NCBI GenBank assembly: GCA_023853785.1
Contig: JAJIRX010000166.1
Location: 22,979 to 86,978 of the forward strand
Reading direction: 5' to 3'
Source: Psilocybe azurescens
Lineage: Eukaryota > Basidiomycota > Agaricomycetes > Agaricales > Agrocybaceae
DNA length: 64,000 nucleotides
A program made the position numbers and the translations under genes. Positions within the stretch are counted from its first letter, which is position 1; each line of letters begins with the position of its first letter. Shown here piece by piece: positions 1 through 64,000 of the stretch. Below the pieces are notes generated by a model. The model was not told the origin of the DNA. It did not search any database and saw only the letters and a list, made by a program, of their open reading frames with translations.

Positions 1-310
1 TCTGAGTTAGCTGATCAGTTCCGAGTTTTCTGATCTGATCTGATCTGATCTGTTCAGCCAAATTTTTGGGCAATTGCAGGCCATTTGGGTGGTGAAAAGT
101 GTTTTTGGTCTCTGATCAGCGCTGATCAGAACACGTGGGGAGTGACAAGTCCTTGGTCTGTTAGAACATGATATCATCCATTCCATCACAAAGCAAAGGA
201 AGAAATGACGGACTTATACAGGTCAAATGCAAGGAGTATATGACCTAGGCCCTCCCAGGGAAGCATCCTGGATATCAATTTATTTCTGTAGTTTGAAAAG
301 GAATAGCATT
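1..310. other. No gene recognised
   Basis: The window starts in non-coding sequence with a short TGATC-rich stretch (four tandem tgatc units near position 35-52). A minus-strand open stretch at 186-398 is too short and featureless to call. Confidence 0.4.
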
Positions 311-448
311 GTGGAACATACCTCTTGCAATATACTCCGGATACACTCTCACTCTCAATGAGACTAATCGAACCAGCTCCCAGACGCATGCAGCACACTA
401 CACATTGTAATCATCATTCAAAGCAGTACATAAACTCAGAGACAGTAA
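311..448 (+). repeat. Imperfect inverted repeat, left copy
   Basis: The reverse complement of this stretch aligns with 3022-3160 at roughly 75-80% by eye. The best-matching core is the shared attagtctcattgaga at the middle of the repeat. The pair brackets the FHA gene relic, so it may be the ends of a captured segment or two halves of a duplicated exon. No coding role is established. Confidence 0.55.
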
Positions 449-1670
449 AGAACTACTAAATATGTGAGTAAAGTAAGTAGGTTAAAATGCCAGAAAAAAT
501 GAAATTCAATCTGTGAGTGAGTATGCAGTAATGTATGCATGTATTATGATTGGACTGTGAAGAAACGGTACAAAAATGGGGGAAAGGAAAATGAAGCAAT
601 AAAGGAACAGTCAGGCCACCCGATGCAGCCAGTGGACGAGATCTGTGCAAGGGTGAGCTCAGGCAGAGAACAGAGCAAAGGGTATTGATGACAACAAATA
701 CCAAGCTGTAAAATTAGAAAAAATGGGAGGTAGGGAGGTTTAGTAATTGTTAGATGAAGAGTAGCAGGAAAAATGGAAATTGAAGTGGAGGGAAGAGGAA
801 GAATGGTTGAGGGATCATAGTCAAAGAAAGGAAGAAATGGTCCAGTGGAGGGAAAGAGGAAAATGGTCAAGGGATCATGGTCAAAGGAAGGAATGGTCCA
901 CAATCGAATGATGAAGAACAGGAGGTTATGAAATCCCCACATCCCCCCCAAAAAAAAATTAAAATTAAAATACAAAGAAAAAGGTATCACTCACTCCTCA
1001 AACACAGCATACCAGTCGCTCTTTGTCATATCTCCTGGCTTCCTGCCATACTGCATACTGTTGATGTCCTTGTCTATTGCACCACCCTGTTTTCTTTGCA
1101 CTTGGTTTCCCAAAACTGAATAGGTCTTCTTCCGCTCCTGTTTCTTCCCCACATCCTCCTTCCTCCCACCTCCCTGCTCCAAAAACACCCCAAAGCACAC
1201 CAAGCATAATTGGCACCGATAGTGTATTTTTCCTTGAAATTGCCACACATCCTTACCATCCCCTCAGTGCAACTGGCGTTTCTCTCTGTCCAACTGCTCA
1301 GTCATGCAATTACCAAATAAGGTAAATTGGTGATCTCCGATGCATTACGTGTGACTAAAAATGTGAGACGGTGGGAGAGCTTGGACAGTTCTTTTGTCCT
1401 TGTCCTAGACTGTCTGTAAAGCTGTTTGGGGCCTTTGGAGAGCTTCAGATATGGCTACCCTTGACTTTTCAGAAGAGACAGAAACACCATCATGCACATC
1501 CCACCTCATGCACTCCACCCCACCCTATCCATCCATCCATCCATACCCCCACCTCACCCATCCCCACATCCACCCAATAACACGGCACACGGCACCATGC
1601 CCTCACCCACGCCCTTGCCGCTGCTCCTTCAGCAGTGATTTAACTCTCTGCCCTCAAACACCATCTCCCA
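449..1670. other. Non-coding, low-complexity stretch
   Basis: Purine-rich sequence (720-900) with a duplicated ggaaagaggaaaatggtcaa-like phrase is followed by a C-rich run with CATC repeats around 1520-1570. The open frames here are compositional and I recognise no protein. The last part may be the 5' intron or promoter side of the FHA relic. Confidence 0.4.
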
Positions 1671-2700
1671 GCGCTGTACCTGTACCCACTGAACAACACC
1701 TGGGCACTGAAGCACATTGCCCTGACAAATTTGCACATGAAGATTGGGCGGCAGACGAGCTCAAAGACAGCACCTAGGAAGCGGAATGGGTTCTTTGACA
1801 GTAAAGTGCTGAGCAGGCAGCATGCAGAGGTGTGGGAGGAGGGTGGAAAGGTGCTTTCGTGTTTGAAGTCTTTTCTCTTTTTGGTGGACTGACGTATGGG
1901 TCTTTTGATTGTTTCGTTTTGGATATTTTCTGTAGATTTATATTAAGGACATGAAGAGCTCGAACTGAACTTGTATTTATGGCAAGAGGCTGAGCAGCGA
2001 TGGACACGAGTCGGATCCTTTCGAGCTCAAGAGTGATGGTATCATCATATGTCCTTCCTTCCTTGCTCTCTTTTTCTTCCTGTCACCCTGTTCACCACTC
2101 ACTCCTTGACAGGAATTCGGCATCAACATCGCCGGCAAAGATAACAAAGTAATCACCCACCACAAAGTTGCTGCGCGCTTCGTGTTCATGTTCACCGAGC
2201 AAGATGCATAAGTCGATGCCAGGGCGAAGCAGCATTAGCAGCAGCACCAGGAGATGCATGCTTGGTCTGGTACGGGTGGGGGCCGCATGGCAGCAGCACC
2301 CGTGTATTATGGGGCTGGGCAGCATTGGAGGCATGGGCGGCAGCTGCAGGGTGCGATGGGGCGGTTTGGGAGGGCTGAACGGCGGTGTTAATGGGCTAGG
2401 CAGTGGCGAAGGGGTCAACAGCGCCCAACAGCAAACCCAGCACAACTTCCCCTTCACTATCTGCCACTCCCAAGCGCAAGCTCAAGCCCGGTCCTAGCAA
2501 CTGCGCTGCCCGCAGCTTGCCCAGGACCTCAGCAGCATGGGGGATTGGCCTCAGGCCACCCGACAAGACGGGCTTGACGTTTGATATGATTCTGAGCAGG
2601 CTGCAGGGCAAGGTGCAGAAGAGTTGCAAGACAGGCACCGAGTTGGAGGGTTTGAGGGGTGTGATGGGCGAGGTGGGGGATATTCTTGTTGGGGGGGGGT
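1671..2700 (+). pseudogene. FHA-domain protein gene, broken N-terminal half
   Basis: Three exon-like blocks read as a forkhead-associated (FHA, phosphothreonine-binding) domain. Exon 1 (1671-1850) carries KIGRQT, then FDSKVLSRQHAEVWEEGGK, the canonical GR...SRxHA FHA signature. After a GT...AG intron (1851-1935) the next exon gives IYIKDMKSSN, then a TGA stop where the family has the invariant glycine of SxNGT, then KRLSSDGHESDPFELK. A third block from 2113 gives EFGINIAGKDN and HHKVAARFVFMFTEQDA. A further block near 2520-2680 reads RPPDKTGLTFDMILSRLQGK, which matches the region following the FHA domain in agaric homologues. The stop, frame breaks in the Gly/Gln-rich linker and the absence of anything recognisable after 2700 indicate a pseudogene fragment. 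Retained introns mean it arose by DNA duplication, not retroposition. Confidence 0.75.
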
Positions 2701-3021
2701 TTGACCCTTTGTTGTGCGAAATGCGCTACGAGTCTTGTTTCTTTTTTACCACGCTGTCTTTTTCTTTGTCTTGTCTCTATTTTTATTTCTATGGATATAT
2801 ATGCTGACGACATTCTCTTTTTATTCTACTTACTTCTAGCCTGTGAATCTCCCATTGTTCACAGCGAGTTGCACTGGTAAATTTTCTCCCGGCTTTAACT
2901 TCAGAAAGTCAATATAGTTAGGTTCTTGCTTGGCAGAATTAAAGACATTAGACACGTTTGAGATAGGTAAAACATCAACAAAAAAATACTGGACCCACCT
3001 CCATTTCATTATCATCTTCAA
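2701..3021 (-). other. Coding-like fragment, unidentified
   Basis: A minus-strand frame ending at 2836 reads NSAKQEPNYIDFLKLKPGE and continues for about 38 residues. It looks protein-like and resembles secreted fungal proteins with a GENxxVQLA-type beta strand, but I cannot name the family. A possible splice junction lies near 2838. It may be an exon remnant. Confidence 0.25.
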
Positions 3022-3160
3022 CTTTCTCTGAGTTTACTTACTGCTCTGAATGATAATCACAATGAATAGAATGCCACGTGCATCTGGGAGCTAGTTCAAT
3101 TAGTCTCATTGAGAATGAGAGAGTGAACAGAGTATATTTCTAGAGGGTACGTCCCACACT
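3022..3160 (-). repeat. Imperfect inverted repeat, right copy
   Basis: Inverted partner of 311-448. Both copies contain a readable ISLIES/ISLIEN phrase, so the repeat may derive from an exon. Confidence 0.55.
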
Positions 3161-4397
3161 TCGATTCTTTTTCTCTGAGTCAGGATCGGAATCACAATGA
3201 GTTCTGCTCGCTAAAATTATAGTAGTAATTTGATATATGGGACGCTTCACAGGGAGGGCATTCACAGAGTCTACAACTGCAATAATCTGAGCTCTTCCCA
3301 AGCTCTGTGACTGGAAGGAGAAGATGGATAGGGAAAATAAACATATCCATTTATGTCCGTGACACATGTCTACAGAACATGTCGACTCTTGACACCTGCA
3401 ATGCCACTACCTTAGCAGTAGTACTGAGCACGATGGAGTGTCAACCGGGTGCTCATTATGTTTTTATTAATAATGTCGTCATCATCGTGTTTCCATGAGC
3501 CAAATCGGCGTCGGTCTTAGCTCTTGCATGAGTCATCATCTCACAAAGAGCTAACAGCGAGTGAAGGAGACAAGAGAGAGCACAATATATGGGTAGGGTG
3601 GTGCATGGCGTGCATGTAGTGACATAATTGTTGTGATATCAAAACCATGTGTAGAAATCCATAAACCAAAAATCAAATCGCAATTGTAAAGAGGGTCACA
3701 AGTTAACGAGCAAAAATAATTAACACGAAGCTCCCAAGAACTCGACTCAAGCACCGTCCGTAGAACGGTCACGGAAGAGTGCAAGGGATATCATTGCTTT
3801 TACTCGGCCACGTGGACTCGCGGGTTGGATGTGATAGTAGAACGAAGATGGAGGGTGTTGCAAAAATAAAAATAAAGCACACACCAGAAGAGGTCCACAT
3901 GAAAATCAAACCAAGTTGGACAACTCAAGAAGCAGAAAGATTCAGGCAAACATTAAAGTGATCGACTCGGCGCAAAATAAAGGCAGAGAATGTATAGGGG
4001 AATAGGAGGGTTGGATCTGGACCTGGGCTTGAATCCAGTCCGCTCCAGCGTACAATGCTTTGCTGAGCGCGGTATTGGGAGATTGGAAAGTAAAGGCGGT
4101 CAAGGATAAATAGTGGAAGGTAAAAGTGCGAACGAAAGGCAGAAGTTGAAAGTTGAAAAGAGAATTGAAAAAGTGGGGGTAGAGAACAAAGTGAAAGTGA
4201 AGACAGAGGGTGGCAAGTCAGTGGCGTGTGCCAGAAGGGGGCATGACAAGGGGAAAAGGACTGGCGAGAAGAATAGATAGGCGGGAGGATGAACAATGCA
4301 AATGTGAATTTAAAGACATAAATCAAATACCAAAACATCAAAATTCAATCGTTATTCATAAATTACAATGCACGCACCAATGTACGCCCTCCTCCAA
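3161..4397. other. No gene recognised
   Basis: Several short open frames on both strands have no motifs. The 138-aa minus-strand frame at 3925-4341 is rich in S, F, L and P and looks compositional. Confidence 0.4.
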
Positions 4398-4757
4398 TCA
4401 ATAATTCATCCCTGCATACCAATCCACAATTGATGACAGATCGTACCCCTCCTCCATCTCCTGCATGCAGCCTTCTTTTCCCACTTTAGCAGCCCACGCA
4501 CACGTCCGCAATCCACTCCTCGTACCTCTACCTCTGCCTCTCTTCCCGTTAGCACCATAGCCACTGCAACCAACGCTGCCGAACCCCTTACGCGCAGGCA
4601 TCATGTGTTGCTTCATGAGCAGAAACATGATCGTGTACAACGTGGGCAGAATGATGTGGCGCCGGCATGCCAACTTGGAGACAGACAAGGGTTCGGGGGG
4701 AGAGTGGAGGGGAGGATCAGATGAGGCAGGCACGTACCTGGGTGGCAGCCCACGCAC
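4398..4757 (-). other. Possible exon of an unknown gene
   Basis: A minus-strand frame reads ACRRHIILPTLYTIMFLLMK, then a Gly/Arg-rich stretch, and ends YDLSSIVDWYAGMNY followed by a stop at 4398. A cag acceptor-like site precedes it near 4680. The hydrophobic segment and compact C-terminus suggest a real exon, but I cannot assign a family. Confidence 0.25.
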
Positions 4758-6109
4758 AGGTCCACAATCTTCACCTTAGGTCCTGTTTGATATGGACATT
4801 ACCATTGGTTTTTGACTCATTGGAAAAGAACCAGACATCACTGAAAGCTTTTCACGACGCCAGCGTTACACTGTGCTTCATTGGCAGAACCGCATATAAG
4901 ATAGCACAGGGTGGGATTTATTTGGTGTTTTTGGGACAGGTAAGAGTGGAAAAGGAGAGGGCAAGGATTAAATGGGGCCGACTGATACTCGAGCTGGTAC
5001 CTGACCTTAAGCTCCATGCACCTCATCCCCATCGTCCTCTTCTTGACCACCTCTCTCTTGCAAGGGCCTGATCACCAAAATAGCACCCATAGCCTTGATA
5101 AACCGCATAGCAACATCAAATTGATGTCCAGTGATTCATAGCTATCTAGAAAGGAGGATAATGACATGGTTCGGGTATTGAACTGAACGTTACTTGAGTA
5201 CTCAGCAGCTTTACGCAACACGTGAGTGATCGTTATGTAATTATTTCCATCTGCCTAACCACGAACTTCAAACCAAATCTGTCATCATCAGTGACAGAAG
5301 TTACTATTGTGACTGCGAGAGCGGTAATAGTTTCGTTCTGACACACGGATAGAGGTAGATGTAGTGAAGCTTAAGCCTGGGTATAGACAGGTATAAGAGC
5401 TAGTTGTTCACTGGGGGAAATTGGTATCTACTACAGCCTGTATTTATACTGTAAGGAAGAGGTCGAGAATTAAGTAAAAAGGGTTTGTGGCTAAGGAGAA
5501 TAAATAAGGTATCTAAGGGAGTGTTTCAGGGATAATGGACAATGGAAGAAAAAGGTCGAAGTCATGTATCAGGAGACTGAACAAAGTGAAGTCGCAATAA
5601 GAAGATAAGATAAAAAAGAAAGATAATCAACGTGTGAGAAGTGTACCAGATTGTCACATCATCGTTCACATTATCAAGCTGCCCTTCATTAAATGTCATC
5701 AGCACGCTCTATCGACTCAGTAATATGTTCCATCTCACCCTCATCCCTACCCCAGACTCCGTACTACATGTTCCCCCGAACTCATGCAAGGAAAGTCATA
5801 CGACTCAAAATTGACATCTGGTGAATGGACAGCCTGATATACGAAGTTCTGCACACTCAAACCGCTCTTCCATGAATCCAAGACCCACTCGGAATTCAGT
5901 ATCTTCATCCTGTAAGATTATCTCTTGTTCGTATATCTCCAAACAACCAGGATTAATATAGTGTGGGCGTATAGCAACAGCCAAATCCCACCACCACCAC
6001 CCCGTGGATAATCATAGGCTCCCACCTCTGTCATCAAGTGCATGCTTAATCTCAATGTACGTGCCATCTCGACCACCCCAGATTCTAATCATATTCGATT
6101 TGCATCCTC
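4758..6109. other. No gene recognised
   Basis: Mostly AT-rich intergenic sequence. A minus-strand open stretch at 4838-5050 has no motif. The last few hundred bases could hold a decayed kinase domain preceding the tail at 6.1 kb, but no kinase motif is readable. Confidence 0.35.
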
Positions 6110-6830
6110 AAGCCTACTATGCTCTCCTCTGTGGCCCTGCTCCTCTAAGCGCCCAGCTCCTCCAACATGAACACCCCGAGCTCATCAACAAGGTCACTGA
6201 GACCGAAAAGATGTGCGCAGTTTTCATTTCTAATGCTCATCTCCTTCTCCTTCTCTGCACGGGATTCCTAATGTGATGCTATGTCCTTGCAGGCTCGCGA
6301 CCGTCAAAGCCTACCGTGCCATTTTTTCCACCAAAGAACACGAAGTCTCGGGCACGAGCACAACCTATGCGAGTGAACAACACCTCACCTCCGTGTTCAA
6401 CTTTAAAGACCAAGAAATCACCTCGTTCCAGTACCTCGTTTCCCAGCTGCGCAAGCAGTTACGATCCTCGTCCTCGCAGACCCAATAACAACGACCCCAA
6501 TGCACCAGGCAGGACATCGATCACGCGGCAAAGCAGGCTGTCGCACGGCAAGAAGAAGAGCTGTGCTTGTTGGTGGAACGCGAAGAAAAAGTGGCGGCGG
6601 CGATTGCGAAGTGCAAGGATGAGATCATGGAGGCTGTTTGCGCGTGGGAGGTCAAAATTGATCAGGGCGTGTGTGCGCCTGGAGGAGGCGGTGAGGAAGG
6701 GGGTAGAGGAGTGCGTGTAGTGGGTACTGGACAGAGAGGCGGCGCTCGCGGATGGAGGAGCGGAGGATGGAGGATGGGAAGAGGGAGGTTGAGGTGGGGA
6801 TGAAGAAGGTTGAGGCTAGGTTGGTGAAAG
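6110..6830 (+). pseudogene. NIMA-type kinase C-terminal coiled-coil tail, relic
   Basis: Frame-broken blocks on the + strand read APLSAQLLQHEHPELINKVT, then AYRAIFSTKEHEVS, SEQHLTSVFNFKDQEITSFQ, and finally QAVARQEEELCLLVEREEKV followed by AAAIAKCKDEIMEAV. In agaric NIMA/Kin3-like kinases the end of the kinase domain (RPSAxQLLQHExxEL) is followed by just this kind of long coiled coil with TKEREVxxRE and LKDQEIxxLQ repeats. An intron-like interruption sits around 6220-6293. No kinase catalytic motifs are visible upstream, so this is the tail of a truncated copy. The assignment rests on motif resemblance only, and another coiled-coil protein is possible. Confidence 0.5.
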
Positions 6831-7383
6831 GTTCGTTCGTCTGTTTAGATCCTTCTCTTGTTTTCTTGCCCTTTATTTCCTCCTTTTATTCCTTCGTTAT
6901 TTTTATACTTTACGGCCTTCCTTTCCTAATCCTTTGGTCTTAATCCCTCGATCATTCTTCCTTTTCTTCCCTTTTCCTTTGCCCCATTGTCTTTACTTCT
7001 ATTTTCTCCTCTCTCATTCCTACATCCTTCTTCTTACAACACAATTACTAACCAACCCTTCCTCTCCCCTCACAGCCCAATATTTGTCGTCGTCCACTCT
7101 CCTGCTGTGCTCTCTGCTAGCGCTCACCCTCGCAGACCACATCTGCCGGCACATTGGGTGTCTCGTTCAGGAACGTGGTAGAGAGATTTTGAGTTCAAAG
7201 GCGGCAAGAACAATTGGAGATGAGATTGGCTAATAGTCAGTATTCTCCTCTTTTGTTCTTTTCCGCTTCGAGCAATCACATGGACGCGCATATATGTATA
7301 AACTCCAGTGGCGTGCACATGGGAGGTGAAGCTTCATTTCCTTGCATATTAACTCGACGTGTATGCTAATGTGAATGTATAGC
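6831..7383. other. Pyrimidine-rich non-coding stretch
   Basis: Strongly T/C-rich on the + strand between about 6850 and 7060. The open frames here are compositional. It may be intronic or 3' flanking sequence of the gene relics on both sides. Confidence 0.35.
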
Positions 7384-7530
7384 AGATCGAAATACCAGCT
7401 GTACGACACCCTCCGCCGGGCGCTTCTGGCAGCAATACCTCAAGCAACAACACATCGGTGCTCTCCTACATCGAGCTGTGCATGATGCTCGACTCACTCA
7501 GGTGCATGCTCGTCATGACGACTGCCTAAT
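7384..7530 (+). pseudogene. Phosphatidylserine decarboxylase 2-like fragment (copy 1)
   Basis: An exon-sized piece reads KYQLYDTLRRAL, and in a shifted frame LSYIELCMMLDSL. It aligns base by base with 19985-20100. In fungal PSD2-type enzymes the segment after the C2 domain reads KYQPYDALRQxFW...LSxLELTxMLDSLGSTL, an EF-hand-like region before the catalytic domain. The frame is broken several times and nothing else of the gene is readable here. Confidence 0.5.
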
Positions 7531-9397
7531 CATTCTTTTTATCGTTGCGAAGGGGTGGCGAGGAAGTGGTCTATGAAAATTTTTGAACACTTGTAGTTTG
7601 GGGCTATACTATCGTTTGGTGGGCAGTAACCGCTTTTCAATACCCTCTTCCATCCTTCTCCGGTCTGCGTGAGTTCCAACTTGTCTATATCAATCCTCTT
7701 TCTCTCTCGTTCTGAGTTTTTGATCTCTTTGTTACCGCATTAATTCCCCCATCACTTATTTCGACACTTTTGGTTTATATTGTCACTTTCCTTACTGTCA
7801 TTCTATCAGTTCACTCATCTATGGGTATTCAAAGATTGGTCCTTCCCTTTGCTACGTTGACATTTCCTCTCTTCTCAATATTTGTCCTTGGGACTTTTTC
7901 ACACCTTCGTCACTATATTTCTTTATGTTCTGTAACATGTCAGAATGTGGGCGATCACTGACATGGTCTCCCCTCGCATTGAAAAATAGAACTTGGTGGA
8001 TGTCAGCGTGCAGAATCGTATCATAGAACAATCAGCAGGGGAGAACATGATGGTGCATGGCCAGCTGCTTTTTGTTATTGTTGAATGCACGTCCAGTGCG
8101 GTTCACTATTTTACTCACCTTATTTTAAGTCGGTACTCTGGACACGCCTGGACTCGTCCAATTGACATTTGGGCTGCGCTGATTGGAGACCCGTAATAAA
8201 TATGATCCACTCCGGGTCACTCTCTGTTTCTGTTTTCAGCAACATCAGAATCGAGCTTGTATTGTGATGTAGGTTATTCTATATGGAGTGTTGCGTATGA
8301 TACGAAGCAGAATAAGCATAATGCTACTCAGGCAGCAGCAGAAGAATAACCAGAAAAGAAATAAACTCAAGGAAGGAGTCCGCCGAGCCTATCCAACAAA
8401 CAGCGTGTGTTCTCAAAGAGATATATAATGAGCACCGCGAAGCCATTCTTGTAGAGATGATTGAAGCGTTGTACCGCATACAAATGCATCAGAAATGCGT
8501 CCCAAAGAGCTTGCGGACAATATCAGAGACAAAAAGTCAATTGCACGCAGTGATTGTGCAGATCGGTTCAGAGACTTGTAGCTCCAACGGATTACAACGA
8601 GTCACAACAAACATGTGGACTGCCTGTTAGATACACCGCAATTGATCAAATAGAGACTTGTAATGGTTTTAAAGCACTCCACGGCACTCTTTCGGTTTAG
8701 ATTACAATAGTGCTGTCAGTGGTGGATGTGAGATTTCGGGGCTGAGTGACCCGCGTCACTGTGAGAGTGGGACGGATCTTTGAGAGGGCAGATTATCATT
8801 ATTTTCCTTGGTTGTTTTACACCCCGATGAGGAGATTCGAAGAGAGTATTGAGCATGGAGACATGAGCTAACACCGTGGCGACGAATGTGAGTGTACGTA
8901 CGAGTCGTTGAACACGGCATGTGGCACCCATCGCTATGCCCGAGTACAGGCAGCCGCACACCAAACCGATGTGAGACGCCGATCCAGAGCCGAGGAAAGT
9001 GAAAGGAAGTTTCGATCCACCACAGGAGGGTGTTGGACGTTAGCCATGGGTCATCACCTCTATGAGAAGTGTACAAATCGTCATTGAGGGAGGTACCTGG
9101 GACCTGGAACCCTCTGAAGCCATGCATGAGTTCAGACTGCCGCAGTGTATCCAGATTCCAGAAGGTTGGCAGAGATCAATTGAAAAAACAAACACAGTGC
9201 AAGTCGGGAATGGAAATAAGGCGATGATGACATTGCAAGTAAGCAAGTAAAATAACTACAGGTGAGAAAGACTGACAATGATCCCCGTCTGTGGTCACTG
9301 GTTCTGCGTGCTCTTTTTCTCATCCGCGTCATCTCTCAACTCTCCGACGATCTCAGAAATCCAATCCCACTCATGAGGCCACATTCAGAACACCTAT
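7531..9397. other. No confident gene; scattered coding-like scraps
   Basis: A + strand frame at 7993-8196 ends SGHAWTRPIDIWAALIGD, faintly like the APE/DxW part of a kinase domain but too short to call. On the minus strand, 8716-9332 contains hydrophobic, membrane-protein-like stretches (for example SHIGLVCGCLYSGIAMG in one frame) split over three frames. These may be more decayed gene pieces. The region ends at the retrotransposon insertion site. Confidence 0.3.
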
Positions 9398-9401
9398 GTA
9401 T

Positions 9402-10164
9402 TGAAGATGAGTTAAACTGTCCTCTTTAGGACGGAGTATTCTCCCTTGTAGGTGTGACTGTTTTAACAGCCAACGGTTCGTTTGCTGAGGGTATATGTTC
9501 AGCAGGCGAAGGGTTAATGAGTGCCTATATTTCCACGATGACCAGCGTGATCGAGAAGCGCAAAACCGGAGGCTGACGGAACGTTGATGCGAGACGGAAA
9601 GCGGACGTGGAGAGACGGATAACGACGAGTATGTGAGCGGTTTGCGATGTGAGGTAAACTTCGACGATACGACGACGTACGAATTTCGGATGAATTTAGT
9701 TTTGGAGTTTTGTTTTCAGAGCAAGTAGGTGTATAAGAAGCAAGTTGTGATTTTTGCTGAGGTCAAAAACCGACCTCGTACCAAATAATTGTACGCTACT
9801 TAAATATGTTTCCCTACGCTAAATTTTATATACTTGGTATGTTTCCAAGCGTTTGAAGCAATTGGTTGTAGGTCCGTTGAGCGCCTGGCTAAAGTAATAG
9901 CTTGTCGGCTATTCCGCTTTTCTTTTCCTGGGCCTCTGGATTCGTGTGGAAGTGCGGATAGAGATATGTGAATTTGATTCGATGTGGATGCGGATGTGAT
10001 ATGATCGAGTCGATGAGTCGTTGATCTATTTTTGTACTGGGACGACGTTTAGGCGGTTTCGAACGATGTCGGGCTATTTGAATTGTTCGCCTTTTGGTGT
10101 GATTGATCTTTCCTTTGAAGCCGTTATGCCGCTTTCCGTGCCGAGACAGAACGGATGTTCTACA
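9402..10164 (-). repeat. Element 1 3' LTR
   Basis: 763 bp, beginning tgaagatgag and ending gttctaca on the + strand. It matches 17604-18367 almost base for base; differences include gaggctgacgg versus gaggcgacgg and single-base indels. Flanked outside by GTAT. The polypurine tract expected inside it (minus strand, just right of 10164) is poor: gtctgggtgg. Confidence 0.92.
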
Positions 10165-10233
10165 CCACCCAGACACTATAAACATTGACTTCCCAGTCAA
10201 TAGCGAGATATCGCCTTCGAAAACTGTTGTGAG

Positions 10234-11200
10234 ATGTCGCCTCCCATGATATTTGAAGCCTTGACGCCCATGCCGATCCTGCGAATCGACCAATTATTGC
10301 CGATTTTCTCAATGACGTGCTGCAATCTGAACCTGGGGATGAAGGCCTTGACGAGCGCCGTCTCTTCCTCCCCACTGTGCCACACTACGAGCATCTTCGC
10401 TGACCTGTCGTACACCGAGTATGAAGCATTGAAAAGCTTCATTGAAACCATGGCCATCCGGATGCTGCGGGAGCGGGGTGCAATCACCGAGGTCGAGGTA
10501 AAACATCTTGCATTGGAGTTGGATCAATTCATACGGGCCAAGACGGTCGCCCAGAGCTTTGGTCGAGTCTGCTCGCTCGATGACGAGCATGTGGGCCTCT
10601 TCCTGGACTGTCTCAAACGCGTCGATCTGAGTGGGGAGCGAGTGGTCCGAGCTGCAGGCAAGGATTGCGCAGAAAAGTTTCTCAATGCCCTCAACGCCGG
10701 AGCAACGTGCATTCTTCAGTGCGGAATTGCACCATTATGATGCCCAAATCATTGTTCGTCAACAGCAGCGTCTCCTGGTTGATCCGTACAATGCCCTCGG
10801 CGAGGCAAACTGGGTCCTTGCCTTGGTCGATGATCTTCTTGATCGCGCGGGCATCCCCGTCGTTCCCGTGGCTAATCCGCCTGAACCTCCTTCTGATGGA
10901 AACTTTGCTCTTCATTGCGAACGTCTCCGTGATAGGGTTCGGCGTGCCCGTGGAGTGGATCTTTTCCCAGCTGACGACGCTGACGATCGAGGCCGTGTCG
11001 TTGGTTTCAGCTCCGGGAGGGGGGAGGTCGTGAGGTGTACGGAGCTGATGAAGAAGCCTTGTAATCGGTGTGTGCTTATGGTCGCACAATCTCTGGCCAC
11101 GCTGCTGAAACTTTGTGCGATACAGACTGTACGCAGAAAAGGGGAATCTGTGAAATGGGAAAATAGGAGAAATTGTAGGAAGACGAGGGTAAGAGAGTGA
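10234..11200 (+). CDS. Antisense cargo ORF of element 1, unknown protein
   Basis: Between the end of pol and the 3' LTR the + strand, antisense to the retroviral genes, has a long open stretch: 168 codons from 10234, then, after a one-base frame change near 10690, a second frame open to 11200. The protein is helical and polar, with phrases such as YEALKSFIETMAIRMLRERG and AELHHYDAQIIVRQQQRLLV. I recognise no domain. It is not part of gag-pol and sits in the slot where element 2 carries spliced antisense genes. The apparent frameshift at about 10690 could be a small intron or a mutation. The opposite strand is also partly open, so strand assignment is by protein-likeness and by analogy, not certain. 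Confidence 0.45.
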
Positions 11201-11645
11201 ATCGATACAGAGACCGGGAATAAGATGGTGTAAATAACGGGAGAGTGGAGACTGATACGAGTTGCTTTAAATAAGTTTTGTGATGCTGGAAGGAAGTAGC
11301 AGAAAAATGAGACAAGTCAAGGATAAGCGTGAAGATGAAAGTAAGAAAATGAAAAAAGAATCTTTGAGATAAGCAGGTGGAGGAAGCAATGAGAATAGAA
11401 ACTGCTACGAGTTGTCGTGAGTGGTTGTTGGTCGTCCGGCCGGACGTTTTGATAGGCATCTGATGCCTTTTTGGGTTTGCCAGATGTAGTCATTCCGAGG
11501 ACTCGGTACCTGAGTCGTCGTCCGAGCCTACTCGGTCTAATTCTTCGAGCTTCGCTGCCGGTCATTTCTACTATGCTCGTCACCGGGACAGCGTGCATCG
11601 TACGAGGGAAGTAAGGGGAAAAGTCGCGCGGCGCCGTATCGGAGC
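11201..11645. other. Gap between antisense ORF and integrase end
   Basis: Purine-rich, then a stretch where the minus-strand frame continues past the integrase stop for about 100 codons without a recognisable domain. It may be the decayed C-terminal tail of the polyprotein. Confidence 0.35.
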
Positions 11646-12880
11646 TTAGATATTGCCCCATCTAATTCCGCTGAGTACGTACGATCCTCCAGCAGTCCGC
11701 CTGACTACCAGCATAGGTCCAAGGTATCGCGGCTTCGTTTTACTACCTAGATCCTTGTCGATGACAGAGTTTCGCACCAGGACCAGCGCGCCGGGCTTGA
11801 AGTCGAAGTCAATGGTATTTCGACGGTGTTCCTCCTCCTTCTGTTTGACCGCTTTCCATCTTGCTGATAGGACTCGTTCTCGCACTATACTCAGGTCCTC
11901 TTCGCGTTTCTGCAGCATTACCGCCCTCTGTGCGATCAAATCCGTGGTGGACCAATGTTCCTCTCCTGCGGGGCAGAGGTACGTGGACTCAGCGAGGTCA
12001 AAGGGTAGCAGAGGTTCGACCCCGTGCGCCAAGGTAGTAAGGTGAGTAGCCCGTGCTTTTCTGCACCGTTACGCGTTCTGCCCAGAAGACTGACGGTGCC
12101 ACTTCAGGCCACCTAGACTCCGCCCCTCCCGACGCCTTGACTAGAGCTTCTCTTACATCGAAATGTCTGCGTTCGATGGGCCCTTGTGCCCGGGAATTAT
12201 AGGGCGAAATCCTGATGTGATGAACTTTGTACTTTTCCACCAGCAGTTCCGCCGCCGCTAGATACTGCGGGGCATTATCCGTCACTATTTCTTCGATCGC
12301 TCCCCACCGACAGAGGATCGCTGTAAAGAGGAATGATGCCAGGTTTTTGGCTGATTCTGTTTTTAACTTCGCCCATTCGGGGGAACGAAGAGAGCGAGCA
12401 ACGTGCGTGAGCGATGTATCGATATCCGCTAGCTTTCGGCATCAACATCGTGTCCACGTATACCTTCCTGAACAGTCCCCTTGGTGTCGGAACTGTAGGT
12501 GGTATCTGTATCTTTCGAAGCTGTCTGACCTGGCACTCATGACAGGTGCGCGTATACCATTTGACGTCATCTTCCAGGTATGGCCACCAGAATCGTTCCA
12601 AAAGCCGCATGCGAACGGAAAAGACTCCTTTATGGCCTAGGTCGTCGTGTGCTTGCTGAATGATCGAAATCCGCCTATTTGCAGGTATCACCAGCTTGTG
12701 TTTTCCCTCTTTGTCTTTCCGCCACAGGACTGCATCTCGTAGGAAGTAGTCCGAGGCTTGTCGCACAAACCTCGTGAATTCTTGGTCGGTCATGTCTTCT
12801 CGTGGCCTTATTGATGGATTCGCTAGGAATCGTCGAATTTCTGCCAATGTCTTCGTCCCTAGCGCGCTGCCTTTTTCTGT
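11646..12880 (-). CDS. Element 1 integrase (frameshifted)
   Basis: The N-terminal HHCC zinc-binding module reads HDDLGHKGVFSVRMRLLERF and then CHECQ. The DDE core follows: the first Asp in VYVDTMLMP, the second in TDNAPQY, and the Glu in PIERRHFDVRE after the highly conserved ISPYNSRAQG. The C-terminal part contains FKPGALVLVRNS and KTKPRYLGPMLVVRR, the GPY/F-type module of Ty3/gypsy integrases. The reading frame changes near 12275-12420 and again near 12000-12060, so no intact enzyme is encoded. Integrase inserts the LTR cDNA into the genome. Confidence 0.88.
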
Positions 12881-12941
12881 CACGCGGGATGTTTGAAATT
12901 GCCACCGCCGCTTGCAACACAAGCGCCCGCGGTGGTAATAG

Positions 12942-13560
12942 TTAGCTCTCTGGGCGTCTTGGCACTCGGACTTCGTCGCGAGGAAGATATGGCGGGTCGT
13001 CCTGTAAGTCGTCCCTGTTCTCCATCGTTTGTTGTACATGTGATTGCTTCCAGTTTAACAGTTCGACCGCAAAGCCATTAGCTTCGTCAATCCAATCGTC
13101 GATGTCTTCTTCGTCTGTGGGGTCTCCTTCTGCTCGTCCTCGCCTTGAAAGTCCATCCGCCGCTGCATGATCTTTCCCAGGAATGTGCCTCAGCTCGAAA
13201 CTGAATAGAAGGATCCCCGCAAGCCACCGATTTGCCGCGGCGTTAGGAACAATGTCCGGGTTATTGATCATCCCCTTGATGTATTTGGCATCCACCTCGA
13301 CCACGAGCTTCTTCACGCCTACGATATAGAGTCGAGCATCTTTCAGCGCACGGAATGTTCCATACAGTTCCAGCTTGGCCTGTGAGTAGCGTTGTTCCCT
13401 TCGTTCCATGTTATTGACCGAACCGTGAAGGATATCGAACGCCGTCGTCTCCTGTCTGTGACAGTACATATCCCACTGCCATCCATGAAGAATCGACCGC
13501 CAGTGTCACCTCGTTGTCTGAGTCGTAGTTGATCGCGCGGATCGCTGGACATGTTTCGGC
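12942..13560 (-). CDS. Element 1 RNase H
   Basis: RNase H of the polyprotein. The central acidic motif is in YSQAKLELYGTFRALKDARL (Glu of the ELxG motif), the next in VVEVDAKYIKGMINNP, and the domain ends in FELRHIPGKDHAAADGLSRR, the typical H-x-GKxNxxADxLSR end of Ty3/gypsy RNase H. An acidic linker to integrase follows. The first part lies in a different frame (13343-13552), so the domain is frameshifted. Confidence 0.82.
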
Positions 13561-13636
13561 CAGCAGCTTGAGTTTGCCCATCGCGGCCAACTCCGTTTCC
13601 CGAAGGTAAACTCTTTATCCTTTCGGGTAAGATCCA

Positions 13637-14870
13637 CTAGCGGCTTCGCGTGTTTAGCGTAATCTTTATAAACACCCGGATTGTACCCAACGTTCCTAGG
13701 AATCCTCGCACATCGGTAACGTTCTTGCATATCGGCCAATCAGTTATCTTCTGGACTCTCGATTGCAGCGGTATTCTTCCTTCATAGTTGCATACATGCC
13801 CAACAATCACCGCTGACGCTGCGCACAGACTAGACTTTGGCCCGGAAAACGTTCCTCCCGCAATCCGTATGCGCTGTATAACCCGATTTACGTTTTCTAG
13901 ATGCTCCCACACAAATCGCCTAATGCCGCCGTTCTCCCGGTATGGTCTGGTACCCTCCTCTTGGAAGTTCGTAGCGAGTGGTCGGACCTTTGACGGGTAT
14001 GTCATCGATGAAGGGCTGTGTAACGTGCGGAATTTCGTCTTGTAGGAGAAATGTCGTGTCCCCATGCTGAATCTGCATAGAGTTTGTGTATCCCATTGGA
14101 ATCGACGTGAGTCGAAATGTACCAAGCGGTGTCTGGAACGTTGTGAGGTCCCGTGATTCCACTGCCAGCTCTCGCTGATCGAAGCCGACGAAGAGGTCGA
14201 ACATACCGTAGCAGCTTCTTCCTCCAAAGGATTCCGCGTATGGCTCCACGCTGGGTGGTAACGCTATCTTTGATGCTGACCCGATTCAGCGGCTGCAGAT
14301 CGTGCACGAGGCGTAGCGATTTGCCATCTTTCTTCAGCACCGTGAACCACCTGGACCGATATGAGGAGTTCGATGGCTCGTATATTCCTGATGATATTTT
14401 AGACTTTATTACTTGATGACCTGGTCGTAACTTCCTCTTGGGATGGGGATATTGCGGAGTACCCACGGTACGTGTTCCACTGTAGGAATTGTCACTGGTT
14501 CGAAGTATTCTGTCTTAAATTTTCCTTTCTCGCTTTCGTCCCAGGCAAACCCGTCCTCGTGCGCTTTCAGCAGGTAGTGTACCAGTTTTTCTTCTTCCGG
14601 CCAAAGGAATCCCTCTTCATTAACCTTCATTGCCTGTTTACGTTCCTCAGTGTATCTTTTCCCAGGCGTGAACTCTGGAGGCCTCGTCGGTAGCTCCGGC
14701 ATTCCCTGTAAAGGGTTCCTGGGTGTTTTTCGCACAATTCTGAAATTCTCAGGAAGCGTGGTCGCAACGGGTTTGACGCGGTTTTCCACCTTTTGTATGC
14801 GAATGATTCTGCTGCGACCTCGGATTCGTCGAACCGGGTGGGTTCCTTGTAGTCGTAGACATCGTCCCAT
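13637..14870 (-). CDS. Element 1 reverse transcriptase (frameshifted)
   Basis: From the N-terminus: LPENFRIVRKTPRNPLQGMP and FLWPEEEKLVHYLL, a conserved lead-in also seen in element 2; then SSGIYEPSNSSYRSRW, VLKKDGKSLRLVHDLQPLN (fingers), CYGMFDLFVGFDQRELA (motif A, Asp), TTFQTPLGTFRLTSIPMGYT (motif B) and PFIDDIPVKGP (catalytic motif C). Motif C is F-I-D-D, not the common Y-V/I-D-D. Thumb and connection regions continue to about 13640 with DVRGFLGTLG. Four frames are needed to read it through, so the gene is dead. Confidence 0.88.
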
Positions 14871-14898
14871 TCGCCGTCGTCGCCGGCGCAGTCGTCAT

Positions 14899-15110
14899 CG
14901 TCCTCGGATTCCGACACCGTTTGCATACCCGGCATGTCCTCGTACATCCCTTCGTCTTCCTCCCCTTTTTCTCAAACAAGTCGTCACCGTCCCCCCCCTC
15001 TTCCCTCGAACCAGTCGTCATCGTCCCCCTCTCCCTCGTCTTCCGACTCCGACACCGTCTGCATACCCGGCATGTCCTCGTACCCCCTTCGTATCCTCCT
15101 TCATCAAACA
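14899..15110 (-). repeat. Duplicated acidic module in element 1 polyprotein
   Basis: A segment encoding DMPGMQTVSESED occurs twice about 145 bp apart (around 14905-14945 and 15050-15090), separated by Asp/Glu/Gly-rich linker with ctcgtc-type microrepeats. It lies between protease and reverse transcriptase and is probably an unstable acidic linker. Confidence 0.65.
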
Positions 15111-15200
15111 AGTCGTTTACCGAATTCTTCAACCGCTGATATACTTTCTCTCTCTAGGCTTTCTTCTTCCGTGTTGGAGTCTCCTTGGCCGTCGGCCAAT

Positions 15201-15889
15201 TCATCGATTCCTAAAACCCGTTAGTACCGAGTTGGCCGCGGCGTCCTTTGCTTTCCGCGCTTTAGTAGGCACCGTAATGACAGCACATGTGTTCGGGTCG
15301 ACTAGAGTGACATGGGAGTCTCCATTTGTGAAGTGCTGAACACTAGCCTGCGTCAGTGTTAGAAAAGGTCGTCCTAGTAGCATTTCGTGAGGGGCGCTTC
15401 CCTCGACCACCTGAACTTGTAGATAGAATTCATAGCCCCGATGACTATTTTTAGGTCATGCAGAAGCCCCACGGTCCGAGATGTTGTGGCATTGGCCGAA
15501 ACCATCTGCATTTGGTGGTCTGATCGGATGGGGAGCCCCAACCGTTCCCATAGGTTTCTCCGTAGTGCGACAATCTGGCATCCGTCGTCCATGAGAGCTT
15601 CCACAGTGAACTTTCCCTCAAGCAGTACCTCGATAGCACGTAGGTCCTCGACGTGTTTCGCGACCACTAATCCGTCATTCCTGTCCGGAAGGGTTCGCCC
15701 TTGGCTGTGGTGTTTTGACGCCGGCGATGCCTCAGCTGACGCTGTGATCATGTTGAAGGCAGATCCCGACGAGGTAAGCCGTTTTGTCTGTATCATCTCT
15801 TTAATTTGTTTCCTAACCTCAGGTGCGATTGCCAGAAGTTCTTGCGTGGTAAGCGTTACCGTCGAACAGTCCTCGCTTAACCACTGCAT
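15201..15889 (-). CDS. Element 1 aspartic protease
   Basis: A retropepsin-like domain between gag and RT. The flap-side strand reads FTVEALMDDGCQIVALRRNL, placing DDG where the catalytic D-S/T-G triad is expected; element 2 has DSG at the same place. The conserved end LLGRPFLTL follows in the adjoining frame (15201-15410). A frame break separates the two halves near 15400. Retropepsin dimers cleave the gag-pol polyprotein. The DDG substitution may be inactivating or a family variant. Confidence 0.75.
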
Positions 15890-15916
15890 CCACGATTTTC
15901 GGGTCTTCGATAGGTG

Positions 15917-16249
15917 TCATATAACGATACTGAGCCCGGTCGATGCCCCAGCCGCTGGCTCTGGTACTGGAGTTGTGGATGCTTGCGTTGTTGTGGTGTT
16001 TCGTCCTGTCATGTCTGCCTGTTTCCCTTTGCTTCGGGTTGTCGGTCCTGCTGCCGCTGAGGTGCCCATTCTTTTACGAGACTCCTCTATTTTCTTTTGC
16101 GTTGATAGTGCTAGAGTCTCTAGCATCTCAAGTTCCTCCTTCTCCCGTTGTGTAGCGGTCGGACGTACATCTTCTGGTGCGTCGTCGTAGATTTCTTCAA
16201 TTCGGCTAGCTGATCCTGTGTCTTGGATCTCTACGACGTTTGCTGACAC
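15917..16249 (-). CDS. Element 1 gag-protease linker
   Basis: A 110-residue frame rich in E, S, T and A (for example EKEELEMLETLALSTQKKIE) follows the zinc knuckle and precedes protease. It is probably the C-terminal gag tail or a spacer. No domain is recognised; the equivalent region of element 2 is also charged and low-complexity. Confidence 0.6.
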   Translation of the reverse strand: MSANVVEIQDTGSASRIEEIYDDAPEDVRPTATQREKEELEMLETLALSTQKKIEESRKRMGTSAAAGPTTRSKGKQADMTGRNTTTTQASTTPVPEPAAGASTGLSIVI

Positions 16250-16290
16250 CGACTGTACGCCAGGGGGTCGTCGGGTTAAGCTGCCTCCAG

Positions 16291-17266
16291 TTATCTATCT
16301 TTTCTTTCAAATTTAGCCCCTAACGCGGTCCTTCCAGATATGCGACTTCCGTCCGGAAGCGAGACCTGATATGATGGTGGCTCCCGCTTGCACCAACCTT
16401 TCTTGAGGTAATCCATGAGGGAAGCGCAGTTGTTCATGTAGTGTGTCGGTTCTGAACAGAAGGTACAGTCGTTGTTCCGCTGAATGTAATTCTGTCCCGT
16501 TTGCTGAGTATTTGCAGTAGGGGTCGCTGGCCCTCCACCTTGGTTCATTTTCTGCATGAGTATTGCAACCGCTTCTACAAGGTTTACATTGTTGAACGCC
16601 TTGCCCAGGCTAGATACATCGAAGACTTCTTGTTTTACGATTGCTTGTTTATCTGGAGGCGTTACGTTTTTGGGGCGGAGCTGCGGAGAACCCTCCAGCG
16701 GACGGGTGTCGTGAAAGAACGAATATGGCTGCTTCCGAGATGTCGTCGAGGGTCCATGGGTCGTCCGGGTGATGTTGTGGGTTTTGAAGACGTAGCTGTT
16801 CGCGGACTTCCCTTCTGAATTCGAGAGGAAACCCTTGAAAGAACATGTTGCTGATTTCCCTGTCCGTGAGGCGGTCTTTTGCCTTTAGGAACATGGAAAT
16901 TTTTAGGAACGCCCGATAGTATTCTCCGAATTGGTTTTGGGTTTTCATAGGTACGGAAGCTTGTTCTTCGATAAGGTTTTGCAGGTCATTTACAGAGTAT
17001 TTTCGGTCGCCAGATGCTCCTGGGTACAGCCCGATCATAGCTGCTTTAAACGCTGCCCAGTTACCTCCTGCTGCTGCAGGCTGTAATGCCCAGAGGTCGT
17101 AGTCTTCCGTCGGTGCGTATGCTAGTGCATGATCGATGGTCTCCTGTTCAGTTAACGTGCAGTTCGTAGCTAGACGGTGTACCTCGTCAAGGAACCTAAC
17201 CAAAGAAGCTGGTGCTCTGTCAAACTTTGGTGCGGAGTGATGATTCCTTCCTGGCATGGTAGACAT
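16291..17266 (-). CDS. Element 1 gag (capsid and CCHC nucleocapsid)
   Basis: The capsid-like part starts at the methionine at 17266 and contains WAAFKAAMIGLYPGA and YYRAFLKISMFLKAKDRL, followed by FFQGFPLEFRREVREQLRLQ, a layout typical of fungal gypsy gag proteins. After a frame change near 16650 the nucleocapsid carries CTFCSEPTHYMNNC, a CX2CX4HX4C zinc knuckle for RNA binding. The first methionine lies about 320 nt inside the primer-binding site, a plausible leader length. The frame break means no intact gag is made. Confidence 0.85.
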
Positions 17267-17584
17267 TTTGGTTGGTGAAATAGTTTTGGATGATGATAAT
17301 TGATCGACATATTCCAGTTAACGACTGGTATGAAACGAGGCGGGGATGGCGAACGAGATTCTAAGGAATACGATGAATCTGAATACGAGAAGTATTCCGT
17401 GACACCAGATGTTGAGGCATCCAGTGAAGTTCTTACTGATGCGGTTTGGTTTTGAACGAGTGGTGAAGTAAAACGAACACGCTTTCGGGCCTATGATACG
17501 GATGATACGGCGTGTATCGAAGCAGTTTTGTAGTGTAGGTCTCACGGGACACGGTAGAGTTTTTAAGACACACAATAGAACCCC

Positions 17585-17601
17585 CCTCGCGGTGGGCTCC
17601 A
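17585..17601 (-). other. Element 1 primer-binding site
   Basis: Two bases after the 5' LTR the minus strand reads tggagcccaccgcgagg. It starts with TGG, complementary to a tRNA CCA end, and implies a primer tRNA ending ...ggtgggctcca. Element 2 has the same site with one base changed (45772-45788). Confidence 0.75.
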
Positions 17602-17603
17602 GT

Positions 17604-18367
17604 TGAAGATGAGTTAAACTGTCCTCTTTAGGACGGAGTATTCTCCCTTGTAGGTGTGACTGTTTTAACAGCCAACGGTTCGTTTGCTGAGGTTATATGT
17701 TCAGCAGGCGAAGGGTTAATGAGTGCCTATATTTCCACGATGACCAGCGTGATCGAGAAGCGCGAAACCGGAGGCGACGGAACGTTGATGCGAGACGGAA
17801 AGCGGACGTGGAAAGACGGATAACGACGAGTATGTGAGCGGTTTGCGACGTGAGGTAAACTTCGACGATACGACGACGTCGAATTTCGGATGAATTTAGT
17901 TTTGGGGTTTTTGTTTTCAGAGCAAGTAGGTGTATAAGAAGCAAGTTGTGATTTTTGCTGAGGTCAAAAACCGACGACCTCGTACCAAATAATTGTACGC
18001 TACTTAAATATGTTTCCCTACGCTAAATTTTATATACTTGGTATGTTTCCAAGCGTTTGAAGCAATTGGTTGTAGGTCCGTTGAGCGCCTGGCTAAAGTA
18101 ATAGCTTGTCGGCTATTCCGCTTTTCTTTTCCTGGGCCTCTGGATTCGTGTGGAAGTGCGGATAGAGATATGTGAATTTGATTCGATGTGGATGCGGATG
18201 TGATATGATCGAGTCGATGAGTCGTTGATCTATTTTTGTACTGGGACGACGTTTAGGCGGTTTCGAACGATGTCGGGCTATTTGAATTGTTCGCCTTTGG
18301 TGTGATTGATCTTCCCTTTGAAGCCGTTATGCCGCTTTCCGTGCTGAGACAGAACGGATGTTCTACA
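17604..18367 (-). repeat. Element 1 5' LTR
   Basis: 764 bp, near-identical to 9402-10164, flanked outside by GTAT. As the 5' LTR on the minus strand it should hold the promoter of gag-pol. An AT-rich stretch with ttaaatatg lies near 18003. Confidence 0.92.
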
Positions 18368-18371
18368 GTAT

Positions 18372-19009
18372 ATGTACACACCGCCAAACGACATACATAT
18401 ACCACCTCAGGGCGTGAGCAACAGCGGCGAGCCGGGGTTCTTCGATGCATTTCCTGGAGCTCGTGGAGGGCGGGGGAATAAAGATCTGTTGGGGAAGGAG
18501 GTCTTGGACGAGGTTTCTATGGGAGTGGAGGTGTGTTTTGGTGTGTTTTGGTGTTGGGGCAGAGGAAGGGGGAGGAGAGAGCAAGTTTGGGTTTAATGCG
18601 GAGGGGAATGCTGTATGTTTTCTTTCCTCGCTTTGTCTTTTCTTTCTTTTGCTCCTTTTGTCCTTGCTGATTTTATTATTATTATTTGTTCATGCAGCCA
18701 TTCACGCTCCTCCTGATCTCGACCCGTGCGTCTACACCCTCTCAAGGTGGGATAACGATCAAGCACAGGCTGATGCACACGCTGGACGCGTAGAACTTGA
18801 TAAAATTTACAGAGAGCTGATTGAGAGGGGCAGGCCATTGTTTATTTCTGCACCGCCGGTGTGTTGTCTTTTTCTTTCTTCACGCCTTTCTTTTCGTTCA
18901 ATCGGTTTTACCGGGTTTTTACGCTACGCTACAGATGCAAGGCGTAGATACGATCCAGTTGAATCAAGACCCTGCAGGTGGAGCCGCAGAACAGCTGCAG
19001 TATGGAGAT
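18372..19009 (+). other. Coding-like scraps, unidentified
   Basis: Two + strand phrases look like exon remnants: NSGEPGFFDAFPGARG near 18430, and DPCVYTLSRWDNDQAQADAH then AGRVELDKIYRELIERGRPL at 18720-18835. The latter is followed by a gt...ag intron-like stretch (about 18859-18932). I cannot name the parent gene; it may be an upstream part of the decarboxylase-like copy that follows. Confidence 0.3.
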
Positions 19010-20120
19010 GACGGCGGGTTTTTATCTGATAGAAGCGACGATAACGATAACGATGAGGATGACAACAAGGAGGAGGATTCCAACAAAGAGTTCGCGGATG
19101 CATCGGGTGCGAGTCCGGGGACGAAGCCTTTGTTATCTTCTGCTCAAGGTTGAGAAGGTGCGCCTGTGGTCAACCAAAGACAAGGTCAAGGACCGAGAGC
19201 ACCGTTTAATCTTCCGGAGCTGAACATCCTCCCCAGTTCCCCTGCGATGCCAACGCCAGGCGAGTTTGCCCACTGCTATCCATATTTTCCTGTCCTCAGC
19301 GGCAGGGGGAAGATGTACCTAGAGCCTCGGCAGGGCTTTTGCAACATTTGTCTGTGCTAACTCCGACGTCAGTGTCGAAGAGCAAGTTCAACTCGAAGAA
19401 GCTTGTGTAGAAGTTCCTTGGTTAGGAGGAAGATAGGGCGTCCTGCGTGGCATGCGGCGGACGTGCAGGAAATCTCGCACGCCAAGGGCAAGGGGAGATA
19501 AGGGGTCGTTGGAGAAGAAGGCGAATAAGGAGAGGGGGAAGGAGAAGAAGGAGCGGAGGAGCAAGGTCAGCTAGTGATGGTGCAATGGGAGTGGAAGGGG
19601 GAGTGTATCGCCTTAGGGGGTAGTGGGAGTGATATGGGTGTCTTCTGAGAAGGGAGGAGAGGGGACGAGGGATTATAGTGTGACGCTGGGTACGGCGAAG
19701 GAGATGAAATGGAAGGTGAAGCATAATCCTGTTGTATGCTTTAGGTGTGCCTTCTTCCAACGAACTCAAGCGTACATATATGCTAATGTGTCAGACGAAG
19801 ACCCGGCGAGGACAGAGGACGAGCAAGAAGGATGAACTTGGGTGAATTGACCAGAATGAAACTACCTTGCATGTGTGCTAGGTGCAAGTTTATATGCACG
19901 CAGGTGACCTGCTCCAGCTTTAGGTGTGCCTTCTTCCTACCAACTCAAGCGTATATATGCTAACGTCACCACGACGCAGAGAGAAATACCAGCCGTATGA
20001 CGCCCTCCGCCAGTGCTTCTGGCAGCAGTGCCTCAAGCAGTATGAGACAGACAACATGTGCGCTGTCGTCCTACCTTGAGCTGCGCACAATGCTCAACTT
20101 TCTCGGGTCTGTGCTTACCT
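19010..20120 (+). pseudogene. Phosphatidylserine decarboxylase 2-like fragment (copy 2)
   Basis: Broken exon blocks read, in order: an acidic D/N/E-rich segment (SDRSDDNDNDEDDNKEED), LNILPSSPAMPTPGEF, then near 19690 TLGTAKEMKWKVKHNPVV, then after an intron-like gap KYQPYDALRQCFWQQCLKQY followed by a frame break and YLELRTMLNFLG. In fungal PSD2-type enzymes the end of the C2 domain reads TAKE...KHNPVLTFRAKYQPYDALRQ, and the next segment is an EF-hand-like LELTSMLDSLG. The catalytic LGST domain is not visible. A segment at 19910-19960 repeats ctttaggtgtgccttcttcc from 19740, so part of an intron is duplicated. The enzyme would make phosphatidylethanolamine; this copy cannot. Confidence 0.6.
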
Positions 20121-20945
20121 CAGCCACCACGTCCCTCGTTCTTCACGCACCATGGGAATCAATCTCGTAGATTATGGATGCAGTTCTTAATCTCTTGCTC
20201 ATTTAAATAAGACTTCTGTAGCTGACCTGTTTTTGATTCTTGCTTGAGTTTGTATGTTATGTACTGGGGGTGCAGCAGACTGCAGTGCACAACGAAATTG
20301 TCGAAGCAGACCTTCCAGTCTCAGGGGCCTGGGTTGTACATTGAGTAGCGTGTCCCTGTAAGTAAAAAGGATGTAATCCACTAGTGTGGCGCTGGCCGGC
20401 TCAACGAACAATTCCTGGGCTGAAATGTACGGATAAGGGTATGGGCGAAGATAGGTGATAAGATAGCTGGGCATGAAGTTCTCGAAGCTTATAATGTTTG
20501 TGGTTGTGTGGTGGCATCACTTGCAGGGATGGGTGAAGCCGCCATTGTGCAGCTGGTACTCATCTCCAACGGCATTTACACGTACCTCCCACACATCCTG
20601 GAACATATTGAGCGAATCAGAGACGCTGCGAGCATTCGTGTTGCACATTGAAGGGGTCTCCGTCTTCGTTGAGCCGATGATGTGCCCGACTCAGGCTTGG
20701 ATTCGGCGTCCGTGTTACAGGTTACAACGTAGAAGAGTCTGCGCCTTGGTTGGTTGTGCGAAGCATTTAGTCGAAACGCAGGCACACTGCTTGGACAAAA
20801 TGGTGATTTGATTATGCCGAGAGCGGCAACGTCAAGCTTGAATGAATGAATAGAAATTTATTTTTAGCGTGCTTACATACGGTTGTTTGTGACTGATTCA
20901 ACAGAGCTTGCTCCTTGCTCTGACTAGTACAGCCCACTCACAACC
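20121..20945. other. No confident gene
   Basis: A 91-codon minus-strand frame (20199-20474; SYLITYLRPYPYPYIS at its start) and a + strand phrase IVQLVLISNGIYTYLPHILE near 20545 look coding-like, but I can assign neither. The MADS-box gene starts immediately downstream. Confidence 0.3.
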
Positions 20946-21815
20946 ATGGGCAGGAGAAAGATTGAGATACAACCCATAACAGTGAGTTTCTCTGCCTTTC
21001 AGCACGTACCAGCCCGGGGACGACAATAGGCGACGAAGAAACCCTCGTGTGTTTGTCTACCAATTCGGACTTTCCTCCGTTTTTCACTCTACTTTCCCAA
21101 CTACGTATGCTCACCACACACTCTCCGTGCAGCATGAACAAAACCGCTCTGTAACATTCCTCAAGGTACGCTCTCTTTGCATTCGTATTGTTCATTCCAA
21201 TGTTGCACTATTTTTGTGCTGATATCTTGGCAATTTCTCTATTCTTATTATAACATTTTGCCTATAAGATCCCCCTCTCACCCACCACCTCGCCTCCCTC
21301 GCCTCCCGCCTGCTCGCATCGCAAGAATGGGCTGTTCAAGAAAGCGTATGAGCTAGGGCGTACTGTGCTCCGTCGATGTCGCAGTCATCATCTTCGGTAT
21401 GTCTCCTTACCCATAGCATCACAGCAATGTTTCTCGTTGCATGGAATCCTTACGTTCTATTTTTATCTCCACCATAGAGGACCGACCAGGCCACGAAATC
21501 AAGCTGCACGAGTACAGTTTGTGCGAAATTTGCGATATCGTGCAGAAGCAGCTGCGAGTACGTATTTCTGGTGCCCTTCCCTTCTCCTTTCCCGCATACT
21601 GATGATCATGCTCCTCATCCTTATTGATCACACAGCATCAAGGCAACAGTGACCTCCGGGGACCGGTCGACTTCTCAGGCGGTGCAGCAGCCAAGTTCGA
21701 CGCTGACGGCGATGGCGACGATGATATGGTGGACGACGAGGACGAGGGACGTGCCTGTGCGCTCGTCGAAGCGGACAAGAGGGGCGGGCCCGAAGCTGTC
21801 ATTGCCCGAAGCTGA
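20946..21815 (+). pseudogene. MEF2-type MADS-box transcription factor, frameshifted
   Basis: Five exons can be read. Exon 1 (20946-20981) is MGRRKIEIQPIT, the exact start of fungal MEF2/Rlm1-type MADS boxes, followed by a GTGAGT donor. Exon 2 (21133-21165) is HEQNRSVTFLK. Exon 3 (21320-21396) is RKNGLFKKAYELG, then a single extra base near 21358 shifts the frame; read past it, the sequence gives VLCSVDVAVIIF. Exon 4 (21478-21557) is DRPGHEIKLHEYSLCEICD then IVQKQLR. Exon 5 (21636-21815) begins HQGNSDLRGPVDFSGG, has an acidic DGDGDDDMVDDEDEG run and ends in a stop. The acceptor before exon 3 also lacks the expected AG. The product would bind DNA as a dimer (cell-wall integrity regulators in this family). 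The long transactivation region of family members is missing, so this is a short or truncated copy. Confidence 0.85.
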
Positions 21816-21885
21816 CGGGCGATGTGCGCGCTTTTTTCTTTTTTCTTTTCTTCTTCTGTAATCTTCCTACGTATCTCATGTCCAT

Positions 21886-22428
21886 CAGCAAATCCTGATT
21901 TTCAGCTATAGTGAGCCGTAGCATCACGCTTAAATCGCTGTAGCATCAAACCATCAAAGTATTACATAATACATCACCAACCAATACATAGCACTCCCTA
22001 GTATTCTGTAGCATCGGTTTTGCTCGATAGTATACCTCCTATGTTGTATAATGTTCAATAGTATTCATTACATTATCTCTAGCATTATACAGCACTTGAT
22101 CGTCAAACTATAAGGAGAGCCTGAACAACAGAGAATAGCAAGGAAACAGCACACAATATACCTCATCTCCACAGTCCAAATAGTCTGTATACTACAGTAC
22201 CAGTGATCAGTTCACTTCAGCTTATAAATAGAAAGGCAGCATGAGGCGACAGATTTAGGATACAAATACGGAACTGTACAAGTATTCTACTACAGCCTAC
22301 TAGCAGACCTGCTCTATACTACGGCTTTTGATGACAATGCCAAATACATCGCTTTGTCAAAGAATTTGTTCAGACGGAAATCAAGACTCAAACTATGACT
22401 GTTATTCGCTGTAAGACAATGATTAGCT
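21886..22428. repeat. Subterminal repeat region (TAGCATC / TAGTATT motifs)
   Basis: AT-rich sequence with many scattered gtagcatc, agtatt and ctagcat motifs, adjacent to the end of a Plavaka-type transposase gene. A similar motif-rich stretch in the opposite orientation lies at 46630-46885. Such subterminal repeats are typical of CACTA-like DNA transposons. The start (near catcagcaaatc at 21887) resembles the reverse complement of 46874-46885. Confidence 0.45.
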
Positions 22429-23157
22429 TTAGCTCCTATCCAGCGGAATCAAATCAGCGAGAGCACGAAGTTGATCTAAAGGGAGGATGTCCGCCATAGG
22501 GCCGCCACCTGCACGCTTTGCTCCTTTTCAATATATACATTGACGTTGACAGTTCTGGATAAGGACCTCGGAACCTGGCTCCTCTAACTGGAGGCTGAGG
22601 AATGATATCGAAACGTTGTGCATATGTAAGAAATCTGTCGGTGATATCGCTGGAAGGTAGCTTCGCGAGAGATAGGAACAATTCGAAAAATTAAACGAAT
22701 ATCGACCACAGCATGTCCTAAGATATATAGAATTAGATGGTTCTTTATAGCTTTAGAATTTTGAAAGCCACCTTTGAGGCCGCTTTGAGGCCATATGTAG
22801 TTTGGATCCATATTTGCAATTGCTGAGTCAAAAACCCATACGCCCGTTTCTCTGATGGTGGAAAAGCATTGATTGTTACATGTGGAAGGATAGTGTGGGG
22901 ATAATGATACGCAGTAGCTTGAAGGCGAACTTTGTTCCATACCTCCAAACTGGTATAGGGGAGGTCACAACCAGCAGCTGCATTGCGCTTGCCTCCGATG
23001 CTGTCGATGTGAGCAGTATTGGTGGTCGCAGAGGGGTCTCGTTCACGCAGATTAACAACTCGGGTTGTATAATCTGCGATTGCCGGACGTAGATCAGGGA
23101 AGATTGAAGAGCCGGGCAACATCATCGATGCTTGTTCTCTGGTAGCTGAGATCGCGT
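22429..23157 (-). pseudogene. Plavaka (CACTA-like) transposase C-terminus, DUF6830-like
   Basis: The minus strand reads DLRPAIADYTTRVV near the cut end, then DLPYTSLEVWNKVRLQATAY, ILPHVTINAFPPS, NYIWPQSGLKG in a shifted frame, an intron of about 54 nt, HAVVDIRLIFRIVP, a frame break, YAQRFDIIPQPPVRGARFRG, and finally MADILPLDQLRALADLIPL with a stop at 22429. This order matches the DUF6830 region found at the C-terminus of agaric Plavaka transposases as I remember it. At 23158 the coding sequence runs straight into a retrotransposon LTR, so the gene is cut. Frameshifts are also present. Confidence 0.65.
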
Positions 23158-24184
23158 TGAGATGTTTAGTGCGGGGTGTCTTTGTAATTGCCCAATACAC
23201 AACACCCAATCAAATATTTATATTGATCAGTTCGATCTGGGAGGGTAAGCTCTTAAGGCTTATTACAATAACTAGTTCTTAGCAGAGTACAGACTTAGAC
23301 GATCGCTCTGGGGTGATCACTAGTAGCTAGAGAACGCTTTTACAGGCTAGTACACACAAGGCACTTGAATAGTAAGGGCGATCTCTATGTGAGGGCGATC
23401 ACCAATATCAAGGGGATCGCTTTTGGGGGCGAGTGTACACGGGACACTTAACAGTTCTCTTTATAAAACCCAAACTCAAACTTTATCAAACACTATAAGC
23501 GATCACCCGTATTAACACGTAGTAGATCCTTAGTTCCTATAAGCAACTGGGCACACTAGTCCATAGTCCTTAGTTTACTATAGGCAACGTCCTGAAACAG
23601 TCAGATTTCTCTGACAGTCGTCCCTAGTTACTATGAGCGATCACTAGCCTTTATAGGGTTCCCACCCGTACTTAATAATCCCCAGGGCAGTCTTACTATA
23701 GGCAACGTCCTGAACAGTCGGAGTTCTCTGACAGCCGTCCCTAGTTACTATGAGCAATCGCTAGCCGTATAGGGTTCCAACCCGTACTTAACAATCCCCA
23801 GGGCAGTCCACGGATGACTTATAAAAGCCTGCTTATCAAGTCTAATAGACCTGACGTTGAATATCACAATGGCGATCGCTCACGAAACCAGATAGCGCCT
23901 AATTGCTTAAGGTGAACTGCAGTGTTCGATCTCTTATCACACAAATCACTAGTCCTCAAGTGTTAACACTAGAATTCTTATTCAGAGTAAATTCTGATAT
24001 CAAATCTGGGGTGTAGATTACTTGGTTCCTATTCTAAGATACAGGGCTGTTTTTATAGACTAAATAGATACTTTGGCTTGTGATAATTGAAAGAGACTAA
24101 GAGAAAAGGAAGGAAATGGACCGCAATCGCAAAAATAAGGGCCTCTGTATCTCACTGTGAATTGTAAGCTCAGAATGGTTTACA
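23158..24184 (-). repeat. Element 2 LTR, left
   Basis: 1027 bp; on the minus strand it starts tgtaaaccattctgagc and ends actaaacatctca (TG...CA). It contains an internal near-duplicate of about 125 bp: the giving phrase ctgccctggggatt...ctagggacgactgtcag occurs twice, around 23600-23700 and 23690-23820. Confidence 0.85.
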
Positions 24185-24203
24185 CCCTTTCATCTCCCCC
24201 AAC
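24185..24203 (-). other. Element 2 polypurine tract, left
   Basis: Minus strand gttgggggagatgaaaggg lies directly against the LTR start TGTAAACC. It is the classic plus-strand primer and supports the LTR boundary. Confidence 0.75.
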
Positions 24204-24630
24204 TAAAAGATGACTGTCCTCAGTCGATCGCTCCCTTGGTTTCACTATTACGTTGGTTTTGTCCGAAGATGCACTCCCTCTGATTTTTGCCAAGTACGGT
24301 GATTACAAGTTCAGTTTATTCCTATCAGGAGTTCACTATGTGCCAGTGGGAGGATACCCTCAACGTTAGGTAGCGATCGCCCCTTGCTGAGATATCTCGT
24401 CCAGATATCCGTGATCGCCGTGATGTTTATTAATAGCCATGCCTATAATTAGACACGGAGATCACCGTCTCATTAGCGGGTTTCTTTGGGCGTCAATTTA
24501 ACTTTAGTCTTTCGGCGCTTCTCGATCGTCGCTGCCGTACATTTTTCCACATAAAAGCTGGATGTTTGGCTTGACCCTGGCGTTCGCCCCAGTCTCTACT
24601 ATTGCATCCGTGTTTTAGTGAATTCACATT
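24204..24630. other. Region between LTR and cargo 1, left arm
   Basis: Non-coding, about 97% identical to 44291-44724 up to aaaagctgg near 24560, where similarity drops sharply. It probably holds the cargo-1 promoter. Confidence 0.5.
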
Positions 24631-26518
24631 ATGTCATCCCTTCCTCGAGAAACTTTTCGCCACTTGCAGAAGGCATGGGATCTCGCGCACACGGGCGTCT
24701 TTTGTTGAAGATCGAATGTCGCACGCGGACGCTGGAGCACTGCTTAAACGTATGCAGAAATACTTGGTAAGTATTTTACTGGTTACTTGGAGTAATGCTT
24801 ATGTTTTCTTTTGACTTTCTGCATAGGCCAACCACCTTTCACAATACGACGACGCTGAGTATGCGGAGTCGGCGTTCGCCATTCGCGTACGGCAGCTAAG
24901 TCAACGGATCTTCCAATTTGTCAGCTCCGACTCCTCCATTTATCGAATGTATAATCCCTATTTTCTCTGCGGTCCTTTTAATTTGGTAGTTTCTATCTTT
25001 TGACAATAGTTTTCTACTCTAGCTAACTTCTGATTTTCAGGACAATACAATTTCCTGGGAGATTCGAGACCTCGCCGCTGCCGCTGGTCTTGCGCCGGCG
25101 ATCGCTCCTACGAGGGTTCAACCTCCACAGGCGATCGCTCCCTCTCACGGACGCCAGTGTCCGACCATCCAAGGGTAAAGGCAAGGCCCGCGCTCGTTCT
25201 CCTTCCATTTCTCCCCAGCCGAGGTCGTCGATCGCCGCCCAAGTCCTCGCCCTCTGGACCTCCTTCAGCTGATCGGCGCGGGCACAAGCCAATCGGTTGC
25301 GCAACGTTTCCCGCGCCCATAGCAGGTCCTTCTGGCGTTCGCTCCTCGACACCGGCGCCTGCCGTCGACTCAGCGCCTTTCGATGCTGCTGTGAAGCGCA
25401 AACGTGGCAGTACTGCGCGCCCTCACACTCCTCGCGGTGCCAACGCGTCTTCCTATGATCGGAAGAAATCTTTGGCACTCACCGCGCTTGAGACCAACCC
25501 CGGTGCACCCGTGTTACGCGCCGCTAGTCCTGTTGAGCCGCCTATTACGGTTCAAGAACTCGCGGGCTTAGGCAACCACCAGTCGGTTGTAAGTCTTTAT
25601 GTTTTTCTGTTTTCTTTTTGCTAACTTGGCCTACATTTTATCAGCCTCTCATGATCTGCGCACAGTGCGTCCTGTCGGCCACCCCTTCCGCTTGCACCTT
25701 CCGTGGCCCTGGCGAAGCGTTGCGGTCCTTGCCAAAGGCCAAAGACCAAACCCTGCTCTTTCAGATCGCCTCCTCCTGCTCAGGTAAGACTGTATAACCG
25801 CTATGCGCAGCTTGGATCGCTCTCGATCGGTGGTAAGTCCCAGCAGTTTTTATCATTGCTACATGTGTTAAAGCAGTTTTGTCTAGCTCTTCGCTCACTT
25901 TGTCAGGATGTGCAGGAGGCGCGTCGTCTTGAGGCTGCGGCGATCGACCACGCCTCTCAACTTCAGCTGCGCACTCTTCAATTGGAGGTTCGCCTTTCGG
26001 AGACCATCCGGGCGATCGCCTCGAATTCTCCTACCGCGGAACCTGCCTTAGCGTCCTTCTTTGATGGTGAGGTAGCGCTACGACGAGCAGCCATCGGGCT
26101 GTCTCTTTTCGACTTCGACAGTCTTGATGAGGGCGATCACCCTCTCCGCAATCTGTCCGACCTTCTTAGAGGCATACCTTCCCACAATTTCGAGCGCTTC
26201 CCCAGCTTTTGCAGCTGCTTCAAGGTCTCGGTTATTTGGACGACACTGGTAACTTCGTGCACTCTGCTCAACCTTTGTCCGTCGATCATCCCATGCTCGA
26301 CATTGAAGCTGAAGAGGTTTCCAGTGGGAATGACTCCGAGGAAGGTTCATCCAGTCTGAGTCTTCCGATGAGGAGGAATCGTCTGAAGAAAAGGGATCGC
26401 CAGAGGAGGATCGCCCTGCCAGGACCGAGGACTCTTCTGGTTCTGGTAGTGACGAAGAATCTTCCGAAGAGTCTGAGGACGATCGCCCCCTTCCAAGAAA
26501 GTCCGACTCACACAATGA
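24631..26518 (+). pseudogene. Cargo 1, left copy: cysteine-cluster protein
   Basis: Diverged homologue of 42376-44290, read from the LTR side inward, antisense to pol. It begins MSSLPRETFRHLQKAWDLAH and meets a TGA stop soon after. Later exons include SSYDRKKSLALTALETNPGA and PVLRAASPVEPPITVQEL, then after an intron PLMICAQCVLSATPSACTF and, one base out of frame, RCGPCQRPKTKPCSF, the six-cysteine module. A helical block LEAAAIDHASQLQLRTLQLE and a YLDDTGNFV motif follow, then a Ser/Glu-rich acidic tail with SEDDRP near 26480. Introns of about 60 nt with GTAAGT-type donors are visible, for example at 25589. The stop and the frameshift within the cluster show it is broken. Confidence 0.7.
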
Positions 26519-26759
26519 TTTCTTTTACTGCTTTTCGCCCTTTCTTTCTTGGGATTTTATGTTTTATATGGTAGTATCTCATTTTCTTGCGTACTTTTGA
26601 CTTTTACTACTTAGGATATTTTTAGGGTTTTCTTCCTAGTGTAGTTACTATATCACATAATTTTTTTGTAATAAAACCCTTTTCTTGTTCAGGTGAAGGT
26701 TTCTTTAAGGAATCAGTTACATTAAATCTTTTCTTATTTGATCATGTTATCTTTTCCTT

Positions 26760-27747
26760 GTAGAAGCTTCAGAGCTGCCACTCGTTCGATTCCAAACTGT
26801 ATCGCTATACTCCCGAGTATCACATTATTGGGGCGATCTGCAAAGGAATTCATGCCGATCGCGAGGCCCAACTCAACGCTGCATCTCCTACCAAGGCCGC
26901 AGAGGACGAAACCCCGGTTGTGAGTGTTACAGCGATCGCTTTTTCTCTCTCTATAGCCCAACTCGCCCTTCAGATTCAAAGGATTGGCAATCGTCTTCAC
27001 CAGACTCGCCCTACTGATAAATCTGGAGAGGTGGAGTTCGTCTCTTCCACTTGTAGCAACCCTGAGCTTACTTTCTATCCTCAGGAGGAATTTTCCGACG
27101 TAAGCTGCTTATCTGTGCTATCGAGCGATTCCCTAACATTCTCTGCATCAGTCCGCCCCTATGGTCGTTGACGATGATGTCGAGATCATTAGTTCCACTA
27201 CTAAGAAGTCTCGTAGTAAGCGATCGGCCGCTGATACCAGCAAGGTATGTCCTCCTTTTCATTAGGTCACTTGACATGAATGATAATAAAGCTAGGGCTC
27301 TTACAAGTCTAGTGATAAACGCCCGAGGTGATTATACTGGACTACGATCAAGTCCCTGGAGTTGATACTAAAGGACATTCTTTTCTCAAGGCGTCCCTCT
27401 ATGCAGCCACTGGTTCCAAACGTGCTAGAACCGACAAGTTTGACATTTTGTCTACCGAAGGTAAGCATCTAGCGATCGCCCTTTTCTTGTTTTGGCGATC
27501 CCCTCCGCTAAACTCTTGGTTCGCAGATCCGTCCACTAAGGTCATCCCGGAGGCGCTCTCTCAATTCTTTGAGGCAGCCAGCACTTCCCCTTTTATTGCA
27601 AGTGAGGATGCCGAAGTTAACCGCCACCAAATCCTCTTTTTACAAGCACGTATCCGGGACTGCGAGTCTAATATGTTTTTCAAGGCAGTTGAACGTAGAG
27701 TCGCTATGAAACAGCTATCCGAGATTACTTCAGCTCTGTCTAAATAA
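26760..27747 (+). pseudogene. Cargo 2, left copy: 3' exons only
   Basis: Exons for the C-terminal third of a multi-exon gene antisense to pol: LQSCHSFDSKLYRYTPEYH and IHADREAQLNAASPTKAAED; QIQRIGNRLHQTRPTDKS through YPQEEFSD (donor gtaagc at 27099); APMVVDDDVEIISS and KSRSKRSAADTSK (donor gtatgt at 27246); EVIILDYDQVPGVDTKGHSF with LYAATGSKRARTDKFDIL (donor gtaagc at 27462); then DPSTKVIPEALSQFFEAAS to a stop at 27747. The 5' exons were removed by the 2.8-kb deletion that joins two ctgaagcc-type sites. The pol gene of this arm ends convergently 192 bp away. No known domain is recognised. KSRSKR suggests a nuclear localisation signal. Confidence 0.7.
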
Positions 27748-27938
27748 TTGTCTGTCCTTCTGAAGTCCTTTCAGTTTTTCCCCTTTTTGGTAGAGTACCT
27801 TCCAATAGCAAACTTCTTAGTCTATTATTGGTTTGGTGTTCCCTCTTATTACCCAGTACGAAGTTTTAATGAAGACGTCTTTTCGCCGTCCTGGCGATCG
27901 CTTGTTCGGGCGATCGCCATTACAGGCTTTTAAGACTT

Positions 27939-29750
27939 TTACTCGTCTTCATCTGAGTGTAAAGGAGCATGCTCAAAGGCCATGTCTTTGAAAGGCAAGG
28001 ACTGGTCATCATGGCCGTCTATGATTTTTCTTAGACCTTGCTTAGATATATCAATGAGGTCCCTAACAGAGCCGGGGATCGCTATCTTCTCCCTAGCAAA
28101 GTAAGGTACTACCCTAAAGGCTGCTACCTTGCTCTGCATAACCGCTCCATTCATTTCTGCCACTACATACGAGGCCTCCCCCTAGTCCGCCTTATCACTA
28201 TCATAGGCCCTAGGTATCTTTGCTTTAACTTCTTATTTAAGGAAGATTCAACTCCTGAATTGCGTACTAGTACTAGATCTCCAGGCACAAAATTATAGTC
28301 TTTAATTACTGCCTGATTATCTCGTTCATATCACAATAGGGCTTCATATTTTTGCTTATCTATACGAGTCCGCATCGAGGCTACGTGTAACTGGTGTTTC
28401 GCTAGTGCTTGAGCACGGAAAGCGATTAAGGCTTCATCGGTCATTACCCCAGTAGGAGGTTTGACTAGCCATGTCGCTTCCTTGACGTCTAATGGGAGAA
28501 CAGGGTTCGCCCCAGTGACCATAAAATATGGCGAACATCCCAGCCTCCTTCGTATATTCACACGATCCGCCCACATAATATATGAGAAGAACCAGAACCA
28601 CTTGTGTACATTAGCGGCTCCTAGCATTTTATATATTACCTGGCGAACGTCCCAGTGTGGTCGTTCTACCACACCATTGGCTCGTGAATTATACGGAGAG
28701 ATCTTAATGCTGACGATGCCATACTTCTCAGCCAACCAGTTGGCAGCTGCTACAAACGGTGATCCATTATCTGTTACAAATTCCGCTATACAAGCCCATC
28801 TGCAGATGATATCTTCCCAAATCCATTGTCCTATAGCCCTACCCGTTTCCGAGCGTGAAGGTCGTCCCTCCATCCAAGATGTAAGAGCGTCCCTTCCATG
28901 CACTATATGATGACAATTATTCGATGCAGTGCTCATTACCATACAGTCTGCATGTAAGGTCTGAAATATTGAAGGAGTATGTGTGATAACCGGTTTAATC
29001 CTTATCAGTGTCTTTTGTCGTTCCTGACATAAGTGACAAGTTTTCACAAACCAATTAATATCCTTCTCCATTTCTGGCCACCAGAATCGCTGTACCAGTA
29101 GCTGAGTTGTTGCATAGACTCCTCTATGGCCGACATGGTCATGGGCTGCAGTAAGCATATGCAGTCGTTTGTCTTTGGACACCACTAATCTATGGGTAGC
29201 GCCCGAGTTTCTTAGATATAAGCGCCCTTCAAACATAATGAATCGCCTAACCCATTGTAGAAATTGCATATGATGCTTTTTATCCAAACCCTTCGGTTGG
29301 AAGCTGTGATCCTTATGCCACTGGATCGCCCATTCTAATTGGCGATCCTGCTGTTTTCCTTTTGGCGATCGCTGCTCTTCTGGATAAGGCATTGCCAGAA
29401 TTGCTGTCTCATCAGGTAATGTTAGAGTAGATACTAATTGCTGAACATAGTCCCTTCGTTCAGGACCTAGTTCCTCGCCCCTTAGATTGCAGGTATAGCT
29501 CAAGCTGCTTTTGTTCTATTAGTCTCATTTCGTCCGCTTCCGCCAACTCTATTAAGAAGTTATCAGCAACTCTAGCTATCCTGTCAAACTCTGGTTCTTG
29601 CTCTATCTCTTGCTTAATGTCTAATATATTTAGCAGACCTCTTTCCTTCAGAGGGTTTTGGCTTTTGGTGGACGCTGGCGATCGCTTCGGTAGGGCGATC
29701 CCCCTCACGATCTCCCAGCTCTTCAAGTACAAATCCAGTCCTCTTATCAA
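27939..29750 (-). CDS. Element 2 integrase, left copy
   Basis: HHCC module: HDHVGHRGVYATTQLLVQRF with CHLC. DDE core: Asp in HADCMVM, Asp in FVTDNGSPFV, Glu in GVVERPHWDVRQ following ISPYNSRANG. An in-frame TGA after KQKYEALL (28331) is present in both arms at the same place. Beyond it the sequence continues to encode YNFVPGDLVLVRNS and LKQRYLGPMIVIRR, then, after a frame change, VAAFRVVPYFAREKIAIP and an acidic end HSDEDE at 27939. The lead-in at 29460-29750 (EFDRIARVADNFLIELAEAD) links RNase H and integrase. Confidence 0.87.
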
Positions 29751-29850
29751 TTTCCGATACGAAGTCTTCTACTGGTAAAGGAGGTGGATCGCTAGAGTTG
29801 GCTAATTCTATCACAGGTGGTCCCCAGGGTTCTTCTTCCGAGTACTCTCG

Positions 29851-31665
29851 CTAGGGCGGCTCCGGATCATCAAGCGGCTGGCGAGGTCTTCTTGATAAAC
29901 CATCTGGTCCGAAGGTTTTTCCAGCAACATGTCTGATAGTGAAATGGAAGAGACCTATCTCTTCTATCCATCTATTTATAGTAGCATTAGGCATAACATC
30001 AGGATTCATTAGCATACCCCGATATATTTTGCATCTGTTTCTACCACAAGATTTCTGACACCTATCAGCCAATGGCGATTGGCTTCTAAAGCTCTTTTTA
30101 AGCCGTTGAGTTCCCTCTTAGGTTGAGAGTATCTGGCTTCATGCTCGTGTAGTGTGATAGACCCAAACTTCGCGAAAGTAATGTTTCTTAGGGTTCTTAT
30201 TATCCTCTTGGTAGATATAGTAGCCTACAGCTATGTAGGAAGTATCAATTGCTAATGCAATGCGATCCTCGCTTTCTTAGTCCAAGGGTCTTAAGCATTG
30301 CGCATTCATTACTCCGTCTTTAACTCGCTGCATGCTAGCAATCTGTTCTGGACCCCACTGGAACGGTGTGTTCAGATGGGTTAACTTTTGTAATGGTCGA
30401 GCCCTCTCTGCAAAACCGGGATATACGATCTTAATACCCCAGCAGTTCCTAAGAAGGCGCGAACCTCTGACACATTTTTACAGTCTCCCAGTCCATGATC
30501 ACTTTAACCCGTTCTTCCGTGGGTTTTCGCCCATCCAAACCACACAAGTGTCCCACTACTACTATCTCTTCAGCACATAGCAACGACTTAGTACACGAGA
30601 AGGTCGCTCCTGCGTACTTAATTCGCTGAATTATCAGATTTACATTTTGCAGATGCTCCCACACTAAACGGCGAATCCCTAGATTTTCGGCGATCGTCTC
30701 ATAAGTTCCATACTTATCCTGATATCGAGAGACCGGTCCTCGCACACCTACATCGTCAATGTAAGGAATGGTATACTCAGGCATCTCTTCTCTAAGGATA
30801 TAAGTTACATCATCATGAAAGATGGGTACAGAGTTGGTCCATCCCATAGGCAATGTAGTTAGAGCGCATAGCTCCAAAGGGTGTCTGGAAGGTAGTCATG
30901 TCTCGGGAGCTCTCTTCTAAGGCTCGCTCATCATATCCTACATACAAATCAAACATTCCCCACATGCTCTCCCTGCAAAATGTCCTGCTAAATCCTCTGT
31001 CGCTGGAGGAACCCCCCGAATGTGCTATGGTTACTGCATTAAGAGGCTCCAAACTATGGACTATCCTAAGACTTTTCCCATCTTTCTTTACAACCATAAA
31101 CTACTTCGATCTAAAGGATGAATTCGATGGTTCATAGACTCCCTGACACCTGTTTAGATTTAATAATCCTACAGACTTCATTATAGAGTCCCGGCGGTAT
31201 TGGGATATTCTTACAAACCCAAGGCTTGTGTTATACCGTAGGAATTCTGACAGGCGGAAAGAAGTCTTCTCGAAACTGACCCCTTTCATCATCATTCCAG
31301 GCGAACGCCTCATTTTGTTGCATCATAATATGATGTACTAGTTTTCGCTCTTCAGGCCATAAGAATTCTCCTTTATGAACCTTGTCGAACGCCGCTTGCC
31401 TTTCTGCCGTGTATCGCCCAGTCGGTTCGAAGTCAGGAGGGTGTGGGTTTAGAGGAGGCATATCTTTTAAGGGATCGCCCACAATGTTCCTCACTATCAC
31501 TATCCTGTACTGCTCCGGTAACTCTGTATATACGGGCTTTACTTTTAAGGCTACGGGCTTATATTTCTTACCCAGTAAGACGGTCGCCGCTGGTCCAGCT
31601 TGGTCTTCCCTGGTCGCAGGATCGCTATTTTCAGCAGGCGATCGCCCTAAGTGGTGATCGCTCAC
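29851..31665 (-). CDS. Element 2 reverse transcriptase and RNase H, left copy
   Basis: RT: lead-in LPEQYRIVIVRNIVGDPLKD and FLWPEERKLVHHIM; GVYEPSNSSFRSK; VVKKDGKSLRIVHSLEPLN; MWGMFDLYVGYDERALEES (motif A); TTFQTPFGA (motif B); IPYIDDVGVRGP (motif C, catalytic YIDD near 30755). RNase H: remnants ending TIRHVAGKTFGPDGLSRRP at about 29900. Frame changes occur near 30840, 31110 and 31240, so it is broken. The copy in the right arm is cleaner. Confidence 0.85.
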
Positions 31666-31845
31666 TTTATCACAATTAGATAACTGATGCAGGTACGTTT
31701 CTACTTTTATTTTATCACTAAGTTCTACTTTTTCTTCTCTTATGGCTTGGGATAGAAAGGCATTCCTAACCCCTTCCGAGGTGAAACCTCCGTCGGGTGC
31801 TAGGGAATACCCTCTACTGAGATACTCTGAGTTGCTTCGTCCAGT

Positions 31846-32598
31846 TCAAACACCACCGCTACCTCTCCTTGTTCTGGAACCAAGTCCTCGAGGCTGTCTA
31901 AAAGACTGGGCTTGTTTGACTTTCAAAAGGTCTCCAGGACCCAGACCTCTAGCATAGGTAGGCAATAGTGCCTTTTGCTGGGTGTTGGGGTCTGTGACTA
32001 GTACCGTTGTAGAGCTATCTGATTCGGTAGTAACTACACTAGTAGTTAACTGATTAAATGGTTGTCCCAATAGAACTTTATAAGCAGGAGCTTTGATGAT
32101 ATGTACTTGTAGATATATAGTCACCCCTCCGAAACGGAATGATACATTTTCTGCAAGACCTAGCGTTCGGTCCACAGTTTTATTAGCACTTTGCATGTTT
32201 ATCGTAATAGCAGGATTCCATGTTAGCCCCATCTCAACTGCCGTGGCTTCAGCCATAGACACAATTTGTGAGCCTGAATCTAAAATGGCTTCATCTTGGA
32301 AGACCCCATTGATTTTAGGGAAGATAACCCTAAGATTACCCGATTCCCGGGCCACATAGGGTTCTTTGGGAATAGCACCGTCATTACTCAAAGCAAATTG
32401 AAGATAAGGATCCGACGCCACTTTCCAAGTAGGCTCCATCCGGTCATCAGCTCTTATGTCACTGGCCATTAAGAACGCCGCTACAGGGAGTTCGTCCACA
32501 GTTAAACCCGTTTCTATTTCTTTGGGACCCAAAGGAAACACTTTGAGCAACTGTTTCTGAGTGGGCAATTCCTCGTCCTCAATTTCTTCTAATAACAC
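31846..32598 (-). CDS. Element 2 aspartic protease
   Basis: A 250-codon frame containing the retropepsin signature EAILDSGSQIVSMAEATAVE with the catalytic D-S-G, then GLAENVSFRFGGVTIYLQVH, and the conserved end YKVLLGQPFNQLTT. It processes gag-pol. Compare element 1, which has DDG here. This stretch is intact. Confidence 0.85.
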   Translation of the reverse strand: MLLEEIEDEELPTQKQLLKVFPLGPKEIETGLTVDELPVAAFLMASDIRADDRMEPTWKVASDPYLQFALSNDGAIPKEPYVARESGNLRVIFPKINGVFQDEAILDSGSQIVSMAEATAVEMGLTWNPAITINMQSANKTVDRTLGLAENVSFRFGGVTIYLQVHIIKAPAYKVLLGQPFNQLTTSVVTTESDSSTTVLVTDPNTQQKALLPTYARGLGPGDLLKVKQAQSFRQPRGLGSRTRRGSGGV

Positions 32599-33331
32599 GG
32601 GTGTCCTAACTTTGGTTAAGCTTTTCTTAAGGAAATCTCAGTTAGGCGATCCCCCTATCAGGCCCCCTCAGTGTGACTGACATTGTTAGGTCTAACATTT
32701 CTTTGAAGGCCCTTTCATAGTCTGCTTATGACTCAATAGGCGCTTGAGTTTTATAGGCTGGACCAGGTTTCTCTTTCTCTTTTTCAAATGACTGAATAGG
32801 TACACTAGTACCACTTGGTCGGACTACCGTTGTTAAAGGGGGAACGTCTATATAGGGAAGCTCAGGCGTGCTAACTTTATTAGTACTCTCTGATTCCAAT
32901 ACAGGCATCTCCTTTTCAGGTAACTCCGTGGGTATATTCGCTTTCTTTTTATTTTTAGGTGGGGAAACCCCTTTTCACTGGTAACTGCATCTCTGTCTCT
33001 TCTTCACTTGACTCACTTTCTTCTACTGGTTCCTTAAATTGTACTTCTTTTCTTTTATTTTTCAATTGGTTCTCCGTAGCTTTCGCAGATCTGGTAGTCA
33101 TAATAGGCCGTCGACGATCCACGTCCGCACCCCTTCCCTCGAACTTAATGAAAATTTGATCCTTGTTCCCCATGGTTGAGTTATCCTCATATGATAAGAA
33201 TCGGTCCACCTTGTTGCCATATTTCTTTTTAAGATCACCAAAGACACGGGCGATCTCTGCTTCCTCTGAGTCTTCTGACTGGACTAAACCATCATAAGTC
33301 TCATCGGGATCAGGAAAATATAGATTCTGGA
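32599..33331 (-). CDS. Element 2 gag-protease linker
   Basis: Charged, low-complexity frames (32726-32908 and 32955-33347) with EEAEIARVFGDLKKKYGN and a run of acidic SESSEEETEMQ. This corresponds to the acidic linker of element 1. No domain is seen and the frame is broken near 32930. Confidence 0.55.
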
Positions 33332-34188
33332 CTAGAGTTTTAGCCACAGATACAACTCCAGGTTTCCCTTATTCATATTCTCAATAACTTCTTTCATGGT
33401 TTTCTCATTATCCTGTCTGACCATGAGACCTCCTGGCAGACGGATTTTCCCATTTTCCCTAATGATCCAACCAAAGCTAATGTGTTTTTCAGTGGCAGGA
33501 CATCCCCCCCATCGGTGACCTGGTTCCCTACAGTAGTAGCAGGTATTAGGTCCCACATAGTTTTGCTGACCTGTTGCCCCTGGGCGAGTTTGGTAGTTAC
33601 TGCTGTTTCCAGGAGTTGGCGATCGCTGGTTACTGGCGTTCGCCTGGCTTCGCGCGTTCAATAAGGCTGTGTGTACCTCATTGAACTTCCTATTCACGTT
33701 TTCATTAAATGCCGCTTGGTCTTTAGATTGCTTTAGTAGTAGCTTCATAGAGTCGAGGAGGTTTGCTGTGGCCTCTTCATTCTTAGGTACTACATCCTCA
33801 GGAATCATAGCGTCACGGTCGAGCGATCGCTTGACGGGCTCATCATCAGTTCGCCTAGTAGAACTCTGGGAAGTTCATTCAGCTATTGCCACTGCATTGA
33901 CTGATGACTTCCGGCGTATTTGAAGCGATCTTCTAACCTTACGTTGGGCGTTTGCCCGTCGTCTAATGAATCCGCTCTTAGGTCTAACCTATCTATTAGT
34001 CGGCCTCTGAACGCAGGCGACAGACAGCTCATAAAACGTTCAACCGATTCCCTATTGGATACTAGGGGAGGGTCTTGGGTTATTTTCGCTGCTGCTGCAC
34101 CAAACGCTCTTTTGAAAGATAGTAATTCCTCTAGCTGATCATCTTCAATCAGGTAACGACCACGGTAAGGTTGACATATTTTTGCCAA
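33332..34188 (-). CDS. Element 2 gag, 3' part with CCHC knuckle
   Basis: The capsid end (33883-34188) has RESVERFMSCLSPAFRGRL. After a frame change the nucleocapsid (33332-33808) has CYYCREPGHRWGGC, a CX2CX4HX4C zinc knuckle. Gag is truncated at its N-terminus by the palindrome junction, so no leader or 5' LTR exists for this copy. Confidence 0.8.
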
Positions 34189-34276
34189 CCTAGACAGCGA
34201 TCCCCTTTGTAATGCTGATGCCTCCGGATAACTACTAATGATTTCATCTCGGTATTCCTCCCAAGTGCCTTCTGCG

Positions 34277-36456
34277 ACTCAGAGTATCTCAGTAGAGGGG
34301 TATTCCCTAGCACCCGACGGAGGTTTCACCTCGGAAGGGGTTAGGAATGCCTTTCTATCCCAAGCCATAAGAGAAGAAAAAGTAGAACTTAGTGATAAAA
34401 TAAAAGTAGAAACGTACCTGCATCAGTTATCTAATTGTGATAAAGTGAGCGATCACCACTTAGGGCGATCGCCTGCTGAAAATAGCGATCCTGCGACCAG
34501 GGAAGACCAAGCTGGACCAGCGGCGACCGTCTTACTGGGTAAGAAATATAAGCCCGTAGCCTTAAAAGTAAAGCCCGTATATACAGAGTTACCGGAGCAG
34601 TACAGGATAGTGATAGTGAGGAACATTGTGGGCGATCCCTTAAAAGATATGCCTCCTCTAAACCCACACCCTCCTGACTTCGAACCGACTGGGCGATACA
34701 CGGCAGAAAGGCAAGCGGCGTTCGACAAGGTTCATAAAGGAGAATTCTTATGGCCTGAAGAGCGAAAACTAGTACATCATATTATGATGCAACAAAATGA
34801 GGCGTTCGCCTGGAATGATGATGAAAGGGGTCAGTTTCGAGAAGACTTCTTTCCGCCTGTCAGAATTCCTACGGTATAACACAAGCCTTGGGTTTGTAAG
34901 AATATCCCAATACCGCCGGGACTCTATAATGAAGTCTGTAGGATTATTAAATCTAAACAGGTGTCAGGAGTCTATGAACCATCGAATTCATCCTTTAGAT
35001 CAAGTAGTTTATGGTTGTAAAGAAAGATGGGAAAAGTCTTAGGATAGTCCATAGTTTGGAGCCTCTTAATGCAGTAACCATAGCACATTCGGGGGGTTCC
35101 TCCAGCGACAGAGGATTTAGCAGGACATTTTGCAGGGAGAGCATGTGGGGAATGTTTGATTTGTATGTAGGATATGATGAGCGAGCCTTAGAAGAGAGCT
35201 CCCGAGACATGACTACCTTCCAGACACCCTTTGGAGCTATGCGCCTAACTACATTGCCTATGGGATGGACCAACTCTGTACCCATCTTTCATGATGATGT
35301 AACTTATATCCTTAGAGAAGAGATGCCTGAGTATACCATTCCTTACATTGACGATGTAGGTGTGCGAGGACCGGTCTCTCGATATCAGGATAAGTATGGA
35401 ACTTATGAGACGATCGCCGAAAATCTAGGGATTCGTCGTTTCGTGTGGGAGCATCTGCAAAATGTAAATCTGATAATTCAGCGAATTAAGTACGCAGGAG
35501 CGACCTTCTCGTGTACTAAGTCGTTGCTATGTGCTGAAGAGATAGTAGTAGTGGGACACTTGTGTGGTTTGGATGGGCGAAAACCCACGGAAGAACGGGT
35601 TAAAGTGATCATGGACTGGGGAGACTGTAAAAATGTGTCAGAGGTTCGCGCCTTCTTAGGAACTGCTGGGGTATTAAGATCGTATATCCCCGGTTTTGCA
35701 GAGAGGGCTCGACCATTACAAAAGTTAACCCATCTGAACACACCGTTCCAGTGGGGTCCAGAACAGATTGCTAGCATGCAGCGAGTTAAAGACGGAGTAA
35801 TGAATGCGCAATGCTTAAGACCCTTGGACTAAGAAAGCGAGGATCGCATTGCATTAGCAATTGATACTTCCTACATAGCTGTAGGCTACTATATCTACCA
35901 AGAGGATAATAAGAACCCTAAGAAACATTACTTTCGCGAAGTTTGGGTCTATCACACTACACGAGCATGAAGCCAGATACTCTCAACCTAAGAGGGAACT
36001 CAACGGCTTAAAAAGAGCTTTAGAAGCCAATCGCCATTGGCTGATAGGTGTCAGAAATCTTGTGGTAGAAACAGATGCAAAATATATCGGGGTATGCTAA
36101 TGAATCCTGATGTTATGCCTAATGCTACTATAAATAGATGGATAGAAGAGATAGGTCTCTTCCATTTCACTATCAGACATGTTGCTGGAAAACCTTCGGA
36201 CCAGATGGTTTATCAAGAAGACCCTCGCCAGCCGCTTGATGATCCGGAGCCGCCTAGCGAGAGTACGGAAGAAGAACCCTGGGGACCACCTGTGATAGAA
36301 TTAGCCAACTCTAGCGATCCACCTCCTTTACCAGTAGAAGACTTCGTATCGGAAATTGATAAGAGGACTGGATTTGTACTTGAAGAGCTGGGAGATCGTA
36401 GAGGGGGATCGCCACCGAGCGATCGCCAGCGTCCACCAAAAGCCAAAACCCTCTGA
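34277..36456 (+). CDS. Element 2 reverse transcriptase and RNase H, right copy
   Basis: Near-identical to the left copy. The 273-codon frame 35011-35832 runs from VVKKDGKSLRIVHSLEPLN through motif A, motif B (TTLPMGWTNSVPIFHDDVTY), IPYIDDVGVRGP and DGRKPTEERVKVIMDW to the connection region. RNase H follows in a different frame, with VMPNATINRWIEEIGLFHFT and the HVAGKP end near 36190. The frame is broken at about 34880-35010 and 35832-36037. The protease and gag of this copy are missing because the palindrome junction cuts it just upstream. Confidence 0.86.
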
Positions 36457-36557
36457 AGGAAAGAGGTCTGCTAAATATATTAGACATTAAGCAAGAGATA
36501 GAGCAAGAACCAGAGTTTGACAGGATAGCTAGAGTTGCTGATAACTTCTTAATAGAG

Positions 36558-38160
36558 TTGGCGGAAGCGGACGAAATGAGACTAATAGAACAAAAGCAGC
36601 TTGAGCTATACCTGCAATCTAAGGGCGAGGAACTAGGTCCTGAACGAAGGGACTATGTTCAGCAATTAGTATCTACTCTAACATTACCTGATGAGACAGC
36701 AATTCTGGCAATGCCTTATCCAGAAGAGCAGCGATCGCCAAAAGGAAAACAGCAGGATCGCCAATTAGAATGGGCGATCCAGTGGCATAAGGATCACAGC
36801 TTCCAACCGAAGGGTTTGGATAAAAGCATCATATGCAATTTCTACAATGGGTTAGGCGATTCATTATGTTTGAAGGGCGCTTATATCTAAGAAACTCGGG
36901 CGCTACCCATAGATTAGTGGTGTCCAAAGACAAACGACTGCATATGCTTACTGCAGCCCATGACCATGTCGGCCATAGAGGAGTCTATGCAACAACTCAG
37001 CTACTGGTACAGCGATTCTGGTGGCCAGAAATGGAGAAGGATATTAATTGGTTTGTGAAAACTTGTCACTTATGTCAGGAACGACAAAAGACACTGATAA
37101 GGATTAAACCGGTTATCACACATACTCCTTCAATATTTCAGACCTTACATGCAGACTGTATGGTAATGAGCACTGCATCGAATAATTGTCATCATATAGT
37201 GCATGGAAGGGACGCTCTTACATCTTGGATGGAGGGACGACCTTTACGCTCGGAAACGGGTAGGGCTATAGGACAATGGATTTGGGAAGATATCATCTGC
37301 AGATGGGCTTGTATAGCGGAATTTGTAACAGATAATGGATCACCGTTTGTAGCAGCTGCCAACTGGTTGGCTGAGAAGTATGGCATCGTCAGCATTAAGA
37401 TCTCTCCGTATAATTCACGAGCCAATGGTGTGGTAGAACGACCACACTGGGACGTTCGCCAGGTAATATATAAAATGCTAGGAGCCGCTAATGTACACAA
37501 GTGGTTCTGGTTCTTCTCATATATTATGTGGGCGGATCGTGTGAATATACGAAGGAGGCTGGGATGTTCGCCATATTTTATGGTCACTGGGGCGAACCCT
37601 GTTCTCCCATTAGACGTCAAGGAAGCGACATGGCTAGTCAAACCTCCTACTGGGGTAATGACCGATGAAGCCTTAATCGCTTTCCGTGCTCAAGCACTAG
37701 CGAAACACCAGTTACACGTAGCCTCGATGCGGACTCGTATAGATAAGCAAAAATATGAAGCCCTATTGTGATATGAACGAGATAATCAGGCAGTAATTAA
37801 AGACTATAATTTTGTGCCTGGAGATCTAGTACTAGTACGCAATTCAGGAGTTGAATCTTCCTTAAATAAGAAGTTAAAGCAAAGATACCTAGGGCCTATG
37901 ATAGTGATAAGGCGGACTAGGGAGGCTCGTATGTAGTGGCAGAAATGAATGGAGCGGTTATGCAGAGCAAGGTAGCAGCCTTTAGGGTAGTACCTTACTT
38001 TGCTAGGGAGAAGATAGCGATCCCCGGCTCTGTTAGGGACCTCATTGATATATCTAAGCAAGGTCTAAGAAAAATCATAGACGGCCATGATGACCAGTCC
38101 TTGCCTTTCAAAGACATGGCCTTTGAGCATGCTCCTTTACACTCAGATGAAGACGAGTAA
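36558..38160 (+). CDS. Element 2 integrase, right copy
   Basis: Almost identical to 27939-29750 (one residue differs in the core I compared: GRPLRSETG versus GRPSRSETG). It has the HHCC module, all three DDE residues and the same in-frame TGA after KQKYEALL (ending at 37771). A one-base difference near 37922 shifts the frame before VAAFRVVPYFARE. It ends HSDEDE at 38160. Confidence 0.87.
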
Positions 38161-38349
38161 AAGTCTTAAAAGCCTGTAATGGCGATCGCCCGAACAAGCG
38201 ATCGCCAGGACGGCGAAAGACGTCTTCATTAAAACTCGTACTGGGTAATAAGAGGGAACACCAAACCAATAATAGACTAAGAAGTTTGCTATTGGAAGGT
38301 ACTCTACCAAAAAGGGGAAAAACTGAAAGGACTTCAGAAGGACAGACAA

Positions 38350-41300
38350 TTATTTAGACAGAGCTGAAGTAATCTCGGATAGCTGTTTCATAGCGACTCT
38401 ACGTTCAACTGCCTTGAAAACATATTAGACTCGCAGTCCCGGATACGTGCTTGTAAAAAGAGGATTTGGTGGCGGTTAACTTCGGCATCCTCACTTGCAA
38501 TAAAAGGGGAAGTGCTGGCTGCCTCAAAGAATTGAGAGAGCGCCTCCGGGATGACCTTAGTGGACGGATCTGCGAACCAAGAGTTTAGCGGAGGGGATCG
38601 CCAAAACAAGAAAAGGGCGATCGCTAGATGCTTACCTTCGGTAGACAAAATGTCAAACTTGTCGGTTCTAGCACGTTTGGAACCAGTGGCTGCATAGAGG
38701 GACGCCTTGAGAAAAGAATGTCCTTTAGTATCAACTCCAGGGACTTGATCGTAGTCCAGTATAATCACCTCGGGGCGTTTATCACTAGACTTGTAAGAGC
38801 CCTAGCTTTATTATCATTCATGTCAAGTGACCTAATGAAAAGGAGGACATACCTTGCTGGTATCAGCGGCCGATCGCTTACTACGAGACTTCTTAGTAGT
38901 GGAACTAATGATCTCGACATCATCGCCAACGACCATAGGGGCGGACTGATGCAGAGAATGTTAGGGAATCGCTCGATAGCACAGATAAGCAGCTTACGTC
39001 GGAAAATTCCTCCTGAGGATAGAAAGTAAGCTCAGGGTTGCTACAAGTGGAAGAGACGAACTCCACCTCTCCAGATTTATCAGTAGGGCGAGTCTGGTGA
39101 AGACGATTGCCAATCCTTTGAATCTGAAGGGCGAGTTGGGCTATAGAGAGAAAAAGCGATCGCTGTAACACTCACAACCGGGGTTTCGTCCTCTGCGGCC
39201 TTGGTAGGAGATGCAGCGTTGAGTTGGGCCTCGCGATCGGCATGAATTCCTTTGCAGATCGCCCCAACAATGTGATACTCGGGAGTATAGCGATACAGTT
39301 TGGAATCGAACGAGTGGCAGCTCTGAAGCCCTTTTCGCAAACCGAAAGCGATCTCACAAGGATCCCCAAGTTGATTAATGATAGCAGCATGGTCCTTCCA
39401 GCCCACCTAGTAGAAAGCAAAAACAATCAAATACTAGTACAGGTTTAAGGATGTTAAAATCTCATAAGGAACCGTGCCGCTTCATTCAACAACGGATAAT
39501 TGACAGCTGCGGTTTCAGCAGTAGGATTGCAGTCCTTAGGAGCATGGTGAAGGGCTCGGAACGTAAAATTCGTAGCATACTACAGATGGCACAAGAGATA
39601 TAGCAGTTGCTTCTGAAGTGAGAACAGGCATGATGAAGTGAGGGAGATCGCTTGACAATAGGGCGATCCCTCTTATACTGGAAAAAACCCTCTCGTAGAA
39701 AGATCAATGGGAGCGATCGCTCGACAAGATCTGCAGAAGTAAAAAGACACTGAGCAAGCGCGTGATAGACATTTGCAAATCAGTTCGTATGTAAAACAAG
39801 CCTAAAATGACGCAAGAGATTAAGGATGAAGAAGAACAACTAGATGCAAAGCTTCAAGTAATTGACGGAAATTAAGAGATGACGGAACTAAAATAGAGAA
39901 TACATAATCACTCAAGAGATGGAAATTTCAGGAACTGCACACAGCAGGGACGAGATCCGCAAGAATCGAAAGCAAGCTCAGGAAGCAAGCAAGTAATAGA
40001 ACTGAAAGCAGAGGCTATACAAAAAACAAGCCTAATACGAAGTGATTAGAAAACTGATGCAGCTAATTTCACGAAACTACGGGCGGAAATGGTCCGAATT
40101 TCCTCTATATTTCCAGGATGGAAAGCAACGGAACGGTGACGAAGAGGAGCACTATAACGCTTAAAGATGGCTGAATACTCCAAATGACGGCACTCCAAAG
40201 TCAATAGGAAGTGGCGGATAGGAAAAATGGTTCTCAGAGCGCTGTAGTATTCGGTACCGTCGGTAAAAAGCCCGGATCAGCTGAAAAAGGCTCCATCAGT
40301 TGCTAAACCCATCTAGTAAAAGTGATTAGCGCTTACACGGGATGGGTAAGGATCACTGTTGGGGGGAAACCTTGGCACCGTCGGGTCCGACATGAGAGTG
40401 AAAAACTGATGGAACTGGGCTCCCCAAGCAATGGGTGCTGCGCACACGGAACCAGTGATACGCAGCAGTCTGAAACGCTTGACCGGGAGTATTGCCCAAA
40501 GTGAATGTCACCACGAGGAATTGCCAACTAAGAAATCATGAGTCTAGCCAACATTAACTTCTGATGACTGTTTCTACGCACCAAGAGATGAGTCAGTTGG
40601 ATGAGCTCTGCCAAAGGGGACGACCGGAACTAGGTTGTTCTTTCTGTTTCGGGTAGAACGCCCGCTTGAATTTCTGGTGAGCAGCGTTGAGGTCGTACAA
40701 CAAATTGTGATAAGCAACGGGATCGCTCGTAGGGTTCATAATTTCGGGAACATGGTAAAATAGCGCCTTGATCTCGGGGGCTAGGTCTTCATATTCGTCG
40801 GCGACAGCATAACGAAAATCAAGGTCCTCATAGAAGACCTGGCTGGGGGAATTTGAACAGGCACGTAGAGATTAGGCAAAGGATTAGACATTGGTCTATA
40901 CAAGACAGATAGGCTATCTAAAGCTACTTATGTGTTTAGTCAATCCGGCCAAGACGAGTGTGAGAATCGTGGATCGCTGAGGGAGATCCCCTTCGAGCGA
41001 TCGCCTTGCGGTTGGACTTCCATATCCCATGCGGCTCCAAGCGGCGCCCAATTGGAAACTGGCGAAAAGGTGAACATATTCCTGACGCCCGGGCAGCCAA
41101 TATTGATAGGGCGCCAAGTAGGGAGGAAGTAATTGGTTATTCAGAAATTGTTGATTGCTTTGGATCCACGAGGTATAAAGAGTCTAGACTCTCTAACGCT
41201 CAGTATGGGTTCCTAAGCATTTAGTGAATGAAAAGTTTTACCTGTCGAATAGGCCGACTAATGACGGGACCAATGGCACGGAAACAGGGGACCTCCGGTC

Positions 41301-41808
41301 GGGCGATCAGAACATAGATATGGTCGTGAAGACGTCCGGGTGGTAGACCCACGGGGCCTAGTTGAATCCAGGACTTGGCAAGGTCAACAAAAATTATGCC
41401 TACTTCGTTTTCATATTTGATGTCAGCAATGTCGAACTGTAGCTAAGATGGGGATCAGAAAGTGTTATCATCAGGACAAAAGTCATAGAGTAACGTACGA
41501 GCTGTACAGTGGCTAGAATTAAGGATTGCAGAGGTGGTACGAAACCTAGGACGGGGTCCACTTGGCGCTTCAACGCCCGAATCTGGCATCCATGTTTGAA
41601 AATGCAATACGCATCGAGAAGCTTGCGAAGGCTTGGACGTCGGTCGATGGCAGAAGAGTAGGGGTGCTGGCGATACCTCTGGATAGTACTCTCATCCAAG
41701 TGATAATACTCGCTCAGTGCACGCTGATAGTACGGCGTTGTGTGAGGAATGTGATCAGAGGCGATCCTCTCCTCGGCTAGCGATGGGTGGAACAATAGGT
41801 GGATCCAT
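38350..41808 (-). pseudogene. Cargo 2, right copy: multi-exon unknown protein
   Basis: The fuller copy of cargo 2, at least eight exons, antisense to pol. It starts near MDPP at 41808. Exon blocks: YYQRALSEYYHLDESTIQRY and PSLRKLLDAYCIFKHGCQIR (41510-41730, donor gtacgt); LQFDIADIKYENEVGIIFVD through ARPEVPCFRAIGPVISRPIR (41240-41445, donor gtaaaa); PGVRNMFTFSPVSNWAPLGA near 41040; FYEDLDFRYAVADEYEDLAP and MNPTSDPVAYHNLLYDLNAA (40595-40840); NFTFRALHHAPKDCNPTAET (39520-39590); GWKDHAAIINQLGDPCEIAF with YTPEYHIVGAICKGIHADRE (39180-39405); then the exons shared with the left arm, to 38350. One thymine fewer near 38423 shifts the final exon, and the first exon has a frame conflict near 41785. 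No known domain is recognised. The coherent exon set shows it was a real gene. Confidence 0.65.
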
Positions 41809-42375
41809 GGCTACGGGACAAGACGAACTATGTCGATTCTCCTTTATAGGGGATCGCCCGGGTCAGGTATAACTTATGGAATCCATACGTGGTCGGCCGC
41901 TGTAGTACACATAATTCAATGTGAATGCTTGGCGATCTCTACACAACTAGGGAGTTGTGATCTTTAGTTGGGGGAGAGCGATCACCATATGTAGCGATCA
42001 CTATGTAAAAGCAATCACCACGTGGGTAGAGGACTTAGAAATTCTGTGACTTTGAAATTTTGCGATTCTCTAACAATTTTGAAAGCGACGTAGCAATAAG
42101 CAAAAGCAATAGTAGACAGTACTGAAGCCTCTACAAAGCAAAAGATAACATGGAATAATTGAGAAAAGACTTAATATAACCTGTTTGCTTAAAGGAAGCC
42201 TTCAGCTGACCAAAAGAAAAGGGTTTCATTACAAAAAGAATTATGAAATACAAGTAAGCTACTATAGGAAGAAACCCTGAAAAAGATCCTAAGTAGTACG
42301 CCAAAATGTGCACAAGAGAAGAGTACTGCTATATAAAAACATATAAAGTCCCAAGAAAGAGAGGGTGAAAAGCAG
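41809..42375. other. Intergenic region between cargo 1 and cargo 2
   Basis: AT-rich. Contains gatctttagttgggggaga near 41970, resembling the polypurine tract and adjoining base of the LTR, followed by gcgatcac-type repeats. It may be a remnant of an older LTR edge and should hold the cargo-2 promoter. Confidence 0.4.
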
Positions 42376-44290
42376 TCATTGAGCGAGCCGGGCCTTCTTG
42401 GAGGGGGGGCGATCGTCCTCAGACTCTTCGGCAGATCCTTCAGAAACGGAGTCAGAGGACACCTCCATTACGGCAGGGGAGCCTTCTGGGGCGATCCCCC
42501 GTCCTCGGAAGAACTCTCTCCTCCACTGTCAGATGAGACAGACTCGGTGGAGTCCTCACTGGACTCTTTGCCACTGGGAGCTTCCTCGGCCTCCAAATCG
42601 AGCATGGGATGATCATCAGAGGGTCGAGGGACAGGAGGGACGAAGTTCCCGTCGTCATCCAGATAGCCGGATTCTTGAAGCAGCTGATAAAGCTGCGGGA
42701 ATCGCTTCGAGATGGCGAGGGGAAGGGCTCGAAGGAGTTCGTGCAAATTTCGGAGAGGGAATCGCCCACTTCGAAAGGGTCCTCAAGATCAAAAAGAGAG
42801 AAGGCGATGGCCGCTCGTCGAAGCGCTTCGTCACCATCGAACAAGGGGGCTAAAACGTTGTCGGCGGTGGGGAAGTTGTGGACGATCGCCTGAAGGGTCT
42901 CGGAGAGGCGGAACTCTAAATCAAGCGTGCGAGACTGGAGTCGGGCGGCGTGGTCGATCGCCTCGACCTCAAGGCGACGCGCATCCCGCAAATCCCGACA
43001 TAGCAAGCGTAGGGCTAAAAGAAATCTGTTAAAAAAGCATACCGGGGGTAAAACTGCAAAAGATAAAAACTTACCGTTGCTCGAAAGCTGATCCCATCTG
43101 AGCGTACCGGTTGTACAGACGCATCTGGACAGGTGGGGAGCGCGGAAAGAGCATGATTTTGGTGTTGGCCTCTGGCAAGGTCCACAACGCTCGCCAAGGC
43201 CGCTGAATGTACAGGCCGAAGGTGTGTTTGACAAAACACACTGGGCGCAAATCATCAGAGGCTGGCAAAACACTTAAAGTCAGAAATAATCAGTCAGATA
43301 AAGCAAAAGTGACCTACAACAGACTTGTGATCGCCCTAGATCAGCGAGCTCGTGAGCAGCGATAGGAGGATCGTCTGGACTCGCCGCCCGCAGAACAGGC
43401 TCACCAGGGTTCGCCTCGAGTGCAGCGATCGCCGTCGATTTCTTGCGATCGTATGAGTTGGCGTGGACTCCTCGTTGGCCAGTCGTTGACTTAGCGGCTC
43501 CACGTTTTCGTTTGGCAGGAGGATCAACGGGTGCGGGAGTCATGTCGGGAGAGGGCGATCGCCGAACGCCGCTTGGACCTGCTACGGGGTGGAGGGAAGA
43601 GCGCGGTGGCGACGGTCCTCAGCCTGAGCGAACATCTCCAGTATCTCCATCGGACGGAGAGGTGGGGATGCAGCAACTGGAGAAACGGGAGGAGGGGTAA
43701 GGCGCGAGCTTTACCTTTCCCTTTGACGCGACGAGAGGGCACTGATCTGGTGGGCTGAGGACCAGAGGAGGTAGCGATCGCCTCGACAGTCGGGCTAAGA
43801 GGGACGATTCCCACCGAAGACCGAAGGAAGGCAGCACCGGCCAGACTATGCACGTCCCAAGATACCGTATTCTCCTAAAAAGAAGTAGTCACGGCTGTAA
43901 AATAAAAGTCGCAAAACAAAGTGATAAAAAGACCTACCGTGGTGAACGGGCCGCGAGGAAAAAGGTGTTGGTACATCTCGAAGGTCCGAGACCGTGCCCT
44001 AACAAACAAGAAAATGTGTTGTGAAAGTGTGCGGCGACACTTATCGCGAACTCAGATTCTTCGAAATCTTTGTCCTCATATTGGAGGAGATGGTTGGACT
44101 AATAGAAAAAGTTGAGAAAAGAGAAAACAAATAAAGCGGGAATTGAACTACTCACCAAATGAGCTTGCATTTCACCGAGTACGACGGCGGCTTCCTCATG
44201 CGTCAGTCGATCCTCAGCGAACGGAGCTTTGTGGGCGAGTTCCCAGGCTTGTTGCAGATGGTGAAGGATTTCTTGCGAAGAAGGGGGCAT
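42376..44290 (-). CDS. Cargo 1, right copy: C6 cysteine-cluster protein
   Basis: The best-preserved cargo gene, antisense to pol and starting about 450 bp inside the LTR. Exon 1 is MPPSSQEILHHLQQAWELAH plus EDRLTHEEAAVVLGEMQAHL with a GTGAGT donor at about 44156. Later exons include NSYDRKKSTAIAALEANPGE and PVLRAASPDDPPIAAHELAD (43330-43480). The key exon (43120-43240) has MICAQCVLSNTPSACTF and ERCGPCQRP, forming CX2CX8CX8CX2CX7C, probably zinc-binding. A helical segment LRDARRLEVEAIDHAARLQS follows, then LQESGYLDDDGNFVPPVPRP, a Ser/Glu-rich acidic region and a basic KKARLAQ-type end before the stop at 42376. A nuclear, DNA- or chromatin-binding role is inference only. One or two frame changes (near 42750 and 42390) may be introns or mutations. 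Confidence 0.65.
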
Positions 44291-44724
44291 GATATTGGAA
44301 AAGTAGCAAAAGAGGGGTGTAGGTGTGCCGCTAGCCAGTAAATCGCCCCAGCTTTTATGTGAAAAAAATGTGTACGGCAGCGACGATCGAGAAGCGCCCC
44401 GAAAGACTAAAAGTTAAATTGACGCCCAAAGAAACCCGCTAATGAGACGGTGATCTCCGTGCCTAATTATAGGCATGGCTATTAATAAACATCACGGCGA
44501 TCACGGATATCTGAAGGGGATCGCGGGACGAGATATCTCAGCAAGGGGCGATCGCTGCCTAACGTTGAGGGTATCCTCCCACTGGAACATAGTGAACTCC
44601 TGATAGGAATACACTGAACTTGTAATAACCGTACTTGGCAAAAATCAGAGGGAGTGCATCTTTGGACAAACCCAAAGTAATAGTGAAACCAAGTGAGCGA
44701 TCGACTGAGGACAGTCATCTTTTA

Positions 44725-44743
44725 GTTGGGGGAGATGAAAGGG
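44725..44743 (+). other. Element 2 polypurine tract, right
   Basis: gttgggggagatgaaaggg immediately precedes the TGTAAACC start of the LTR, identical to the left arm. Confidence 0.75.
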
Positions 44744-45769
44744 TGTAAACCATTCTGAGCTTACAATTCATAGTGAGATACAGAGGCCCTTATTTTTGCG
44801 ATTGCGGTCCATTTCCTTCCTTTCTCTTAGTCTCTTTCAATTATCACAAGCCAAAGTATCTATTTAGTCTATAAAAACAGCCCTGTATCTTAGAATAGGA
44901 ACCAAGTAATCTACACCCCTGATTTGATATCAGAATTTACTCTGAATAAGAATTCTAGTGTTAACACTTGAAGACTAGTGATTTGTGTGATAAGAGATCG
45001 AACACTGCAGTTCACCTTAAGCAATTAGGCGCTACCTGGCTTCGTGAGCGATCGCCATTGTGATATTCAACGTCAGGTCTATTAGACTTAATAAGCAGGC
45101 TTTTATAAGTCATCCGTGGACTGCCCTGGGGATTGTTAAGTACGGGTTGGAACCCTATACGGCTAGCGATTGCTCATAGTAACTAGGGACGACTGTCAGA
45201 GAACTCCGACTGTTCAGGACGTTGCCTATAGTAAGACTGCCCTGGGGATTATTAAGTACGGGTGGGAACCCTATAAAGGCTAGTGATCGCTCATAGTAAC
45301 TAGGGACGACTGTCAGAGAAATCCGACTGTTTCAGGACGTTGCCTATAGTAAACTAAGGACTATGGACTAGTGTACCCAGTTGCTTATAGGAACTAAGGA
45401 TCTACTACGTGTTAATACGGGTGATCGCTTATAGTGTTTGATAGTTGGAGTTTGGGTTTTATAAAGAGAACTGTTAAGTGTCCCGTGTACACTCGCCCCC
45501 AAAAGCGATCCCCTTGATATTGGTGATCGCCCTCACATAGAGAGATCGCCCTTACTATTCCAGTGCCTTGTGTGTACTCGTCTGTAAAAGAGTTCCCTAG
45601 CTACTAGTGATCACCTCAGAGCGATCGTCTAAGTCTGTACTCTGCTAAAAACTAGTTATTGTAATAAGCCTTACAAGCTTACCCTCCCAGATGGAACTGA
45701 TCAATATAAATATTTGATTGGGCGTTGTGTATTGGGCAATTACAAAGACACCCCGCACTAAACATCTCA
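44744..45769 (+). repeat. Element 2 LTR, right
   Basis: 1026 bp, TG...CA, about 96-97% identical to the left LTR. It contains the same internal duplication. It is followed not by host sequence but by a primer-binding site. Confidence 0.85.
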
Positions 45770-45771
45770 TC

Positions 45772-46013
45772 TGGAGCCCACCGCAAGGGAGGGTTAATAC
45801 TAGATAAAGCAAAACCAGCTTGACATTGAGAAAAATTGCGATAAGCATTCGGCACCAAATACACGAGCGATCGTCTAAGTCTGTACTCTGCTAAACTAGT
45901 TATTGTAATAAGCCTTACGAGCTTACCCTCCCAGATGGAACTGATCAATATAAATATTTGATTGGGTGTTGTGTATTGGGCAATTACAAAGACACCCCGC
46001 ACTAAACATCTCA
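45772..46013 (+). repeat. Primer-binding site, leader and partial second LTR
   Basis: Two bases after the LTR comes tggagcccaccgcaagg (45772-45788), then about 76 bp of leader, then 149 bp (45865-46013) repeating the last 151 bp of the LTR (45619-45769). The right LTR is therefore also the 5' LTR of a further, internally deleted tandem copy whose 3' LTR end remains. Confidence 0.8.
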
Positions 46014-46104
46014 CCCGGATGGTGCTATTGCCCTGGTCATGATGTGTGTATGTTACATTTTACTCTGTTTACCATGGCATGACAAGTGCTAACCACTCTA
46101 CCAG

Positions 46105-46401
46105 ATTCGCAGCTGCCTTGATGAATGGCGATCTGGAACCCATGAGAAAAAACGACTTCAGCGAAAAAGCATATGGGCAGTTACACTCTGCCATGCTAGC
46201 GCTGATAGACAAGGTCAGAACATATGACTACCATAAATGTGTTCTTGAGGACAATCGTCGTCGTTGGGCAGCAATGGGGATGTAAGTAATCAATACACTA
46301 TTTCCTCTGAACTCACCTCAAAATGTATGAGTAATAGGAGGCAACTTCAGGCTCGTGATGATATGGTCAACCCATATAACTTTGAACCCGTACTTGACTG
46401 A
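46105..46401 (+). pseudogene. 3' exons of an unidentified gene
   Basis: Exon 46105-46280 (after a cag acceptor) reads AAALMNGDLEPMRKNDFSEK then AYGQLHSAMLALIDKVRTYD, has a GTAAGT donor, an intron of about 57 nt, and a last exon RQLQARDDMVNPYNFEPVLD with a TGA stop at 46399-46401. The splice phase keeps the frame. The upstream part of the gene is cut off by the retroelement. It is on the + strand and so is not the missing half of the Plavaka gene on the other side. Confidence 0.5.
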
Positions 46402-46885
46402 TTGTGTGGGCTGTATCTATCGTATTTCTTCTTCGTATTGTCTCAGAAGTGGTAGTCCTCTTTACAGTAATTGTCGTAGAACTAATTTAATGCATACGAA
46501 ATTTTACCTGGTCATTTCATTTGAATCCCACATTGTACAGGCTTTTCAATTGGCTAATCAAGGTATAATATTAGAGGATGGTAAGTGGTCTGTAATGCTG
46601 CCCTTGTCTATATACTGCTATGTAGTAGGATGAGGGATGCTACAGGTTATCATGGATTCTAATAGATGATACTATGGATTGTGATATGGGATTCTATGGA
46701 TTATGGTATGTAATGCTATGGACATAATTAGGCAGTGCTATCTAGAGGTATATAGCACTCCATAACAACCAGAATAAATTACATACAAGTGACGAAAGAC
46801 TATCTAAATGGGGACCTTTGCTAAACTACTCGGATGCTATAGAGTACTACCCGAGCGCTCTGTAGTATTTCTGATTTTGCTGATG
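46402..46885. repeat. Motif-rich AT region (ggattatgg / tgctatgg)
   Basis: Many short related motifs (gatgctaca, atgctatgg, tgctatctag, gatgctatag) in a composition like 21886-22428 but inverted. It may be the other subterminal region of the interrupted DNA transposon. Confidence 0.4.
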
Positions 46886-48039
46886 TATCACTAGGCAAAA
46901 ACGCGAAACGGTGAAGGCAAACTGATTATTAAAAGACCATGTCATGGTAGTCCAACGGATTATCAAATCGACGGTTTAACCGATATCAATGTGGATATTG
47001 ACGTTGGAATATCAGTAGGGGAAAAAGGGAAACGGTGAAGCCAAGTTGTCTTTAAAAGACCATGTAGTGAAAGTCCGACATAATGGCTGACCATCAAACC
47101 GAAGATCAAACCGATATGAATGTTGATGTTGAATTTGGTATATCGGTTGGCAAAAACGTGAAATGGTGAAGCCTAGTTGACAATTAAAAGGCACTGTCGG
47201 TAAAAGTCTGGCGGACTATATCTGTAGGTAAAAATGCGAAACTGCAAAGCCAAAGTGATAATTAAACGACTATTTCGTGAAAGCCTAACAGACTATCAAA
47301 TTGACGTTGGAATATGAGTAGAGGCAAAGGGAAATGGTGAAGCCAAGTTGTCTTTTAAAGACCATGTAGTGATAGTCCAACATAATGGCTGACCATCAAA
47401 CTGACAATCAAACCGATATGAATGTTGAGGTTGACTTTGATATATCGGTAGGCAAAAACACGAAACCGTGAACCCCAGTTGACAATTAAATGGCGCTGTC
47501 GTAAATATCTGACTGACTATATCGGTAGGCAAAAATGCGAAACAGTGAAGCCAAATTGATAATTAAAAGACCATGTAGTGAAAGCCCAACTGACTATCAA
47601 ATCAACTGTTGATCCAATCTCAATGTTGATGTTGACTTTGGTATATCGGTAGGCAAAAACGCGAAACGAACCCCAGTTGACAATTAAAAGGCACTGTCGT
47701 CAAAGTCTGGCGGACTATATTGGTAGGTAATTACGCAAAACACTGAAGCCCAGTTGACAATTAAAAGGCCCAGTCGTAAAAAGTCTGACGGACTATATCG
47801 GTAGGCAAAAACGAAACGTTGAAACCAAACTGATAATTAAAAGACCATGTGGTGAAATTCCAACAGACTATCAAATAAATGGTTGAACCTATATCAATGT
47901 TGATGTTGACATTGGTATATCGGTAGGCAAAAACGCGAAACAGTGAAGGCCAGTTGAGAATTAAAAGTTCCTGTTGTAAAAGTCCAACAGTCTATATTGA
48001 TAGGCAAAAACACGAAACGGTGAAGCCAAATTGATAATT
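46886..48039. repeat. Minisatellite array, left part
   Basis: Degenerate tandem units sharing the core ggtaggcaaaaacgcgaaac and ggtgaagcc..gttgacaattaaaag. Two unit classes alternate: a long one (about 120-145 bp, containing gaccatgtagtgaaagtcc and a gttgatgttgac run) and a short one (about 75 bp, with ctgtcgtaaaagtctgacgg). Open frames across it are by-products of the repeat. Confidence 0.85.
48027..48039 (+). repeat. Target-site duplication of the LINE, left copy
   Basis: caaattgataatt here is repeated at 54527-54539. Together they bound the LINE and lie within satellite units. Confidence 0.85.
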
Positions 48040-48548
48040 TTTTTTTTTTTTTTTCGTGTCAATTTATGTCTTTTGAGGCATAGCCCCACGCAGACCTAAC
48101 TAGTACGGTTGTAGATAACGGGGCACTGCGCCCTGCTCCTTGCCCATGGATCCTTTTAAGGCCGCTGAGGTACGCCCTGTGGGTGCCCACTACGATCCCC
48201 TCCCCAGTCGGCCCAGCACGGAAACGCTGTTTGCTGGCATCCATTTCTTGATGGGTGGGTTAACTCGACCGAGTTTATTCCCTTTCATTGTCGGCCTCTT
48301 GTTGTTCTTTTTCCGCTGGGGCGCTCCTACGTACTGGTACGTTGGGGCGCGGTTAGGTATATGCTCATGTTTAGGTTGGTGAGGACGGATGTGGTTTCCG
48401 GGGCCCTTTGAGTGGTGGGCTTGGTGTGTTCGTATTGAGTGAGTGGGTGGGGTATGTGTGTGTGTTCTCTGTTTTATCTATAGTGGGGGTTTTGCTCAGT
48501 CTGCTTACCGTGATGGATGGCTGGTACTTCACCTGATGTGGTTTTTAG

Positions 48549-51500
48549 TCATTTCGTCGCCACTATATATTTCATTAGAATCTTCATATGGGGCTTTCCG
48601 CAGAGGATAGTTCGTAAGTTTCTTGCATCTCGTCCGAGTTCTTGGTCCATTTCTGCCCGTTCCCATGCGTCACGAAGGGCATTCAAATAGGTAGTGCTTG
48701 ACTGTTTCTTCAACCACTCCGCAGCTTGCTGTTTGGCATTTCGCGCATCTGCTGCTGTCTGATTGTCCAAATCGGTGTAGGTAGCTGTTGAGGGTATGTG
48801 GCCTGTTCTAATTTGCATATATAGATTTGCTTTTGCCCTCGTCATGTCATTTTGCGTATTGTGAAATTTGGTGAATGGGTGCTCGGTGTCCACTTTAGCA
48901 AATGTAGTTTTCGTGGCGACATGTTCCATCTTCGGGTGACTTCATCGTCGAGTTTGATCTGCATTGTGGCCTTGAGATGCTTAAGTACTTATTGGTAGTC
49001 GGCCTTGTCGTAGGAAGTGTGGGAGTAATGTCTTGGGTGCCAGCTGTATGCCTGCTGCGGCCTTCTGGGCTTCGGGCGTCCAGCGGTTTAGTTTCCTGCT
49101 ACTTCTTTGTGAGCAGGTATCCATCTAATAGTAAAATTTTCACCGTGGTATGGGATCTGTTCGTGGCCCATTAGGGGCGCCCGGCCACTCGCGTTTATTT
49201 CATTGATGAGGTCACGAGCGCTTCTTGGTGTGCTCGCTTTTGTTGCCTTAATGGTATTTTTGCTGTCTGTATATATTGACGTGGTGAGTTTTCCGAGCCT
49301 TCCAGAATTTTGTAGCATCCAGCAGCCCATTAGCAGGCCCACTGCTTCTGCATCCTCTGGTGTGTATTCTGTGTCGGGTCCTAGTTGAAATCGCATTGTC
49401 TGCCTTGGTTTGTTTTGGCCTGCGTCGTATAGCACTGCTGACGATCCCACCATTCCGTACACGCTTGAGCCATCTGTGTAGATACGTGTTTTCGCTTTGT
49501 CTTTCTTTTCTTCGTTTATGGCTTCGTTTGCTGACGTGGCTATCTGAATCGCATAGTCTGGGCGTTCTTCTGCATCTCTTTTCCTTGGCTGTATGCATTC
49601 TACTCTTGTTGGGTCATGTTGGAAGATATGGAGTAGATTTTGTAGCGATGTGATGTGTGTTTTTGCCTTCTTTTGTGATATCTGTCTAGTAGGGCGGCAG
49701 CTGGGTTCTCAACCGGTAGTGATGATAGACGTACCAAGGCTTGGTAACATGCTTTACGCAGCATGAGGTCTGCAGGTAGTACCCCGGCGTGGGGATCTAG
49801 CAACTCTGTGGGAGTGGTACGCAAAGCTCCTGTTATTGCTAATGTAGCGATGCGTTGTAGTTTTGTGAATGCTGTTAAGGCGCTGACAGAGCCAGTCTTT
49901 CGAGTGCGTCCATTGATGAGGTGAGGGGTGTGTACCAGGTGTCTAGGCCGTAAGTCATTTTTGGTATGGCTACTGCGATGTATAGGCGACGCATTGACTT
50001 AGCTTGTATTCCGCCTGCTGCATTGCTGAGTCGGCGGAATTGTAATAGCCAGCTTGTGGCTTTTGCTATTGTCTTCTGAAGCTGTGTTTTCCAGCGTAGG
50101 GTGCGGTCAACGTGAATTCCAAGATATTTGTAGCTCTCCACGTCCTTGACGATCTTGCCTTGCAGGAGTAGTGCTGGCGCTTTTGCCTTTTCATTTTCCC
50201 AGGTCGTTGGGGGTCTTTGATTGCTTTCCGGGTGTGGTGGACGACTGCTAGCTTGTCGATTTCGAATCGTGAGTTGTGTGCCTTTGCCCATGCGAATCCG
50301 CTGTTTGGCTTTTCCATTATGACTGTTAGTGCTTTGACATTAGCTTTGAGTGTTTTGCCTGTTACTATGATCATTGCGTCGTCAACAAACCCCACAGAGT
50401 CTTCTTTGGGGTTGTCGTCTGTTGCTGTGGCTTGTGCAATTTCTAGTAGATCAGCGTTATACAGAATGTATAGTACCATAGATAGCGGGTCTCCCTGTCC
50501 TATGCCGTTTGAGATGTGCCGTCAGTGCTGAGATGAAGTCGTCAAATCGTAGCTTGGTCCTTCTGTTTGTTAGCAGGTTTTCAATGAATGTCACGTATAT
50601 GGAGGGTATTCTCCGTTTCTTGAGGTTGTGGATCAACCTGTCCGTTACAGCGTTGGGGAAAGCTCCTTCTACATCCAGGTAGAGTACTGATACAACTTTT
50701 TGTTGCGCCATGCTGTCTTGATGCGGTCTTCGAGAATGTGTACAGCATCGGTTGTTGTGCGTCCTGATCGGCTGCCATAATGATTTGCTGGCAGCAGCTG
50801 CTCTCGCTCCACTGTTCTTGCTATGTCGTCCGCTACGATAGAGGTGAGTACCTTGGCCATGGTACAGATCAGTGCAATTGGCCGATAGGCCTTGGTGACT
50901 TCGTAACTGGGTTTTCCTGGTTTTCTGAGTACCGACTGTTGTGAATTCGCGCCATATGTCCACGTATGTGTTGAGGGCAAGCGAGGCTTGATAGATGTGT
51001 AGTAAGTAGTCTTCTATATGTTCAACTGTTTTCTGTAAGACAATGTTAGGGATGCCGTCTGGTCCACTCGCTTTGTAGGGTGAGAGTTTTGCGATATGTT
51101 TGCGTATTCGTTCCACTGTTATATTTGTTGGTGGTGGTAGTGGTGCTGGATATTCATAGTCAATTGGCACTGTTGATGTTTCTGGTTTTGGCGGGAAGAA
51201 TGATGATGCCAACGCTTTGGCCTTGTCGCTATTGGTGGTGTACTCGATGTTCTGACCTTCCTCAGTTTTCTTCTTCAGGGTTGGTATTCGTGATTTCCCG
51301 CCATCCGTTGCAGGTGTGCTGATATAGTTGTTTGCGGTCCATACGTCTTTGGCAGTGGCGTCCTCCAGGAATTCTCTCCAGTGTTGGAGCTTGGCTTTGT
51401 CCATTTCTCAGCCATATTTCTTTGATTTTTCGTTGTGTTCTGCGTGGCTTGGATGATTGGGTATGGCTCTGTTTCGGAAGGAAGTGCGACTTAGCTTGTT

Positions 51501-52511
51501 TATCTCCTTCCTCAGGTCGCTCAGCTCTTTATTCCACCATCTTTGGAGTTTGGGCAAGGTTTGTTGACCGGCACTATCTTTTGATTGTTTCCTGCAGTGC
51601 TTGCGTTAGAGCTGCTGCTGATGTCTGTACCTCCATGTCGTTTTGCAGTGCTCTTGCTTCTGGCATTTCAGTGATACGCTTCGTTAGGTCAGCTTGAAAG
51701 ACCTCCCAGTCAGTCATGCGATAGTTATAGGAGGGTGCTGGTACTGTTTGTTGCTGTGGTAAATCGATTACTGTCACTATCGGAAATGGTCAGTACCGGG
51801 GCTGTAGAAAGCCCTCAACATCGCATCTGACGACGCGTTCAATAAGGCCCTCTGTGCACCAGACGTTGTCAGGTCTTGTATATCTTTGTTGACGAAGTGT
51901 CGGATGGTCGGTATGCCTTTTGGGAGAGCCATTTGCATGTCTTTGTCGGCTGTGAGAGCAATGATTTTTCTGCCCTTCGGGTGGCGTTCGCAGTAAATAG
52001 TCGATGATCTTCGTCTCTGTCCCAGAGGGGTGGTGGCTGTTGAAGTCGCCAGCCCATATGATTTGGTCTTCCTCTTTTGGCAGATACGATTCTTTTCTTT
52101 TCTCATGAAGCGTCGGAGGTGGCTGATGTTCACGTTGTGGTTGTTATCGTTATACACATTGACTATTGTGAGGTTGCATGTTTGTGTGGTGATTCGTATT
52201 GCTGTCAGGTCGTTGTTGCCTGGAATGGCGAGTTCGATCCAAGAGCTTGATGATAGCTGAGAGTTTACCATTATTACGGACCTGGTAGGTGAAGCTTTGT
52301 CAGTTTGTCTGTCATGTGGTGAGACGAGAGAGAAATTAAGAGGTGTTCGTAGTAATCCTGTCTTTGTTATATGTGGTTCCTGTATTAGTATTACATCCCA
52401 TTCTTTGCTGAGCGGGCGGTTGATAATGTCATTATGCGCATTTCGTGATTTGTTTAGATTTATCTGTAATATTCGTAGTCGGTTGAGGGGTGGTTGTCGT
52501 CTTTCAGGCAT
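48549..52511 (-). CDS. LINE ORF2: endonuclease, reverse transcriptase, RNase H
   Basis: It starts at the ATG at 52511. The APE-type endonuclease begins LRILQINLNKSRNAHNDIIN and EWDVILIQEPHI, with IVNVYNDNNHN later. RT: SPYKASGPDGIPNIVLQK, VLYLDVEGAFPNAVTDRL (motif A), FVDDAMIIVTG (catalytic motif C near 50370), and a thumb region LKYLGIHVD-like in 50100-50150. RNase H: TEYTPEDAEAVGLLMG, SIYTDSKNTIKA and RWIPAHKEVAGN (49088-49462). The C-terminal tail ends at 48549. The RT frame shifts near 50970 and 50480 and the endonuclease near 52080, so it is not functional. It would make the nick and the cDNA in target-primed reverse transcription. Confidence 0.85.
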
Positions 52512-54402
52512 TATTTTCGGGTGTCTGGGAGCCCGCCTTGGCTGGGGGTTGTTGTTGTTTCTTTTGTGTTTTGGGCTTGTTCTTCCCTCTCCTGCTGTTC
52601 AATGCGTTTTACCTCCATTGCGAGTAGTGCTTCTAGTCGTGAATATTCTTCTCTTGTCATTACCTTCTCTGGTGGGTCGGGCCTCTGGGGTAGCTGGTGT
52701 TGGGTTGGTGTTGTTGTCGTCTTTGGTGGTGCTGGTGCCACTGTTTGGGTGCTTGGTTTGGGTCGGTAGTCTAGTAGTGATTGTCGTGAGGGTCGCAGCT
52801 CATCGTCTATGCGCTTTGCTCGGTTTTCGCGATCTTCTTCCGTTGGCTCATAAACCTGTTTGTGTCGGATTGTTGGAGGTTGGTACTCTGCAGTCCATGT
52901 CCATGGCTCGGTGTCTGGGAAGAATGGGATAGCGTTCTCAGGGTGGGTTGCATTGAATTGTTGGCATTTTCTGTGGAATGTTGGGCAGCTCCTGTCCCAG
53001 CTGGTGTGTCCGTCTCCTAATTCTCCACATGATACACATTTCTTGTTTGATGAGGTGCAATCGTCGGTCTTGTGTGTTCTGCTCGCACAATTTCCGCATG
53101 TGTCAAAGTTGTTGATGCACTCCCGGGCAATGTGATTGTAGTCCTGGCATTTGAGGCAACGTATCGGCTCCTTCTTGCTTTTGCGGACCTCAACTCGTTT
53201 TCCATATATCACTAAGCCGTCGCATATTATTTTGTTTGCCTTCTTTGTGTTCCGTATGGCCAGGATGAGATGTGCATAGTTCTGCTTCCGTTCTTTGTTG
53301 CGGCGTGCGATGGGTTTGGCCCATCTCACCTTCTCGAGGTCGTCAATGTGTAGCCCGTTGGTTGTCAGCATCTCGTCGATGTGTTGTCTGTTGTCCGTTT
53401 CAAAACCGATTGGTACGTAGTATGCAATGAGGTTGTACATGTGGGCCTTGTACTGAGCACCTTCGCCGCTTTCACCTAAAAGAAGAGAAGAGTCGGTCAG
53501 CGTTCTTTCCTTCTTTGAACCACTTAGCGCCTTCGTCTGTTAAGAACTCTCCCAGAATCCCTTTGTTCGACAATCTCTCCACTGTCCTGATCCTGTGCTT
53601 GACTTTTCCATTTTCGCCGTCGTCGAGTGCTGCGATTCCCGCGTTATACAGCCTTAGCACTTCAGTTTGGCTGATCTTGTGCACCGTCGAGTCCTTGGGA
53701 AGTCTAGGAGAAACTGGCGGGATCAGATGCCCTCTCTTGCCACCAGTCTTGGGTCTGTCTGGTTCCTTTCTGGGCCTCCTTGGGATCGGACTGCATCACT
53801 GTACCGTGTAGAGGTTGGCGGTGTTTGGTGTCTTTCAACCAGTGGTTGGGTGGTATTGGGTGTCAGCTGTGCCTTGGTGATTGCCTCGGTTATTGTTGCT
53901 AGTTGTTTCCCGACTTCCTCTGAGATTGTCGTCTTGATATGTTCCGCCATGTTTCTCATTTCCTCTGAGACATATTCTGCCTGCTCAACTGCGATCTCCC
54001 TTGCCTGCCCAGATATCACCTCCAGTTCCAGCCTCTCCATCATGTATGCTACGGATCTCACAGCTCGTACTGCTGTGGCTGTCAGGCCCTCATTTCTGCA
54101 ACTTGGAACAGGGCTGACGCCATGTTGTGTGGGGTTGGTGGGGCTCCCTCTGGCACAAACATTAGCGTTGTTTCCAGGTATTCTCGTGCTTCGGTCGCAT
54201 TGTTGATGGGTCGATTACTGCCTTCGTCTATGAACTGGGTTGATGGGGAGGAGGAGAGAGCTCTTTCTCCGCGGTTTCCATTGTTTGTCGTCTTGCTGCT
54301 GCAAGATCCTTTTCAATTGCTTCCCTAGATTTTCTTGTTATCGCCCCGCGGTTCTGGGGGCTTCGACTTCAGCGCCACATCTGGCGAGGGTTTAGGTTGA
54401 CT
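52511..54402 (-). CDS. LINE ORF1: gag-like RNA-binding protein
   Basis: It begins near MSQPKPSPDVALKSKPPEPR (54402). A helical part AYVMER-like region follows at 53723-54061 (EYVSEEMRNMAEHIKTTISE), then a frame with ELLTDEG-like sequence (53472-53684). The final frame (52511-53440) carries three zinc knuckles: CLKCQDYNHIAREC and CGNCASRTHKTDDC (both CX2CX4HX4C) and CVSCGELGDGHTSWDRSC. A glutamate-rich end with LEALLAMEVKRIEQQE precedes the stop, which overlaps the ORF2 start by one base (TAATG). At least three frame changes are needed to read it through. Confidence 0.75.
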
Positions 54403-54526
54403 CATTTGTTAATTATGGGGTATGTACACTATCCAATGCCTATTACTAGTCGTCCGAGGCTCTTGTTTACCCAGCAAGAAGCGTGGGAATACTTGAGATG
54501 GATGTGGTAATGGATTGAGAAGCGGT

Positions 54527-56091
54527 CAAATTGATAATTAAAAGACCATGTCGTGAAAGTCCAATGGACTATCAAATTGACGGTTTAACTGATATCAATG
54601 TTGATATTGACGTTGGAATATCGGTGGGGAAAAATAGGAAACGGTGAAGCCAAATTGTCTTTAAAAGACCATGCAGTGAAAGTCCAACATAATGGCTGAC
54701 CATCAAACCGACTATCAAACCGATATGAATGTTGATGTTGACTTTGGTATATCGGTAGGCAAAAAAGCGAAACAGTGAAGCCCAGTTTACAATTAAAAGG
54801 CCCAGTCGTAAAAGTCTGACGGACTATATCAGTAGACAAAAATGTGAAACGGTGAAGCCAAATTGATAATTAAAAGACCATGTCATGAAAGTCCAATGGA
54901 CTATCTAATCGACGGTTGAACCATTCCCAATGTTGATGTTGACGTTGGTATAGTGGTAGGCAAATAAGCTAAACGGTGAACCCCAGTTGATGATTAAAAG
55001 GCACTGTTGTAAAAGTCTGACGGACTATATCAGTAGGCAAAAATGCGAAACGGTGAAGCCAAACTGATAATTGAAAGCCCATGTCGTGAAAGTTCTACGG
55101 ACTATCAAATCGACGGTTGAATTGATATCAATGTGGATATTGACATTGGAATATCGGTAGGGCAACAAAGGAAATGGTGAAGCCAAGTTGTCTTTGAAAG
55201 ACCATGTAGTGAAAGTTCAACATAATGGCTGACCATCAAACCGACGATCAAACCAATATGAATGTTGATGTTGACTTTGGTATATCGGTAGGCAAAAAGT
55301 GAAATGGTTAAGCTTAGTTGACAATTAAAAGGCCCTGTCTTAAAAGTGTGACGGACTATATTGGTAGGCAAAAATGCGAAACGGTGAAGGCTAGTTTACA
55401 ATTAAAAGGCCCTGTCGTAAAAGTCTGATAGACTATATTGGTAGGCAAAAACGCCGAAACGTTGGAAACCAAACTGGTAATTAAAAGACCATGTCGTGAA
55501 ATTCCAACGGACTATCAAATCAACGGTTGAACCAATCTCAATGTCGATGTTGACGTTGGTATATCGGTAGGGAAAAAAAGGTAATGGCGAACCCGTTGTC
55601 TTTAAAAGACCATGTAGTGAAAGTCTGACATAATGACTGACCATCAGACCGACCATCAAACCAATATGAACATTGATGTTGATGTTGGTATAGCAGTAGG
55701 CAAAAAGCGAAACGTTGAAGCCAAGTTGATAATTAAAAGACTATGTTGTGAAAGTCTGACGGACTGAAGGGCCATTGAACCAATGATTAAGCCAATAAGA
55801 ATGTTGATGTTGATGTTGGTATATCGGTAGGCAAAAACGAAATGGTGAACCCCAGTTTACAATTAAAAGGCCCCATTGTAAAAGTCTGACAGACTATATC
55901 TGTAGGTAAAAACGCGAAACGGTAAGCCAAAGTGATAATTAAAAGACCATTTTGTGGAAGTCTAATGGACTATCAAATTGACGTTTGAACTGATATCAAT
56001 ATTGAAATTGACGTTGGAATATTGGTAGGGGCAAAAGGAAATGGTGAAGGAAAGTTTTGCCTTTAAAGGACCATGTAGTGACAGTCCAACA
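54527..56091. repeat. Minisatellite array, right part
   Basis: Continuation of 46886-48039 after the LINE. The first 13 bp are the second target-duplication copy. The same two unit classes occur, ending at gacagtccaacatgcactg. Confidence 0.85.
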
Positions 56092-56592
56092 TGCACTGCT
56101 GGCAACAGATTATTTAAGGCGACCAAAAACGATTGAAAATTTTAATTAAACGTGTTTGCGTTTTTTCAACCATTTTCCCGATCATAAAATGTATCTAAAA
56201 GTCTTTCTTGTTGGCATCTATAAATTCCTGTTAAAGGTAACCTTTATGTCCTAATTTTAGCAGCAAACAGACTTTACATTTATATATAATTTTGACTGTA
56301 TATGGATTTAACTGACACGCTCAGTTTGTTCACTATTGTCTTGTGCAACAATTGAAGAATGTTTTGGAACAAAAATTTCTTAATATGTCTTAAATTTTAC
56401 AAAAGATTTATCAAACATCAAAAATGAATTATTTCTGGAAAATTTTTCCAGAGCGGACAATTGTACAAAATTAAAGTATTTATAAAAGGAAACAATAAAT
56501 CACGTACTGAGGCCCTCGCTGACAGTGGCGATAAGCGGGTGCATCTCAACAGCGGGTTGACAAGAGATTGTTCACAAGGGACTATATAACAA
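56092..56592. other. AT-rich intergenic region
   Basis: No coding signal. It is probably the 3' flank of the minus-strand gene that follows. Confidence 0.5.
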
Positions 56593-59247
56593 TTATGCTG
56601 TTAAGAAAAGAGCATTTGAGTCCGCATTAAGACGAGCAGTTGCTTTTCGCCAGGAAGCTGCACCTCTAAGCTTGTTTCGCCAGAAATCTGGGGCCTCAGG
56701 TTGGGCAGTACCTTTTACAATGTCAGATAGATGGGCTTGATACCATTCTTCATCCCATTCCGTCCAATGTCCAAAATTGAGGCCATTTGCTTTCTGATTA
56801 TTCCAATAAAGAGGCTTTGGCCACCAAGACTTGTGAACTAGTTGGTTGGGGGCACATCCTGGGAAAGAAGGTCATGTTAAAATTAATAAAATTATTAGAA
56901 TAAAAATGAAAAACCTGTGTAGCACTTATGAAGTCCACAGATGACATCCATCTCCTTGTCGGTAAGGATATCATCCCCATAGACCGTCCCATCATTAGCC
57001 ATGAAATGGTGGCCAAGGTGATGTTCAGTGTCTGCAGGCGATGGGCCAAAGCAGGCAGAATTAATGCCAATATGTTCCTTCGCGAAGGCGGCTGAGGAGG
57101 CCACCAGCAAGTAATGCAGCTTGCCCATGCGAAGATGACAGGAGTCATCAGCGGTGCTGTATATAGACGTCGTAGTCCCTTTTTGAGAAAACGTACCCGG
57201 AGCACAGATAGGCACAAGATTTTGGCTGGCCTGGAGTCCAACAGAAGGTTGATCATGAAGTGGAATTAATGTGTGGAATGACACACCCATTTCCAGGAGG
57301 TAGCATGCGAGTGAAGTTGAAGAGTGTTTTTGAGGACTGAGCAGAAGACGGAACACCTTGACTGTGTCTGTAGCAGTTTTCAGAGCAATTGTCCAGGGAG
57401 TCTTCAGTTCAAGACGGCTTCCCAAAGAACAAAAAGATCGCCAACCTTCTCAAAGAGAAGCCTCAAAGCTATAACATCAAGAGCAATGGGACACTGACTT
57501 TTGAGATCGTAGATGGCAGGCAGTGGGCCATTGGTCATTTGGAGGCCCTGAAGAAACTCAAAACAAGATAGGCCAAAGTCGACTGGTGGAGGGTTAAAAT
57601 CCCTGGCACGAAGCCCCACAGTCTTGACGAAATCATTCCACCTTGCCTTGTCGGGGTAGAGGGATTTGGAGGAACAGCAATAAGGGGTCAATAGCCATAG
57701 TGAGCCAAAAGGTACGCCACGATGTCCACTGCTTGGGAGGGAATAAGATCAAGTCCGTTTTGCTCTCGTTCAACAGGGGTGCTGGTAAGGGGACAACACC
57801 TGCATACGCATGGACACGTTGAGCAGTAAATTCCCTCGACTCTTTTCTGCTGAGAATCCAGAGACTTGTCCTCGTCAGTAAGAATGGGGGGGCAGCTGGA
57901 ACGTCCCTCGTCGTAAAAGCCCAAGTCATCCTCCTCATAAGCAAGTTCTTTGGGAGTCGCGAAAGTATTCACAAAGATCCCATTCATTTTGGACAGAGTC
58001 GTAGCAAGCTTGAGACCCTGGACGATCATCAATTCTATCGGCACGTTCGCTTTTAAGACCCTAGTGCAGACAAGGCACATGTCATCTTCATTGCTCCAAT
58101 CCCAAACAAAAACTTCTGCTGAAACAGTAGGAGGGTTCCTTTCTCGATTCAGACGCACTTCCCTCTCCTTCGGGCGTCTCATTTGCAAGTCTTTGATCAT
58201 TGATGATCTTTCGGGCAGCGAAGAAAGATTCCCACAGCTTGGAGGCAAGATATCGCATCTCAGGCCTTATTAAATTCCAAGTCTTCAAGAATAGCAGATT
58301 TGGAGCGAGAAAGACTGGGTGGGGACGGCAGTTGCTCCTCCAAGGCAACAGGGAGTGGAGATGGCAGAGAAGGTGGAGACGGAGACCTATAAATCATGGT
58401 CGTCGCATTCTGAAGGTGTTCCAAAGGGGTTGAAGATAGCTGAAAGCGGGGCGATATGTCTGATCTCGCTCGACTTTCGACCAATGATACCACACAGGTA
58501 CATCCCAAACACAAAGCCATTTCGCAAGGTCAGCACCTTGGCCACCTTTGCTGTTGAGATCAATGAATGCTCTGGCACGACGGGTCGGCTTCCAGAACAC
58601 GCCCATTATGACATTATAAAGCCCGCTGAGCCACAACTGATCTACTTTTTCTGAGGCAAGGAAGTTGAACCACTCCAGGACCTTCAGGGGTTGGGTACTC
58701 TTTCAATGCAGGCAATATAGAATGACAACAAGCCGATCCAAATGATGAACCAATCACATGTGTGTCCAATTCGATAGTGTGTGCCACGAGCGGTATAAAA
58801 CACTTGATCGAAGCCGAGGAGAGAGGGCAAGGGGGAGGAAATATGATTTTAGCAAATGACAGAAATTTTCTTTTAGGAGATATATGATAACAATTAAAAC
58901 GTCTTCCAGATAGTGCCACGCCAAGGATTTTGATTGTGAGAGCTGGTACCCTGACCCCAAGATGCGTCAACTTCATGAATGTCATTAAGGTAGTTGCGAA
59001 GATGGCCAAACGCATATCCTTCAAATGTCGGAATATTGGGGATGAAGCTCAAAAATCCATAGGCATCAGTCCACCATTCAGGATTGTGATGGCGGTTGAG
59101 AGATGCAGCTCCAATGCTGAATGGATATGATCTCTTCTGATCTGGGACAGAAATATGGCGTGAGCAGTTAGGTGAATAATAAATATCTCCGTCGCTGATG
59201 AAGGCCCTGCCCTCAGAGTGGTCCAAACGTGAGGATTGTTGAGACAT
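56593..59247 (-). CDS. Uncharacterised agaric protein of an expanded family
   Basis: Multi-exon gene. The N-terminus (MSQQSSRLDHSEGRAFISDG) is followed by PEWWTDAYGFLSFIPNIPTF, GYAFGHLRNYLNDIHEVD and NPWRGTIWKT. Later blocks: LWLSGLYNVIMGVFW, AKWLCVWDVPVWYHWSKVE, a Pro/Ser-rich linker, REVRLNRERNPPTVSAEVFV with WDWSNED, and an acidic segment. C-terminal part: LGHHFMANDGTVYGDDILTD and KEMDVICGLHKCYTG, an intron (56859-56914), then KSWWPKPLYWN and LNFGHWTEWDEEWYQAHL, ending LNADSNALFLTA with a stop at 56593-56595. I recognise this order (NRExxPPTxSAxVFxWDW; LTDxExDVICGxYKxYTG..SWWPK) from many agaric genomes, where the family is large and without known function. Frame changes near 57410, 57690, 58180 and 58430 may be introns or mutations, so activity is uncertain. 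Confidence 0.65.
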
Positions 59248-60071
59248 TGGTCTTTAAAACTTAAGATCAGCCTAAGAACTCGACATATGATGGAAGGTCT
59301 CAAAAAAACACTCACGAAGTTGAAGTTATGCCATTTCGGAGCCTGATCAATCGAGAGCTGGCTGTATCGCAAGCTGAGGGATAGAAGAAACACGGGCAAG
59401 CTAAACCATGATTTGGACACCCAAATAACAGCCAAAATTCAAGGTTCAAACAGGGAGGAATAGCGTGTTTTGGGCACCCACAACACACTTTGACAATTTG
59501 ACGATGAAGGTGGGAGTTGAGAGGAAGAGGAATAGCATGTTTTGGACACCCACAACACACTTCGACGATTTGACAATGAAGGTGGGAGTTGAGAGGAACG
59601 AGTTCGTTTAAGCGTGTTTGTTTGAGCTTGATCAAAGCTTTTACCACACAAGCACAAGCACGCTCACGGAATCGAGAACACATCACACGATCACTTGATC
59701 AAAGCGTTGTCACAAGCACAAATACCACAGAACATGATGAGCATGTTTGGTTTAAAGGGAGAACCAAACATATGGTCTTCAGTGCGATCAATGTTTGATC
59801 AACAACCCATCTTCTTGCCACGGTGTGTCCTGGGTGTCCAGACCACACTGCGCTAAGGTTATCCATACTGTGGTTGTGCTGTGGGTGTCCAAAGCACAAC
59901 CTGCTCGACCATCCACCACTTGTGCTTATTGTGTTCTGGGTGTCCAGACCACACCATGCTGAGGTTGTCCATGCTGTCTATGGCGTTTACTTTTTGTTTT
60001 CGCTATTATAGTCGATCAATGATTCAAATATTCTCTAGGTATATACAAATTTCTTTGCTTATTGTCGCTAT
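59248..60071. other. Intergenic region with gggtgtcc repeats
   Basis: Contains the 72-bp tandem duplication at 59455-59599 and a second cluster (59820-59975) in which ctgggtgtccagaccaca occurs twice and gctgtgggtgtccaaagcac once. The first cluster carries the same phrase inverted (ggacacccacaacacac). No gene is seen; it should include the promoter of the minus-strand gene to the left. Confidence 0.5.
59455..59599. repeat. 72-bp direct tandem duplication
   Basis: Two copies of gaggaatagcrtgttttggrcaccc...ggtgggagttgagaggaa, differing at about five bases. Confidence 0.8.
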
Positions 60072-63000
60072 CTAATTGTCCGTCATGATTGCTGGTAGAG
60101 CTATAGCAGGTTTTGGTTGGAGGTCAATTTTAGTGCTCTCGCTCAGGCCAGCGTACCAAGTCATGTCGTAGAAGTTCTCCGGCAATCCTGGAATCGCCCT
60201 CGAGCGGCTAATAATCCCCCATCCTTACACGCTGCGTAGCCGGGTTCCCTGGCACAGGGTTGCCCAGCCCAGTCCTCTTGTTCATATCACAGTCGATGAT
60301 TGTCAGGTATGGAATCAATGCAGCGCTGCACCACTGTCGGATCCTGATTGTGAATTTGCGTTCTTCAGGTCCACTCTCGTCAGAAGACATGCCCTCCGCA
60401 GTCAGCATGTGTGCTACTTGGTACAGAAACTCCCAAGCAGGATCCGCTCCTCCCTTTAGATTGTCGTTGGCGGTTTTGAGTCGGTTACTTGACAACTAGA
60501 ATTGCATAAATCTCCCAAAACGTAGAAAATTGAGAAACAAACCCACCCCATGGCATTGTGTGTCCCAGCACAACCTCACCTTCTTGCTTTTTTTGATTTT
60601 TTTCCACCCGTTCGGCGAGTCTGCACTTTGTCTTCTCCCTCTTTCAGCTTCATGTCCTTTACAAGCGCCTTAAAGATCGTGGGAAACATTGTTTAACGGC
60701 AGCATAAGTGACTGGCTGGTCCTCAGACTGAAAGCTATGTTTCAACAAGAAGGACTGCATGAACTGGTTGATCAACTCCTCGTTCCATGGATGATTGTGT
60801 TTAACTTCAAAGCAGAAATTCAGCGGAGCTAGGCTTGGACAGCTGACTGGATTTTCATCAATTGCAAATTTTTCAACGACATTCAGAAAAGGCGGTTTGA
60901 CGTCTAGGATCTGGTCATCCTTCTTGATTCCAATAAGTGAATTCATGTGGAGCTGAACTGCTTTCTAGGTAGATACACATGGTGGGTTAGCCCATATTAA
61001 GATTTGAATGTGCCATGAACTTACCCCCGATTATCTTAGATGGAGTGTTAGAGGCTTTCATAGCCGGTTGTTTCACCAGTGCTGAAGCATGTTTCTGTCT
61101 TCTGGCTGGTATCCTTGGTGCACTTGGCAACGCACCCGTGGTCACCAAGACCGAAAGAACTGTTTTTGTGATTTCCTCGACTTGGCATAGCGTCAATATT
61201 TCTGCGAGTAATTTGTTGTTCTGGACTGTTGGAGATAGACGGTGCTGCAGGCTCATTGTCACCATAGACAGCTTTCAGCCAGAGGCCTGCCCCACCCTGT
61301 GGACATTTGAATTTATATGGAGGTGGGACATGGTGAGAAAACACTTCATCGTCCTTTCAATGCGTCAGCATGACTATAAAATTGGGAACAGGATGACTTA
61401 CCTCATTGTTGTTGTTGTTGGATACAACATGGTCGAACTCTTCCCCCAAGCTTTCATCAGCAACAGGAGCACAAGCCTTGCCCTTGTCTTTGGAAGGGCT
61501 TTGCAGATTTTCACCCATCATTGCGTCATCGTCTCCTTGCCGACCCTCTCTGGACGCTAGATGAGACTGTCTGCTACTGGAGGCAGTATTATGCATGTCA
61601 AACATTGGAGTGGGAGTAAGTGTGACTTGCAGTGCTGCTGTGGCGGATATGACTTGTGGTACTGTGGTCGTGCGCTCTATTGGAGCAGGAGGCTGACCTC
61701 ATGGATGATCGTCCATATCTACATCACCTCCTTCCTGATGACTATGGCTGGATACCTGAGAAAGTTGCTCGCTGGTTGACAGGACGACACCCTCCATAGT
61801 AGGAGTGGGGAATGGTAACCCTAGATTGGTCAACGTAAGTTTGTGTTTTAAATATTTTGGAATATGAAGTCTTAAATACCCAATGGTGCATTTACAGCAG
61901 TGCATGCATGTTCTTCAAGCTGTCTCCATTCCCTTTCAAATACACACAGCTTCTCATTATATTCGTGATTTTGCTTCTCCTTGAACTCCTGCTGTTCCAG
62001 AAGTTCCCTCTCGAACCGTGCTTCTGTCGCTTTCAACCTGTCAGCACTCTCCTGGTTTACCTGACGTTCGTGAAATCGCTTCTCTTCTATCTTCCTGTGT
62101 TCTTTGCGTTTTTTCAAGCTGCGCTTCTGTTGCTTCCAACTTAGCAGCATGCTCTTTGTTTGACTGCTCCAAGGCCAATAACCGCCTCCAAGACTTCGTT
62201 GAAGCTGTTCTGATGTTTGTCCATCTGTTATATGGTAAGTCTGATATACTCATCGGTAGCAGCAGTTCAATTACTCACTTTCTCCTTCATCCAGTGAATT
62301 TCCTTGTCCTTCATGTCCAGCATCTGTCTTGTGGTAAAATCACTTTGCTCAATGACCCGTGTTTTGATCTATTATGAGGTGAGCCTTGTTAATCTAACAG
62401 CAGAAACAGTTAACTTACACATTCTGTGTCTTTTCCATGTTTTGTAAATAAACTCTAGGTTTGTCGTTGCGCTGCTTGACCAACGTGTCCGCTGAATCTT
62501 CTTGCCCAGGCCCTTTCCGCCTTCCTCCGACCGACATCTGATGCTTAGTTGGTGTTGGTTTTAATGTGAATGCACACGGCTTCAACGTGAACGGCTTCAG
62601 CACCAGCGACTGAGTTGATGACTGAGGTATGTGTTCACTTGTAGGCTTGATGTTTCTGTGAGGGTCATTGACAAATTGCTGTTGAGGAAGCAGCAGGTGT
62701 ATATTGGAGGTTTGCAAAATGGCTTTGTTGCCTAGTAGAGGATCTACTTGACCTCACGTTTCGCCAAGGTTCATATCATTTGGATGATATTAGATGTGTT
62801 GTTGCTTTCACTCCGTGGGGTGATGGGCAGCTCTTGATCTGGCATAGACTGGTTTGGGTTGGTGGCTGTATCGACAGCCATGGCAGTTTCCACAGGTTGT
62901 CCAGGTGGAAATATGCCTGGGATAGCCTGGCTTGTTCTGGTACTGGAGGGTTCCATTGTTACTGGATTCAGCAGGGAGAATGGTTCCTTGAGCTGGCTCT

Positions 63001-63283
63001 AAAGGATGGCTGGTCACGGGTATAAGTTTGGAGTGTTGTGGCACAGCACCAGGCCGATTCTGCAGATCAATTAACTCAAAATAACAACTTTACAGTTAAT
63101 AAATAAAATGCACTGCGTCAAAATCGTCCATTGGAACGTCTGCATTGGGTTGAGGTTGAGGTTGCGTATTGAAGTTGAATAGGCTGAACATGTTGGAGTC
63201 GCTGGTGGGGTTGGCGACTCTAGGTCAATGAATTTATTGAAAGTTGTCTGGCTATTGTGGCCGGGAGTGAATGCGATGCCCAT
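60072..63283 (-). CDS. Uncharacterised agaric protein with GMSSDES motif
   Basis: Multi-exon minus-strand gene with an uncertain start (the first readable exon begins MGIAFTPGHNSQTTF at 63283). The middle (61870-62250) is a charged coiled coil (RRLLALEQSNKEHAAKLEAT; NQESADRLKATEARFERELL). Then come KASNTPSKIIGG, and after an intron MNSLIGIKKDDQILDVKPPF and LINQFMQSFLLKHSFQSED, a Lys-rich KKSKKARR end with a GTGAGG donor (about 60593), and the next exon SSNRLKTANDN, MLTAEGMSSDESGPEERKFT, IIDCDMNKRTGLGNPVPGNP and, one frame on, IPGLPENFYDMTWYAGLSES to a stop at 60072-60074. The GMSSDESxxE...GNPxPGNPxxQR...GLPxNFYDxxW order is an agaric family of unknown function known to me only by sequence. 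Frame conflicts near 60205 and 60680 are noted. The 5' part could be a separate gene. Confidence 0.55.
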
Positions 63284-64000
63284 CCAGATATTTACTTATC
63301 AGTGATTTAGTCCACTTCAAAATGCACAGGTACGATTACTGAACTCCACTTTGCTCCATTCACTGAATTATCTGACCCTACTAGCTCAAGTACTATGGCA
63401 ACTGTATTGTTGAGCAGCTCGTAAACAGTCCAATACATGAACCTCGCAGCACATCTACAATAGCTAAGTTCCAGTAGTATATCTACTCTGTGCCTCAATG
63501 TTTGGAGTTTTGCTAATTGTTAAGTCCGATATGGCTTAGATGCTTAGACACATTGAAACTATTGGAGTAAACTTTGTCACCGAGATATGAACTGGATTCA
63601 ATTGCACATTTACAATAGCTAATCAACTCTATTCACCGGTAGTATTCTCTAATTCTTATTCGAACAGGGGCCTCTGCCGTAGGCTCTACTATGGCAACTT
63701 TATTGTTGAGTGGCTTGCAATAAATTTATTTCACTTGAATACCGGCTCACTACCACCCTTTTAAAGAGATCGAAACTCAAAGCTCCAACAACTCTTAACA
63801 CTAACATCCCTCCAATAGTAATCTGCCATGCCACATAAGAAGCCTATTCACCTGTCTCTAAGTGAGTACGATGATGGAGTATCATACTGTCGCCCACTGC
63901 CCCTGTTATTAGGCAAAACATTATGCCTATACGATTACGTCTTTCCGTCATGACATTGCAAAGCCATTTCTCTCCCTTTATTGCTCAGGATGATAATAGG
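63284..64000. other. No gene recognised; diverged short repeat
   Basis: tactatggcaactttattgt with its flank occurs near 63390 and 63690, and acatttacaatagctaa near 63445 and 63605, giving a loosely duplicated block of about 300 bp. A short ORF-like start (MPHKKPIHLSLSEYDDGV) occurs at 63829 on the + strand just before the window end, and may be the first exon of a gene continuing outside. Confidence 0.4.

What the first reader, a model, noticed from the sequence alone, without database searches (positions are those of the whole stretch)
38350..44290. LTR retrotransposon carrying two spliced genes antisense to pol
Between pol and the 3' LTR, on the strand opposite to gag-pol, element 2 has at least two multi-exon genes with GT...AG introns (cargo 1 about 1.9 kb, cargo 2 about 3.5 kb). 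They read from the LTR side inward and are convergent with pol. Introns can survive passage through the element's RNA because they are antisense to the genomic transcript. Neither product is a known retroviral protein. Both arms keep homologous versions, so this is a property of the family and not a chance insertion.
Basis: partly seen in the sequence, partly recalled or inferred. Interest (0 to 1): 0.88.

Follow-up and report, generated by a model that had tools for sequence, protein, structure and literature searches.

The report
Mushroom retrotransposon with spliced antisense genes
A young family of mushroom jumping genes carries a block of intron-bearing genes written backwards next to its own replication genes, and one of these backward genes comes in old, very different versions inside elements that are otherwise almost identical.

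Summary
The window lies in a mushroom genome, probably Psilocybe cyanescens or a close relative. The stretch is the pol-to-3'LTR part of a 17-kb gypsy-type family with ten further copies at 87-98% identity. It holds three or four spliced antisense genes (A-D). Gene A is solid: four GT-AG introns kept in every readable copy of five lineages; 31 of 38 shared changes in exons 1-2 synonymous (12.5 expected); uninterrupted P. cyanescens homologs. B, C and D are weaker: pooled P=0.022, B and D alone not significant, some close pairs with dN/dS above 1. All 17 gene A loci found have pol or LTR sequence of the family beside them.
Antisense genes in this position are known (plant Grande, RIRE2, Retand; fungal Boty). 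What I have not found described is an intron-rich multi-gene block and its mosaicism: gene A exists as deep alleles (synonymous divergence near saturation) in elements whose other antisense genes differ by about 1%, and its first-exon and later-exon parts reassort.
Best reading: gene A is a nuclear regulator of the element, exchanged between lineages by recombination, comparable to Ty1 copy-number control. Regulation is inferred.

The parts
42376..44290 (-). Gene A: five exons, four introns (44155-44099, 43937-43875, 43317-43262, 43074-43015); six-cysteine motif C-x2-C-x8-C-x8-C-x2-C-x7-C at 43249-43151; basic KRKRG and KKARL stretches; acidic, serine-rich C-terminus
   Evidence: homologs P0001-P0004
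40940..41808 (-). Gene B: three predicted exons, introns about 41498-41443 and 41241-41184; TATAAA 40 bases before the ATG
40046..40891 (-). Gene C (or the 3' part of a B-C transcript): at least two predicted introns, one about 40581-40528; no TATA box found
38350..39631 (-). Gene D: about six predicted exons; TATAAG about 47 bases before the ATG
34278..38160 (+). Truncated pol of element 2: reverse transcriptase ORF 35011-35832, integrase ORF 36833-37771; the exact ends were not verified
44722..44735 (+). Polypurine tract just before the 3' LTR
   Evidence: the same or nearly the same tract before the 3' LTRs listed there
44736..45769 (+). LTR (TGAAAGGG...CATCTCA), about 0.9 kb shorter than the 1.92-kb LTR of full copies; followed by a primer-binding-site sequence and an LTR end at 45866-46013
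39806..40022 (.). About 217 bases between C and D that the other copies aligned lack, flanked by a roughly 12-14 base duplication: a later insertion
24631..26501 (+). Arm 1 version of gene A ('type B' allele, 53-76% DNA identity to arm 2 while the LTR-side flank is 97-98%), antisense to arm 1 pol; B, C and the start of D are missing, junction about 26766-26772
23158..24192 (-). Arm 1 3' LTR
27900..34278 (-). Arm 1 gag-pol (aspartic protease ORF 31846-32598; RT and integrase ORFs; gag-side ORFs 33332-34278); ends approximate

Best explanation
SHOWN: a Ty3/gypsy-type LTR retrotransposon family of a mushroom carries, as a regular part between pol and the 3' LTR, an antisense block of three or four genes with predicted introns; the block, introns included, is present in recently transposed copies; gene A is under purifying selection; and gene A has moved between element lineages by recombination, as whole alleles and as exon 1-2 versus exon 3-5 parts. 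INFERRED: introns survive because they lie on the strand opposite to the genomic RNA; each gene, or group, is transcribed from its own core promoter (TATA boxes before A, B and D); gene A encodes a nuclear, zinc-cluster-like DNA-binding protein that regulates the element (expression or copy number); recombination changes which gene A an otherwise successful element carries, so that elements escape or share regulation by resident copies. This works like, but is not homologous to, the subfamily-specific self-restriction of yeast Ty1.
For: Family and anatomy: (17.1-17.3 kb in 5 of 7 LTR-paired copies, the others 16.4 and 19.4 kb; 1.92-kb LTRs; exact 4-base target duplications in 4 of 7, one more cut off by the contig end, 2 without match). 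Spliced gene: GT-AG conserved; frame-specific synonymous excess; exons 1-2 dN 0.03 and dS 0.9 between two copy groups; P. cyanescens predicted proteins with matching exon joints, P0002 and P0003 with some alternative joints. Deep alleles in shallow elements: element 2 against C580 has dS 0.9 to saturation in A but 0.013, 0.003, 0.009 in B, C, D; element 2 against C440b has integrase dS 0.55 and A 1.7 to saturation. LTR, leader and gag show no comparable block (lowest 250-base window 92%, C644 against four copies, first 5.2 kb). TATA boxes: A 11 of 11 readable copies plus three further lineages, B 11 of 11, D 11 of 11. Six cysteines readable in 4 of 5 lineages, for two of them in pieces across frame shifts; in C202 five are read at the locus and six in its protein P0001. 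Analogies: Retand TRP28 predicted to bind DNA (PMC11963269, passages), Grande gene23 nuclear (PMC7264820), Ty1 control changed by recombination (PMC7055915, abstract).
Against: No transcript or protein data. No Pfam family, the fungal Zn2Cys6 family included, is recognised; the structure model is useless (mean pLDDT 38.7). LTRs are about 95-99% alike between carriers of different alleles, so no matching change of an LTR binding site was seen; gene A's own upstream stretch and the A-B spacer do differ. B and D alone are not significant, and some close pairs have dN/dS above 1 on small counts: D 2.1 (14 against 2 changes, element 2 and C440) and 1.8, C 3.2 (both element 2 and C580). Integrase is more constrained (0.15 between element 2 and C465).
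Confidence: 0.5

Rival explanations
1. The antisense genes are real but act in element spread (for example nuclear import, integration-site choice or packaging), and the deep gene A alleles are leftovers of recombination between old lineages, without selection for diversity.
For: Template switching makes mosaics anyway (general knowledge). Gene A shows constraint, not accelerated protein change, in most comparisons (dN/dS 0.04-0.4 between diverged lineages). No LTR change accompanies the alleles.
Against: In the comparisons made the diverged block is confined to gene A and its borders, and occurs more than once (type B in C580 and arm 1; exons 1-2 among type A copies).
Confidence: 0.3
2. Host genes captured by an element (transduction) and now passengers.
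For: The genes have host-like introns and TATA boxes.
Against: No copy of A-D found outside element sequence in this genome. Protein searches for A, limited to the 8000 candidates sharing most words, gave 4 P. cyanescens proteins; the search for B gave none; C and D were not searched there. Gene A is under purifying selection.
Confidence: 0.08
3. The antisense RNA, not the protein, matters: convergent transcription makes double-stranded RNA that silences the element.
For: The genes converge on pol; suggested for plant antisense ORFs (PMC7264820).
Against: Coding constraint and splice-site conservation in gene A point to a protein. A-D do not overlap the pol ORFs listed.
Confidence: 0.08
4. Spurious reading frames on the complement of a non-coding spacer.
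For: The copies listed are interrupted by small indels; B and D alone are not significant and some pairs have dN/dS above 1.
Against: Gene A evidence above. In the youngest copy the two LTRs show 2 mismatches but 9 gap columns, so many small indels look like assembly noise.
Confidence: 0.05

Closest known systems
Plant Ty3/gypsy elements with antisense additional ORFs between pol and 3' LTR (Grande gene23, RIRE2, Retand TRP28, PvRetro13)
   Same: Position, orientation, presence in most copies, proteins of unknown function, nuclear location or DNA binding shown or predicted for some (PMC7264820, parts 1-2 of 3 read; PMC11963269, passages read).
   Different: The passages that I read report no introns in these ORFs ('intron' occurs 0 times in PMC11963269); here there are three or four genes with about a dozen predicted introns and no Pfam match. 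Allele swapping was not described in what I read.
Boty / BcGypsy1 of Botrytis cinerea with antisense gene brtn
   Same: Fungal gypsy element with an additional antisense gene (title of Zhao et al. 2011 in the reference list of PMC8365987, and a mention in PMC7264820; the paper itself not read).
   Different: Ascomycete element; one additional gene as far as seen; brtn sequence not compared here.
Bdelloid rotifer LTR elements with additional ORF3 (PMC5408684, passages read)
   Same: Additional ORFs that are separate transcription units expressed from spliced messages.
   Different: Orientation not stated in the passages; encoded domains (env, DEDDy, GDSL and others) differ.
HTLV-1 HBZ
   Same: Antisense gene of a retroelement, transcribed from the 3' LTR side, nuclear regulator (starts of abstracts; passage in PMC11963269). 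That it is spliced is recalled.
   Different: HBZ is a bZIP protein and its transcript starts in the 3' LTR; gene A has no bZIP match and a TATA-like box between LTR and ATG. Resemblance of layout only.
Yeast Ty1 copy-number control (PMC7055915, abstract read)
   Same: Self-encoded control; subfamilies differ in the control-bearing gene because of recombination.
   Different: Ty1's factor derives from gag; here control is inferred, not shown.

Membership tests
Ty3/gypsy LTR retrotransposon | Paired LTRs (TG...CA), primer-binding site, polypurine tract | tested here: met
   LTR at both ends in 7 copies; the window copy itself lacks the 5' LTR; the primer tRNA was not identified
Ty3/gypsy LTR retrotransposon | 4-6 base target duplication | tested here: met
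   4 of 7 copies (two of them the same site in two contigs), one cut off by the contig end, 2 without an exact match
Ty3/gypsy LTR retrotransposon | Order protease - RT - integrase | tested here: met
   PF13975 and PF17921 above cut-off; PF00078 and PF00665 below their curated cut-offs; order
[quoted passage not shown]
LTR elements with antisense additional ORFs (aORF-3R) | Antisense transcript from its own promoter | not testable with these tools
   only TATA-like boxes
Retand / TRP28 | PF04195 domain in the antisense protein | tested here: not met
   no such match
HBZ-type antisense bZIP genes | bZIP domain | tested here: not met
   no such match
Fungal Zn2Cys6 transcription factors | PF00172 match; C-x2-C-x6-C first half (family number and spacing recalled) | tested here: not met
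   no match; first half here is C-x2-C-x8-C
Ty1-type self-restriction | Element-encoded protein lowers transposition of its own subfamily | not tested
   bench question

The most novel reading that the evidence does not exclude
Gene A is the specificity determinant of a retrotransposon 'immunity group' system: each deep allele encodes a DNA-binding regulator that restrains elements carrying the same allele, and elements break out by acquiring another allele through recombination, so that ancient alleles are kept in circulation in very young elements.
Probability: 0.2. Interest if true: 0.85.

Novelty: new variant of a known kind. Interest (0 to 1): 0.62.

Why it matters
Antisense accessory genes of LTR retrotransposons are a known but unexplained feature. 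Here are young copies with several such genes, introns included, together with a natural experiment: different, ancient versions of one of them in nearly identical elements. That makes the question of what these genes do testable by comparing alleles, and raises the possibility that retrotransposons evolve group-specific self-control. The layout also shows a way for an element that passes through RNA to keep introns.

Tried and rejected
Structure prediction of gene A from three homologs gave mean pLDDT 38.7 and no fold search was made. The PDB profile search gave only matches at E 0.18 or worse. Pfam gave no match above a curated cut-off for A-D. A one-gene model for the 3.5-kb part was dropped because of internal stops, ATGs and TATA boxes; a joint B-C transcript stays possible. 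Literature. For antisense, intron-bearing or mosaic additional genes in fungal LTR elements the listings showed only 20 of 35, 12 of 100, 12 of 159 and 12 of 42 papers; titles and abstract starts showed nothing matching. Absence from print is therefore weakly supported, and only for the open library.
Full report
WHAT THE WINDOW IS. The window is C161:22979-86978 of a 70.4-Mb genome in 937 contigs. Gene A at locus C202 is identical to Psilocybe cyanescens protein P0001 in the two stretches that aligned without a shift (45 of 45 and 39 of 39 residues); other P. cyanescens proteins match their nearest loci at about 84-95% in their better pieces. The organism is therefore probably that species or a close relative; this is inference. 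The assembly seems to hold both haplotypes in places: copies C602 and C603 have the same flanks on both sides.

THE ELEMENT. Two arms lie in fold-back: arm 1 (minus strand, about 23158-34278) and arm 2 (plus strand, about 34278-45769), 97-100% identical in the pol blocks found. Neither arm in the window is complete; arm 2 has no gag and no 5' LTR. Elsewhere the family is complete: seven copies with an LTR at both ends (C440, C644, C681, C159, C465, C602, C603) measure 16.4 to 19.4 kb, five of them 17.1-17.3 kb, with LTRs of about 1.92 kb except C440's shortened 3' LTR. The LTR begins TGAAAGGG and ends CATCTCA, follows a polypurine tract, and the 5' LTR is followed by TCTGGAGCCCACCGC. Four of the seven show an exact 4-base target duplication (GCGT, CCGC, CCGT, CCGT, the last two being one site in two contigs), one is cut off by its contig end, two do not match. 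LTR pairs differ by 0.1, 0.2, 0.4, 0.8, 0.9 and 1.6% in six copies (C440 was not comparable because its 3' LTR is deleted inside). Domains are protease, reverse transcriptase and integrase in gypsy order, RT and the integrase core below Pfam's cut-offs.

THE ANTISENSE BLOCK. From the 3' LTR inward, on the strand opposite to pol: gene A (44290-42376), gene B (41808-40940), gene C (40891-40046), gene D (39631-38350).

IS GENE A A REAL SPLICED GENE? I hold that it is. (i) Donor GT and acceptor AG are present at the four introns in every copy where both flanking exons could be anchored: 13 of 13 (two of 15 not anchored), 15 of 15, 15 of 15, 15 of 15. The 15 include five lineages whose synonymous sites are saturated or nearly so in most comparisons. 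(ii) Among ten type A copies, substitutions shared by at least two copies are synonymous in 31 of 38 cases in exons 1-2 against 12.5 expected (none of 5000 simulations as high) and in 19 of 43 in the rest against 12.1 (P=0.012); shifting the frame by one or two bases removes the excess. C602 and C603 are probably one insertion, so a few shared changes may not be independent. (iii) Four P. cyanescens predicted proteins are homologs, three of them 525-563 residues long and uninterrupted, with matching exon joints apart from some alternative joints in P0002 and P0003; P0003 reads another frame across the cysteine motif. They are gene predictions, not proteins seen in the laboratory. (iv) A CATAAAAG box lies about 70-95 bases before the ATG in the 11 readable copies and in three further lineages. 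The protein has basic stretches, a motif of six cysteines (C-x2-C-x8-C-x8-C-x2-C-x7-C; readable in four of five lineages, partly across frame shifts, and for C202 five at the locus and six in P0001), and an acidic, serine-rich tail. Pfam, including the fungal zinc-cluster family, does not recognise it.

GENES B, C, D. They were found in this family's copies, with B also at both C886 loci, at 67-72% protein identity in the better one and dN/dS 0.29 over 108 codons. Shared changes in 11 copies are synonymous in 10 of 28 (B, P=0.15), 7 of 13 (C, P=0.044) and 8 of 22 (D, P=0.34); pooled 25 of 63 against 17.5 expected, P=0.022, with no excess in wrong frames. Against: some close pairs have dN/dS above 1 on small counts (D 2.1 for element 2 and C440, 1.8 for element 2 and C580; C 3.2 for element 2 and C580). 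B has TATAAA at -40 in 11 of 11 copies and D has TATAAG at about -47 to -50 in 11 of 11. I hold them to be real genes with less certainty than A; C may belong to the B transcript.

SMALL INDELS. The 12 copies listed are broken up by small indels. The youngest copy, C644, has two LTRs that differ by 2 substitutions but 9 gap columns, and P. cyanescens predictions are uninterrupted, so many of these indels look like assembly noise rather than decay. Decay also seems to occur: P0004, seen by eye, looks like a type A gene with many arginine-to-cysteine, histidine or glutamine replacements, as expected from deamination of methylated CpG (recalled, not tested).

MOSAIC HISTORY. Within the main family gene A comes in two very different alleles. 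Element 2 (type A) and C580 (type B) have dS of 0.9 to saturation in the four parts of gene A but 0.013, 0.003 and 0.009 in B, C and D; a second way of counting, which reads across indels, gives 0.04-0.08 for B-D. DNA identity falls from 95-97% in the LTR-side flank to 55-75% in gene A, is 79-87% in the A-B spacer, and returns to 95-100% in B and C. Arm 1 of the window carries the same type B allele. Among type A copies a smaller block, upstream region plus exons 1-2 (about 44440-43860), has dS 0.9 and dN 0.03 while the rest of gene A has dS about 0.03-0.1 (element 2 against C465). Exons 1-2 of type B resemble those of C886b (86% identical residues over 49 codons) while the later exons do not (60-62%), so the two parts of the gene seem to reassort. 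Three further lineages (C202, C886b, C440b) carry their own alleles; element 2 against C440b gives integrase dS 0.55 and gene A 1.7 to saturation. LTR, leader and gag compared in 250-base windows over the first 5.2 kb between C644 and four copies do not fall below 92%. So gene A genealogies are deeper than those of the elements that carry them. Recombination, by template switching or gene conversion, is the simplest cause; assembly chimeras were not excluded at read level. Selection for allele diversity is a possibility and is not shown.

WHERE GENE A OCCURS. Seventeen loci were found (lower bound): C161 twice, C440 twice, C886 twice, C580, C194, C465, C202, C682, C644, C602, C159, C681, C603, C286. 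In 16 of 17 pol sequence lies downstream on the other strand, three times only as a remnant. C202 has gene A between LTR pieces without gag-pol and B-D, and its allele matches the uninterrupted P0001.

HOW IT PROBABLY WORKS. Shown: mobile, conserved antisense genes with splice sites. Inferred: separate promoters; nuclear DNA-binding regulator; allele exchange changing regulatory specificity. Against a simple cis-recognition model: LTRs do not change with the allele; gene A's own upstream stretch and the A-B spacer do.

KNOWN AND NEW. [quoted passage not shown] PMC11963269, passages; PMC8365987, passages). Rotifer LTR elements have additional ORFs with spliced messages (PMC5408684, passages). 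Ty1 shows that self-control can change by recombination (PMC7055915, abstract). I found no description of a multi-gene, intron-rich antisense block or of deep-allele swapping in it in the searches, whose listings were partly cut and cover only the open library. I file it as a new variant of a known kind.

Noticed in passing
9401-18367: A second, different gypsy-type element (LTR blocks 9401-10164 and 17603-18367, pol on the minus strand with integrase ORF 12275-13039 and protease ORF 15374-15889) also has an antisense reading frame just inside its 3' LTR (about 10234-11200, plus strand, with frame shifts). It matches at 49-79% protein identity in seven other contigs (C413, C16, C247, C444, C21, C168, C812), in C413 over query 1-254 of 260 without a stop. 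Antisense accessory genes may be common in this fungus.
   Followed up: partly
39806-40022: About 217 bases that the other aligned copies lack, with a 12-14 base flanking duplication; a small insertion of unknown kind.
   Followed up: no
23158-45769: Large fold-back of two near-identical partial elements (pol blocks 97-100% identical) meeting at about 34278; could be a real rearrangement or an assembly effect.
   Followed up: no
46886-48072 and 54495-56141: Two clusters of a repeat family (units of roughly 100-300 bases) about 7 kb apart.
   Followed up: no
C202 (L029, L035, L036): Deletion derivative: LTR pieces and gene A without gag-pol; its allele matches P. cyanescens P0001, which is uninterrupted.
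   Followed up: partly
P0004: P. cyanescens type A homolog rich, by eye, in Arg-to-Cys/His/Gln replacements, suggesting C-to-T decay of methylated copies.
   Followed up: no
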